From: Ignavibacteriota bacterium
GTDB taxonomy: Bacteria; Bacteroidota; Ignavibacteria; Tepidaquicellales; Tepidaquicellaceae
Assembly: GCA_026390735.1 (NCBI GenBank)
Contig: JAPLFJ010000066.1
Coordinates: 1 to 44,615, forward strand
Reading direction: 5' to 3'
DNA length: 44,615 bases
The first letter of the stretch is position 1. The number at the start of each line of letters is the position of its first letter. Positions 1-44,615 of the stretch are shown here, piece by piece. Below the pieces are notes generated by a model that saw only the letters and a list, made by a program, of their open reading frames with translations, was not told the DNA's origin and ran no database searches. The translations under genes and the position numbers were made by a program.

Positions 1-358
1 CGTTACGGCTTACTTACTGTTTCAAAGAGCTTCAACATGTTCATCGCTAAACATGTTGTCTTTGTCACTTATAACTGAACGACAAATTAGTTATGTCAGA
101 CTTTCACTGACTTGCACTTCAACGCTTCGTGACGCACCTAAAACACCAAAGCACCAAAAAAGCAAAACAACTCACCATCCACCGAGGCAGACTCATAGAG
201 GTTTTTAAGTAAAGATATAGAGATTGTATTAGTAGAGATGACCCAGAGGGTACCCCCTGCTAAGAAACGCTTCGCGTATCTGCTTCGCGAGTAGGTATGA
301 CAGAGGTGGAAGATCATGGTTGAGTGGAAGATTATGGTTGAGTGGAAGATTTGAATGA
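1..358. other. Non-coding edge region with hairpins and short repeats
   Basis: I find no convincing gene here. The first 111 bases contain three consecutive inverted repeats: a 9-bp stem at 33-41/50-58, a 6-bp stem ATAACT/AGTTAT at 71-76/89-94, and GTCAG/CTGAC at 95-99/107-111. A GC-richer patch at about 241-300 contains CGCTTCGCGTA, also seen at 6126-6136. Positions 311-346 are two copies of an 18-bp unit (see separate entry). All frames on both strands are interrupted within a few dozen codons. It could be the 3' side of a structured RNA or repeat that starts outside the window. Confidence 0.5.
311..350. repeat. 18-bp tandem repeat, two copies
   Basis: Two adjacent copies of an 18-bp unit (AGATYATGGTTGAGTGGA) lie at 311-328 and 329-346 and differ at one base; a third copy begins as AGAT at 347-350. 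The array sits just downstream of the tadA stop codon (359-361), so it may lie in the 3' end of that transcript. Confidence 0.8.
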
Positions 359-850
359 TTAATTTATTGAGAAGTTATTCAGGTTGCCAGGTATATCATT
401 GTTTCGCTTTTCGTTGAAGAAGGCTTTTATGAGAGAGCAGCATTCTGCATCGAGGATACCACCGTATACATTTATGTTATGATTCAGGTGATTGTTGTTT
501 GTTATGTTCAGAACAGAACCGCAGGCACCTGCTTTATTATCGTAGACACCGAAGTAGAGGTTCTCAAGTTTTGCAAGGACAAGTGCACCCGCGCACATGG
601 AACAGGGTTCAAGAGTCACGTACATCGAACATCCTTTAAGTTGTTTGGTTTTAAGTGCATCGAACGCAGAAGTAAGTGCCATCATTTCAGCGTGGGCAGT
701 CGGGTCGGTGAGCATTTCTACCTGATTGTGGGCTTTGGCGATGATTCTGTTTTCATAGACTATGATACAGCCAACAGGAACTTCGTTACCGTCGAAGGCC
801 TTCTCTGCTTCCTTAAGAGCAATCTTCATCCAGTTAGAATGGACTTCCAT
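359..850 (-). CDS. tadA: tRNA-specific adenosine deaminase TadA
   Basis: A 163-residue cytidine/deoxycytidylate deaminase-fold protein. TadA converts adenosine 34 of the tRNA-Arg(ACG) anticodon to inosine in the cytoplasm. Visible motifs are the zinc and proton-shuttle signature HAE (H53, E55) and the second zinc motif PCSMC with C83 and C86, and the N-terminal GNEVPVGCII block typical of TadA. The length is normal for the family. The ATG at 850 overlaps the stop codon of the upstream gene by one base (TGATG), indicating translational coupling. A relaxed-specificity nucleoside deaminase is possible, but the GNEVPVG block and spacing favour TadA. Confidence 0.93.
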   Translation of the reverse strand: MEVHSNWMKIALKEAEKAFDGNEVPVGCIIVYENRIIAKAHNQVEMLTDPTAHAEMMALTSAFDALKTKQLKGCSMYVTLEPCSMCAGALVLAKLENLYFGVYDNKAGACGSVLNITNNNHLNHNINVYGGILDAECCSLIKAFFNEKRNNDIPGNLNNFSIN

Positions 851-2043
851 CAGCCTGTAATCTCCGGTTTTATTTCAGGCTCGGGACTCTTTGCACGCTT
901 CTTCATTATTTCAGTGAAGTTATAGAACTTAAATCCTTTTCTTTTCAGTTTATAACTTTCATTCCTGAAATAGTTAATATCATCGTTATTAAAATCAACG
1001 AGGTATACCATACTCTTAGCACCCTTCTGGCTTCTGTTTTGTATATCGCTGAAGAAAATGTTTACCTTCTTACCGCTTTTCTCTTCAGACGCAAACTTAA
1101 TCAGGATTGTATCCTTGTATGCTTTTAGGTTATACTTTGAAAACTCCATAAGTAAATCTGTTTCCATCGGATGAATCTTTTTCGGGTTCAGTATAATAAC
1201 GGCTGAGGCTTTATCGTATTCATAACAGGTCGACCTTACTTTAGACCTCAATTCCTTCGGTGACATTTCCTTCTTAAACTCGGAAAGTAAATCATCCTCA
1301 GTACCTATATCAAGGAAAAGAACGTAATCCCTCTTAGTGTCCATCACAACTGTCTGTGCGTCTATACGCGAAACCATATCGGGAAGTACAACGGAGAACT
1401 TATCAGGAAGCAAAAGCATCTTTTCGAGTTGCGGAAGAGGAATATTTTCAACGTTGTTGAGAATCAGGCAAACATCTGCAGCATCTCGCTTTATCTTATC
1501 TGAAAATTCAAGGTTAACGTAAGCAAGAGTTTTATTGGATGAGTCCTTCTTGTTAAAAATATTTATCATCAGGTTACCGGACTTCGGGTCTTCGTTTGCC
1601 GTACAGTCGAAATCATACTCAAACAAAGAACTCTTAATTTCAAGGTTTACTTCAGCAGTAGAAACATCTTTCGGGATTTGTATATTCTTCGCAAACCACA
1701 GTGCATCGTTCACAACAGGTTTTGTCTTTTTATCGGTCTTTAACTCAGTCTTTTTGCCGGTTTTACCTTTTACGGGTTTAGCCACTTCCACTTTGTTCAC
1801 ATCGGAAATCCATTCTTTCTTGATTCCGAAAAGCGAGGCGATGGAATCAATTTTTACGGGCAGGATTTTCTTCAGTTCGTCGGAAGAAAGAATCTTCACT
1901 TCATTCGTGCTGAATTCTTTTATTAGGGCTTTATCTTTCACCAGACTCATACGGTAAAAGAATGCGAGTACTATCATAACAACGAACAATACTACAGCGA
2001 GTACTAATTTATTCTTTCTGCTATTAAAAAATTCCACCAGCAT
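850..2043 (-). CDS. Membrane-anchored protein resembling a degenerate polysaccharide deacetylase
   Basis: A 397-residue protein with a single N-terminal membrane segment (about residues 12-31), then a basic Lys/Thr-rich linker (about 85-110) and a soluble domain, presumably periplasmic. The stretch VCLILNNVENIPLPQLEKML followed by FSVVLPDMV has the strand-helix-strand layout of the divergent polysaccharide deacetylase (YibQ-type) family, where the first strand normally ends in a DD pair and a later strand carries HxPME. Here those positions read NN and FLDIG, so catalysis looks unlikely. It overlaps tadA by one base and starts 3 bases after the stop of the aldo/keto reductase gene, so it lies inside an operon. 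The family assignment is tentative. Confidence 0.5.
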   Translation of the reverse strand: MLVEFFNSRKNKLVLAVVLFVVMIVLAFFYRMSLVKDKALIKEFSTNEVKILSSDELKKILPVKIDSIASLFGIKKEWISDVNKVEVAKPVKGKTGKKTELKTDKKTKPVVNDALWFAKNIQIPKDVSTAEVNLEIKSSLFEYDFDCTANEDPKSGNLMINIFNKKDSSNKTLAYVNLEFSDKIKRDAADVCLILNNVENIPLPQLEKMLLLPDKFSVVLPDMVSRIDAQTVVMDTKRDYVLFLDIGTEDDLLSEFKKEMSPKELRSKVRSTCYEYDKASAVIILNPKKIHPMETDLLMEFSKYNLKAYKDTILIKFASEEKSGKKVNIFFSDIQNRSQKGAKSMVYLVDFNNDDINYFRNESYKLKRKGFKFYNFTEIMKKRAKSPEPEIKPEITG

Positions 2044-2046
2044 AAT

Positions 2047-3489
2047 TTATTCAGTTTCGTTAATAACGCTTTCCTTAATCTTACTCAGAATCTTATCACA
2101 TTGTTTCAATGTCTCGCAATTAATCACTGCCAGAATATTATCCACATACTCTTCTTTTCTTGCACCGACGAGAACTATATCAACACCATCGACTGAAGCC
2201 ACTGTAAGCAGGGCTTTCTGTGACAGAGTCAACGGTTTCACTTCGTCGGGAATAAAATCATTAATAAGCGAATGGAAATATTCGGCACGCTTATTGGCAA
2301 AGCCTTTGTAGTAGTTTGAAATCATACTAAGAAGTTTAAACACAAACTTCATATACCTGTCGAAGAGTTCAACGAAGTAATCATCTTTGATTTTCTCATC
2401 GAAGAAATCAATCAGGTTATTAATCTTAAAAGAAAGATGCTGCTCTATGAAATCGTTGAAGTGTTCGATTGAGCCGAACTTCTCCCAGTTACTGCCGAGT
2501 GCCCTTCCGAAGACAAAGTTATTGCTAAGAAACGAAATATCGTCAGTATCAAGATTCAGGTTTGTGATTGCATCTTTCAGGAAATCATCTTCGATAGAAT
2601 TTACGACTTCGAGATATTTTAAAAACTCTGCCTTATTGAATGTATCCGTCTTAAAATCTGCAAGGCGTACGAGTCCATTGTCAGTGATGGCATTCAGAGG
2701 TCTGTTTGTAATCACATTCAGACCTTTTTCCTTTGCGTATTCGAGCACAGACTTTGTGTGTCCGCACTGGTTTTTATTCAGACAGGCTTCAGATTCGAGC
2801 AGGTTAAAAGGAAGCTGAATGTATTTGAAATGATTGTCAGGACTTATTTCCTGAGCAACTTCATAGACCTTTTCGAGCGATGTGAAATCGAACAGAACAT
2901 CGTTCAGGGGAAAAGTGTTTGAGGAAATACCGTAGTACTTAATTTTTCCTTCTTTCACTTTTTCTTCAAGATATTTAAACGCCTCTTTAATTCTTTTATA
3001 GTATACTTTTTGTGAATCTTCTTTTTCAAACGCATTCTTTCGTGCGTTGCGCAGGTAGTATTCTGTGTTGTGAAGCAGGTAAACGTCAATGTATCCTCCG
3101 TTATTCTGGTCGAGTCTGTGAAGCTGGCGGTTCATCTGGTCTTCGAGGAATTCGGGATGGATGCAGTGCCACAGTCCTTCTTCGAACTCAACGACATCGG
3201 GAAACGGAGTACCGTTCTTCAGTTTCTTCACTGCAAACTGATAGTTTGTTCCCTGGATGTATCCTCCCTTTGTAATAAGTGTAACGTCTTCCCTTTTCAG
3301 TTTACCGCTTGCGATTACATCGTTCAGGACATTACCGATAAGAATCTCGCTTCTGCCGTCGCAATAGTTTGCCGAAGTATCGATGATTCTGATGCCGGAA
3401 TGAATAGCTTTATGAAGAGCGCTGAAGTGTTCTTCAATTCTGTTATCAATCCTGTAACAACCAAATCCTATTTTTGCAACATTATTCAT
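2047..3489 (-). CDS. Aldo/keto reductase family protein, long form
   Basis: A 480-residue protein whose first 270 residues look like an aldo/keto reductase (TIM barrel, NADPH-dependent carbonyl reduction). The catalytic tetrad is visible as D37, Y42 (DTSANY), K74 (LITKGG) and H140 (YLLHN), followed by the YYGISSN strand. The family is usually 280-350 residues. Here about 150 residues rich in Asp, Asn, Phe and Lys separate the barrel core from a C-terminal block VDIVLVGARKEEYVDNIL, which is the normal cofactor-binding end of the family, so the extra material is an internal insertion. It lies one base from the upstream DUF2721 gene. The substrate cannot be predicted. Confidence 0.85.
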   Translation of the reverse strand: MNNVAKIGFGCYRIDNRIEEHFSALHKAIHSGIRIIDTSANYCDGRSEILIGNVLNDVIASGKLKREDVTLITKGGYIQGTNYQFAVKKLKNGTPFPDVVEFEEGLWHCIHPEFLEDQMNRQLHRLDQNNGGYIDVYLLHNTEYYLRNARKNAFEKEDSQKVYYKRIKEAFKYLEEKVKEGKIKYYGISSNTFPLNDVLFDFTSLEKVYEVAQEISPDNHFKYIQLPFNLLESEACLNKNQCGHTKSVLEYAKEKGLNVITNRPLNAITDNGLVRLADFKTDTFNKAEFLKYLEVVNSIEDDFLKDAITNLNLDTDDISFLSNNFVFGRALGSNWEKFGSIEHFNDFIEQHLSFKINNLIDFFDEKIKDDYFVELFDRYMKFVFKLLSMISNYYKGFANKRAEYFHSLINDFIPDEVKPLTLSQKALLTVASVDGVDIVLVGARKEEYVDNILAVINCETLKQCDKILSKIKESVINETE

Positions 3490-3966
3490 TTATTCGGCTT
3501 TAATTTCAAGTTCAAGAATTTTATAACCTTTAAGAGTTTCCGTTAAGGAATAAATCAGTCCTATGCCAACGCTAATAAGTCCGAGAATAAAAGTTGATAG
3601 AGCAATGTAATCAGTAATCTTTGTGTTGAGAAAAATATCGATGCCTATCAGCAATGAAGTGAAGATAAACAGGAACAAACCTAAAACGTAAAAGAGTATT
3701 ACGTTCCTTACGAGTTTCAGCCTGAAGAGTAACTGCTGCAGTTGACTTGAAATGCTCTGAAGTCTTGTGGTTTCGAAGTAATCCAGTTCTTTATCAGAAT
3801 TCATTTTGTTATGATGTCTTCTTCTTTCCTCATTAAGTATTCTGAGTCTGTTCGTAATTGACGAATATTTATTGCTGATGCCGAGCAACAGCAAGCCGCA
3901 GGCTGAAATCATCACTGCAGGTGCCAGCATCAGTTGAATCGTTTTGAAATATATATCTGCTCCCAT
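3490..3966 (-). CDS. DUF2721 family membrane protein
   Basis: A 158-residue integral membrane protein. It has an N-terminal hydrophobic segment (about 11-29) followed by the polar helix NKYSSITNRLRILNEERR that is characteristic of DUF2721 proteins, then two further membrane segments (about 88-112 and 118-140). The function of the family is unknown. It is the first gene of the four-gene minus-strand run ending with tadA, with the next gene following directly. Its promoter should lie in the long AT-rich region to the right. Confidence 0.8.
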   Translation of the reverse strand: MGADIYFKTIQLMLAPAVMISACGLLLLGISNKYSSITNRLRILNEERRRHHNKMNSDKELDYFETTRLQSISSQLQQLLFRLKLVRNVILFYVLGLFLFIFTSLLIGIDIFLNTKITDYIALSTFILGLISVGIGLIYSLTETLKGYKILELEIKAE

Positions 3967-4021
3967 TATTTAAATTACAAATAATAAAATATTAATAACA
4001 TTCAAATTGAAAGGAAAAGAA

Positions 4022-4070
4022 CGCACACTGAAGAGAATGATATAGACTGATTCTCACTGATTAAATAATA
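4022..4070. repeat. Dispersed repeat copy A
   Basis: This segment begins CGCACACTGA and ends with ACTGATT...ACTGATTAAA. A second diverged copy with the same start and end lies at 15085-15133, also in an intergenic gap. Both have the same overall length, about 49 bp. Confidence 0.6.
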
Positions 4071-4197
4071 TTTCAGGGAAAGAGATAAGCACAAATACTG
4101 ATGGATGGGAATTAAAGAAATAAGAAAATTAAAAATAGAACGCGGATTTACGCGAATTGGACAGATTTACACGGATTTCATAAGAAAAGAATAAGTT

Positions 4198-4328
4198 TGA
4201 TTATGAGAACATTATTCGAGTGTTATTGGAGAGTTATTGATTGGTTATGGTTTTGTTATAAATTGGTTATGGTTTTGTTATAAATTGGTAATAGATTGGT
4301 TATGGGTTTGTATAAACTGGTTATAGAT
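4198..4328. repeat. 11-bp-periodic imperfect tandem array, block 1
   Basis: The sequence can be cut into twelve successive units of 11 bp (one of 10 bp) with a shared core like GTTATNNA. Examples are TGGTTATGGTT at 4242-4252, TTGTTATAAAT at 4253-4263, and exact copies of both at 4264-4274 and 4275-4285. The best-conserved part is therefore also a perfect 22-bp repeat. The outer units are degenerate. The period is close to one helical turn. Confidence 0.8.
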
Positions 4329-4401
4329 TTATACTTTGCACAGGAATAAAGAGATTTATAGTGGAATTTTAAGTTCCTGAAATAAATTCCGATACCCACA
4401 T

Positions 4402-4500
4402 AAGTATTGGTGATATACGAGTGAAGTATTAGTGGAATATAAGTGAATGGAACCTTGATGGAACTGAAATGGTACTTTAATGGGACTCAAATGGAATAGT
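4402..4500. repeat. 11-bp-periodic imperfect tandem array, block 2
   Basis: Nine consecutive 11-bp units. The first four share an end in GTG (AAGTATTGGTG, ATATACGAGTG, AAGTATTAGTG, GAATATAAGTG). The last five share the start AATGG or GATGG (for example AATGGAACCTT, GATGGAACTGA, AATGGGACTCA). The unit sequence differs from block 1 but the period is identical, with no indels across 99 bp. Confidence 0.8.
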
Positions 4501-4725
4501 GCTAATAAACGACTGTTTTTATCGTAAGATAAAAATGATTTCTTTTTGAAGAACATTTTAAAATCCGAAAAAGGGTTTCGAAAGAAACGATTGTACATAT
4601 TGATACTTGCAAGAGGATAATTTGGTTTTACACGAAATAGAATAACCAGCTATAAAATATGCTTTGTATTTTTTATTCTTTTCTCTTAAATTACATTAGG
4701 TTTCCCAAAATAATAAATAATATCT

Positions 4726-6111
4726 ATGAATAAATTTATTGTTGCCGTCATTACTTTACTAACACTTAACTCTTCGTTGATTATTTTAAATTCTGATGCA
4801 CAGTGGGTGAATTACACACTTCCTTATAACGGTATTGCTGGTACAATTGGATTCTTTAATGCTAACACTGGAGTTTCCTCCGGAAGTAATATGAGCAGTT
4901 TACAATTATATTACACTACCAATGCCGGCAGTAACTGGGTTTTATCGACATATCCTTTGGAAATTAATAATCTGGCTGATGTTCAATTTATGAATTCTTC
5001 TATAGTATATGCCTGTGGGAATGAAGCGATTGCTCCTGCAAGTTACAGAACAGCATTTTTAAAGTCTGCTAATTCAGGTATTACATGGGTAAAAGTTGGA
5101 GCATCTGATACTTTAAAGGGGAGTATGGATAATATGCATTTCTTTGATGCAAACACTGGCTATGCATTAATAGATTCAAGTCTGACAGGTAACACAAGAT
5201 TATATAAAACTACAAATGTGGGTGTAAACTGGCAAAGGATTCAACTTATTGAAGCTGGAATGAAACTAAATAACCTATATTTCTTCGACATGAACACGGG
5301 AATTATCAGCGGCAAGAAATATAACGGCGGACCTGCGGGATTGTACGGAGTAATATACAAGACAACAAACGGGGGGATAAGTTTCATTAAGACAACTTAT
5401 TCTGGAGCAAGTGAAATAAGAGATTTTACATTTTTGAATTCTACAACAGGAATAGCAACTGGTTTTAGTAAAACTGGGGGTACAACAATATACAGGACTA
5501 CAAATTCAGGAAGTCAATGGGATTCAATTCTATATCTTTCAACCAGAACAATTAATAACATTGAGAGCATTCAGAATACAGGCACTGCTTTTGCAATTGG
5601 AAATATGATGGACACTATAAATGGTTATATCGTGATTTCAACAATAAAAACTACAAATTACGGTACAAACTGGGTAGTAAAAGATATAAATCAAAATACA
5701 CTTGTATCTGGACTATCTTTAATAGACCAGAATAAATTTATGATGAGCGGTGGAGATTTGTATTCAAACCCGTATGGTCCGGCAAGAATCTTTATATCAA
5801 CGAATGGCGGAAATGTGTTTGTGAATCAGATTGGTTCTAACGTGCCGTCTTCATATTCTTTGGGGCAGAACTATCCGAACCCGTTTAATCCGAGAACAGC
5901 TATTTCGTTGTGTTTGCCAGTTGTCAGTTTTGTATCATTAAAAGTTTATGATATTATGGGACGCGAGGTTCAGACGCTGGTGAATGAGAATTTGCAACCG
6001 GGGACTTATGAGACGACGCTTGACGGGAGTATGCTGAACAGCGGAGTGTATTTTTATAAGTTGGTGACGGATGGGTACTCTGAGACAAAGAGGATGCTGC
6101 TTGTGAAGTGA
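4726..6111 (+). CDS. T9SS-secreted Ycf48/BNR-like repeat protein
   Basis: A 461-residue exported protein. Residues 1-26 form a signal peptide with likely cleavage after DAQ. Residues about 30-370 contain at least seven degenerate repeats of the Ycf48/BNR type, each pairing FFNANTG-like and TTNxGxxW-like motifs (for example TTNVGVNW, TTNSGSQW, TTNYGTNW), predicting a beta-propeller. The C-terminal 85 residues are a T9SS type A sorting domain: linker YSLGQNYPNPFNP, the strand KVYDIMGREVQTL and the tail ending RMLLVK. It is thus probably secreted through the type IX system and attached to the cell surface. The repeats usually mediate protein binding or stability; the ligand is unknown. A copy of the last 14 codons follows the stop. 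Confidence 0.9.
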   Translation: MNKFIVAVITLLTLNSSLIILNSDAQWVNYTLPYNGIAGTIGFFNANTGVSSGSNMSSLQLYYTTNAGSNWVLSTYPLEINNLADVQFMNSSIVYACGNEAIAPASYRTAFLKSANSGITWVKVGASDTLKGSMDNMHFFDANTGYALIDSSLTGNTRLYKTTNVGVNWQRIQLIEAGMKLNNLYFFDMNTGIISGKKYNGGPAGLYGVIYKTTNGGISFIKTTYSGASEIRDFTFLNSTTGIATGFSKTGGTTIYRTTNSGSQWDSILYLSTRTINNIESIQNTGTAFAIGNMMDTINGYIVISTIKTTNYGTNWVVKDINQNTLVSGLSLIDQNKFMMSGGDLYSNPYGPARIFISTNGGNVFVNQIGSNVPSSYSLGQNYPNPFNPRTAISLCLPVVSFVSLKVYDIMGREVQTLVNENLQPGTYETTLDGSMLNSGVYFYKLVTDGYSETKRMLLVK

Positions 6112-6201
6112 CCATACCCACCCCCCGCTTCGCGTACCCTTCCTAGGAGGGGAATCTTTGATGGGTATACGGAGACGAAGAGGACGCTGATGGTGAAGTA
6201 G
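6070..6201 (+). repeat. Direct repeat of the T9SS tail flanking a short GC-rich insert
   Basis: Bases 6070-6111, encoding DGYSETKRMLLVK and the TGA stop, are repeated at 6160-6201, encoding DGYTETKRTLMVK and a TAG stop. The offset is exactly 90 bp, so the second copy is in the same frame and no other stop lies between. The 48 bases between the copies contain CGCTTCGCGTA and the palindrome CCTAGG within CCCTTCCTAGGAGGGG. Confidence 0.85.
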
Positions 6202-6273
6202 TTATCCGTTGTTCATTGAAAGTTGATAGAAAAAGATATGAGCGAAAGAATAAAACATTTTAACATAAAGAGA

Positions 6274-6873
6274 ATGAAAAAGCTAATTGGATTGTTAACA
6301 GTTGGAGTTGTTTTGTGTTTACTAATATCTTCTTGCAGTAAAGATAATCCTGCGGGAACAAGCAGTGGCGGTGATGTTATACGGCCATTGGCAATTGGAA
6401 ATTACTGGATTTATGACATAGATACTTCAACTGTAATACACAGCATATTTTATTGTGATACAATGCGGGTGGTATCATATGAGAATTTGAATGGTAACAC
6501 TGCTTATGGAATAAAGTATAACTGTTTTCCCACTCTGCAATATTTTAACAACAAAATTGACGGGCAATACTATTTTATGCAGACATATCATGATACAACT
6601 TATGAATATTCCCCCAGAATGTACATAAAATATCCGATAGCAATAAACGATACAATTACGGGACCTTTTGATGCGAAATTCAAATGTGTTTCATTAAGTG
6701 CTGCGTTTAATAACTTTTCGGGATGCATAGATTTAATACCTGTTATAGAATATCAGGGAGATTTGACAAATTATCACGAGTATTGGAGAGCGGGAATCGG
6801 CTTAATTGGGACTGAATATGATTACAAAGGGAAACATTACAGGAACAGATTAGTGGATTACAGGGTGCAGTAA
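6274..6873 (+). CDS. Secreted lipoprotein of unknown function
   Basis: About 200 residues from the ATG at 6274. That start is preferred over the TTG at 6223 and the ATG at 6238 because it places a lipoprotein signal peptide (KKLIGLLTVG core, lipobox ISSC with C21) at the N terminus. The mature part opens with a Ser/Gly/Asn linker and then a domain rich in Tyr, Thr and Asp with alternating strands (IGNYWIYDI, NTAYGIKYN, EYWRAGIGLIG). The GNYWIYD opening recalls lipoproteins common in Ignavibacteria-like genomes, but I cannot name a family. It is probably anchored to the outer membrane. It lies just after the duplicated T9SS tail. Confidence 0.8.
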   Translation: MKKLIGLLTVGVVLCLLISSCSKDNPAGTSSGGDVIRPLAIGNYWIYDIDTSTVIHSIFYCDTMRVVSYENLNGNTAYGIKYNCFPTLQYFNNKIDGQYYFMQTYHDTTYEYSPRMYIKYPIAINDTITGPFDAKFKCVSLSAAFNNFSGCIDLIPVIEYQGDLTNYHEYWRAGIGLIGTEYDYKGKHYRNRLVDYRVQ

Positions 6874-6910
6874 GTATTTAGCAATCCGTCGTTCAGGAGA
6901 AAAGATTAAC

Positions 6911-6960
6911 CTCCCCGTCCGTCCGCTTTAGCGGACGTCCACCCCTCCGATGGAGGGGAA
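6911..6960. repeat. GC-rich palindromic dispersed repeat
   Basis: Two adjacent hairpins occur between the lipoprotein gene and dnaN: GTCCGC/GCGGAC at 6921-6926/6931-6936, and CCCCTCC/GGAGGGG at 6942-6948/6952-6958. The CCTAGGAGGGGAAT stretch at 6143-6154 is closely related to GGAGGGGAAT here. No T-run follows, so it looks more like a dispersed repeat than an intrinsic terminator, although it could still slow transcription into dnaN. Confidence 0.6.
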
Positions 6961-6999
6961 TTTAAGACAAACTATGCGAAAATTTCACAAAAAATCCAA

Positions 7000-7032
7000 T
7001 TTGTAATAAATTGTAAATTCAGATTATTTTCG
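7000..7032 (+). promoter_or_regulatory. Candidate promoter of the dnaN operon
   Basis: TTTG at 7000-7003 and TATTTTCG at 7025-7032 are separated by 21 bp. This approximates the Bacteroidota consensus TTTG-N19/21-TAnnTTTG, with one mismatch in the second box. It lies 44 bp before the dnaN start codon. In such AT-rich DNA a chance match is possible. Confidence 0.3.
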
Positions 7033-7075
7033 GTATTTTCAGACTGTAAAACCTTAAATTAAACTATAATTTCAT

Positions 7076-8524
7076 ATGAAATTTTCGATTTCTGCTGAAA
7101 AGTTTTTCAACGCAGTTAATAAGCTAAGTTATGTTGTACCGGGTTCGTCGCATACGACTTTACCCATACTTTCGAACATATATTTTAAGCTCGACAGTAA
7201 TAAACTGAGAATGGTTTCGACTGACCTTGAAGCATTTATTACCACTGACCTGAACGTGGAAGGAACAGAAGACGGCGGAGTTGCAGTACCTGCAAGGAAG
7301 CTGCTAGAACTGTTGAAAGCAATGATTATAAAGAATGAATCTGTTAGCGTTACAGAAAAGTACAGCAGTGACAGTTACGGTTTGCTGAATGCAGAAGGGC
7401 TCGTTCCTGAGTTGAATTTATATTCGATTAAATACGACAACGCAAAAGGGACACTGGTTTACAGAGGTTCAATTCCTGAGGAAACTTTCGAAGGTTTAAA
7501 AGAAGAGTTCAGACTTTTCAAGGAAAACAAGGGAACAATAGCGGCAGAAGATTTAAAAACTGCACTGGATGACCTCGAGAAAGCGGTGACTGCACTCGGA
7601 AAATCTGCAGTTGATACATTCAAGAAAACTACAGAAAAACTGAAGATTAAGTTTGAATCTAATGATAAGAACAAGATTACTGTAAACTCGAAGAACGGCA
7701 AGTATCAGTTCTTCGGTGAGCCTTTGGATGACTATCCGCTTCCGCAAGACAAGACGGAACTTTCAAGAATTGAGATTTCTGGCAACAGGTTTAAGAGGTT
7801 TATACAGAAGGTGAAACACTCAGTAAAGAATGATGAGATAAGAAGAAATATGGCAGGTGTGTTTATAGATTTAAGGAAGAACGAATTAAGGTTTGTAGCT
7901 ACTGATGGTTTCAGACTGAGCAAGATTATAACGAGCGAGTTTTCGCACACAAATTCAAAGGACGAGAATTTTATATTACCGATAAAGACAGTTGATTTGA
8001 TTCCGAAGATAGTAACCGATTCATCGCTGGTGATGGAATTTGACAATATGATGATTAAGTTCACGATAGACAACTTCAATGTATATTCAAAATTAATAGA
8101 TGACACTTTCCCGAATTACGAATCTGTAATTCCAAAAGATAATGACAAAAAGCTTTTAGTAAACAGGTACGATTTACTCAGTGCGCTCAGACGTGCTTCT
8201 ATTTTTACCGACAAGGTTACAATGAAGGTGAAGTTTGAAGTAATAGGCGGTGAGCTGACCATTAAGTCTGACAACCCTGAAATAGGCGGTGAAGGCGAAG
8301 AGACGATAAACTGTGATTTCAAAACCAATTCAGGTGATGAGATTTCGGATGCATTCTCGATAGCATTCAACGTTTCATATTTAGTGGAATGTCTTTCACA
8401 GATAGATACCGACGAAGTGATATTCACGTTCAGTGCGCCTGCAAAGGCATCTATACTTCTTCCGGTAGCATCTATGAACGAAGAGAATTTTATGGAATTA
8501 ATAATGCCTGTAAGGGTCGGATAG
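7076..8524 (+). CDS. dnaN: DNA polymerase III beta sliding clamp with a large domain I insertion
   Basis: The processivity clamp that encircles DNA and tethers DNA polymerase III and partner proteins. The N terminus (MKFSISAEKFFNAVNKL), the first strand-helix block (LPILSNIYFKL, VSTDLEAFITT), a central block with ATDGFRLS, and the C terminus ending ELIMPVRVG are all typical. The protein is 482 residues against about 370 for the family. The excess lies in domain I, roughly residues 87-187, between helix LLELLKAM and strand KLKIKFES. It is rich in Glu, Lys and Ala and probably helical (KTALDDLEKAVTALGKSAVD). First gene of dnaN-recF-dciA-gyrB; recF begins 10 bases after the stop. Confidence 0.95.
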   Translation: MKFSISAEKFFNAVNKLSYVVPGSSHTTLPILSNIYFKLDSNKLRMVSTDLEAFITTDLNVEGTEDGGVAVPARKLLELLKAMIIKNESVSVTEKYSSDSYGLLNAEGLVPELNLYSIKYDNAKGTLVYRGSIPEETFEGLKEEFRLFKENKGTIAAEDLKTALDDLEKAVTALGKSAVDTFKKTTEKLKIKFESNDKNKITVNSKNGKYQFFGEPLDDYPLPQDKTELSRIEISGNRFKRFIQKVKHSVKNDEIRRNMAGVFIDLRKNELRFVATDGFRLSKIITSEFSHTNSKDENFILPIKTVDLIPKIVTDSSLVMEFDNMMIKFTIDNFNVYSKLIDDTFPNYESVIPKDNDKKLLVNRYDLLSALRRASIFTDKVTMKVKFEVIGGELTIKSDNPEIGGEGEETINCDFKTNSGDEISDAFSIAFNVSYLVECLSQIDTDEVIFTFSAPAKASILLPVASMNEENFMELIMPVRVG

Positions 8525-8534
8525 AAGAAAAACA

Positions 8535-9714
8535 TTGCTGTTAAATAAAATACATTTATTCAATTTCCGTAATTACGACGAACAGCAAATTAATTTCAAC
8601 AAGAGTTTTAATTACCTGTACGGTAACAACGGAGAGGGAAAAACAAACGTCCTTGAAGCTATTTCATTTATTTCATTTGGAAAGAGTTTTTTAAATTCTT
8701 CCGAACCTGACTGCGTAAAATTTGACACTATGGCTTTTGATGTGGACGGAGTTTATGAGAATGAGGTCGGCACGGAATACAACGTGCACCTTAATTACGA
8801 TTCGATACAGAAGAAGAAAACTTTTCATCTGAACAAGGAAAAGGTAACACGCTGGTCGAACGATATATTCGGAAGGTTTCCCGTAGTGTTTCTTTCGCCG
8901 CACAGCCTGGAGATAACGTACGGCAATCCGTCGGAAAGAAGAAAGTTCTTTGATATTTTACTGGCCCAGACGAGCAGGGTTTATCTGGATTTCCTGAGGA
9001 ATTACGTAAGGATACTAAAACAGAAGAATGCACTGCTGAAGAACCAGTTGAACGGGAATGCAATGCCAGGGAAGGAATTCAGGAATCTGCTGAACTCAGT
9101 GAACGAGAAGATGACGGAATATGCATCGGCGATACTGATACGGAGGTTTGAACTGCTGAATAAGTTTAAAGGATACTTTACTGAAAGTTTTTCATTCCTT
9201 ACACAGAAGGATGATATACCAAACATAAGATACTACTGTGATTTTTTTGATACTGACAACTACATACAGAACGAGGAAGTGATAACGGACATTGAGGAAG
9301 TGCAAAAGGCGATGAAGGAAGCGGTAGAAAGAAAACAGGCAGAAGAAATGGCAAGGGGCGTGAGTGTTGTGGGTCCGCATAAAGATGATTACATATTCAG
9401 GCTGACGAAGAATACGAACAAGGCATTTGAGCTGAAGAATTTTGCATCGCAGGGTGAACACAAGACATTTGTGATAGCACTGAAACTTGCAGAGTACCAT
9501 TTCCTGAATGACAGTTTAGGGAATGCACCGCTGTTGCTTTTAGATGATTTACTTTCGGAACTGGATTCCGAAAGAGTTTCAAAGATAATTTCACATTTAA
9601 AGAATTACGGACAGATATTTTTAACGACGACGGGAACAGGATATTCGAAAGAACTGAAAGAGTTTTATGACGAAGGAAACATAAACTATTTTAAAATAGA
9701 AAACGGGAAAGTAG

Positions 9715-9722
<8 letters not shown>
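8535..9722 (+). CDS. recF: DNA replication and repair protein RecF
   Basis: A 395-residue SMC-like ATPase that, with RecO and RecR, helps load RecA at gaps. It shows Walker A (G30-NNGEGKT), the conserved block FLSPHSLEITYGNPSERRKF, an ABC-type signature region around FASQGEHKT, and Walker B with LLLLDD at 333-338 followed by LLSELD. The length is normal. The start is TTG at 8535, the only initiation codon that gives the full conserved N terminus LNKIHLFNFRNY; a purine-rich stretch (AGAAGAAAAA) precedes it. It sits 10 bases after dnaN, and its end overlaps the next gene. Confidence 0.95.
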
Positions 9723-12032
<2,310 letters not shown>

Positions 12033-12049
12033 TAAATAATAAATCAGGA

Positions 12050-12790
12050 ATGACAAAACAACATTTTAAAGTGGCAATGAAAAGCATAGCAATGCTGACA
12101 TTGCTGCTTTCTTTTATTACCTGCAGCAATATATTTGCTCAGGAAAAAGCTCCGAGGTCTTTTGGAGAACAGGGTAAGAACAAGAAGTACACTTCATTTG
12201 CGTTAGGAATGGGTGCGGCTTACGGAAACAATAAATCCTTAAATACATTTATAGGATATGAGTTGCCAAATTACAACACACTGACCGCAAGTCAGCAACT
12301 TAAAGATTTCAGGACAGCTTTTGAATTCTTTGGTAACGCAGAAAGACAGGTGTCGAAGAATCTTGCGTTGAAACTTGACTATTCATACTTAATAAAGAGC
12401 AACAAAGTTACTATGTATCCGAGCAATACGTTTGACTACAACAATCATCAGATTGTGCTGATTTTAAACTACGTAGTACCGGGTGATTACCATTTCCTGA
12501 AATTCGGAGCAGGGGCAGGACCAGTGTTTTCGAGCCTTGAGTCGGTATCATACATAACAAACAGCGGAACATTTACATCAACAGGTGTACTGGCAAAAGC
12601 AGAAACATCTTTCTCAATACAAATGGGAAAGAGCCTTGCAGGATATATAAACGGATACATTGGAAATGTGTTTGCAGGAAACCTGAAAGGCAGCGACGGG
12701 AAAGAATTAAAGAACGCTGCCGGTGAAAGCGTAAACCTCAGCAGTTTTATGATAGGCTTAAGACTGGGAATTGAATTTTATATATTTTAA
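12050..12790 (+). CDS. Outer-membrane beta-barrel protein
   Basis: A 246-residue exported protein with a signal peptide (hydrophobic core SIAMLTLLLSFITCSNIF, cleavage after FAQ). The mature chain has alternating aromatic/hydrophobic strands separated by polar turns (TSFALGMGAAYGNN, NLALKLDYSYL, HQIVLILNYVV, FLKFGAGAGPVFSS, LAGYINGYIGNVF) and ends in FMIGLRLGIEFYIF with a terminal aromatic residue, as in OmpA-like small barrels. The function is unknown. It starts 17 bases after gyrB and ends 2 bases before uppP, suggesting readthrough from the replication operon. An internal ATG at 12077 is an alternative start that keeps the signal peptide. Confidence 0.8.
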   Translation: MTKQHFKVAMKSIAMLTLLLSFITCSNIFAQEKAPRSFGEQGKNKKYTSFALGMGAAYGNNKSLNTFIGYELPNYNTLTASQQLKDFRTAFEFFGNAERQVSKNLALKLDYSYLIKSNKVTMYPSNTFDYNNHQIVLILNYVVPGDYHFLKFGAGAGPVFSSLESVSYITNSGTFTSTGVLAKAETSFSIQMGKSLAGYINGYIGNVFAGNLKGSDGKELKNAAGESVNLSSFMIGLRLGIEFYIF

Positions 12791-12792
12791 GA

Positions 12793-13620
12793 ATGCAGAA
12801 AATAATAGAAGGTATAATATACGGAATAATACAGGGACTGACAGAGTTCATCCCTATAAGCAGTACAGCTCACATAAGAGTCATCCCAGCCTTATTTCAC
12901 TGGGATGACCCGGGAGCGGCATACACAGCAGTAATTCAGATAGGAACGCTGATTGCAACACTGGTCTATTTCAGGAATGATATAGGCGAATTAATAAAAG
13001 GATTCTTCGGAGCGCTGAAGACAAGAGATTTCATAACTGACCCATATGCAAGACTATCGATGCTTATAATTGTCGGCACGATCCCGATTTCATTATTCGG
13101 TCTGACACTTAAGAAATACATCGAAGGAAGTTTCAGAGGACTTTATGTAGTCTCTGCATCTTTAATCGTGTTTGCTATTGTACTTTTCATTGCCGAAAAG
13201 ATGGCATCGAAGAAAAAGGATTTAAAGGATATAACTGTGTGGGATGGTATTATTATAGGATTTGCCCAGGCAATTGCATTGATACCGGGAGCTTCGAGGA
13301 GTGGTGTTACAATAACTGCGGGATTATTCAGCGGACTAAAAAGAGAGACTGCGGCGAGATATTCTTTCCTGTTAAGCATACCTGCAGTAGCGCTGAGCGG
13401 GGTTTATGAATTATTCAGTAAAAGAGCTGAATTACTTAATGAAAATGCAATAGGATTAATAGTCTCGACTATAGTTTCAGGAGTAGTTGGTTATATGGCG
13501 ATAGCGTTTTTAATTAATTTCCTGAAGACCAGGAGCAATTTAATATTTATAATATACAGGATAGTACTTGGAATAATTATCATAGTATTACTATCAGCAG
13601 GAGTTTTAAAGAATATATAA
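12793..13620 (+). CDS. uppP: Undecaprenyl-diphosphatase UppP (BacA)
   Basis: A 275-residue integral membrane phosphatase that recycles undecaprenyl pyrophosphate to the monophosphate carrier used for peptidoglycan and polysaccharide synthesis. The two family signatures are present: QGLTEFIPISSTAHI near residue 14 and PGASRSGVTITAGL in the second half, both supplying catalytic and phosphate-binding residues. About seven to eight membrane segments are seen. The length is normal. The stop codon is followed within 8 bases by a strong hairpin, so this is the end of the transcript. Confidence 0.95.
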   Translation: MQKIIEGIIYGIIQGLTEFIPISSTAHIRVIPALFHWDDPGAAYTAVIQIGTLIATLVYFRNDIGELIKGFFGALKTRDFITDPYARLSMLIIVGTIPISLFGLTLKKYIEGSFRGLYVVSASLIVFAIVLFIAEKMASKKKDLKDITVWDGIIIGFAQAIALIPGASRSGVTITAGLFSGLKRETAARYSFLLSIPAVALSGVYELFSKRAELLNENAIGLIVSTIVSGVVGYMAIAFLINFLKTRSNLIFIIYRIVLGIIIIVLLSAGVLKNI

Positions 13621-13628
13621 GTTTATTC

Positions 13629-13660
13629 CCTTCCCCTGCCAAAACAGGGGAAGGATTTAT
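13629..13660 (+). terminator. Intrinsic terminator between convergent genes
   Basis: A perfect 10-bp stem CCTTCCCCTG/CAGGGGAAGG (13629-13638/13645-13654) with a 6-base loop, followed by ATTTATTTTTA. The T-rich side serves the plus strand (uppP); the convergent gene ends at 13663. The CCCCTG/CAGGGGAA core recalls the GC-rich dispersed repeats elsewhere in the window. Confidence 0.8.
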
Positions 13661-13662
13661 TT

Positions 13663-14982
13663 TTACTCTTCTTCGCCTGACATAGGCAGTTCAAGAGACT
13701 TAACTGATTGAATAGATGCACCTCCAATACCTTTTATTGAACCGTACATATCGATTGTGTTAGAAATAACTTTCTCAAGCTGCTTCTCACGTTCTTTCCA
13801 GATTTTGCCCATTGCGTTTTTTTCTTTTTCCACTTCACTTTTCATACCAGAAAATGCTTCAACTATATTTTCAACTCTATTCTTAAACTCTTCGCTAATC
13901 AGATAATTATAGAGAAGACTCATCTTATCACCTTTATTGTCCTGTGCAATCAGCATATTGTGTTCGCGGATAAGCATTTCACGAAGAACAAAACAAAGAC
14001 TGGAGACTTCATTTAATGTACAGACCCAGACGCCATTTCGTTTGCCAAACTTCTTCATATCGGAAGGCATAACATCAGTCACAAGAATTCCGATGTTTGC
14101 GCCTTTTTCCTTCATATCATCCTTAAGTTTATCAAGCCATCCTTCGGAGAATGATTTCGTACGTTTACTTTCGTACAGGATAATACCGCACTGCTTATTA
14201 AATTCGTTCATTACAGTCTGGGCAACGTCGGCACCGCGCACACCTTTTGCAATCTCCGAAATAATATCGAAAGGATATTCCCGTCTGAGCAGTTCTTCGA
14301 GAGCAAGTTCCATAACTTCTCCCTGCATCTGCATAGAGCCTTGTTCGGCTTTGCGTTTAAGTTCGTCAACAAGTTTATTGCTGTCATCTATTTGTTTCTG
14401 GTATTCACGCAGTTTCAGTTCGACTTTATCTTTTTCCCTTTTAGATACTTCTTCCTCAATTCTTGAACGTTCTTCGAGCAGTTTCTTTTCTGATTCAATT
14501 CTTAAATCGTTTTCTTTATTCTTCAGTTCACTCTCTCTTTTCAGCAGCTGCAGTTCTTTCTCCTTCAGTTCCTGATTTTCTTTCTTCTTATTCTCGTTTT
14601 CCTCTTCAAGCATCTTCAGTTTAAACTCATACTGTTCCTTCATTATCGTTTCCTGGTGAATCTTCTGCTCGTTCATTAATTTTTCATAAGACTCTTTTGT
14701 TTCCTTAATCCGCTTTTCATTCTCATAGCTTAAAGCATTCTTTTCGTCTTCGAGTGCCTTATCAAGTCTTTCCTTAAATAACTGATTTTCTTTTTGCTTC
14801 TTCTTTTCAAAGTCATCTTTATCCTTTTCGAGATCAAGTTTAAGCTTGTTAAAGGAGGAAGCCTGTTCGGCAATCTTTTTATCAAATTCTTTCTTCAGTT
14901 TTTCTTCAGCCTGGTTGTAAATAGCCGATTCAATCTCAAACTTATGCCCGCATTCGGGACAGGTAATTTTATTATCGCTCAT
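13663..14982 (-). CDS. DUF2130 protein: coiled coil with PD-(D/E)XK-like nuclease core
   Basis: A 439-residue protein. It starts with a single zinc-knuckle pair CPECGHKF (C8, C11), continues as a long charged coiled coil (about residues 25-215, Glu/Lys-rich heptads), then the DUF2130 domain (about 220-340). That domain contains D252 (RGADV) and E271-x-K273 (YESKRTKS), the spacing expected of a PD-(D/E)XK nuclease active site, followed by LVTDVMPSDMKKFG. A further helical tail follows. The architecture recalls RmuC-like proteins. The biological role of the family is unknown; a DNA-processing or defence role is inference. It stands alone, convergent to uppP. Confidence 0.85.
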   Translation of the reverse strand: MSDNKITCPECGHKFEIESAIYNQAEEKLKKEFDKKIAEQASSFNKLKLDLEKDKDDFEKKKQKENQLFKERLDKALEDEKNALSYENEKRIKETKESYEKLMNEQKIHQETIMKEQYEFKLKMLEEENENKKKENQELKEKELQLLKRESELKNKENDLRIESEKKLLEERSRIEEEVSKREKDKVELKLREYQKQIDDSNKLVDELKRKAEQGSMQMQGEVMELALEELLRREYPFDIISEIAKGVRGADVAQTVMNEFNKQCGIILYESKRTKSFSEGWLDKLKDDMKEKGANIGILVTDVMPSDMKKFGKRNGVWVCTLNEVSSLCFVLREMLIREHNMLIAQDNKGDKMSLLYNYLISEEFKNRVENIVEAFSGMKSEVEKEKNAMGKIWKEREKQLEKVISNTIDMYGSIKGIGGASIQSVKSLELPMSGEEE

Positions 14983-15084
14983 TGTGAATTTATTTATTGA
15001 AATAATTTAATCTTATTTTGAAAAATATTATAGGCATTAGAAAGTTTTAATTAATATCACTTGCAAAGATAGTAAGAATAAAAT

Positions 15085-15133
15085 CGCACACTGATAAAAG
15101 ACGATTCCAGCTGATTCATACTGATTAAAGATA
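15085..15133. repeat. Dispersed repeat copy B
   Basis: A diverged copy of the 4022-4070 segment: it shares the start CGCACACTGA and the end CTGATT...ACTGATTAAA with matching length. It lies in the 175-bp gap between the DUF2130 gene and the ketopantoate-reductase-like gene. Confidence 0.6.
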
Positions 15134-15157
15134 AATAAGAAAATAAATTATATTATT

Positions 15158-16093
15158 TCAATAATCATCATCTTCAGGAACATAAGAGGAAAGAAAATTG
15201 AATCTTAGAATAATGGATACCTTAACTTTGCTTGCCTTTGAAATTCGCAGAAGTTCTGACATGAAAAACGGTGTTTCAAGTTCTTTGTGTTTCCGCAGAT
15301 CCTGATAGGCAGATGTTTTAAACTTGCCAAGACTTTTTGTATCTGTTATTATCTTTTTATAATCTGATTCATTAAACACAACACCCTTAGATTTGGCAAC
15401 ATTCTTCACTTCATTGTAAAACACATCAATAAACTTAACACTTTTCTTTGTAGAGAATATTTTATCAACTGTAATACCTGATATACCGGTAATAGTATTA
15501 AATATAGAATTCCAAGCAAATTTAATCCATATCTCTTTAAGGAAATCGTTTGATACTTTAACTTTTAAGCCCGATGATGAAAATAGTTCAAACAGTGATA
15601 AGACCCTTTTGGTCGGTTTACCTTTTTCCACGCCAATAACTAAGAATCCAAGTGAAGAATGGTTTATTACATATTTCCTGTCAACTTCCACTCCTATTTT
15701 GCAAATAGCCTGTAAACATCGTGATTTTCCAAAATGTTCTTTTAGAATTCTGAAGTTGTAAAGACCATTTTGCAATGTCACAATTTGAGTTTTATTATGA
15801 ATAACTTTCCGGATTTCAGGAATAAGGTTATCGGTGTCTTTAGATTTAGTACAGAAAAGGACATAATCGAACTTCTTTCTGAAAGATGTTACTTTACCGG
15901 ATACGTTTATTTTAACTTTATGATCTTTATGAACGGAGCTACAAATACGAAGAGGATGCTTTTTATAATGCGCAAGAGCCTTACCGCGTGAGAGAAAGCA
16001 TACATTCAGGTCGGGATTCATGGCAAGAAAAGAACCAAAGTATCCGCCGATTGCTCCTGTGCCTGCAACGAGAATATTTAGTTTTTCTGACAT
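15158..16093 (-). CDS. Ketopantoate reductase family (PanE/ApbA-like) oxidoreductase
   Basis: A 311-residue protein. The N-terminal Rossmann fold has the NADP-binding motif GTGAIGG at 11-17. LFCTKSKDTD and VTLQNGL are the conserved cofactor and substrate blocks, and the helical C-terminal domain carries IWIKFAWNSIFNTITGISG with the lysine equivalent to the PanE catalytic residue. PanE reduces 2-dehydropantoate to pantoate for coenzyme A synthesis, but many family members act on other 2-oxo acids and no pantothenate genes are nearby. The start ATG overlaps the sirtuin stop by one base (TAATG), so the two are translationally coupled. Confidence 0.85.
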   Translation of the reverse strand: MSEKLNILVAGTGAIGGYFGSFLAMNPDLNVCFLSRGKALAHYKKHPLRICSSVHKDHKVKINVSGKVTSFRKKFDYVLFCTKSKDTDNLIPEIRKVIHNKTQIVTLQNGLYNFRILKEHFGKSRCLQAICKIGVEVDRKYVINHSSLGFLVIGVEKGKPTKRVLSLFELFSSSGLKVKVSNDFLKEIWIKFAWNSIFNTITGISGITVDKIFSTKKSVKFIDVFYNEVKNVAKSKGVVFNESDYKKIITDTKSLGKFKTSAYQDLRKHKELETPFFMSELLRISKASKVKVSIILRFNFLSSYVPEDDDY

Positions 16094-16794
16094 TATTTGA
16101 TTTCATTTAAGAGTTTTTCTGCAAGATGGGTCATACCCAAAGTGGCTTTCTCTGTTATGAACTCAATATTTTTATGAAAATCTTTTACATCGGGTTTATT
16201 AGGGTCGATAATATACTTACGGGTTTGAGCAGAAACATAATCTATTAAACTGGCAGCGGGATAGACAACAAGAGAAGTACCGATGACGATAAAAATATCA
16301 GCAGAGGCTGCAACTGTTGCTGCTTCGGTCATAAGAGGAACAGCTTCGCCAAACCATACAATATTAGGTCTGAGTTGTCCGCCTTTTTCACAGGCATCAC
16401 CAAGTTCAATATCCTTGTATCCAATTTCGTAAACATTATAAGGAGGCAGGACACTTTTTGCCTGAGTAAGTTCACCGTGCAGATGTATAATATCACATGA
16501 GCCGGCACGTTCGTGAAGATTATCGACATTTTGAGTAACTATAGTAACATCATATTTCTTTTCGAGTGATGCTATTGCAAAGTGAGCTTCATTTGGTTTG
16601 ACGTGTTCAAGCTGCCTGCGTCTCTGGTTATAAAAACGCAATACAAGTTCAGGGTTTATTGCGAAACCCTGCGGTGAGGCGACTTCGTGAACATCGTGAC
16701 CTTCCCACAGCCCGCCTGCGTCACGGAAAGTGGATAAACCACTCTCTGCGCTGACACCTGCACCAGTAAGAACAACAATCCTTTTTCTATCCAT
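16093..16794 (-). CDS. cobB: NAD-dependent protein deacylase (sirtuin, CobB type) without zinc cysteines
   Basis: A 233-residue sirtuin that removes acyl groups from protein lysines using NAD. Visible are GAGVSAESGLSTFRDAGGLW, TQNVDNLHERAG, catalytic H106 (HLHGEL), LRPNIVWFGE and the late GTSLVVYPA block. The Y55-x-x-R58 motif (FYNQRRRQ) is the one that recognises succinyl or malonyl lysine in SIRT5/CobB-type enzymes. The zinc module normally has two CxxC pairs; here only C135 remains and the first pair is replaced by AKSVLPPYN. Loss of these cysteines is common in Bacteroidota CobB, so activity is not excluded. It is coupled to the downstream reductase gene. Confidence 0.92.
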   Translation of the reverse strand: MDRKRIVVLTGAGVSAESGLSTFRDAGGLWEGHDVHEVASPQGFAINPELVLRFYNQRRRQLEHVKPNEAHFAIASLEKKYDVTIVTQNVDNLHERAGSCDIIHLHGELTQAKSVLPPYNVYEIGYKDIELGDACEKGGQLRPNIVWFGEAVPLMTEAATVAASADIFIVIGTSLVVYPAASLIDYVSAQTRKYIIDPNKPDVKDFHKNIEFITEKATLGMTHLAEKLLNEIK

Positions 16795-16838
16795 TAAACA
16801 TACTTTAGTTAGTACAATTTAATGTTTGAGAAATTAAA

Positions 16839-17222
16839 TTATAAGTTAGATAATACGGTCTGAATCTTATCGTTTAATTTAACAGACAGTTCTTTCAGTT
16901 TAGGATTATCAGAGACCATCGAAATAAGCAGCGGATTAAAGATAGAGATGTTAACCTTTCCCTCTTTTTCGTGAATAACAACATTACAGGGCATCAGCAG
17001 GCCGATACTTTCCTCTGCCTGAAGAGCTTCATAAGCAAAAGGGGGATTGCATGCGCCGAGGATGATGTATTTGTCAAAATCCACATCGAGCTTCTTTTTC
17101 AGAGTTTCTTTAACGTCAATTGTAGTAAGAACACCAAAACCGTTCTCTTTAAGGACTTCTGTTGCCTTTTCGATTGCTGCATCGTAGGACAGTTCCGTTG
17201 TTTTTGAATAACCGTAGTTCAT
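16839..17222 (-). CDS. DUF302 family protein
   Basis: A 127-residue cytoplasmic protein spanning one DUF302 domain: an N-terminal block YDAAIEKATEVLKENGFGVLT, then KYIILGACNPPFAYEALQAE, and the end block LMPCNVVIHEKEGKVNISIFNP. The family's function is unknown; structures show a homodimeric alpha-beta fold. The length is normal. It is separated from the sirtuin by 44 bases and from the efflux operon by 65 bases, so it may be transcribed alone or with the sirtuin pair. Confidence 0.85.
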   Translation of the reverse strand: MNYGYSKTTELSYDAAIEKATEVLKENGFGVLTTIDVKETLKKKLDVDFDKYIILGACNPPFAYEALQAEESIGLLMPCNVVIHEKEGKVNISIFNPLLISMVSDNPKLKELSVKLNDKIQTVLSNL

Positions 17223-17287
17223 AATGTGTTATATTTAGTTTATTGTTAATAGCAATTATTATATATTTATTGTAACAAAGAAAACAT

Positions 17288-18400
17288 CTATTCAGTTTTC
17301 TTATATCGCCATACTGCAAGTGACATCATCACTGATGCATAGGCTATAAAGAAGTACAGTGTCGGAAGTACATCATTAAATCCTGAGCCTTTAAGCATTA
17401 TCATACGCATTGCACGGTTGAACTGTGCAATGGGATTAAAATAAGCTATACGCTGAGCCCAGTCGGGCATACTTTCTATGGGCGTGAAAACACCTCCCAT
17501 AAGAATAAACAACACGAGTATAAACCAGGCAATGAACATTGCCTGCTGTTGGGTATCAGTAAGGGTTGATATTAAAAGACCCATGCCAAGAACTACAACC
17601 AGGTAAACTGATGCAAGCATAAAGATAATAAGCGGATTGCCAAGAAGCGGAATTTTAAATACTATTAAGCCAAGTAGAAGGCCGAATGCAAGTTCGCCGA
17701 TTCCGATTATCCAGAACGGCATAAGTTTACCAATGATGAACTGATACTTTTTAATGGGTGTTACGTTAAGTTGTTCTATAGTACCTATTTCCTTTTCCTT
17801 TACTACATTCATACCAGAGAGAAATGCACCAATCATAGTTACGAGAACAACTAGTATTCCCGGAACCATGTACGTTTTGTAGTTAAGTTCGGGATTGTAC
17901 CAATTTGAATAATTTATATTGATTGCAGGTACCGGGTCGAATTTTGCAGAGGACTCAATTCCCATATCGATGTTGAACTGATGAATGATATTGTTGGCAT
18001 AATTATTAACTATCCCGGCAGCAGAGCCGTCTTCGGCATTTATTACAAGTTGAACTTCCGACATTCCTGCGGACATGAAATTCTTTTCGAAGTCTTTTGG
18101 TATATGGATGATAAGTTTCGACTGATTCTTTTTAAAGCTTTCTTCTGAATTTTCGACAGAAAAGGATACGTCGTTTAAAACAAAATAATTAGAAGCAGTG
18201 AACTTTGAAATCAGTTCACGGGAGAAATGCGATTGGTCGTAATCAACAACGTTAAACTTAATATTCTTTATTTCATAAGTAGCGGCATTTGAAAGAATCA
18301 ACAGCTGAATAACCGGCAAAAAGAATATCAAAGGAATCATTGCTCTGTTCCTGAATATCTGTTTAAATTCTTTTCTTAATATTATTAATATAGTTCTCAT
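17288..18400 (-). CDS. ABC-2 type multidrug transporter permease
   Basis: A 370-residue permease of the YbhR/YhhJ (ABC-2) type. It has one N-terminal membrane segment (about 22-40), a large extracytoplasmic domain (about 41-170), and five further membrane segments from about 175 to the end. The conserved KEIGTIEQLNVTPIKKYQFIIGK coupling block and the GGVFTPIESMPDWAQ loop are typical. It is the last gene of the operon and abuts the homologous permease with no gap. The two permeases probably form a heterodimer driven by the two ATPases upstream. The substrate is unknown; drugs or lipids are usual for the family. Confidence 0.9.
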   Translation of the reverse strand: MRTILIILRKEFKQIFRNRAMIPLIFFLPVIQLLILSNAATYEIKNIKFNVVDYDQSHFSRELISKFTASNYFVLNDVSFSVENSEESFKKNQSKLIIHIPKDFEKNFMSAGMSEVQLVINAEDGSAAGIVNNYANNIIHQFNIDMGIESSAKFDPVPAININYSNWYNPELNYKTYMVPGILVVLVTMIGAFLSGMNVVKEKEIGTIEQLNVTPIKKYQFIIGKLMPFWIIGIGELAFGLLLGLIVFKIPLLGNPLIIFMLASVYLVVVLGMGLLISTLTDTQQQAMFIAWFILVLFILMGGVFTPIESMPDWAQRIAYFNPIAQFNRAMRMIMLKGSGFNDVLPTLYFFIAYASVMMSLAVWRYKKTE

Positions 18401-19507
18401 TTATTCCAGTCTGATTTTAAATTTCTTAACGCTTAAGAGTATAAAGAACAACGTCATACCTACTAGTACGAGTGTTTCAACGACGATGTACGAGAAAGAT
18501 ACACCTTTCAGCATAATTCCTCTGACGATTATAATGAACCATTTTGCAGGAAGTACATTACTGATTATCTGCAACGGGAGAGGCATATTTTCAATCGGGA
18601 AAATGTATCCTGACAGTATGATTGTAGGAAGCATCAGGGCAGAAAGAGAAATCATAAGTGCTGTCTGCTGATTGTTGCTGATAGTTGAAATCAAGATTCC
18701 TAGTGAAAGCGAAGTGATGAGGAACAAAATACTTTCGAGAACCAGCAGAGCAAAACTGCCATTAATCGGCACGAGAAAAACAAACTTTGCAAGAACGATT
18801 ACAATAATATAGTTTATAAGTGCAATAAAGAAATAAGGAATAACCTTGCCGACGATTATCTGCAAAGGATTCAGAGGTGATACAAGAAGAATTTCCATAG
18901 TACCGAGTTCTTTTTCCTTAGCGATGGAAATAGACGTCATCATTGCCGAAACGAGAAGAAGTATAACCGCCATAAGCCCTGGTACGAACATAAATACACT
19001 TTTCAGGTTTGGGTTATACAGCATTTTTATATCAGTATTAATCAGCGGCGGCAGCGATTTTCCTGAAGACAAATCTTTCTGGTAATCCAGAATGATGGAT
19101 GAAGTGTAACCTATCAGCATATTAGCAAGATTTGGGTCTGAGGCATCTGCTATAATCTGCACGTTAGCAAGGTTTGACTTACTAAGGTTTTTGCTGAAAT
19201 CCTGTTCGAAGATAATTACTTCTTTAATAATCCCCTCTTTGAAAGCAGGCTCGATATCTTTAATTGAATTAAGGTTTTTATACAACAGGAAATATCCGGA
19301 TGAAAGAATTTTGTTACTGATTTCCTGAGTGACATTATCCTTTGAGAAATCGAGAATTGCAATCTTAGCATCTTTGATTTCATTAGTGATTGCAAAACCG
19401 AAGAGAAGGATTTGTGCAATTGGCATACCAAAGAGGATAAGAAGGGTTCTGTAATCCCTTAGTATATGTTTAAACTCCTTTACAACGAATGCGAAGAATC
19501 TTTTCAT
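18401..19507 (-). CDS. ABC-2 type multidrug transporter permease
   Basis: A 368-residue ABC-2 permease of the YbhS type, with the same layout as its neighbour: an N-terminal membrane segment (about 23-41), an extracytoplasmic domain, then five membrane segments. The blocks KEKELGTMEILLVSPLNPLQIIVGK and ILSGYIFPIENMPLPLQ match the family. It is clearly a paralogue of the next permease and overlaps the upstream ATPase gene by 4 bases (ATGA), a sign of translational coupling. Confidence 0.9.
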   Translation of the reverse strand: MKRFFAFVVKEFKHILRDYRTLLILFGMPIAQILLFGFAITNEIKDAKIAILDFSKDNVTQEISNKILSSGYFLLYKNLNSIKDIEPAFKEGIIKEVIIFEQDFSKNLSKSNLANVQIIADASDPNLANMLIGYTSSIILDYQKDLSSGKSLPPLINTDIKMLYNPNLKSVFMFVPGLMAVILLLVSAMMTSISIAKEKELGTMEILLVSPLNPLQIIVGKVIPYFFIALINYIIVIVLAKFVFLVPINGSFALLVLESILFLITSLSLGILISTISNNQQTALMISLSALMLPTIILSGYIFPIENMPLPLQIISNVLPAKWFIIIVRGIMLKGVSFSYIVVETLVLVGMTLFFILLSVKKFKIRLE

Positions 19508-20235
19508 TTTCCCCTCGCAATCTTTACGAATACTTCGTGCATATTATCTGCGTTATATTCTTTCTTTAAGTTATCGGGTGTATCGAGTGATGCGATGCGG
19601 CCGTCGACCATCATTGACACTCTGTTGCAGTATTCGGCTTCATCCATATAGTGAGTTGTGACAAATACGGTAACACCGTTATGTGATGCCTCGTAAATCA
19701 TATCCCAGAACTGGCGGCGGGTTATAGGGTCAACACCTCCTGTAGGTTCATCGAGAAAAACTATTTTAGGTTCGTGAATTATGGCGACAGAGAATGCAAG
19801 TTTCTGTTTCCATCCAAGAGGAAGAGAAACAAGAAGTTTATTACGTGCATCAGATATTTTAAGGAGGTCTATGAGATATTCTGTTTTTTCTTTTAATTTG
19901 GATTTCGAGAGACCATAGATTCCGCCGTAGAAATTAATATTCTCTGTAACGGTTAAATCGTCGTAGAGAGAAAACTTCTGACTCATATAGCCGATATTCT
20001 TTTTGATTTGTTCGGTTTGCTTAAACACGTCGAAGCCCGCCACTGTTGCTTTGCCGGACGATGGGATTGATAGTCCGCAAAGCATTCTCATAGCTGTTGT
20101 CTTTCCTGCACCGTTAGCACCAAGGAATCCGAAAATCTCGCCAGGTTTAACGGAAAATGATATTGAATCGACTGCTGTAAAATGCCCGAATTTCTTTGTA
20201 AGGTTTTCTGCTTCTATTATATAATTATTCGTCAT
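19504..20235 (-). CDS. ABC transporter ATP-binding protein
   Basis: A 243-residue nucleotide-binding protein. Walker A is GANGAGKTT, Q-loop region YMSQKFSLYDDLTV, Walker B KIVFLDEPTGGVD, and switch histidine in VTTHYMDEAEYC. The signature motif is LPLGWKQ instead of LSGGQ; this variant is known from the second nucleotide-binding domain of YbhF-like ABC-2 exporters. It follows the other ATPase by one base and overlaps the permease by 4 bases. The two ATPases probably correspond to the two halves of the fused YbhF protein. Confidence 0.92.
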   Translation of the reverse strand: MTNNYIIEAENLTKKFGHFTAVDSISFSVKPGEIFGFLGANGAGKTTAMRMLCGLSIPSSGKATVAGFDVFKQTEQIKKNIGYMSQKFSLYDDLTVTENINFYGGIYGLSKSKLKEKTEYLIDLLKISDARNKLLVSLPLGWKQKLAFSVAIIHEPKIVFLDEPTGGVDPITRRQFWDMIYEASHNGVTVFVTTHYMDEAEYCNRVSMMVDGRIASLDTPDNLKKEYNADNMHEVFVKIARGK

Positions 20236-20236
20236 A

Positions 20237-21145
20237 TCATTTACTCATTAAGTCCATAAAACAATCTTCGATATTCGGTTCAATCTCTTCGATGGAAATA
20301 TTTCCGTGGTTCTTAGTATTAAGGTATTCAAGTATATTATCTTTAGTAACGTTTTCACGTGAATCGCTGTAGTGGAGCGAATCGCCGAATGAGAACACAG
20401 AGTTTGCGAACTGATATTCTCTGAGTTCATTCAGAAGAACGAACATACCGTCTGATTTAACGGCAAAAAGTTTACGCGGAAAGCGGGAGATAATATTCTT
20501 AAGGTAATCGGTTTCCATTATTTTGCCTTTTTGCATAAGTGCAATCCTGTCACATTTATTTGCTTCGTCCATATACGGTGTTGAAACAACGATGGTAATC
20601 CCCTCTTTCCTGAGATTGCCGAGCATATCCCAGAACTCGTTACGGGAAACGGGGTCAACACCTGTAGTTGGTTCATCGAGGAAAAGGATTTTCGGTTTAT
20701 GGATAAGAGCGCAGCAGAGGGCAAGTTTCTGTTTCATACCGCCTGACAGTTTACCTGCTTTTCTGTTTTTGAATGGTTCAAGCATTACATAAATATCTTT
20801 TATCAGATTGTAGTTTTCCTGAATTGTTGTACCAAAGACTGCGGCAAAGAAATGAAGGTTTTCCTCAACGGTTAAATCCTGATAGAGAGAGAATCTTCCA
20901 GGCATATAACCAACTGCAGAACGGATTTTCTTATAGTCTTTAACAATGTCAAATCCCTCAACTGTTGCATTGCCTTTATCAGGAATTAACAATGTAGTGA
21001 GCATACGGAACAATGAAGTTTTGCCTGCACCGTCGGGGCCTATGAAGCCAAAGATTTCTCCTTTTTCAATGGTTAAGGATACATCATCGACGGCAAGAAC
21101 ATCGCCATACGACTTGGAAATATTTTCAATAATTACGGAATTCAT
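20237..21145 (-). CDS. ABC transporter ATP-binding protein
   Basis: A 302-residue nucleotide-binding protein with Walker A GPDGAGKTS, canonical signature LSGGMKQ, Walker B KILFLDEPTTGVD, and STPYMDEANKC in the switch region, where the usual histidine is a proline/tyrosine context (STPYMDE rather than STHYMDE). About 75 residues follow the ATPase core, ending in IEEIEPNIEDCFMDLM, a tail seen in drug exporters of this family. It resembles the first half of YbhF. Its start overlaps the adaptor gene end by one base. Confidence 0.92.
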   Translation of the reverse strand: MNSVIIENISKSYGDVLAVDDVSLTIEKGEIFGFIGPDGAGKTSLFRMLTTLLIPDKGNATVEGFDIVKDYKKIRSAVGYMPGRFSLYQDLTVEENLHFFAAVFGTTIQENYNLIKDIYVMLEPFKNRKAGKLSGGMKQKLALCCALIHKPKILFLDEPTTGVDPVSRNEFWDMLGNLRKEGITIVVSTPYMDEANKCDRIALMQKGKIMETDYLKNIISRFPRKLFAVKSDGMFVLLNELREYQFANSVFSFGDSLHYSDSRENVTKDNILEYLNTKNHGNISIEEIEPNIEDCFMDLMSK

Positions 21146-22029
21146 TATTTAAACATTATTTCGCCGGGCATACCGATTTTCAGAGAACCATCGTTGTTAA
21201 CCCTCACTTTAACAGCATAAACGAGATTTACACGTTCTTCTTTTGTCTGAATTATCTTAGGAGTGAATTCAGCTTTTGAAGATATCCAGCTGATTTCCCC
21301 TTCGAGAGTTTTGTAATTTGCTTTTCCGTCATCAATCAGGACTTTAACTTTCTGTCCGAGTTTAATTTCCGGTAACTGAGAACCGCTTACGTAGACGCGG
21401 AGTTCCATAATGCTGATATCTGCAATCTTGTACAGTGGTTTTCCGAAACTAACTATTTCGCCCTGTTCTGCAAACTTCAGTATGACAGTACCTTTTACGG
21501 GATTAGTGATATTGCTTTTCTGGAGCTGGTCTATAACCTGCTGAATCTGAACATCGAGACCTTTGAGCTCTTCGTTGGTAGTAGTATTTTGAATATCTAT
21601 AGAACTGATTTGTTTATTAATAACATCTATATTACCGTTAATATCATCAAGCTGCTTTCCTGTTGCGGCATTATCTTTGAGGAGTCTTTCAACTCTGTCT
21701 CTTTCTCGAACTGCAACACGCCTTTGTTCCTGAAGAACGGATATCTGTGACGAAACATTTTTAAACTTTGTGCGTGTAGTATTCTTTTGCTGAGCAAGCT
21801 GAAGCTTTTTTAAATACAGCTGGCTGGTATCGATATAGCCAACGATTTTATTGGCATCGATAACCTGTCCTTCTTCAACATTAAGTTCATAGAGTTTACC
21901 GCTTGATTCAGAAGAAACTATGGTTTCAGTTGCTTCGAAGTTACCGTATGCGTCGGACTTTTGTTTATCGTTAGAGCATCCTGACAACAAGATAACCGAT
22001 AAAGATATTAAGATTAAAATATTTTTCAT
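21145..22029 (-). CDS. HlyD-family membrane fusion lipoprotein
   Basis: A 294-residue periplasmic adaptor linking the inner-membrane ABC transporter to the outer-membrane channel (YbhG-like). The signal peptide ends in lipobox LSGC with C18. A lipoyl half-motif (SSGKLYELNVEEGQVIDANKIVG) is followed by a coiled-coil hairpin (about residues 75-165, containing RLLKDNAATGKQLDDI), the second lipoyl half (NPVKGTVILKFAEQGEIVSFG) and a beta-barrel domain. The order and spacing are typical. It follows the TolC-like gene by one base. Confidence 0.92.
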   Translation of the reverse strand: MKNILILISLSVILLSGCSNDKQKSDAYGNFEATETIVSSESSGKLYELNVEEGQVIDANKIVGYIDTSQLYLKKLQLAQQKNTTRTKFKNVSSQISVLQEQRRVAVRERDRVERLLKDNAATGKQLDDINGNIDVINKQISSIDIQNTTTNEELKGLDVQIQQVIDQLQKSNITNPVKGTVILKFAEQGEIVSFGKPLYKIADISIMELRVYVSGSQLPEIKLGQKVKVLIDDGKANYKTLEGEISWISSKAEFTPKIIQTKEERVNLVYAVKVRVNNDGSLKIGMPGEIMFK

Positions 22030-22030
22030 A

Positions 22031-23311
22031 TTAGTAAATTCCTTTTGTTGTTAAATAATTAATTTTTGCCTGAAGCAATTGAACTTTATGACTTTCAAGC
22101 ATAAGTTGTGACTGAGTTTTATTGTTAAGTTCTGTTAAATACACTGTTGAAGTAATTGTGCCGTTCTGGAGCTGAGAATATGTAGTGGCAACGATTTTTT
22201 CTCTTAAAGAGATTAATTCTTCATCTTTCCTGATAAGGTCTTCATATTTCCCGATATCAGATTTATATTTTTCAAGAACAACTTTAAGATTTTTATCGAA
22301 CGTTTCTTTCTGAGAATCGACAATCTTCTGATTAATCTGATAAATCTGCTTCTCATTGTTATCCGAATTCCAGTTGACAGGGTTCCAGGTGAAGTTAAGT
22401 CCGACCATATAGAACGGTTTGAATGAATTATCGAGCATATTAAGTCCGGGTCTGCCGAAACCTGCCTGTCCGAACGCCGATATTTTAGGAATAACGCGTG
22501 AGTTTACAACATCTGTGTAGGAATTCAGCTGGTCTTTCTGAAAATCGAAAAGTTTGTATTCGGGTCGGGAAGAAAAATCATTATCGTAAGTTATTTGCTG
22601 CAATTCGGGTTTTGACAATACCGACGATTCTGATATTTTTGAACCGATAAGTTCACTAAGCATTTTAAGTGAGCCAAGTTTATCGTTATCTATATTCTGA
22701 ATCTCCTGTTCGGTCTGGATCATTTGAGCCTGCAGAATGTAGAGATTGTTAACAGTCATAGTCTCGTTCTTTATGCGGGACTCAGTTTCGGCAATTCTTG
22801 ATTTTAAATCGCTGATGAGCAATTCATTTACTTTCTTCTTTTCCTGAAGAAGCAGGACAGCGAAATACAAATCGTTTATCTTTTGCTTAAGAGTGAATAA
22901 GTCAACCTCAACTTTTTGTTCATCCACATCAACCTGTTTCGATTCAGTAATTTTAAGAGAAGATGTATTTCCTCCATCGAACAAAAGCTGGCGGAGATCC
23001 ATACTTACTTTATACTGGTCTTTGTTCAGCACAGGAACCTGAAACATCGGGTTGTTGATTTCCATTTGTGTAACTTCAGACTGATAGGAAACCTGCCCCT
23101 TGAAAGAAATCTGAGGGAGATAATTAACACCAATATTATTGAGTCTCAAACTGTTGATTGATTTATAGTAAGATTTCTGTTTTGCATTCGGATAGTTTTC
23201 ATATGCTGTTTTATAACAGTCCTTTAATGTGAAAGTGTTTTCCTGAGAACGCACTGCAGAAATATTTATAACCAATAAAACAATCAGCGGTAATAATTTT
23301 TTGTACATCAT
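22031..23311 (-). CDS. TolC-family outer-membrane efflux protein
   Basis: About 426 residues from the ATG at 23311. That start is chosen because it avoids overlap with the regulator gene (stop at 23313) and puts the signal peptide (MMYKKLLPLIVLLVINISAVRSQ) at the N terminus; an ATG at 23332 would add seven residues. The mature protein has two outer-membrane efflux repeats rich in long helices, with LNNIGVNYLPQISFKGQVSYQS, MDLRQLLFDGG and NFTWNPVNWNSDN at the expected barrel positions. It should form a trimeric exit duct for the ABC exporter encoded downstream. Confidence 0.92.
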   Translation of the reverse strand: MMYKKLLPLIVLLVINISAVRSQENTFTLKDCYKTAYENYPNAKQKSYYKSINSLRLNNIGVNYLPQISFKGQVSYQSEVTQMEINNPMFQVPVLNKDQYKVSMDLRQLLFDGGNTSSLKITESKQVDVDEQKVEVDLFTLKQKINDLYFAVLLLQEKKKVNELLISDLKSRIAETESRIKNETMTVNNLYILQAQMIQTEQEIQNIDNDKLGSLKMLSELIGSKISESSVLSKPELQQITYDNDFSSRPEYKLFDFQKDQLNSYTDVVNSRVIPKISAFGQAGFGRPGLNMLDNSFKPFYMVGLNFTWNPVNWNSDNNEKQIYQINQKIVDSQKETFDKNLKVVLEKYKSDIGKYEDLIRKDEELISLREKIVATTYSQLQNGTITSTVYLTELNNKTQSQLMLESHKVQLLQAKINYLTTKGIY

Positions 23312-23312
23312 A

Positions 23313-23960
23313 TTAATGAACTTTAATTGCATTTATAATAAATTTAGAAACTTCTTTCTTTCTGGATTCAAGGAACTTCAGATATTCTTCATCGCCGAAA
23401 CTCAGCATAGTTTTTATAATCGGTTTTGCAGCAACGGGAAACACACATAATCCAATAATATTAATGATAAGTTGTTTAGGGTCTACGGGATGAATAATTC
23501 CGAGAGAGATAGCAGTTTTAATGTCACTAATGAATTGCATTTCAATGTTGACACCGCTCTCAAGAAATACATTTTTAATCCTGTCAGGATTCTGATGAAC
23601 TTCGGTAATAATGAATGCAGGAATAAATGAATTCTTCATAAGCAGTTCAACATAGTTCTCGACGAAGTATTCAATTTTCTCAAGAAGAGGCTTATCAACA
23701 TTCAGAAGTTCTCTTATTTTCGAGAAAAAGTTTTTAGCAGCGTCCTGGAAAACGGCGTCGAAAAGTTTATCTTTAGAGCGGAAGTAATAATGAAGCATTG
23801 CTTTGTTGATTCCTGCTTCGTCTGCGATTTCCTGCATACGTGCACCATACATACCTTTAATCTGAAAGACTCGTTTCGCGGCTTCAAGGATATCCTTTTC
23901 AGTTGAGTGATGTTTGTGTTCCGGCTGTATTTCCTCTTTAATCTCTATTATTTCGTCCAT
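23313..23960 (-). CDS. TetR/AcrR-family transcriptional regulator
   Basis: A 215-residue one-component regulator. The N-terminal helix-turn-helix spans about residues 20-66 (ILEAAKRVFQIKGMYGARMQEIADEAGINKAML as separate helices, then YYFRSKDKLFDAVF). The helical C-terminal ligand domain has no assignable specificity. It is the first gene of the efflux operon (regulator, channel, adaptor, two ATPases, two permeases), so it probably autoregulates and controls all seven genes. A palindrome lies 16 bases upstream of its start. Confidence 0.92.
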   Translation of the reverse strand: MDEIIEIKEEIQPEHKHHSTEKDILEAAKRVFQIKGMYGARMQEIADEAGINKAMLHYYFRSKDKLFDAVFQDAAKNFFSKIRELLNVDKPLLEKIEYFVENYVELLMKNSFIPAFIITEVHQNPDRIKNVFLESGVNIEMQFISDIKTAISLGIIHPVDPKQLIINIIGLCVFPVAAKPIIKTMLSFGDEEYLKFLESRKKEVSKFIINAIKVH

Positions 23961-23976
23961 ATAGTTTAACCATATA

Positions 23977-24000
23977 CATTAACCAATTAGTTAGTTAATG
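23977..24000. promoter_or_regulatory. Candidate TetR operator palindrome
   Basis: A 24-bp imperfect dyad with outer arms CATTAAC and GTTAATG and 10 of 12 symmetric positions matching. It is centred about 28 bp before the regulator start codon. Size, symmetry and position fit a TetR-family operator overlapping the promoter. Confidence 0.6.
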
Positions 24001-24233
24001 CAAAAATGCAGAAAATATGCTATAATGTCAAGTTAAACTATAAATCTGAATAATATTTATAAGATACTTTAGACGTATGGGGCTTCAAAAGCAAATGAAG
24101 TATTCCAATCAAGAATATTTTCTTAGTAGATAGCGTTTAGCAATGAAAAATATGTTTGAACATTTATTATACCTACTTCCATTCATATTTTTTCATAACA
24201 AAGATGCTTAAATATATTTACCTGAAATTAATA

Positions 24234-25226
24234 TTATATTTTAAATGAAATAACAGATAGAGTTATTAACATTGGGTAAAGTTCATAGTATACTCTTATT
24301 TCATCAAATATCCCAAAAAAAATTGTCGAAATGATTAGAGGTAAAGCAACAATAAGAAAAGATGTTTTTAAAAATATGGGTTTATATTTCCATTTATATA
24401 AAGATAAACATAGAAGTAATATTAAAAAACCAGAGTTCATTACTAATGCCAAGACTGACCTCAAGTTATTTTCAAGGTAATGGTATTCTAAAAATGAACC
24501 TCCGTTTTTCTCAAAAACAAACAGTAAAAATGTTTTAACAAGAATAAATGTAAAAACAAAGAGGACAAAAAGCCAAATCAACTTACCAGATGGTATTTTT
24601 TTAAAATAATATACCACAAAGATCAACGCAAGCAAAACAGATGTTTCCTTATTAATTACTGCCAGAATATATACAACATAGAATAAACCAAATTTTCCCC
24701 GATAAAGCAAATAAATTGCAAGAGTGAACAAGAACAATTGCGGTGCATCATATAAATGAAAACCGTATCGGAAAAAACCGGGTAACAAGATCAATGATAT
24801 ACCAGAAATAATACTTTTGAGTATATATTTATTCCCCGACTGTATAAACAAGAAAATAAATTCCGATATAGTATACCCAAAACCGATATAGAACAAAATT
24901 ACAAAAACAGAAGCAATAAATAACTTAAGTGACAATTCCTTCGGCCAATTTAATAACTCTAAAACGCTCAACACTTTTGGAATGTTACATACGAAGTCGG
25001 TCCAGTTATTTTTTACATCCTCTGGAATACAACTATAAATACATCTTACTGTTGTTGGCAGTAAAGTTCTGTATACATATGGTTTTAAATATTTTCCCTC
25101 GATCATATCGTTCATTTGAGATGGTAATTGTTCTTTGTGAACAGTTGTTAGTGAAAACAAATAAACAACAATACTGAAACTAATTACAATTGTATGGTAA
25201 GAATATTTAGAAAATATATTCAACAT
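24234..25226 (-). CDS. Polytopic membrane protein, GT-C-like
   Basis: A 330-residue integral membrane protein with about eight to nine hydrophobic segments. The first loop contains KPYVYRTLLPTTVR, and later YGFHLYDAPQLFLFTLAIYL and VINKETSVLLALIF. The R-x-L-L-P loop and the N/K-E-T motif after a short-helix pair are reminiscent of GT-C type glycosyltransferases or related predicted membrane proteins in surface polysaccharide loci, but I cannot name a family. It is 130 bp downstream of the C25 peptidase gene in the same direction. Confidence 0.6.
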   Translation of the reverse strand: MLNIFSKYSYHTIVISFSIVVYLFSLTTVHKEQLPSQMNDMIEGKYLKPYVYRTLLPTTVRCIYSCIPEDVKNNWTDFVCNIPKVLSVLELLNWPKELSLKLFIASVFVILFYIGFGYTISEFIFLFIQSGNKYILKSIISGISLILLPGFFRYGFHLYDAPQLFLFTLAIYLLYRGKFGLFYVVYILAVINKETSVLLALIFVVYYFKKIPSGKLIWLFVLFVFTFILVKTFLLFVFEKNGGSFLEYHYLENNLRSVLALVMNSGFLILLLCLSLYKWKYKPIFLKTSFLIVALPLIISTIFFGIFDEIRVYYELYPMLITLSVISFKI

Positions 25227-25356
25227 TAGTTAATGACTTATTTATAAAATGTACAGCAAAGGGTAATATTTCACAATATTACAGAAACCACATTGAATTA
25301 GTTACAATAAAACACTTTACTATTTAAGAAAAGAGTAAAACGCTATTATACAAATA

Positions 25357-28300
25357 CTATTTCAGAACTGCCAGTTTTTTAATGTCAGAGACTATATCTG
25401 TAGAACCTTTAAAAACAACACGGTACATATAAACACCATTTGCAATATAGTCACCATCGCCATCGCGGCCATCCCACTGAATCTGATTAAAGCCTATACT
25501 TGCAGGAACGATGATTTCCTTAATTACCCTGCCGGCAACAGAATAAATTTTAATCTTACATTCTGTCGGTAACTGATTTCCGGTAAGAGTGAATGAGAAT
25601 GTTGTCTGAGTCTTCATTGGGTTCGGGAAATTATTAACATCTTTCAGAGAAGTCTCATTAGTAACATTCAGCACAAACTTTGTGGTATCGTACGCATTAT
25701 TCTTGTAAGTAATGAGTTTTAAATCATTCAGACCGTTTTGGAGCTGAGGAGTGAATTTTAATATCAGGTTCCCTTTTTCAGTTTCTTTGATTAAATTAGT
25801 TTTCGTGTTTGTCTTTGAATTTCCGGGATTAAGAGAAATAAACTGATTGTTCAGCATAATTCTGAAAACTGATGTATCTGACGTAAGCAATTCGTCTACA
25901 GATTTGCCGGAAAGTTTAATTAGCATATCAGGATTTGAACGAACGTAGTCATTTCCAAAAAGTTTAATGCCGTCGGAATAAACTTCAGTGTTTAAATCAG
26001 TGATAGAACCTTTAACGAAGAAAGTGGAAATAACAGAATTATTATAATCATAAATATCATTCTGACTAAGAGCATTAACTTCAAGAACGATAGAAATCTG
26101 ATTATTGTATTTTTTATGAATCGGAAGTCCGTTTACTTTAAAAGTAGCTTTCACAAACAGAGAACTATCAACTTTAAGTTGCGAGAGGATTGTATCCGAA
26201 CGCAGCAACACTTTATTATTAGCAGCATCGAGAGCATAGAAAGACCTGATGTGTCCGTTAAGAGGAACATATCCAACATTATAGTAAGAACCGCCGATGC
26301 CAATACTGTCACCCATACTAACGATTGAGTCAGATTTAAAGATTGAATTATTATCGAGCGCAATCTCCGGAGGGCCAACATAGTTCAACGAAATACCTTT
26401 GAACACAGGCGACTGAGAACCTGATACGGAATCTATAGAAAGTCTTGTAATAAGTTTAAGGTACGGATACTGATATGCATTAATCCCTGACAGGTTAACA
26501 TTATTATAAGTTGTAACATTAGACATTAACAGTGTATCCTGATTATTTCTCTTTATGCCATAAACATCAAAGTACAAACTTGAATTCGGGAACACATCCT
26601 GCTGCCAGTTAAAGTTCTGCCAGGTCTGAGCAGGCCCGAATGTTTGTGTGATGGAACCGTTGGAGTAAAGGAAATTATAATTTCCTTGTACGATAGATGG
26701 ATTTGCATCTCCTCCTCCTCCAGGATAATAGTTGAAAGATTCTTTTTTTAACGAAGCATTAGTTCCTTGATATCCAATCAGACTCCATGTATTATACCAT
26801 CCGAATGAACCAACAGAGTCAGCATAATTACTACCAAACTCTTTAAGTTTATTTCTGGCATTTACAGATAAAGTTATACCACCGCTAATTGCAAAAGCTT
26901 TACAAACAAAAAGATATTTCGTGCTATCAAATGAATTTAGGAAGGTTATAATTGAATCTGATACAGAAGTGTTTGTAACTAAATAATTTTTCCTCTCCAA
27001 CACAGAACAAGTCAATTTATCAATTTTAAATAAATTTAAGCCCGCATAACTAGGGTCAAATGGAAATGACTTTTTACCAAGATTTAAAAACGAAGGCGCC
27101 CAAGGGAACACTGTTTGAGAACGAATTGAAACATCGGTATAATAATTTTGCAAATTAAATGGAGGAGTTAATGTAACATTATTTAAATCATCTGAAATAA
27201 ACTGGTTGCCATAATTTTTAGAAACCCAAATTATTGAGTCACTTGAAACAATATTTGCTTTATATTTTAACTTCCTAATTCCTGACCACCCAACTGAATC
27301 GCCATTAACAATAGTGTTTAATCTCCAATAATAAACAAGGTTTGAATCGAGTATGGATAATCTCTTTTTAAATTTTCCAACTAAACCATTAATGTTTGTT
27401 GAGAAGTATGATTGTATTATTGAGGAGTTAAAATTTAATGTTGTATCAATTTGCAATAATAATTTAATCGTTTTATTTCTATAATCTAAGTTTGGATTAA
27501 CCCCAACAAACTCTACAGAATCACTCGTTATAGTTTGGTTATCGTATGGTTTCAATGGAATGTACGAATAATTCTTCACAATAATTGGAAAAGCAATAAT
27601 ATTGTTTGTTTTTAATTCATTCGGATACCAATTTTCTGGATCAATAATAACACTCATTGCAAAACTACCCGAAGAATCTATTGTGAATTTATAATTTAAC
27701 GTATCAACAAAATCAAAACCATAAATAATGGTGTCTTTGACTAAATAGGAGGCATTGTTTTTGTTCAGTTTAAATCTGATTTTGCAAGAATCAGCATGAG
27801 TGCCTATGTTCTTAGGAATGATTCTTAAATTAATTTTTTCTTTTGAATTTGGATTAATATTTGAAATTACATAATCATTGTCTTGAATATAAAATTCAGG
27901 ATATGACGGAAGAATCAATTTTGCTGCTGGATCACCAATAAGATTATAACAATTATTTGTGTTTTTTGCAGCAAAACTTGAAGAATCCGGAGATAATCTC
28001 TGGGAAGCAAAAGTTACAATATCACCTATTCTTCTTAAAGTGTCTAAATTTAAACCATTTAATAAGTAATCATTAAAAGTATTGCCAGTACCGGAAAAAC
28101 TCCAACCAGTAGTACCAACAAATCCAATAGCTCCTTTATTTGAATAAGTAACATATTTTTCACCATAACTTCTTATCTTTGGTTCGGCCATCTTTCCCGT
28201 AAAGCAAGTCATACTAAAAATCAAAGGTAATTTATTTCCATTAGATAGTATATTGGGGTCATCAAAAACATAATCCCAATACCCATTACCGGCATGTGCT

Positions 28301-30264
28301 ATAAAATTTGCAATCAATGTGCCTCTGTTAATCGTATTTTTTATTGAATCCGAATAATTATAATTTAATAGTCCTAGACTATCATTTATATAAATTCTTG
28401 TTGGTGTTGAACTTGATGGTGGTGAAGTTATATAAGAATTTATAAAATAATCAGATTGAGCCATAAATTGTAATTGATCAGAACGAGAATACCCACCCGT
28501 TATAAATAAAGGCTGTTTTGCCCATACCTGCAATCCCTGACCTTCATACTCTATTATTTTATTCACCATATCCTGAGCTTCCTGGTTAGTATAAGCAGGT
28601 AATCTTCCCACAGAAATATTATGAGTATACGTAAAAGCACCAAAATTGAAGTTTGCAAAATATCCATCAGTTACGGGATTTCCATAAACCGGCACTAAAT
28701 TTTGATAATATATTGACGAAGCACCAAAATTCTTTTTAGGGTCAACAGAACCTCTTCCAAACAAGCAAATATATTTAACTTTTGGTGTAGCCCACACGTC
28801 AAACACATTCTTTGCAAATCTTCTGACAGCGACAGGGTCTTCCATACCATAATTAAAGACATCGTATATGTCTTCAATTTCAGCTTTGAATGAACGGAAT
28901 CCATCGTGAGTATTTCTGTAAATTCTTAACTGTTCTGCCGGTGTTTCAAATAATTTATTATAGACTAATAAGTAATCAGCACCTGTTGATGATATAACCA
29001 GATTTGGAACCTGTTTTTGCTTTATCCGTGTTGGTTTTTTAGTAATGTTTTTGTTTACAATTTGATAGTTCCCATTACCCTTTCCAACAAAGAATAGTGT
29101 GTCATTCGAAAAAGAATAATTGATAATTCTTGTATTATTCTTTGTGTCAAAAATGTTTAATTGGTTTACAGAATTATATCCTTTTACTTTAAAAATTTTG
29201 GAAGTGGAATCTGCTATTTCACTGTTAAAATAAATTGCATTACTGTCAAAAACGAACTGTCTTGGATAAAACACTTCAAACATATCAAAATTAACTACTC
29301 CTGCAAAACCTGTTTCAGGTCTGTATAAAAACCTCATAGTGTTATTCCCATTTACCAACGAAGAACTTGAAAAATATACAGTAGTATCAAATCTGTTAAA
29401 ATTATCTCTGTACATTGTATCAAGTTGTGTCGTGTTCATTTTAAGTGCTATTCGATGTTCGTTGATAACAGTCGTACTTTGATTTACTGGGTATGCAAAT
29501 ACTTTTAGTCTGCATTGTTGAGGTGTTACAGACAATGAATTTACATTAATTACCTGGTCAAAAAAATTCGAAGTTTGCAGAGTTCTCCAATACCAGCCTT
29601 CACCTACATATTTATCATTAGAAAAGTAACCATAATCAGTACCTGAAATATTCTGACCAAGAGAGTAAATTAAATCCTGCTCAAAATGCTGCTTTTGATA
29701 ATAATAATCATTTGGGTATGATGTTGCAGAACTATTATTGTAATCAGAAAAACGCAGACCGTAAGAGCCTCCCCAGCCTACAAAGTATGCTGAAGTGTCA
29801 GAATACAAATTATAAAATTCGTCTGTAGTATATACAACATTATTATTAATATCGTGAGCATTCGTTAAGCCTCCATAATTTCTGGTACCATAGAAATCAA
29901 AATAATCCGAATCGTTGAATATGCCGTCCTGTTCTCCCAAAAAATATATTGGTATTTGATTACCTTTATAATATACCTTTACTGTTCGCGGATCAATAGT
30001 CGTAACTGTAATCCCAGCATTAACAAAATCATTCTTGTCTATTCTATACATACCGTCGCCAGCTATGTACATTTTTAAGTATGTCTGGTTTGGAGTAATC
30101 CAGTTGTAGTTCTGAGAAAAAGACAGATTCGAAATAATGAAAAGAAATAAGAATAAGTAATAAACGGAAAAAAGAACAAAACGCTGATGTATGCTGATGG
30201 AACGGATTTTAATAGATATACCATTGCATAACTGTGAATAATTGTACTTCTGCGGGTTCTTCAT
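25357..30264 (-). CDS. Gingipain-like C25 peptidase with ILEI-like and T9SS domains (copy A, PorU2-like)
   Basis: A 1635-residue exported protein. An unusually long n-region precedes the signal core (about 29-50), cut after SFS. Then: an N-terminal beta domain (NYNWITPNQTYLKMYIAG, DPRTVKVYYKG); the C25 peptidase domain (about 430-780) with catalytic H657 (AHAGNG) and C687 (SMTCFTG); CARDB-like and fibronectin-like beta domains (about 790-1000, KPYDNQTI); an ILEI/PANDER-like domain (about 1075-1165, with GGITLSVNARNKLKEFGS and WSLIGYQG); more beta domains; and a FlgD-like T9SS tail (1541-1635, WDGRDGDGDYIANGVYMYRV, ending KLAVLK). It resembles T9SS sortases of the PorU/PorU2 type or a large secreted protease. 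It is 20 bases downstream of its paralogue. Confidence 0.85.
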   Translation of the reverse strand: MKNPQKYNYSQLCNGISIKIRSISIHQRFVLFSVYYLFLFLFIISNLSFSQNYNWITPNQTYLKMYIAGDGMYRIDKNDFVNAGITVTTIDPRTVKVYYKGNQIPIYFLGEQDGIFNDSDYFDFYGTRNYGGLTNAHDINNNVVYTTDEFYNLYSDTSAYFVGWGGSYGLRFSDYNNSSATSYPNDYYYQKQHFEQDLIYSLGQNISGTDYGYFSNDKYVGEGWYWRTLQTSNFFDQVINVNSLSVTPQQCRLKVFAYPVNQSTTVINEHRIALKMNTTQLDTMYRDNFNRFDTTVYFSSSSLVNGNNTMRFLYRPETGFAGVVNFDMFEVFYPRQFVFDSNAIYFNSEIADSTSKIFKVKGYNSVNQLNIFDTKNNTRIINYSFSNDTLFFVGKGNGNYQIVNKNITKKPTRIKQKQVPNLVISSTGADYLLVYNKLFETPAEQLRIYRNTHDGFRSFKAEIEDIYDVFNYGMEDPVAVRRFAKNVFDVWATPKVKYICLFGRGSVDPKKNFGASSIYYQNLVPVYGNPVTDGYFANFNFGAFTYTHNISVGRLPAYTNQEAQDMVNKIIEYEGQGLQVWAKQPLFITGGYSRSDQLQFMAQSDYFINSYITSPPSSSTPTRIYINDSLGLLNYNYSDSIKNTINRGTLIANFIAHAGNGYWDYVFDDPNILSNGNKLPLIFSMTCFTGKMAEPKIRSYGEKYVTYSNKGAIGFVGTTGWSFSGTGNTFNDYLLNGLNLDTLRRIGDIVTFASQRLSPDSSSFAAKNTNNCYNLIGDPAAKLILPSYPEFYIQDNDYVISNINPNSKEKINLRIIPKNIGTHADSCKIRFKLNKNNASYLVKDTIIYGFDFVDTLNYKFTIDSSGSFAMSVIIDPENWYPNELKTNNIIAFPIIVKNYSYIPLKPYDNQTITSDSVEFVGVNPNLDYRNKTIKLLLQIDTTLNFNSSIIQSYFSTNINGLVGKFKKRLSILDSNLVYYWRLNTIVNGDSVGWSGIRKLKYKANIVSSDSIIWVSKNYGNQFISDDLNNVTLTPPFNLQNYYTDVSIRSQTVFPWAPSFLNLGKKSFPFDPSYAGLNLFKIDKLTCSVLERKNYLVTNTSVSDSIITFLNSFDSTKYLFVCKAFAISGGITLSVNARNKLKEFGSNYADSVGSFGWYNTWSLIGYQGTNASLKKESFNYYPGGGGDANPSIVQGNYNFLYSNGSITQTFGPAQTWQNFNWQQDVFPNSSLYFDVYGIKRNNQDTLLMSNVTTYNNVNLSGINAYQYPYLKLITRLSIDSVSGSQSPVFKGISLNYVGPPEIALDNNSIFKSDSIVSMGDSIGIGGSYYNVGYVPLNGHIRSFYALDAANNKVLLRSDTILSQLKVDSSLFVKATFKVNGLPIHKKYNNQISIVLEVNALSQNDIYDYNNSVISTFFVKGSITDLNTEVYSDGIKLFGNDYVRSNPDMLIKLSGKSVDELLTSDTSVFRIMLNNQFISLNPGNSKTNTKTNLIKETEKGNLILKFTPQLQNGLNDLKLITYKNNAYDTTKFVLNVTNETSLKDVNNFPNPMKTQTTFSFTLTGNQLPTECKIKIYSVAGRVIKEIIVPASIGFNQIQWDGRDGDGDYIANGVYMYRVVFKGSTDIVSDIKKLAVLK

Positions 30265-30284
30265 ATTAATATAATTGTATTATT

Positions 30285-33200
30285 TTATTTAAGTATTACA
30301 AGTTTTTGTAAAGATGTTTCCTTTTTATTATTACCCTCTATAATTAACTTATAGAAGTATACACCATTTGCAATATAATCACCATCTGCATCTCTTCCGT
30401 CCCAGAATATCTGATTATAGCCAATATTCAATGGAGTTTCAATAGTCTTTATAAGCCTTCCTGCTACGGTAAATATTTTAATTTTTGACATAGAAGGAGG
30501 CATATTTCCTGAAAGGTTAATCACAAAATTAGTCTCATTCTTCATTGGATTAGGGAAATTCTTTAAATCAATAATTTTCAAATCGGGATTAACAGTCAGA
30601 TAGTAAATTGAAGTATCAGCATAATTCCCGTTGTTATCATAGGAAACAAAGTCAAACCTGTGTTCACCGTCTTCAAGTTTAGGGTTATAATATAATGTAG
30701 CCTGAAGGGATTTACTGTTTACAAACTGTAAATCAATAAGCGGGTTCTTCTGGCCGCCTATAAAGTATGGAACATAAACATTATCAAGTTTTACCCGAAT
30801 GTTTGAAGTATCCTTAATAAATATTCTACTGTCATCAAGAAATTTTAACACGACTTTCGGGTTTGACTGAACAAAGTCACCGGAAAAAACTTTAGTGCCA
30901 TCAAACGTAATGTCCATAAGTGGCTTCGCGGTATCACCTTTCACTACAATTCTTGTAACAGCAGTATTATTATAAGTAAAGAACTCATTCTGTTGATTAA
31001 TCAGAGATGTTTCAAAAAACAGAGTAATTGTATCGGATAGTTTATTCGGGTTTCTAAGCCCTATTGTGGATAATCTTACAACTGATGATGTTACAGAGTC
31101 GATTTTCAAAACATAACTTACTGTATCAATCCTTAAAGTTTTCAGACCGAATGGAGATGTTGCAGTCCATTTATTCACAACACCAACAGCATTTGCATAA
31201 CCAAAATTACCATAGTTCACTGATATATTTAACGTATCTCCATCCTGAAAAACCGAATCACTTTTCACAAATGAATAATTATCAACTATAATTTCTGCAG
31301 CAGGAATGTATGTGAATTTAAAATTATTTAAGACAGGAGATTCTGTACCATTCAAAGAGTCGATATGAAGTTTTGTAATCAACCTTAAGCCTGGATACAA
31401 TGAAGGATTTACAGTATCGAGGCTAACAAAAGAATTATTACTAAGGTTAGTATATAATGATACAATATTGTTTTGCCTTGTAATACCATTGACATCAAAG
31501 GACAGATATGAACTTTGAGGTACTATACCAGACCATTTAAACGACCCCCAGGATTTAGCAGGAACATAATTGTGATATACGTATGCCGAATCGTAATAAA
31601 AATTCGGCTGTATTGAGCATGTTGCCGGTCCGGAAACAGGAGAGTATTTTTCTGCTTTTACAACGTTTGGAAACTGACTATAACTTACGAAACTCCAGAA
31701 TGAAGAATAACTCTGTAAATTAACCGAGTCAACCGCCGTACTTCCAAACAATTTAATCTTAGCTTTCAAACCACTATTCATTCCGAAATTAGTGTTGTAA
31801 GGAATCGTTTTAATTATGGCTAAAATGTTCTGCTCGGTAAAAGTGTTCAGATATGTTAATGCAGAATCATTAGACAGGTTTGTGTTAAACGTAAAATGTC
31901 TTGAATCAATTATTCTTGCGTTAACTTTATTAATTTTAAAAATTAATAATCCACCCCAGTAAATCTGATCAAATAAAGATATCGTTTTATCGTTTAGAAT
32001 CATCTTTGTCGGTTCATAGTCAGCCGAACCCCAAGACTGAGCTGTAATATTACCATTATACCTTTTAATTAAGATACTATCACCGGTTCCCCAGGCATTA
32101 AACAAGTCACTACTACTATACTGTTTAATCTTTTTCCTGTATATATTTACAACCTGGTCTGATGTCTCCGTTGGTTTCTTAGAACTATTAATCCCTGTAA
32201 TTGAATTACTATAAATAAACCTTCGGACTTCCGACCACCCTGAAGAATCATTATTAATTACGGCATTCATTCTGAAGAAATATACAACATTGGAATCTTT
32301 AACCGGGAAAGGTACTTTAAACTTTGTTATCATCCCGCTTGGATTATTCACAAAATAAGTCCGTGATAATGCCGAGTTATAATTTTGCGTAGAATCAATC
32401 TGAAGTATTAATTTAACATTATTGTTTTTCAGATCAATATTCGGATTTATACCAACAACCTCTACAGAATCAGTTGCTATAACCTGATTATCTATTGGTT
32501 TTAAAGGAATAAAAGAGAGATTTTTCAGAGCAAGCGGAATAGAAAGGTTGTTATTAAATTTCCTCTCCTTAGTATTCCAGTTATCAGGATCCAAACCCAA
32601 TTGAACAGAATAATTACCTGCAGAATCAAGAACAAAATTATAATTAAGTGTATCTATTAGCCCAAAATTATATAAGATAGTATCTTTTACTCTATAAGAT
32701 ATATTATTCCTTAAAATCTGAAACCTTATTTTAACTGAATCAGCATTAATACCATAATTTTTAGGATAAACCGTTAGTTTAATTAATTCTCTGATTGAAG
32801 GAAATGGATTAGCAAATTTATAATCGGAAGGTTCAAACGCAAATTCAGAATAAGTGGGTAACAATAATTTTGCAGCGGGGTCTCCCAGCATTCCATAACA
32901 ATTGATGGTATTTCTTGCCGCAAAACTCAGCGAGTCAGAGGAAAGGGTTCTGGAGGCATACCTGACTAGGTCTCCAACTCTTCGTATTGTATCTTTTGTA
33001 AAATTCTTAATAAGGTATTCGTTAAATGTATTTCCCGAACCTGAGAAACTCCATCCTGTAGTGCCAATAAACCCTATAGCACCCTTATTTGGCATAATAA
33101 TAAACCTCTCTCCGAAACTCCGGAACTGGGTTTCCGAATTTTTACCTGTAAAACAGGTCATACTAAATATAACCGGCATTCGATACTGATTAGAAAGAAC

Positions 33201-35132
33201 ATTCGGGTCATCCAGACCATTATCCCAGGTATTGCTTGCTGCATGTCCTATATAATTAGCAATCATGCCGCCTGTGTTTAAAGCATTTTTGATAGAATCC
33301 TGGTAATTAAACGTAACATATCCTGATGTATCATTTCTGTATATTCTTACAGGATATCCTGAAGTAGGGGCAGGCTTTATATAAGTGTTTATGAAATATT
33401 CCGACTGTGAGGCAAACTGTAACTGTTCCTGCAGTGTTGTACCCCCTGTTATAAATACAAAATTCTTAAACCATCTTGCGGGTACAGAACTTTGATTTTC
33501 ATACTGAATTATATTATTAACAATATCCTGCCCTTCCTGCTGAGTTAAAGCTGGAATTCTACCGATAGATATCTGATGATAATATGTGAATGTCCCCATA
33601 TTGAAATTTCCAAAGTAACCGTCTGAAGGAGGGTTTCCATAAACAGGGACAAGGTTTTGATAATACAAAGAAGAACCTGAATTCTTTTTAGGGTCGAGAG
33701 AACCTCTTCCAAAAAGACAAAGATATTTAACCCTGGGCAGCTGCCAGTTATCATAAGCATTTTTCACAAAATATCTGACTGCAACAGGATTTTCCAAACC
33801 GTAATTAAAGACATCATAAATATCTTCAATTTCCACTTTGACCGCCCGGAAATTATCCTGAGATGCTCTATACTGCCTTAAGGCTTCGGCAGAATTTTCA
33901 AGGATTTTATTATAAATGATTAAGTAATCAACTCCAGTTGAATTTGTTAAAAGATTAGGTACCTGCCTTTGTTTAATACGCAAAGGCTTTCTGCTGTTAT
34001 AAGCATTAACTAATTCATATTTACCGTTTTGTTTTCCTGTAAATATCAAAGTATCGCTTATATTGCTATAACTTGTAAGGCGGCAATTATTCCTGACGTC
34101 ATAAAAACTTAACTCATTTGCTGGAACAAAGGAATTAACCTTAAACCTAACAGCAGAAGTGTCATTCCCTGAGTTAAGAAAAGATAATCTGTTATTCTCA
34201 AAAGTAAATTTTCTTGGATATTGGAGTGTAAAACAATCAAACAGCATTCTTCCCACATAAGACCCTGCGCCAGTATAGGTAAACGAAACAGTGTTTATAT
34301 TAACATTGGAAAGCAATGATGATGAAAATAAAATAGTAGTATCAATTTTATTATAATTATCTGTTTCAAGTGTATCAATAATAGTATTGTTCACGCGGAC
34401 TATAAGTCTATGCTCGTTGGATATCGAATCCGAATATGAATTTGGATATGCAAAAACTTTTAACAGACAGTTTTGTGGTACATCTGATAAATATGGAGTT
34501 CTAAAAGTATCGGATAAAATATTTCCTCTTTGCAGTTCACGCCAGTACCAGCCCTCACCCGAAATTTTTTCATTGTTAAAATTTCTATAATCGGTACTGT
34601 TCCGATGCTCCCCAAGTGAATATATTAAATCTTTTTCAGACTGCAGTGGCGAATAAAAGTAATTTTGTCCGAATGGAATTGTCGAAGAGTTATTGTAATC
34701 AGTATACCTAAGCCCGTATGCGCCATCCCACCCTACCCAGTAAACGCTCGTATCTGAATATAGATTATAATATTCGTTAGTGGTATAATCCGGAACATTC
34801 GTCCCACCGGATTCCTTATAAGCAATAGTGGTACCGCCATAATTTCTCTGGCCATAAAAGTCAAAATAATCATTATCATCAAATACCCCATTCAGTTCAC
34901 CAAAGAAATACACAGGAATCTGAGCTCCCTTATAATAGACTTTTACTGTTCTTGGGTCAATGGATGCAGTATTTATGCCGGCATTAGTAAAATCAGACTT
35001 GTTAATTCTGTACATACCATCATCTGCAACATACATCTTCAGATATGCTTTATTCGGAGTAATCCAGTTATAATTCTGAGCAAACGCTAAATTAGCCGAA
35101 AGTATAAACAAGTAAAAAATACGTTTCATCAT
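30285..35132 (-). CDS. Gingipain-like C25 peptidase with ILEI-like and T9SS domains (copy B, PorU2-like)
   Basis: A 1615-residue paralogue of the next gene, with the same domain order. Signal peptide MMKRIFYLFILSANLAFAQ; N-terminal beta domain; C25 domain (about 400-750) with H630 (GHAASN) and C660 (SMTCFTG), the same 30-residue spacing as in copy A; CARDB and fibronectin-like regions (KPIDNQVIATD at about 877); ILEI/PANDER-like domain (about 1060-1150); FlgD-like T9SS tail (1524-1615, WDGRDADGDYIANGVYFYKL, ending KLVILK). In P. gingivalis the C25-like PorU cleaves sorting domains and attaches cargo to a surface glycolipid; whether these act as sortases or secreted proteases is open. It starts 4 bases after the wecG-like gene. 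Confidence 0.85.
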   Translation of the reverse strand: MMKRIFYLFILSANLAFAQNYNWITPNKAYLKMYVADDGMYRINKSDFTNAGINTASIDPRTVKVYYKGAQIPVYFFGELNGVFDDNDYFDFYGQRNYGGTTIAYKESGGTNVPDYTTNEYYNLYSDTSVYWVGWDGAYGLRYTDYNNSSTIPFGQNYFYSPLQSEKDLIYSLGEHRNSTDYRNFNNEKISGEGWYWRELQRGNILSDTFRTPYLSDVPQNCLLKVFAYPNSYSDSISNEHRLIVRVNNTIIDTLETDNYNKIDTTILFSSSLLSNVNINTVSFTYTGAGSYVGRMLFDCFTLQYPRKFTFENNRLSFLNSGNDTSAVRFKVNSFVPANELSFYDVRNNCRLTSYSNISDTLIFTGKQNGKYELVNAYNSRKPLRIKQRQVPNLLTNSTGVDYLIIYNKILENSAEALRQYRASQDNFRAVKVEIEDIYDVFNYGLENPVAVRYFVKNAYDNWQLPRVKYLCLFGRGSLDPKKNSGSSLYYQNLVPVYGNPPSDGYFGNFNMGTFTYYHQISIGRIPALTQQEGQDIVNNIIQYENQSSVPARWFKNFVFITGGTTLQEQLQFASQSEYFINTYIKPAPTSGYPVRIYRNDTSGYVTFNYQDSIKNALNTGGMIANYIGHAASNTWDNGLDDPNVLSNQYRMPVIFSMTCFTGKNSETQFRSFGERFIIMPNKGAIGFIGTTGWSFSGSGNTFNEYLIKNFTKDTIRRVGDLVRYASRTLSSDSLSFAARNTINCYGMLGDPAAKLLLPTYSEFAFEPSDYKFANPFPSIRELIKLTVYPKNYGINADSVKIRFQILRNNISYRVKDTILYNFGLIDTLNYNFVLDSAGNYSVQLGLDPDNWNTKERKFNNNLSIPLALKNLSFIPLKPIDNQVIATDSVEVVGINPNIDLKNNNVKLILQIDSTQNYNSALSRTYFVNNPSGMITKFKVPFPVKDSNVVYFFRMNAVINNDSSGWSEVRRFIYSNSITGINSSKKPTETSDQVVNIYRKKIKQYSSSDLFNAWGTGDSILIKRYNGNITAQSWGSADYEPTKMILNDKTISLFDQIYWGGLLIFKINKVNARIIDSRHFTFNTNLSNDSALTYLNTFTEQNILAIIKTIPYNTNFGMNSGLKAKIKLFGSTAVDSVNLQSYSSFWSFVSYSQFPNVVKAEKYSPVSGPATCSIQPNFYYDSAYVYHNYVPAKSWGSFKWSGIVPQSSYLSFDVNGITRQNNIVSLYTNLSNNSFVSLDTVNPSLYPGLRLITKLHIDSLNGTESPVLNNFKFTYIPAAEIIVDNYSFVKSDSVFQDGDTLNISVNYGNFGYANAVGVVNKWTATSPFGLKTLRIDTVSYVLKIDSVTSSVVRLSTIGLRNPNKLSDTITLFFETSLINQQNEFFTYNNTAVTRIVVKGDTAKPLMDITFDGTKVFSGDFVQSNPKVVLKFLDDSRIFIKDTSNIRVKLDNVYVPYFIGGQKNPLIDLQFVNSKSLQATLYYNPKLEDGEHRFDFVSYDNNGNYADTSIYYLTVNPDLKIIDLKNFPNPMKNETNFVINLSGNMPPSMSKIKIFTVAGRLIKTIETPLNIGYNQIFWDGRDADGDYIANGVYFYKLIIEGNNKKETSLQKLVILK

Positions 35133-35136
35133 ATTA

Positions 35137-35898
35137 TTACGTACTTTCTTTATTAAACATTAATTTAACCTTTATTAAAATAATATTAAACATAAAAACA
35201 GGAATGCCGATTATATACCTTTTCCATAATCTTTTAGGTTCCTGGAACAATCTGTACAGCCATTCAAGCCCTGTTTTCTGCATCCAAACCGGGGCACGTT
35301 TTTTAGCGCCAGACCAAAAATCAATCGCACTACCAACCAGAATAATTATGGAAGATTCCAACTTACTATAATTATCTATAATCCATTGCTCTTGTTGAGG
35401 GGTTCCAAGTCCTATTACTAATAAATCTGAATTATTACTAATTTTCAAATTACCTAACTCACATGAATATCCATCATACACGGAAACAATGTTTATATTA
35501 GAAAAGTTTTTTTCAAAATATAGAATAGTTTTGTCAGAATGGTTTCTCTGGCCACCTATAATTGTACAATTAATGTGGTTTTTATTTAGAAAAGTCAACA
35601 AATAATACCAAAAATCAGTACTAACCACTCTACGACTAAAATTTTCAGTAGCAAGACCTAACATCTTTAATCCTATATGAATACCTACACCATCCGGAAT
35701 AAAATAGAAGGGTACTCCACTCTCAAGAAATAAACTCTTTTGATATTTCTCACATGTATAAGCATTTAAATAAGACAAAACCAGCTTACGCCTATTCTCC
35801 AGGCAGTCATTAATATAGCGCAGGAAATCATCACTATAAGGATTTAAAACCACATTGAAGCTATTGAACATATTGGATATTGCTTTGTCGTTAGCCAT
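35137..35898 (-). CDS. WecG/TagA/CpsF-family glycosyltransferase
   Basis: A 253-residue GT26-type enzyme that adds a sugar (N-acetylmannosamine or its uronic acid in known cases) to a lipid-linked acceptor at the cytoplasmic membrane. Conserved blocks are VGIHIGLKMLG, LLVIGLGTPQQEQWI, and the C-terminal GSAIDFWSGAKKRAPVWMQK-TGLEWLYRLFQEPKRLWKRY, which ends in a membrane-associating hydrophobic segment. The length is normal. It lies 4 bases upstream of the C25 genes on the same strand and diverges from a glycan cluster, tying the peptidase pair to polysaccharide synthesis. Confidence 0.92.
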   Translation of the reverse strand: MANDKAISNMFNSFNVVLNPYSDDFLRYINDCLENRRKLVLSYLNAYTCEKYQKSLFLESGVPFYFIPDGVGIHIGLKMLGLATENFSRRVVSTDFWYYLLTFLNKNHINCTIIGGQRNHSDKTILYFEKNFSNINIVSVYDGYSCELGNLKISNNSDLLVIGLGTPQQEQWIIDNYSKLESSIIILVGSAIDFWSGAKKRAPVWMQKTGLEWLYRLFQEPKRLWKRYIIGIPVFMFNIILIKVKLMFNKEST

Positions 35899-36088
35899 TT
35901 AAGAATTTTAATATTTTCTAAATTTAGCAAAAAAACGAAAATACATAATCTTTTACAATATTATCTTTCTGATAATGTATTTAGAAGCTCTTATAATATC
36001 TAAATTATTGATTAATATTTTGTTAACAATTTATTTTACAAAAAACATAGAGAGTATTTTTTCTATTAATAGTATTAGTAAAATATAG

Positions 36089-36096
36089 TATTTTTG
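36089..36096 (+). promoter_or_regulatory. Candidate -7 box (TATTTTTG) before the GT4 gene
   Basis: TATTTTTG fits the Bacteroidota -7 consensus TAnnTTTG exactly and lies 85 bp before the start at 36181, in the 282-bp divergent gap. No clear TTTG is seen 19-21 bp upstream, so the call is weak. The rest of the gap (35899-36180) is AT-rich with no gene. Confidence 0.25.
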
Positions 36097-36180
36097 CTAA
36101 TTAATCAAACAATTACGCCAACGCATTTTAGATCATAGAATAAGTGCCTAGGTAATTAAGTGTAAGTAAATAAGCATATA

Positions 36181-37272
36181 ATGACCAATATTTTACATCT
36201 AAGTCCAAATTTAGAAATTGCCTGCGGAAGAACAAAATACGTATTGCGGTTGCTTGAATCAATCAAAGCCTCAGACATAAATCTTTTTTTAGGGTCAAAT
36301 GAGATTACTAATCATAACATTGTAATTCCAAAACATGTAAGATTTCTCAATATTCAAATATCTCCCGAGAAACGTAACATCATTAATTTTTTCCACTCAA
36401 TTTTCAAACTGAATGATTATGTTATTAAAAATAACATACATATTATTCATACACATCACCGTTACGCAGAAGTTATTGCCTATATTGTCAAAAGATTATT
36501 TCGAAATAACATAAGACTTATCACAAGCATCAACAGTCTTTCGGAAAGCGTGTTCCCTTTTGAGTATAAATCTGACATTCTAATTGCGGTAAGCAACTAT
36601 GTAGAAAACTTTGTTAAAGAACACCACAAAATAAATCCAGAGAAAATTATCACTTTATACAATTATGTGGAAGAATATATGTACGATAAAACTACTACAT
36701 ATAAAAAATGCGAAAACACATTAACTTTATTTGCTGCTGGCCGTTTTCACAAAGATAAAGGGTTTATGGTATTACTTAAAGCTATGAGAATTTTGACTGA
36801 TCAGAATATAAATCTTTTATTGATAGGTGAAGGATGTGAAGAATCAAACTATAAAGAATACATTGCAAAACATAAACTTAACGTTAAAATACTATCACCA
36901 AAGAAGGATCTATCACCGTATTACAGCAGTTCTCATATTTGCATAATACCTTCAATTGTTGAGCCATTACCCTACTTTATCCTTGATGCCGGAATGTTTT
37001 CAAAACCAATAATTGGTTCAAACACAGGTGGCATTAAAGAAGTTATTAGAGATAATATTAACGGATTACTTTTTGAGGCAAATAACGAGACTGAGTTGTC
37101 TAAAAAAATACTCTTTGCCCAAAACAATATTGAGTTTTGTAACTTATTAGGAGATAAGCTAAATGAAACCGTAAAAGAAAAGTTCAATGAAAGACAACAC
37201 ATAAATAAAATTCTATATTTATATAAATGTTCAAATAATCAACCTGGAAACATCTATATTAATATTATTTAA
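36181..37272 (+). CDS. Glycosyltransferase family 4
   Basis: A 363-residue GT-B fold retaining glycosyltransferase. The N-terminal half has the acceptor loop LEIACGRTKYVLRLLES. The donor-binding half has LFAAGRFHKDKGFMVLLKAMRIL, LLLIGEGCEE and the nucleotide-sugar motif E-x7-E region PSIVEPLPYFILDAGMFSKPIIGSNTGG (quoted as motifs: EPLPYFILDA). It likely adds a hexose-type sugar to a surface polysaccharide. It is the only glycosyltransferase here on the plus strand. Its 3' end overlaps the convergent GT9 gene by 42 bases. Confidence 0.9.
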   Translation: MTNILHLSPNLEIACGRTKYVLRLLESIKASDINLFLGSNEITNHNIVIPKHVRFLNIQISPEKRNIINFFHSIFKLNDYVIKNNIHIIHTHHRYAEVIAYIVKRLFRNNIRLITSINSLSESVFPFEYKSDILIAVSNYVENFVKEHHKINPEKIITLYNYVEEYMYDKTTTYKKCENTLTLFAAGRFHKDKGFMVLLKAMRILTDQNINLLLIGEGCEESNYKEYIAKHKLNVKILSPKKDLSPYYSSSHICIIPSIVEPLPYFILDAGMFSKPIIGSNTGGIKEVIRDNINGLLFEANNETELSKKILFAQNNIEFCNLLGDKLNETVKEKFNERQHINKILYLYKCSNNQPGNIYINII

Positions 37273-38298
37273 GCACAACGGATAAGTATAAACACATTTC
37301 CATTGACACCCAAAACAAGGAACTTTAGTGAAATAATAATTTATTTTACAATATCTGTTTGGAAGTGGAAAATATCTTCCATACATCCCTCCACCAATTA
37401 TTGCTACTGTTTGGACCCCGAGTTTGGTGGCAAGATGTGTTAAGCCAGAATCATTTCCAATAAATAATTTTGAATTAATTATCAAATCTACAACATCTGA
37501 TAATTTACAGTCTCTAATTGTCAAATTTGTAGCATTTCTAAAATCTTTAACTGCCCGACTTCTTTGGCTTGGCGAACAAATAATATATACCTTATACTCT
37601 TTACCTATTTCGTTAATTAGCTTTAAATAATTATCTACATTCCAATCTTTAATTTTATTAGAACTATAAGGAGAAATAGTGATATAGGGTAAACTAACCG
37701 AGCTGCTTTTATTAATATCTGTAAAAATATTATTATGACCCTCTATGGATCCTGGAGATAACATGTTTAGCAACTTTTCAATCTTCAAATATTCATTTAA
37801 TATATCAGAATACAATATAGAGGTATATTTTTTATTCCAATACCTAAAGAATTTATCACCTAAATAAAATGAATCGTTGTTACTAGTATATCTTAAAGGG
37901 GCTTCGGTTATATGTGTCAATATTTCATTGATGGGCCCTCTAGCTGGACTAACGTTATAGACTTCTGTTATCGCCAAACTTTTTATATGTTTGATAAATT
38001 TAAAATTGTAAAACCAAGAACAAATAAACCTTTTTTTATCAAATGGAATAATTTGAACCTTTCCCTTGTAATTTTTTAGAAGCCCACAATACTTGCTTTT
38101 AATCAAAAAATACACATTGTCATAGTTAGAATAATAGCTATCGTCATTCAGTAAAGCTGAAGAAATAACTATATCTCCAATTTGTTCTGTATTAATAAAA
38201 AGCAGATTTCTTTCGAAATTAGGTGGCCTTTTTTTTAAAATCGATGTGATAAAAATCAAATAAACACTAGCAATAATATTTTTGTAAGCTATTATCAT
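37231..38298 (-). CDS. Glycosyltransferase family 9 (heptosyltransferase-like)
   Basis: A 355-residue GT-B enzyme of the ADP-heptose:LPS heptosyltransferase family. The N-terminal NLLFINTEQIGDIVISSALL matches the GDxV-type acceptor loop, and KLFIGNDSGLTHLATKLGVQTVAIIGG is the conserved donor motif. The C-terminal end contains PCFGCQWKC, a cysteine cluster common in this family. An N-terminal hydrophobic stretch suggests membrane association. It overlaps the upstream GT2 gene by 4 bases. It may act on heptose or a related sugar of a core-like glycan; the exact donor is unknown. Confidence 0.9.
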   Translation of the reverse strand: MIIAYKNIIASVYLIFITSILKKRPPNFERNLLFINTEQIGDIVISSALLNDDSYYSNYDNVYFLIKSKYCGLLKNYKGKVQIIPFDKKRFICSWFYNFKFIKHIKSLAITEVYNVSPARGPINEILTHITEAPLRYTSNNDSFYLGDKFFRYWNKKYTSILYSDILNEYLKIEKLLNMLSPGSIEGHNNIFTDINKSSSVSLPYITISPYSSNKIKDWNVDNYLKLINEIGKEYKVYIICSPSQRSRAVKDFRNATNLTIRDCKLSDVVDLIINSKLFIGNDSGLTHLATKLGVQTVAIIGGGMYGRYFPLPNRYCKINYYFTKVPCFGCQWKCVYTYPLCLNNINIDVSRLII

Positions 38299-39236
38299 TT
38301 ATACCTTATTGAGTATGTATCGAAATGAATATATTTCAATATTAAGGCATTTAATTTAATTAAAAAACCGTTCTTTCTTAATTTAGCTAAATTATTTCCA
38401 AATAAAGCAGGGATTAGATACCTAATAACCATAGACTTATTTAAGCGAGAACTAATTAGCAGTTTGAAAAACACTTTACGCGCTTTTCTAATATCATTTC
38501 TGTAATATTCCAATAACCCTATTTGAAACATTGTCTCATTATTATTCAGGTCTGAATTATATTTTTGATTAAGATATTTTTCTCCTAAGAGGTAAGATAT
38601 CCTATTGCATTCAGTATTGATCGGTTTATAATTTATTCTATAATAATACAGTGTCTCCTGATGGTTATGATACTTTAGTATTCGTAATGATTTCAAAAAT
38701 AAATCTAGGTCTTCTGCATAATTTAAAGTTTCATCATAAGGAGTAATTCGTAAATATTTAGATTTTTTTAACATTATTGAAGAGTGCAAAACCGAAGTAA
38801 TAAAGGGCATCATAAACTCTATTTCCTTGTGATATTCAGGCAACCTTTTCTCGTATAATATCGAACCCGTTTCATTAATACAAAAATAATTTGTTCCCAA
38901 TACATCTATTTGAGGATTATCCAAGAGAAAGGATATTTGCTTTTCCAATTTTCTACTGTCAATAATATCGTCACCATCCATTCTACAAATAAACTCATAT
39001 TGGGCAACTTGAAGTCCGTAGTTCAGTTTATGAGAAATGTTTCCGCTAACAATAAGGTGTTTTATTCTTTTGTCTGAATAGCTTTTAATAATTTTCGATG
39101 TAATATCATCAGAATCATCCAATATAATCAGTTCAAAATCCTTGTGTGACTGACAAATAACACTATCAATGCAATCCTTAATGTATTTTTCTGCGTTTTT
39201 AACCGGCATTAAAATTGAGACTGGATACTTAGTCAT
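38295..39236 (-). CDS. Glycosyltransferase family 2
   Basis: A 313-residue GT-A fold enzyme from the ATG at 39236. An ATG at 39305 would add 23 residues that overlap the neighbouring gene by 77 bases; starting at MTKYPVSILMPVKNAE puts the conserved strand at the N terminus and leaves only an 8-base overlap. Visible are ELIILDDSDD and the DxD-type CRMDGDDIID, followed by the YAEDLDLFLKSL motif. It is similar to rhamnosyl- and galactosyltransferases of O-antigen clusters. The C-terminal region is helical and basic. Coupled to the genes on both sides. Confidence 0.9.
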   Translation of the reverse strand: MTKYPVSILMPVKNAEKYIKDCIDSVICQSHKDFELIILDDSDDITSKIIKSYSDKRIKHLIVSGNISHKLNYGLQVAQYEFICRMDGDDIIDSRKLEKQISFLLDNPQIDVLGTNYFCINETGSILYEKRLPEYHKEIEFMMPFITSVLHSSIMLKKSKYLRITPYDETLNYAEDLDLFLKSLRILKYHNHQETLYYYRINYKPINTECNRISYLLGEKYLNQKYNSDLNNNETMFQIGLLEYYRNDIRKARKVFFKLLISSRLNKSMVIRYLIPALFGNNLAKLRKNGFLIKLNALILKYIHFDTYSIRYK

Positions 39237-40308
39237 AATGGTGTAAATAATAATCTTTAAGAATATTGCCCCAAGAAAATCTAGTGAAGTTATTAAATCT
39301 TCCATATTGATTTGGACGTTTTAATATTTCTTTAATACAAGATATAAGTGAAACATTATCACCATAATATATTACTGAAGATGGGAAATAACTTTCAATA
39401 AGTTCGCTAAGGCCTGTTTGTTTTGTTAATATTGGATATAAGCCACAAGAAACAGACTCAAGAATTGAAATATTAAAAGGGTCATATTCGCTTGTTGAGA
39501 CAATAATGTTTTTATCATTTAAAAACACTATCATTTCATTGGGAGACATTTTATTAATACTAATTACTTGAATGTTTTTTAAATTTAAATAAAACGAATT
39601 ATTACTGCTGTTATCTATAATATATAATTTAATATAATCATCAAGTAAGGACAAAGCATCAATCAAAAAATCAAACCCTTTTTCTTTTCTATTTATTGAG
39701 CCAATAAAAACAATTGAGTTGAGTTCTTTGTTTGAATATCCCTGGCTTTTTTGTTCCAAGAAACAATTATCTAATCCGTTTTGTGTAACAGATAATCTTT
39801 CCTTATCAAGCGAATAATATAACGATAATATACCCCTTGAATATTCAGATAGATAAAAAATTCTGTCTGATGAATAAATGACAATATTCTCAGCAACAAT
39901 ATTCTTTATGACTGTGAACACTGACTCTTTATTGTAATATTTATTCTCATGTCTAATAATACCATTTATGGTATAATATATCCTCACTCTTAAAAATATT
40001 TTTACAAGATAAAGGAATATTGCAAATCGACTAAAGCACACAATATGGAGATACCTTGGCTTAAGTTTGATAATTTCAAGTAACATACGAAATATCCCAA
40101 GTTTTAATACTTCGCTACCATTAACTTCACCTGTTTTCTCATATCCAAATAATTTTTTAAGGTAACCATATTTATTACCGTCCTGGAAATAATGTATAAA
40201 CAATGTTTTATCAACCTTTGAATATTCTTCAAAAATTCTTTTTGAAACTTTTTCCGGACCAGATAAAATCTCACTTGTATTATATAGACCTATATAGATT
40301 ACTTTCAT
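39229..40308 (-). CDS. Glycosyltransferase family 4
   Basis: A 359-residue GT-B enzyme. The N terminus MKVIYIGLYNTSEILSGPEK contains the acceptor loop. IVFIGSINRKEKGFDFLIDAL is the usual beta-strand before the donor site, and TSEYDPFNISILESVSCGLYPIL carries the E-x7-E-like motif (ILESVSCG). It is placed between the flippase and GT2 genes, overlapping the latter by 8 bases and starting one base after the flippase stop. The sugar added is unknown. Confidence 0.9.
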   Translation of the reverse strand: MKVIYIGLYNTSEILSGPEKVSKRIFEEYSKVDKTLFIHYFQDGNKYGYLKKLFGYEKTGEVNGSEVLKLGIFRMLLEIIKLKPRYLHIVCFSRFAIFLYLVKIFLRVRIYYTINGIIRHENKYYNKESVFTVIKNIVAENIVIYSSDRIFYLSEYSRGILSLYYSLDKERLSVTQNGLDNCFLEQKSQGYSNKELNSIVFIGSINRKEKGFDFLIDALSLLDDYIKLYIIDNSSNNSFYLNLKNIQVISINKMSPNEMIVFLNDKNIIVSTSEYDPFNISILESVSCGLYPILTKQTGLSELIESYFPSSVIYYGDNVSLISCIKEILKRPNQYGRFNNFTRFSWGNILKDYYLHHYD

Positions 40309-40309
40309 T

Positions 40310-41542
40310 TTACCATAATTTCTTTTTTAGATAGTATATGTCAAAAACCAGTATAAATACTTCTGTTAATAGCGTAGAATAAACTGCGCCAATAACACCA
40401 ATATAAGTTAACAAAATAACATTAAACACAACATTTATCAACAGAGCGAAAAGAACAACAATTAAATTCTCCCTGAACATTCCTAGACCATTCAATGTAA
40501 TACCGGTAAGATTATTAAAAGCCAGCGGAATAATAGAAACAGATAAAACCTGAAGCAAAAATACTGACGGCAAATATTTTTCACCATAAACATACACAAT
40601 AATACTTTTTGACAATAGCAGCGTAGATACAAAAACCGCAGTACTTACCAGAAGAATATATACAGAGTATTTTTTTAAAAACAATTTTACTGCAGAATGC
40701 CTTTCAGAAAGTGACGATACTCTTGAAAACCCAGTTACGAGAATAAAAGAAAATAGTAATTGGGAAGACTTAAAAATACCGTAAGCAATGTTATATATCG
40801 CAACTTGTTCGGCATTAATAATCTTTGAAATAAGTATTACATCTATTTTATCATATAAGAAATTAGACATGGAGGCAATACCAATTGGCAATGACAAGAC
40901 AAGTAAACTCTTCAGAACCCGAAAAGATACCTTGTTTTTCTTGTCTTTGTCAACATATTTTGTAAGCAAGTAATAATAAAAGATAATCGCTATTATTATA
41001 TTCCCTACTAAACAAACAGTAACGAACAATAATATATCGTTTATTAAAAATAAAAGCGATAAGATTATGATTACAGAGAATAATCGAACAAAGTAATAAG
41101 ATAAGAACTGTAACCGCTGTTCGCCTTTTCCCAAGAGGAATGAATTGAAGATAGAAACAAAGAAAAAGGAAAAAACAAACGAATGAATAACAATAATTAA
41201 CAAATAATGTTTATTATTATAAAGTATGCCAACGAGAAAAAGAATAAGAAATACACTTACTAAGAATGCCATAACTCCATAAACGACCACACTTATTAAG
41301 TTTGATCTATCCACTTTGGATTCCTTTGCTGTTTGCCTCTGGAAGTATACAGGTAACCCTAATTGCAGAATATACAACAAGATATTCGAAACCGAGAATA
41401 TTATTACAATATCTCCATAATCTTTGACAGACAATATTCTAGCAACAGCCAGAAATAAAACGAAGAAAAATGCTTTATCAATAAGTTGAACAAACAAAAC
41501 GTACTTACTTTTCCTAAATATTTTAAGTATTTGATTAGCCAT
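40310..41542 (-). CDS. wzx: Oligosaccharide flippase (Wzx/MATE-like)
   Basis: A 410-residue polytopic membrane protein with about twelve hydrophobic segments in the polysaccharide biosynthesis (PST/MOP) family. The N-terminal SKYVLFVQLIDKAFFFVLFLAVARIL followed by VKDYGDIVIIFS is the typical start, and the LYDKIDVILISKIINAEQVAIYNIAYGI block is the mid-protein signature. It should flip undecaprenyl-linked repeat units across the inner membrane. It is the first gene of the minus-strand glycan operon (wzx, GT4, GT2, GT9); a 129-bp divergent gap separates it from the Wzy/WaaL-type gene. Confidence 0.9.
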   Translation of the reverse strand: MANQILKIFRKSKYVLFVQLIDKAFFFVLFLAVARILSVKDYGDIVIIFSVSNILLYILQLGLPVYFQRQTAKESKVDRSNLISVVVYGVMAFLVSVFLILFLVGILYNNKHYLLIIVIHSFVFSFFFVSIFNSFLLGKGEQRLQFLSYYFVRLFSVIIILSLLFLINDILLFVTVCLVGNIIIAIIFYYYLLTKYVDKDKKNKVSFRVLKSLLVLSLPIGIASMSNFLYDKIDVILISKIINAEQVAIYNIAYGIFKSSQLLFSFILVTGFSRVSSLSERHSAVKLFLKKYSVYILLVSTAVFVSTLLLSKSIIVYVYGEKYLPSVFLLQVLSVSIIPLAFNNLTGITLNGLGMFRENLIVVLFALLINVVFNVILLTYIGVIGAVYSTLLTEVFILVFDIYYLKKKLW

Positions 41543-41671
41543 TGTGTAAAATTACAATTCTATTTATTAAATTGAAGTAAACAAAAATAAGAACTATTTT
41601 AAAACGTTCCTAAACTAACGGTTTCAAATTAGAAATAACATAAATTATCAATACTTTATAATGAAAGAATA

Positions 41672-43231
41672 GTGGCTCTGAAATATTATTGTTTTCTATT
41701 TATAGGTTTTATATTTATCTCTACATTGATCAAGGACAAGAGCAGATTTATCCATAATGTTCAATTTGTTTTGAATATTGCAACATTATTATTTTCATCT
41801 GCAGGAATTCTAAATTTATTCAATACCCCTATTACTCGCAGTAGTGCCATATTTGGAGACCGGGTGTTTGATACAGATTTGCTGGTATGTTTAATGGGCT
41901 TTTCATTATTTTTAGGAATTGACAACAAATTCAAATCTAAAAACAGCAATCATGGAATATTTCTTTTAAACATTATTCCTTTTGTCTATTTGGTAGCATT
42001 AAGAACTAGAGTTGGGTGGGTTGCATTAGGTGTTATAATAGTTGTAATGATATTATTTTTACTGCTGCAGTATAGAAATTCGATTAAACTTAATATTTTA
42101 ACAATAAGATTAGGAATTGTGGTGGTTTTTTCAATATTTTTAGCCTCTTTTATACCTGTTAATGCTAACAACGAAAGGTCTAATCTTGTGATAACCGCTA
42201 GTAGCATTTTTGACAAGAATAACTACTCGAATCAAGCCCGGTTTGGTTTCTGGGAGGCTTCAATAAAAATGTTTGCAGAAAACCCTATTCACGGAATTGG
42301 GAGCGGTAAATGGCCAGGACTTTATCCGTTATATAATGGTGAGTACTACACAGATGAAAATGTTGATATGAATTCAGCAATTAACCCACACAACGATTAT
42401 CTAGAAATACTATCGGAAGAGGGAATATTCGTATTCTTATTATTCACAGGACTTATCTTCTTAGGACTTTATTTTGTGTTTAAAAAATCAAAAGATAACA
42501 TAGCTTATTTGCCATTTTTACTTTCGATGATTGGCACAATGATTGCAATGTTCTTTTCGTTCACAAAAGACAATTTCTTGGTAATGTTGGTATTTTCGGT
42601 TTGTATGGGAGTAGGATACTCTTCTAATTATCAATTATCAAATATCAATTATGAATTTTTCAAAAAGAATAAATTACTCTTAAAGAAGTTAATATTACTA
42701 GTCGGAGTTTTAATGTTAAGCATAGGTTTATGGTTCAAGGTGATAAGTTTCTTGAATGAGAGAGAATATATAGAAGCTATGCAACTTAAAGCAGAGGGAA
42801 AATACGTTGAGATGCTGGAAAAACTTGAGGGGGTTTCAAGTTTCTATTACCCAACTGATATGAATAAAATGCCCGTTGATTATTATAGAGGGGTTGGATA
42901 TTTTGAACTAAAAGAATATGATAAAGCATTTGAGAAATTTAAGAATGCCAGAGTTTATATGCAGTATTATCCAACAATAATGAACAATGAAGCTGCGGCA
43001 CTTTATATGAAGAAAAAAACAAAAGAAGCGGAAATATTGTACCTAGAAATCAAAAAAGTATTTCCATATTATATAGAACCTCAGATAAATTTATTAGCTT
43101 TGTATGCTAATGATAACAGGGTTGAGGATTTAATGCAGTTGGGGTCGGATATAAAAACGAAAATTCAAAAAGTTAATAAAATTAATAATTATGGATTATT
43201 TAAAGAAATAGAATATAAATATGGTTTCTGA
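41672..43231 (+). CDS. O-antigen ligase/polymerase family protein with TPR tail, possibly N-terminally short
   Basis: A 519-residue membrane protein of the Wzy/WaaL (O-antigen ligase) type. About five membrane segments precede the periplasmic loop with ARFGFWEASIKMFAENPIHGIG, INPHNDYLEILSEEG, the family signature. Three more segments follow, then a soluble tail (about 370-519) with TPR-like repeats (YYRGVGYFELKEYDKAFEKF, NNEAAALYMKKKTKEAEILY). The only start is GTG at 41672; the frame opens at 41639 and has no ATG. Families of this kind usually have more N-terminal membrane segments, so the 5' end may be lost. It may polymerise or ligate the glycan made by the neighbouring genes. Confidence 0.8.
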   Translation: MALKYYCFLFIGFIFISTLIKDKSRFIHNVQFVLNIATLLFSSAGILNLFNTPITRSSAIFGDRVFDTDLLVCLMGFSLFLGIDNKFKSKNSNHGIFLLNIIPFVYLVALRTRVGWVALGVIIVVMILFLLLQYRNSIKLNILTIRLGIVVVFSIFLASFIPVNANNERSNLVITASSIFDKNNYSNQARFGFWEASIKMFAENPIHGIGSGKWPGLYPLYNGEYYTDENVDMNSAINPHNDYLEILSEEGIFVFLLFTGLIFLGLYFVFKKSKDNIAYLPFLLSMIGTMIAMFFSFTKDNFLVMLVFSVCMGVGYSSNYQLSNINYEFFKKNKLLLKKLILLVGVLMLSIGLWFKVISFLNEREYIEAMQLKAEGKYVEMLEKLEGVSSFYYPTDMNKMPVDYYRGVGYFELKEYDKAFEKFKNARVYMQYYPTIMNNEAAALYMKKKTKEAEILYLEIKKVFPYYIEPQINLLALYANDNRVEDLMQLGSDIKTKIQKVNKINNYGLFKEIEYKYGF

Positions 43232-43361
43232 TAGATACACAATAACCCACTTTATATTACTTTATCGCAATATTAATCAATATAAATGATTTAATTGCAC
43301 TTCCCCCACTTTGAAAGACAAAACGAAAAGCGTAATTTTGTAGAGAAAGGAACACAAAATT

Positions 43362-43718
43362 ATGGAAGGAAAAAGAACTTATCGAACATTCGATAAAGAC
43401 TTCAAAGTAAATGCCGTAAAACTTGTTCTTGAAGGATCAAGATCAATGGCTAAGATAGCCTCAGAACTTGGCATTAGCTCCAACACACTGACTAACTGGA
43501 AGAAAGATTATCTTAAAGACAGAGATAACTCATTTCCGGGAAAGGGCTATCAAAAGCCAGATGACGCGGAGTTCACAAAACTCAGGCGTCAGCTGGCAAG
43601 AGTTACTCAGGAGAGAGATATATTAAAAAAAGCAATGCTGTATTTACAAAACAAGGAGAGTAACTTATGGATTTATCAGGGAAAGCAGTTCAAAATACAG
43701 CATCGGACTAATGTGTGA
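43362..43718 (+). CDS. IS3-family transposase OrfA
   Basis: A 118-residue DNA-binding subunit. The helix-turn-helix reads TYRTFDKDFKVNAVKLVLEG then SMAKIASELGISSNTLTNWKKDY, followed by a leucine-zipper segment (FTKLRRQLARVTQERDILKKAMLYLQ). OrfA-type proteins usually end near this point; here the frame runs on for about 20 residues that look like out-of-frame orfB sequence. It contains a run of seven A at 43625-43631, the expected site of frameshifting for OrfAB production. Confidence 0.92.
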   Translation: MEGKRTYRTFDKDFKVNAVKLVLEGSRSMAKIASELGISSNTLTNWKKDYLKDRDNSFPGKGYQKPDDAEFTKLRRQLARVTQERDILKKAMLYLQNKESNLWIYQGKQFKIQHRTNV

Positions 43719-44523
43719 AGCGTTGAAAATATCCAGAAGCAGTTATTACGGCTATATCTCAAGAAAATCTGAGAGTAAGCGAAGTATTGAAAATGATATG
43801 CTTCTCAGTAAGATAAAGACGATATACCAGGAAAGTAGATGCAGATACGGAAGTCCGAGAATAACAGCAGCCTTAAGAGCACAGGGAATACAGACAGGTA
43901 AAAATCGTGTAGCCAGAATAATGAAAGAAAACTCTATAGCTGTAAAATGCAGACAGAAAAGAAAGTATACAAAGACTATAGTAAAACAGATTAATACTGA
44001 CCTTGTGGAAAGACAGTTTAATCCAATTATCCGCAATAGAGTCTGGGCTTCGGATATTACCTACATCAGAACAAAACAAGGCTGGAAGTATTTATCTGTA
44101 GTTATGGATCTTCACTCAAGGATGATAGTGGGATGGAAAGTAAACAACTCTCAGGATGAGAACATAATCATCAGAACGATAGAGAATGCCTTACAAAACA
44201 GAAACCCTAAAACCGGTCTTATCTTTCATTCTGACAGAGGTACTCAGTATTCTTCAACAAGGGTAAGAAATGTTCTTCAGTGTTATGGAATACGTCAGAG
44301 CATGGGAGCTAAAGGTACGTGTTACGACAATGCTGTACTTGAATCTTTCTTCAGTACGCTTAAGAAAGAACTTATTTACAGAGAAAAGTATTACGATGTG
44401 GAAGACTTGCAGAAAAGCTTGTTTGAATACATTGAAATCTTTTACAACAGACAGAGAAAACATTCTACTTTAGGATGTTATGCTTCAGATGGAATTGGAC
44501 AAATTAAATCATTAAATTTGTAG
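43711..44523 (+). CDS. IS3-family transposase OrfB (DDE catalytic subunit)
   Basis: A 270-residue integrase-core protein from the ATG at 43711. The catalytic triad is D115 (WASDITYI), D175 (FHSDRGTQYSS) and E211 (YDNAVLESFFSTLK), with the DD35E spacing; the C terminus FYNRQRKHSTLG is typical. In the same frame, homology continues upstream of the ATG (YGFIRESSSKYSIGLM) to about 43654, and the frame stays open back to a stop at 43624. The full protein is thus probably made as an OrfAB fusion or from an upstream start near the AGGAG at 43654. Confidence 0.93.
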   Translation: MCEALKISRSSYYGYISRKSESKRSIENDMLLSKIKTIYQESRCRYGSPRITAALRAQGIQTGKNRVARIMKENSIAVKCRQKRKYTKTIVKQINTDLVERQFNPIIRNRVWASDITYIRTKQGWKYLSVVMDLHSRMIVGWKVNNSQDENIIIRTIENALQNRNPKTGLIFHSDRGTQYSSTRVRNVLQCYGIRQSMGAKGTCYDNAVLESFFSTLKKELIYREKYYDVEDLQKSLFEYIEIFYNRQRKHSTLGCYASDGIGQIKSLNL

Positions 44524-44538
44524 AAAAGGAGATTTAAG

Positions 44539-44615
44539 ATGTCAAAGTACAAAGTTATTTCATCAAGGGACAAAGTTCTGATTTTGAGAGAACTACTTGA
44601 AAACAAGGTTCCAAT
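44539..44615 (+). CDS. Partial ORF following orfB, product unknown
   Basis: An ATG at 44539 preceded by AAAAGGAG (44524-44531) opens a frame that runs off the window after 25 codons, beginning MSKYKVISSRDKVLILRELL. The ribosome binding site is the strongest seen near any start in this window. The sequence is basic and helical, compatible with a helix-turn-helix protein, but too short for assignment. It could be a passenger gene of the element or the start of another transposase. Confidence 0.5.
   Translation, partial: MSKYKVISSRDKVLILRELLENKVP

Follow-up and report, generated by a model that had tools for sequence, protein, structure and literature searches.

A conserved wecG–C25 gene unit in Ignavibacteria and its possible role in a second, glycan-dedicated step of type IX protein attachment

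What is the role of two giant peptidases of family C25 that are encoded directly behind a wecG-like gene in a bacterial glycan cluster? In Porphyromonas gingivalis, PorU has been implicated as the sortase of the type IX secretion system (T9SS) that cuts off the C-terminal domain (CTD) of cargo and attaches the C-terminus thus exposed to A-LPS (PMC7468200), which is reportedly delivered to it by PorZ (PMC8545088). The link to cargo is described as a saccharide on O-LPS, made via a proposed Wzy route (PMC13086638). Linking sugars have been worked out for three oral species and are not the same in each (PMC7468200; PMC11969387), and several further pathways have been raised as a possibility by the authors of that work (PMC11969387). 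The first-pass annotation of the locus described here suggested a glycan-anchoring module distinct from the housekeeping PorU. The window, i.e. the whole stretch of DNA analysed (44,615 nucleotides), is contig C52 of a genome of 4.0 Mb in 69 contigs (97% complete). The best named-record match to the first C25 protein is an Ignavibacteria MAG (LaPlata; 86% identity in the best segment), and “the class” below denotes the class of the window, judged to be Ignavibacteria by the titles of the nearest named records. In the literature searched, from which subscription journals were mostly absent, no paper used the name PorU2 or combined “WecG” with “type IX secretion”.

The unit reads wecG, C25 copy 1, C25 copy 2, all on the minus strand. 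Its first gene (35137–35898) encodes a glycosyltransferase of the WecG/TagA/CpsF family (PF03808, E 1.2e-42) and is separated by 4 bases, as first annotated, from copy 1 (30285–35132; 1615 aa), which is followed after 20 bases by its tandem paralogue, copy 2 (25357–30264; 1635 aa). Both reading frames were confirmed and match PF01364, so that the pair of adjacent giant C25 genes is as originally described. The unit is divergent from a group 1 glycosyltransferase gene (36181–37272, plus strand; PF00534, E 8.4e-28), beyond which lie genes for glycosyltransferases of family 9 (37231–38298; PF01075), family 2 (38295–39305; PF00535) and group 1 (39229–40308; PF00534) and for a Wzx-type flippase (40310–41542; PF01943, E 2.1e-25), all on the minus strand, and for a Wzy_C protein of the O-antigen polymerase/ligase type (41672–43231, plus strand; PF04932, E 1.6e-21). 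The wzx, the four glycosyltransferases and the ligase-type gene named at the outset were thus all matched in Pfam, the last as Wzy_C. Downstream of the unit is a TetR/TolC/HlyD/ABC efflux cluster. The product of 24234–25226 (minus strand) appears by eye to be a membrane protein and is possibly glycopolymer-related (weak match to the NCBIfam cell-surface glycopolymer family NF046093, E 0.0014; no match in a Pfam scan at E 0.01). A scan for promoters and terminators was left unused: 89 promoter-like sites, scattered through coding sequence, compare with 64.7 (sd 7.9) in shuffled sequences, and 4 predicted terminators with 5.5.

Both proteins are members of family C25. Their catalytic domains (copy 1, 32865–33926; copy 2, 27916–28974; minus strand) match PF01364 at E 1e-67 and 1.1e-62, respectively, with 229 bits (copy 1) and 213 bits (copy 2) against a cut-off of 23. 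The His/Cys dyads are present where they had been placed, at H630/C660 in copy 1 (computed codons 33243–33245 and 33153–33155) and H657/C687 in copy 2 (28294–28296 and 28204–28206). The two dyad residues are invariant across 26 aligned proteins, including the window pair, and a larger set of 151 C25 domains has HC in the dyad columns in 149 cases, the exceptions being L015 and L222. The same domain order, C25, ILEI, FlgD_ig, was recovered in both copies, in agreement with the earlier description except for the ILEI domain, which is an addition to it.

The closest curated family is PorU2 (NF052324, “putative type IX secretion system sortase PorU2”), followed by PorU (NF033707). The pair scores below the cut-off of both, with 373 (copy 1) and 362 (copy 2) against 450 bits for PorU2, and 355 (copy 1) and 324 (copy 2) against 420 bits for PorU. 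The genome has one further C25 protein, on contig C51, which is a PorU at 912 bits and is followed by a PorV above its own cut-off. PorU is also above its curated cut-off in 59 of 59 genomes searched, the source genome among them. The pair is accordingly distinct from the housekeeping PorU, as the first-pass annotation had suggested. From 14 PorU2-clade loci outside the class, 8 neighbouring proteins were picked by size: 5 are PorV2 (NF052325) above cut-off, and the other 3 match glycosyltransferase models, all under cut-offs. Within the class, a search of 59 genomes for PorV2, our own criterion for PorU2 membership, gave no match above cut-off.

A tree of C25 domains refines this picture (103 rows, quick method, rooted at the midpoint, so that the root is not inferred, and with gingipains and proven digestive proteases not among the rows). 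One branch (SH-aLRT 96) holds 74 of the 103 rows on the side of the window pair, together with the included over-cut-off PorU2 members and most other long C25 proteins. PorU forms a separate group (support 99), and its side of the branch contains five unclassified C25 proteins and some long ones, among them L167, L168 and the second long C25 of G183, G191, G122. The nearest neighbours of PorU are four of the five unclassified proteins (support 80). This, with the branch of support 96, places the pair in the PorU2 clade and not as the closest sister of PorU; judged from its sequence, the pair is PorU2-type, a kind that NCBIfam already names, and not PorU proper. The prediction that it would lie near PorU-type sortases rather than digestive proteases therefore held in part: the pair groups with PorU2, away from the five unclassified proteins, but PorU itself is nearer to four of these (support 80) than to the window pair. 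A gingipain-like digestive protease is disfavoured by a PDB search with the family profile (P. gingivalis PorU, 127 bits; gingipain R, 45 bits) and by the tree, which lacks rows for proven proteases. The C25 proteins of the two families nearest to the window (f1 and f2) have their three closest neighbours outside the class, in L183, L209 and L211 (support 91, unstarred). One of these (L209, from G131) is above the PorU2 cut-off, and the two of the three that were mapped have no WecG alongside. WecG-linked C25 proteins from the rest of the class fall into other groups of the tree, away from f1 and f2; the link between WecG and C25 may have more than one origin, or the deep forks of the C25 tree may be wrong.

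The part of the pair between the catalytic domain and the CTD contains a domain of the ILEI/FAM3/POMGnT1-stem kind (31680–31952 in copy 1, 26764–27042 in copy 2; minus strand). Copy 2 matches PF15711 above the cut-off of 27 (31.5 bits) and copy 1 below it (18.9 bits), and the domain is found in 25 of the 26 aligned proteins at E 0.01. Genome-wide, matches at E 0.001 are confined to the C25 pair, and the genome’s own PorU has no ILEI match. Beyond the class, four proteins of the PorU2 clade were scanned: L211 has the domain above cut-off, L212 below, and L199 and L206 lack it. With a profile built from 62 homologues (A3), the POMGnT1 stem is matched at E 8.5e-19, and FAM3B, FAM3C and FAM3A are matched at E 1.1e-18 to 2.1e-15. 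A structure model of aa 985–1290 of copy 1 (31263–32180; pLDDT 92.5), in which ILEI lies within a beta sandwich, has POMGnT1 and FAM3 entries in all of its best 20 Foldseek rows and superimposes on POMGnT1 with Z 19.3 and an rmsd of 2.1 over 143 residues. The presence of the ILEI fold is, on this model, established. The POMGnT1 stem, FAM3C and FAM3A bind sugars, the stem through contacts R129, D179 and R207 (PMC9802357). Positions matched on the profile alignment show that the window pair is without these three contacts. Across the f1 and f2 rows, Arg occupies the place of R129 in 2 of 44 and that of R207 in 0 of 44; in rows from elsewhere the corresponding numbers are 13 and 15 of 18, and L160 keeps all three contacts. 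With the contacts lost, sugar binding by the ILEI domain of the window pair is conjecture. As a candidate carbohydrate-binding module, the outer sandwich was set aside: it aligns with CBM16, CBM61 and Fbs1 (Z 9.3–9.7) and also with meprin, PNGase, Elapor1, Cry and phage tail proteins, and a fold so widespread says little about sugars. A model of the whole C-terminal half (pLDDT 87.7) gave in Foldseek, at TM <0.2, top rows of complement, macroglobulin and PorU chains, a generic match of Ig chains, for which reason the smaller module was folded instead.

The proteins end in a CTD (30288–30587 in copy 1, 25360–25659 in copy 2; minus strand) that by its sequence is of the PorU type. The genome has at least 150 matches to type A CTDs (for CTD types of T9SS proteins, see PMC12618676). 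When 150 of 260 candidates were scored with a profile of this domain (A4), the best after the pair itself was the genome’s PorU at 98.3 bits, and the remaining 138 matches reached at most 56.3 bits. That the CTD is closest to that of PorU argues for parts of the secretion machine rather than cargo, and retention of the pair at the surface is predicted. The ranking by profile was used because letter patterns of the CTD, tried as a marker, are not confined to PorU-type proteins. The combination of an ILEI/FAM3/POMGnT1-stem domain with a PorU-type CTD in both C25 copies is new here.

The two copies are 46.3% identical overall. Identity is highest in the C25 domain (62.1%), the CTD (56%) and the N-terminal part (53%), and declines through the Ig part (42%) and the region after ILEI (32%) to ILEI itself (26.7%), the lowest of the regions compared. 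The upstream copy clusters with upstream copies of two genomes of the same genus (support 98), and the downstream copy groups with its positional counterparts in three genomes from genera g1, g8 and g16 (support 99). By this copy-wise clustering, the duplication looks older than these genera; the tandem pair of another genome (G014) arose separately (support 99). That ILEI is the least alike region lends indirect support to the initial suggestion that the two copies may serve different cargo or glycan.

Conservation of the gene order in relatives had been set beforehand as one point on which the proposed coupling to wecG could fail. WecG matches number 62 in 59 genomes, and 39 of the 62 lie <700 bases from a long C25 gene among the matches listed, all of them directly upstream and on the same strand. 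In the near relatives (f1 and f2, 44 genomes), again with C25 taken among the matches listed, 39 have wecG directly upstream of a long C25 gene, and the expected synteny is conserved. Both genes are missing from G006 (77% complete) and G019 (99% complete), they are 1.46 kb apart in G015, and G009 and G039 have a contig end at or close to C25. The flanking glycosyltransferases vary between genomes while wecG–C25 is constant. Together with the near-invariant dyad (26 aligned proteins; 149 of 151 C25 domains), these counts exceed what chance would give. A scan of named genomes (best 80 matches, overlapping with the genomes above) yielded 65 loci, 62 of them with a C25 reading frame >800 aa; WecG is within 1.5 kb in 38 of these 62 and absent in 19, and in 5 others C25 starts <1.5 kb from the edge of the locus.

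The association extends through the class. In a phylum-wide sample of 148 genomes, the 36 from the class comprise 16 with both a strong C25 and WecG, 0 with C25 only, 1 with WecG only and 19 with neither (Fisher 2.3e-9, kinship ignored; WecG counted anywhere in the genome, and “strong” meaning at least 300 bits, a threshold chosen once the scores were seen to drop from 312 to 275 with none between). Of the 16 both-positive genomes, 13 have the two genes within 2 kb of each other, 3 of these 13 on opposite strands; in the remaining 3 the distances are 3, 7 and 9 kb. A PorU tree of 57 genomes offers seven independent contrasts on starred branches, six of which agree, none of which opposes and one of which shows no difference (sign test, p 0.031). 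The tree has 57 of 64 rows, G047, G057, G053, G050, G044 and G054 having been dropped as outside the evenly drawn sample and G039 because wecG is off the contig end. Inspection by eye of the matches listed from outside the class revealed no PorU2-type C25 beside WecG, the nearest being 26 kb away (G083). Long C25 proteins without WecG also exist in the class at lower scores, among the matches listed, and at least 8 f1 genomes carry further long C25 loci, four of which were mapped and have no wecG but GT2 genes alongside. In f2, a protein of 892–902 aa is encoded ≤6 bases after C25 in 8 of 8 loci mapped; the one that was scanned has a Por_Secre_tail CTD and a second has a CTD by eye. We conclude that the wecG–C25–(C25) module is real and widely conserved in the class. 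On the WecG tree, the “linked” state requires 4 changes compared with a shuffled mean of 26.2. Linked WecG as one vertically inherited lineage was considered and not adopted, the deep forks of the tree being weak. A Wbp pathway beside C25 was likewise dropped, as a dehydrogenase and an acetyltransferase follow C25 in only 2 of 81 loci scanned (L156, L162) and the candidates in L156 reach no curated cut-off among the matches listed.

WecG is fast-changing, and its divergence can be compared with that of the C25 parts. In 27 f1 and f2 genomes, pairwise WecG distances were correlated with those of the individual parts of the neighbouring C25 protein, given the N-terminal, C25-domain and PorU distances; the comparison is exploratory, with regions defined by ourselves and a permutation that ignores kinship. 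The partial r was highest for ILEI (0.51; permutation p 0.001), followed by the sandwich (0.29), CTD (0.22), Ig part (0.20) and region 1281–1525 (0.10), and ILEI was top in 27 of 27 leave-one-out runs. For PorU distance, given the N-terminal and C25 distances, the values were 0.62 for the CTD, 0.62 for 1281–1525, 0.36 for Ig and 0.03 for ILEI. With one genome per genus (14) the ILEI–WecG value was 0.65. In f1 alone (19) it was 0.36, with Ig at 0.42, and in f2 alone (8) −0.10. Distances of the adjacent group 1 glycosyltransferase (18 genomes) gave 0.60 for the sandwich and 0.29 for ILEI. A wider set (42 of 47 linked WecG rows) ranked the parts as the 27 genomes did, with WecG values of 0.36 for ILEI and 0.33 for the sandwich. 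In this exploratory comparison, the divergence of ILEI appears to track that of WecG and not that of PorU. Simple hitch-hiking is a poor explanation, because ILEI is ~3 kb from wecG with controlled parts between.

Taken together, we consider the chances about even that the wecG–C25–C25 module, present in many genomes of the class, serves a second T9SS attachment step dedicated to a glycan. The steps that we infer would be as follows. WecG and the flanking glycosyltransferases, with Wzx and the Wzy/ligase protein, would build a surface glycan or a linking sugar. The C25 proteins would be exported and, like PorU, kept on the surface by their PorU-type CTD as parts of the machine. ILEI in its sandwich would hold the glycan of the locus near the active site, the task of PorZ in P. 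gingivalis. The cysteine would then attack some T9SS cargo at the junction that precedes the CTD, and an amine of the glycan would resolve the thioester, leaving the cargo on the glycan of the locus. One extension, possible but with the balance clearly against it, is that these are sortases with a built-in, fast-diverging reader, in which ILEI in the sandwich recognises the polysaccharide whose sugar WecG adds. Enzyme and glycan would then co-diversify, each strain would anchor chosen cargo to its own polysaccharide, and the tandem copies would read two forms of the glycan.

Three rival readings were weighed. The pair could be surface proteases, T9SS-secreted hydrolases in or on the capsule of the locus that cut foreign or own proteins, the glycan link reflecting display or shared regulation. 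Family C25 includes proteases such as gingipains, the pair carries a CTD as cargo does, and the diverged outer domains of the two copies would fit different substrates. Hydrolysis and transpeptidation use the same dyad. The position of PorU, nearer to four unclassified C25 proteins than to the PorU2-type clade (support 80), would also fit, but the pair itself groups with PorU2 and away from five other C25 proteins (none a proven protease), its PDB scores are nearer PorU than gingipain R, its CTD is of the PorU type, and its presence is tied to one glycosyltransferase family. We regard this explanation as unlikely. The conserved dyad would also serve a CTD peptidase that cuts and releases a few partners and makes no glycan link, the synteny being that of co-inherited surface-antigen cassettes. 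A possible partner is the 892–902 aa protein whose gene directly follows C25 in all 8 f2 loci mapped; it bears a CTD in the one case scanned with Pfam and, as judged by eye, in another. This proposal leaves unexplained why C25 should be accompanied specifically by WecG and by an ILEI module, and we consider it quite unlikely.

A further alternative is that the C25 proteins are redundant PorU paralogues acting as a housekeeping back-up, in a glycan cluster that is a hot spot which wecG and C25 entered once and in which they were inherited. Since f1 and f2 are closely related, the 39 of 44 genomes (C25 among the matches listed) are not 39 independent events, and long C25 proteins also occur in loci without wecG. 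A single entry sits poorly with a PorU tree on which the two were repeatedly lost or gained together and with neighbouring glycosyltransferases that vary while wecG–C25 stays, and redundancy with outer domains unlike those of PorU; it appears very improbable.

The recurrence of wecG–C25 across the class, which includes the named species Stygiobacter electus with wecG–C25 on L156, suggests a second, sugar-specific protein-anchoring system. A conserved C25 with one glycosyltransferase family beside it is a direct genetic handle on the anchor sugar, and if ILEI does read the glycan, sortase specificity could be predictable from sequence.

The glycan-dedicated attachment step proposed here has counterparts in several known systems. 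With PorU2 the pair shares its clade, a similar length and the combination of C25 with an FlgD-like CTD; it differs in scoring under the cut-off and in having WecG in the place next to C25 that PorV2 occupies in several PorU2-clade loci outside the class. With PorU of P. gingivalis (PDB 6za2) it shares the C25 dyad and a profile-matched N-terminal region, and its CTD is of the same kind as that of its own genome’s PorU, but it is under the PorU cut-off and has an extra middle part bearing the ILEI module. The task proposed for that part, presentation of a glycan to the sortase, resembles that of PorZ, the A-LPS carrier of the attachment complex, which is a separate protein of two propellers, whereas the fold of sugar-binder type in the pair is inside the C25 chain. 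To the POMGnT1 stem and FAM3 (ILEI) the likeness is one of fold and profile; the contacts of the stem are lost in the pair and in nearly all f1 and f2 rows, and the domain of the pair is bacterial and within a C25 protein. Exosortase/PEP-CTERM systems, which are linked to EPS loci (PMC7468200), likewise pair a sorting enzyme with co-distributed polysaccharide genes. This likeness is an analogy only. Exosortases are in the inner membrane (PMC7468200).

The nearest C25 relatives of families f1 and f2, the pair of families to which the window belongs, lie in the tree at three loci outside the class Ignavibacteria (L209, L211 and L183; support 91, unstarred). No WecG was found beside C25 in the two of these three loci that were mapped, and in L211 it is glycosyltransferases other than WecG that adjoin it. 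Because the closest relatives are from outside the class and the two mapped ones are without an adjoining WecG, the link between WecG and C25 may have had more than one origin. Records whose titles name Ectothiorhodospiraceae and Candidatus Edwardsbacteria also contain long C25 homologues (L155, L167), which may reflect either mis-binning or transfer. In five further non-class loci (L199, L203, L204, L205 and L208), PorU2-clade genes are adjoined by PorV2 scoring above the curated cut-off, and the two are putatively a sorting pair outside the class. At L319 (169–2823), the tail of a 537-aa protein aligns with the end of the PorU profile and is followed by a PorV/PorQ-like protein slightly under the PorV_fam cut-off.

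Six f1 genomes carry another WecG 13.7–16.3 kb upstream of C25 (G005, locus L241; G012, L244; G015, L245; G020, L253; G024, L247; G025, L243). In the WecG tree, these six, the other WecG of the window genome (L239) and one from G016 (L246) form one group of 8 with an SH-aLRT of 100. More tandem long-C25 loci, lacking wecG and adjoining GT2 genes, are found in f1 genomes (L049, L052, L055, L057). In f2, all eight mapped loci encode a protein of 892–902 aa at most 6 bases behind C25 (L045, 12545–15223; likewise L046, L047, L053 and L063–L066). The only member that was scanned combines a Por_Secre_tail CTD with PSII_BNR and fn3; the protein is a possible dedicated substrate.

Behind C25 in Stygiobacter electus and one MAG comes a dehydrogenase of the Gfo/Idh/MocA type together with a hexapeptide acetyltransferase (L156, 13666–15154; L162, 7132–8594); WbpB and WbpD are of these gene types. 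Two mutually related 447-aa proteins with the look, by eye, of outer-membrane barrels adjoin C25 elsewhere (L154, 13714–15057; L215, 12387–13730), each next to a HAD-type phosphatase, also judged by eye. The TetR/TolC/HlyD/ABC efflux cluster of the window (17288–23960) has kept its place beside the C25 pair in two other genomes of the genus (L034/L035, L036), and the window ends with a transposase pair of IS3 type (HTH_Tnp_1 and rve; 43362–44523).

The downstream copy of G008 (L015, 36–4937) is possibly an inactive member of its tandem pair, since Lys replaces the catalytic His in the alignment. Long C25 genes are split over two reading frames in G008 (L043, 4976–9882) and on contigs C44 and C58 of G016.

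Residue 19 of the upstream C25 copy in the window (30285–35132) is a Gln that, judged by eye, follows the signal peptide, and this Gln is invariant in 26 aligned C25 proteins comprising this copy and its homologues. It is reminiscent of the pyroglutamate "Q-rule", which the abstract of the paper on it confines to Bacteroidetes (PMC5837995).
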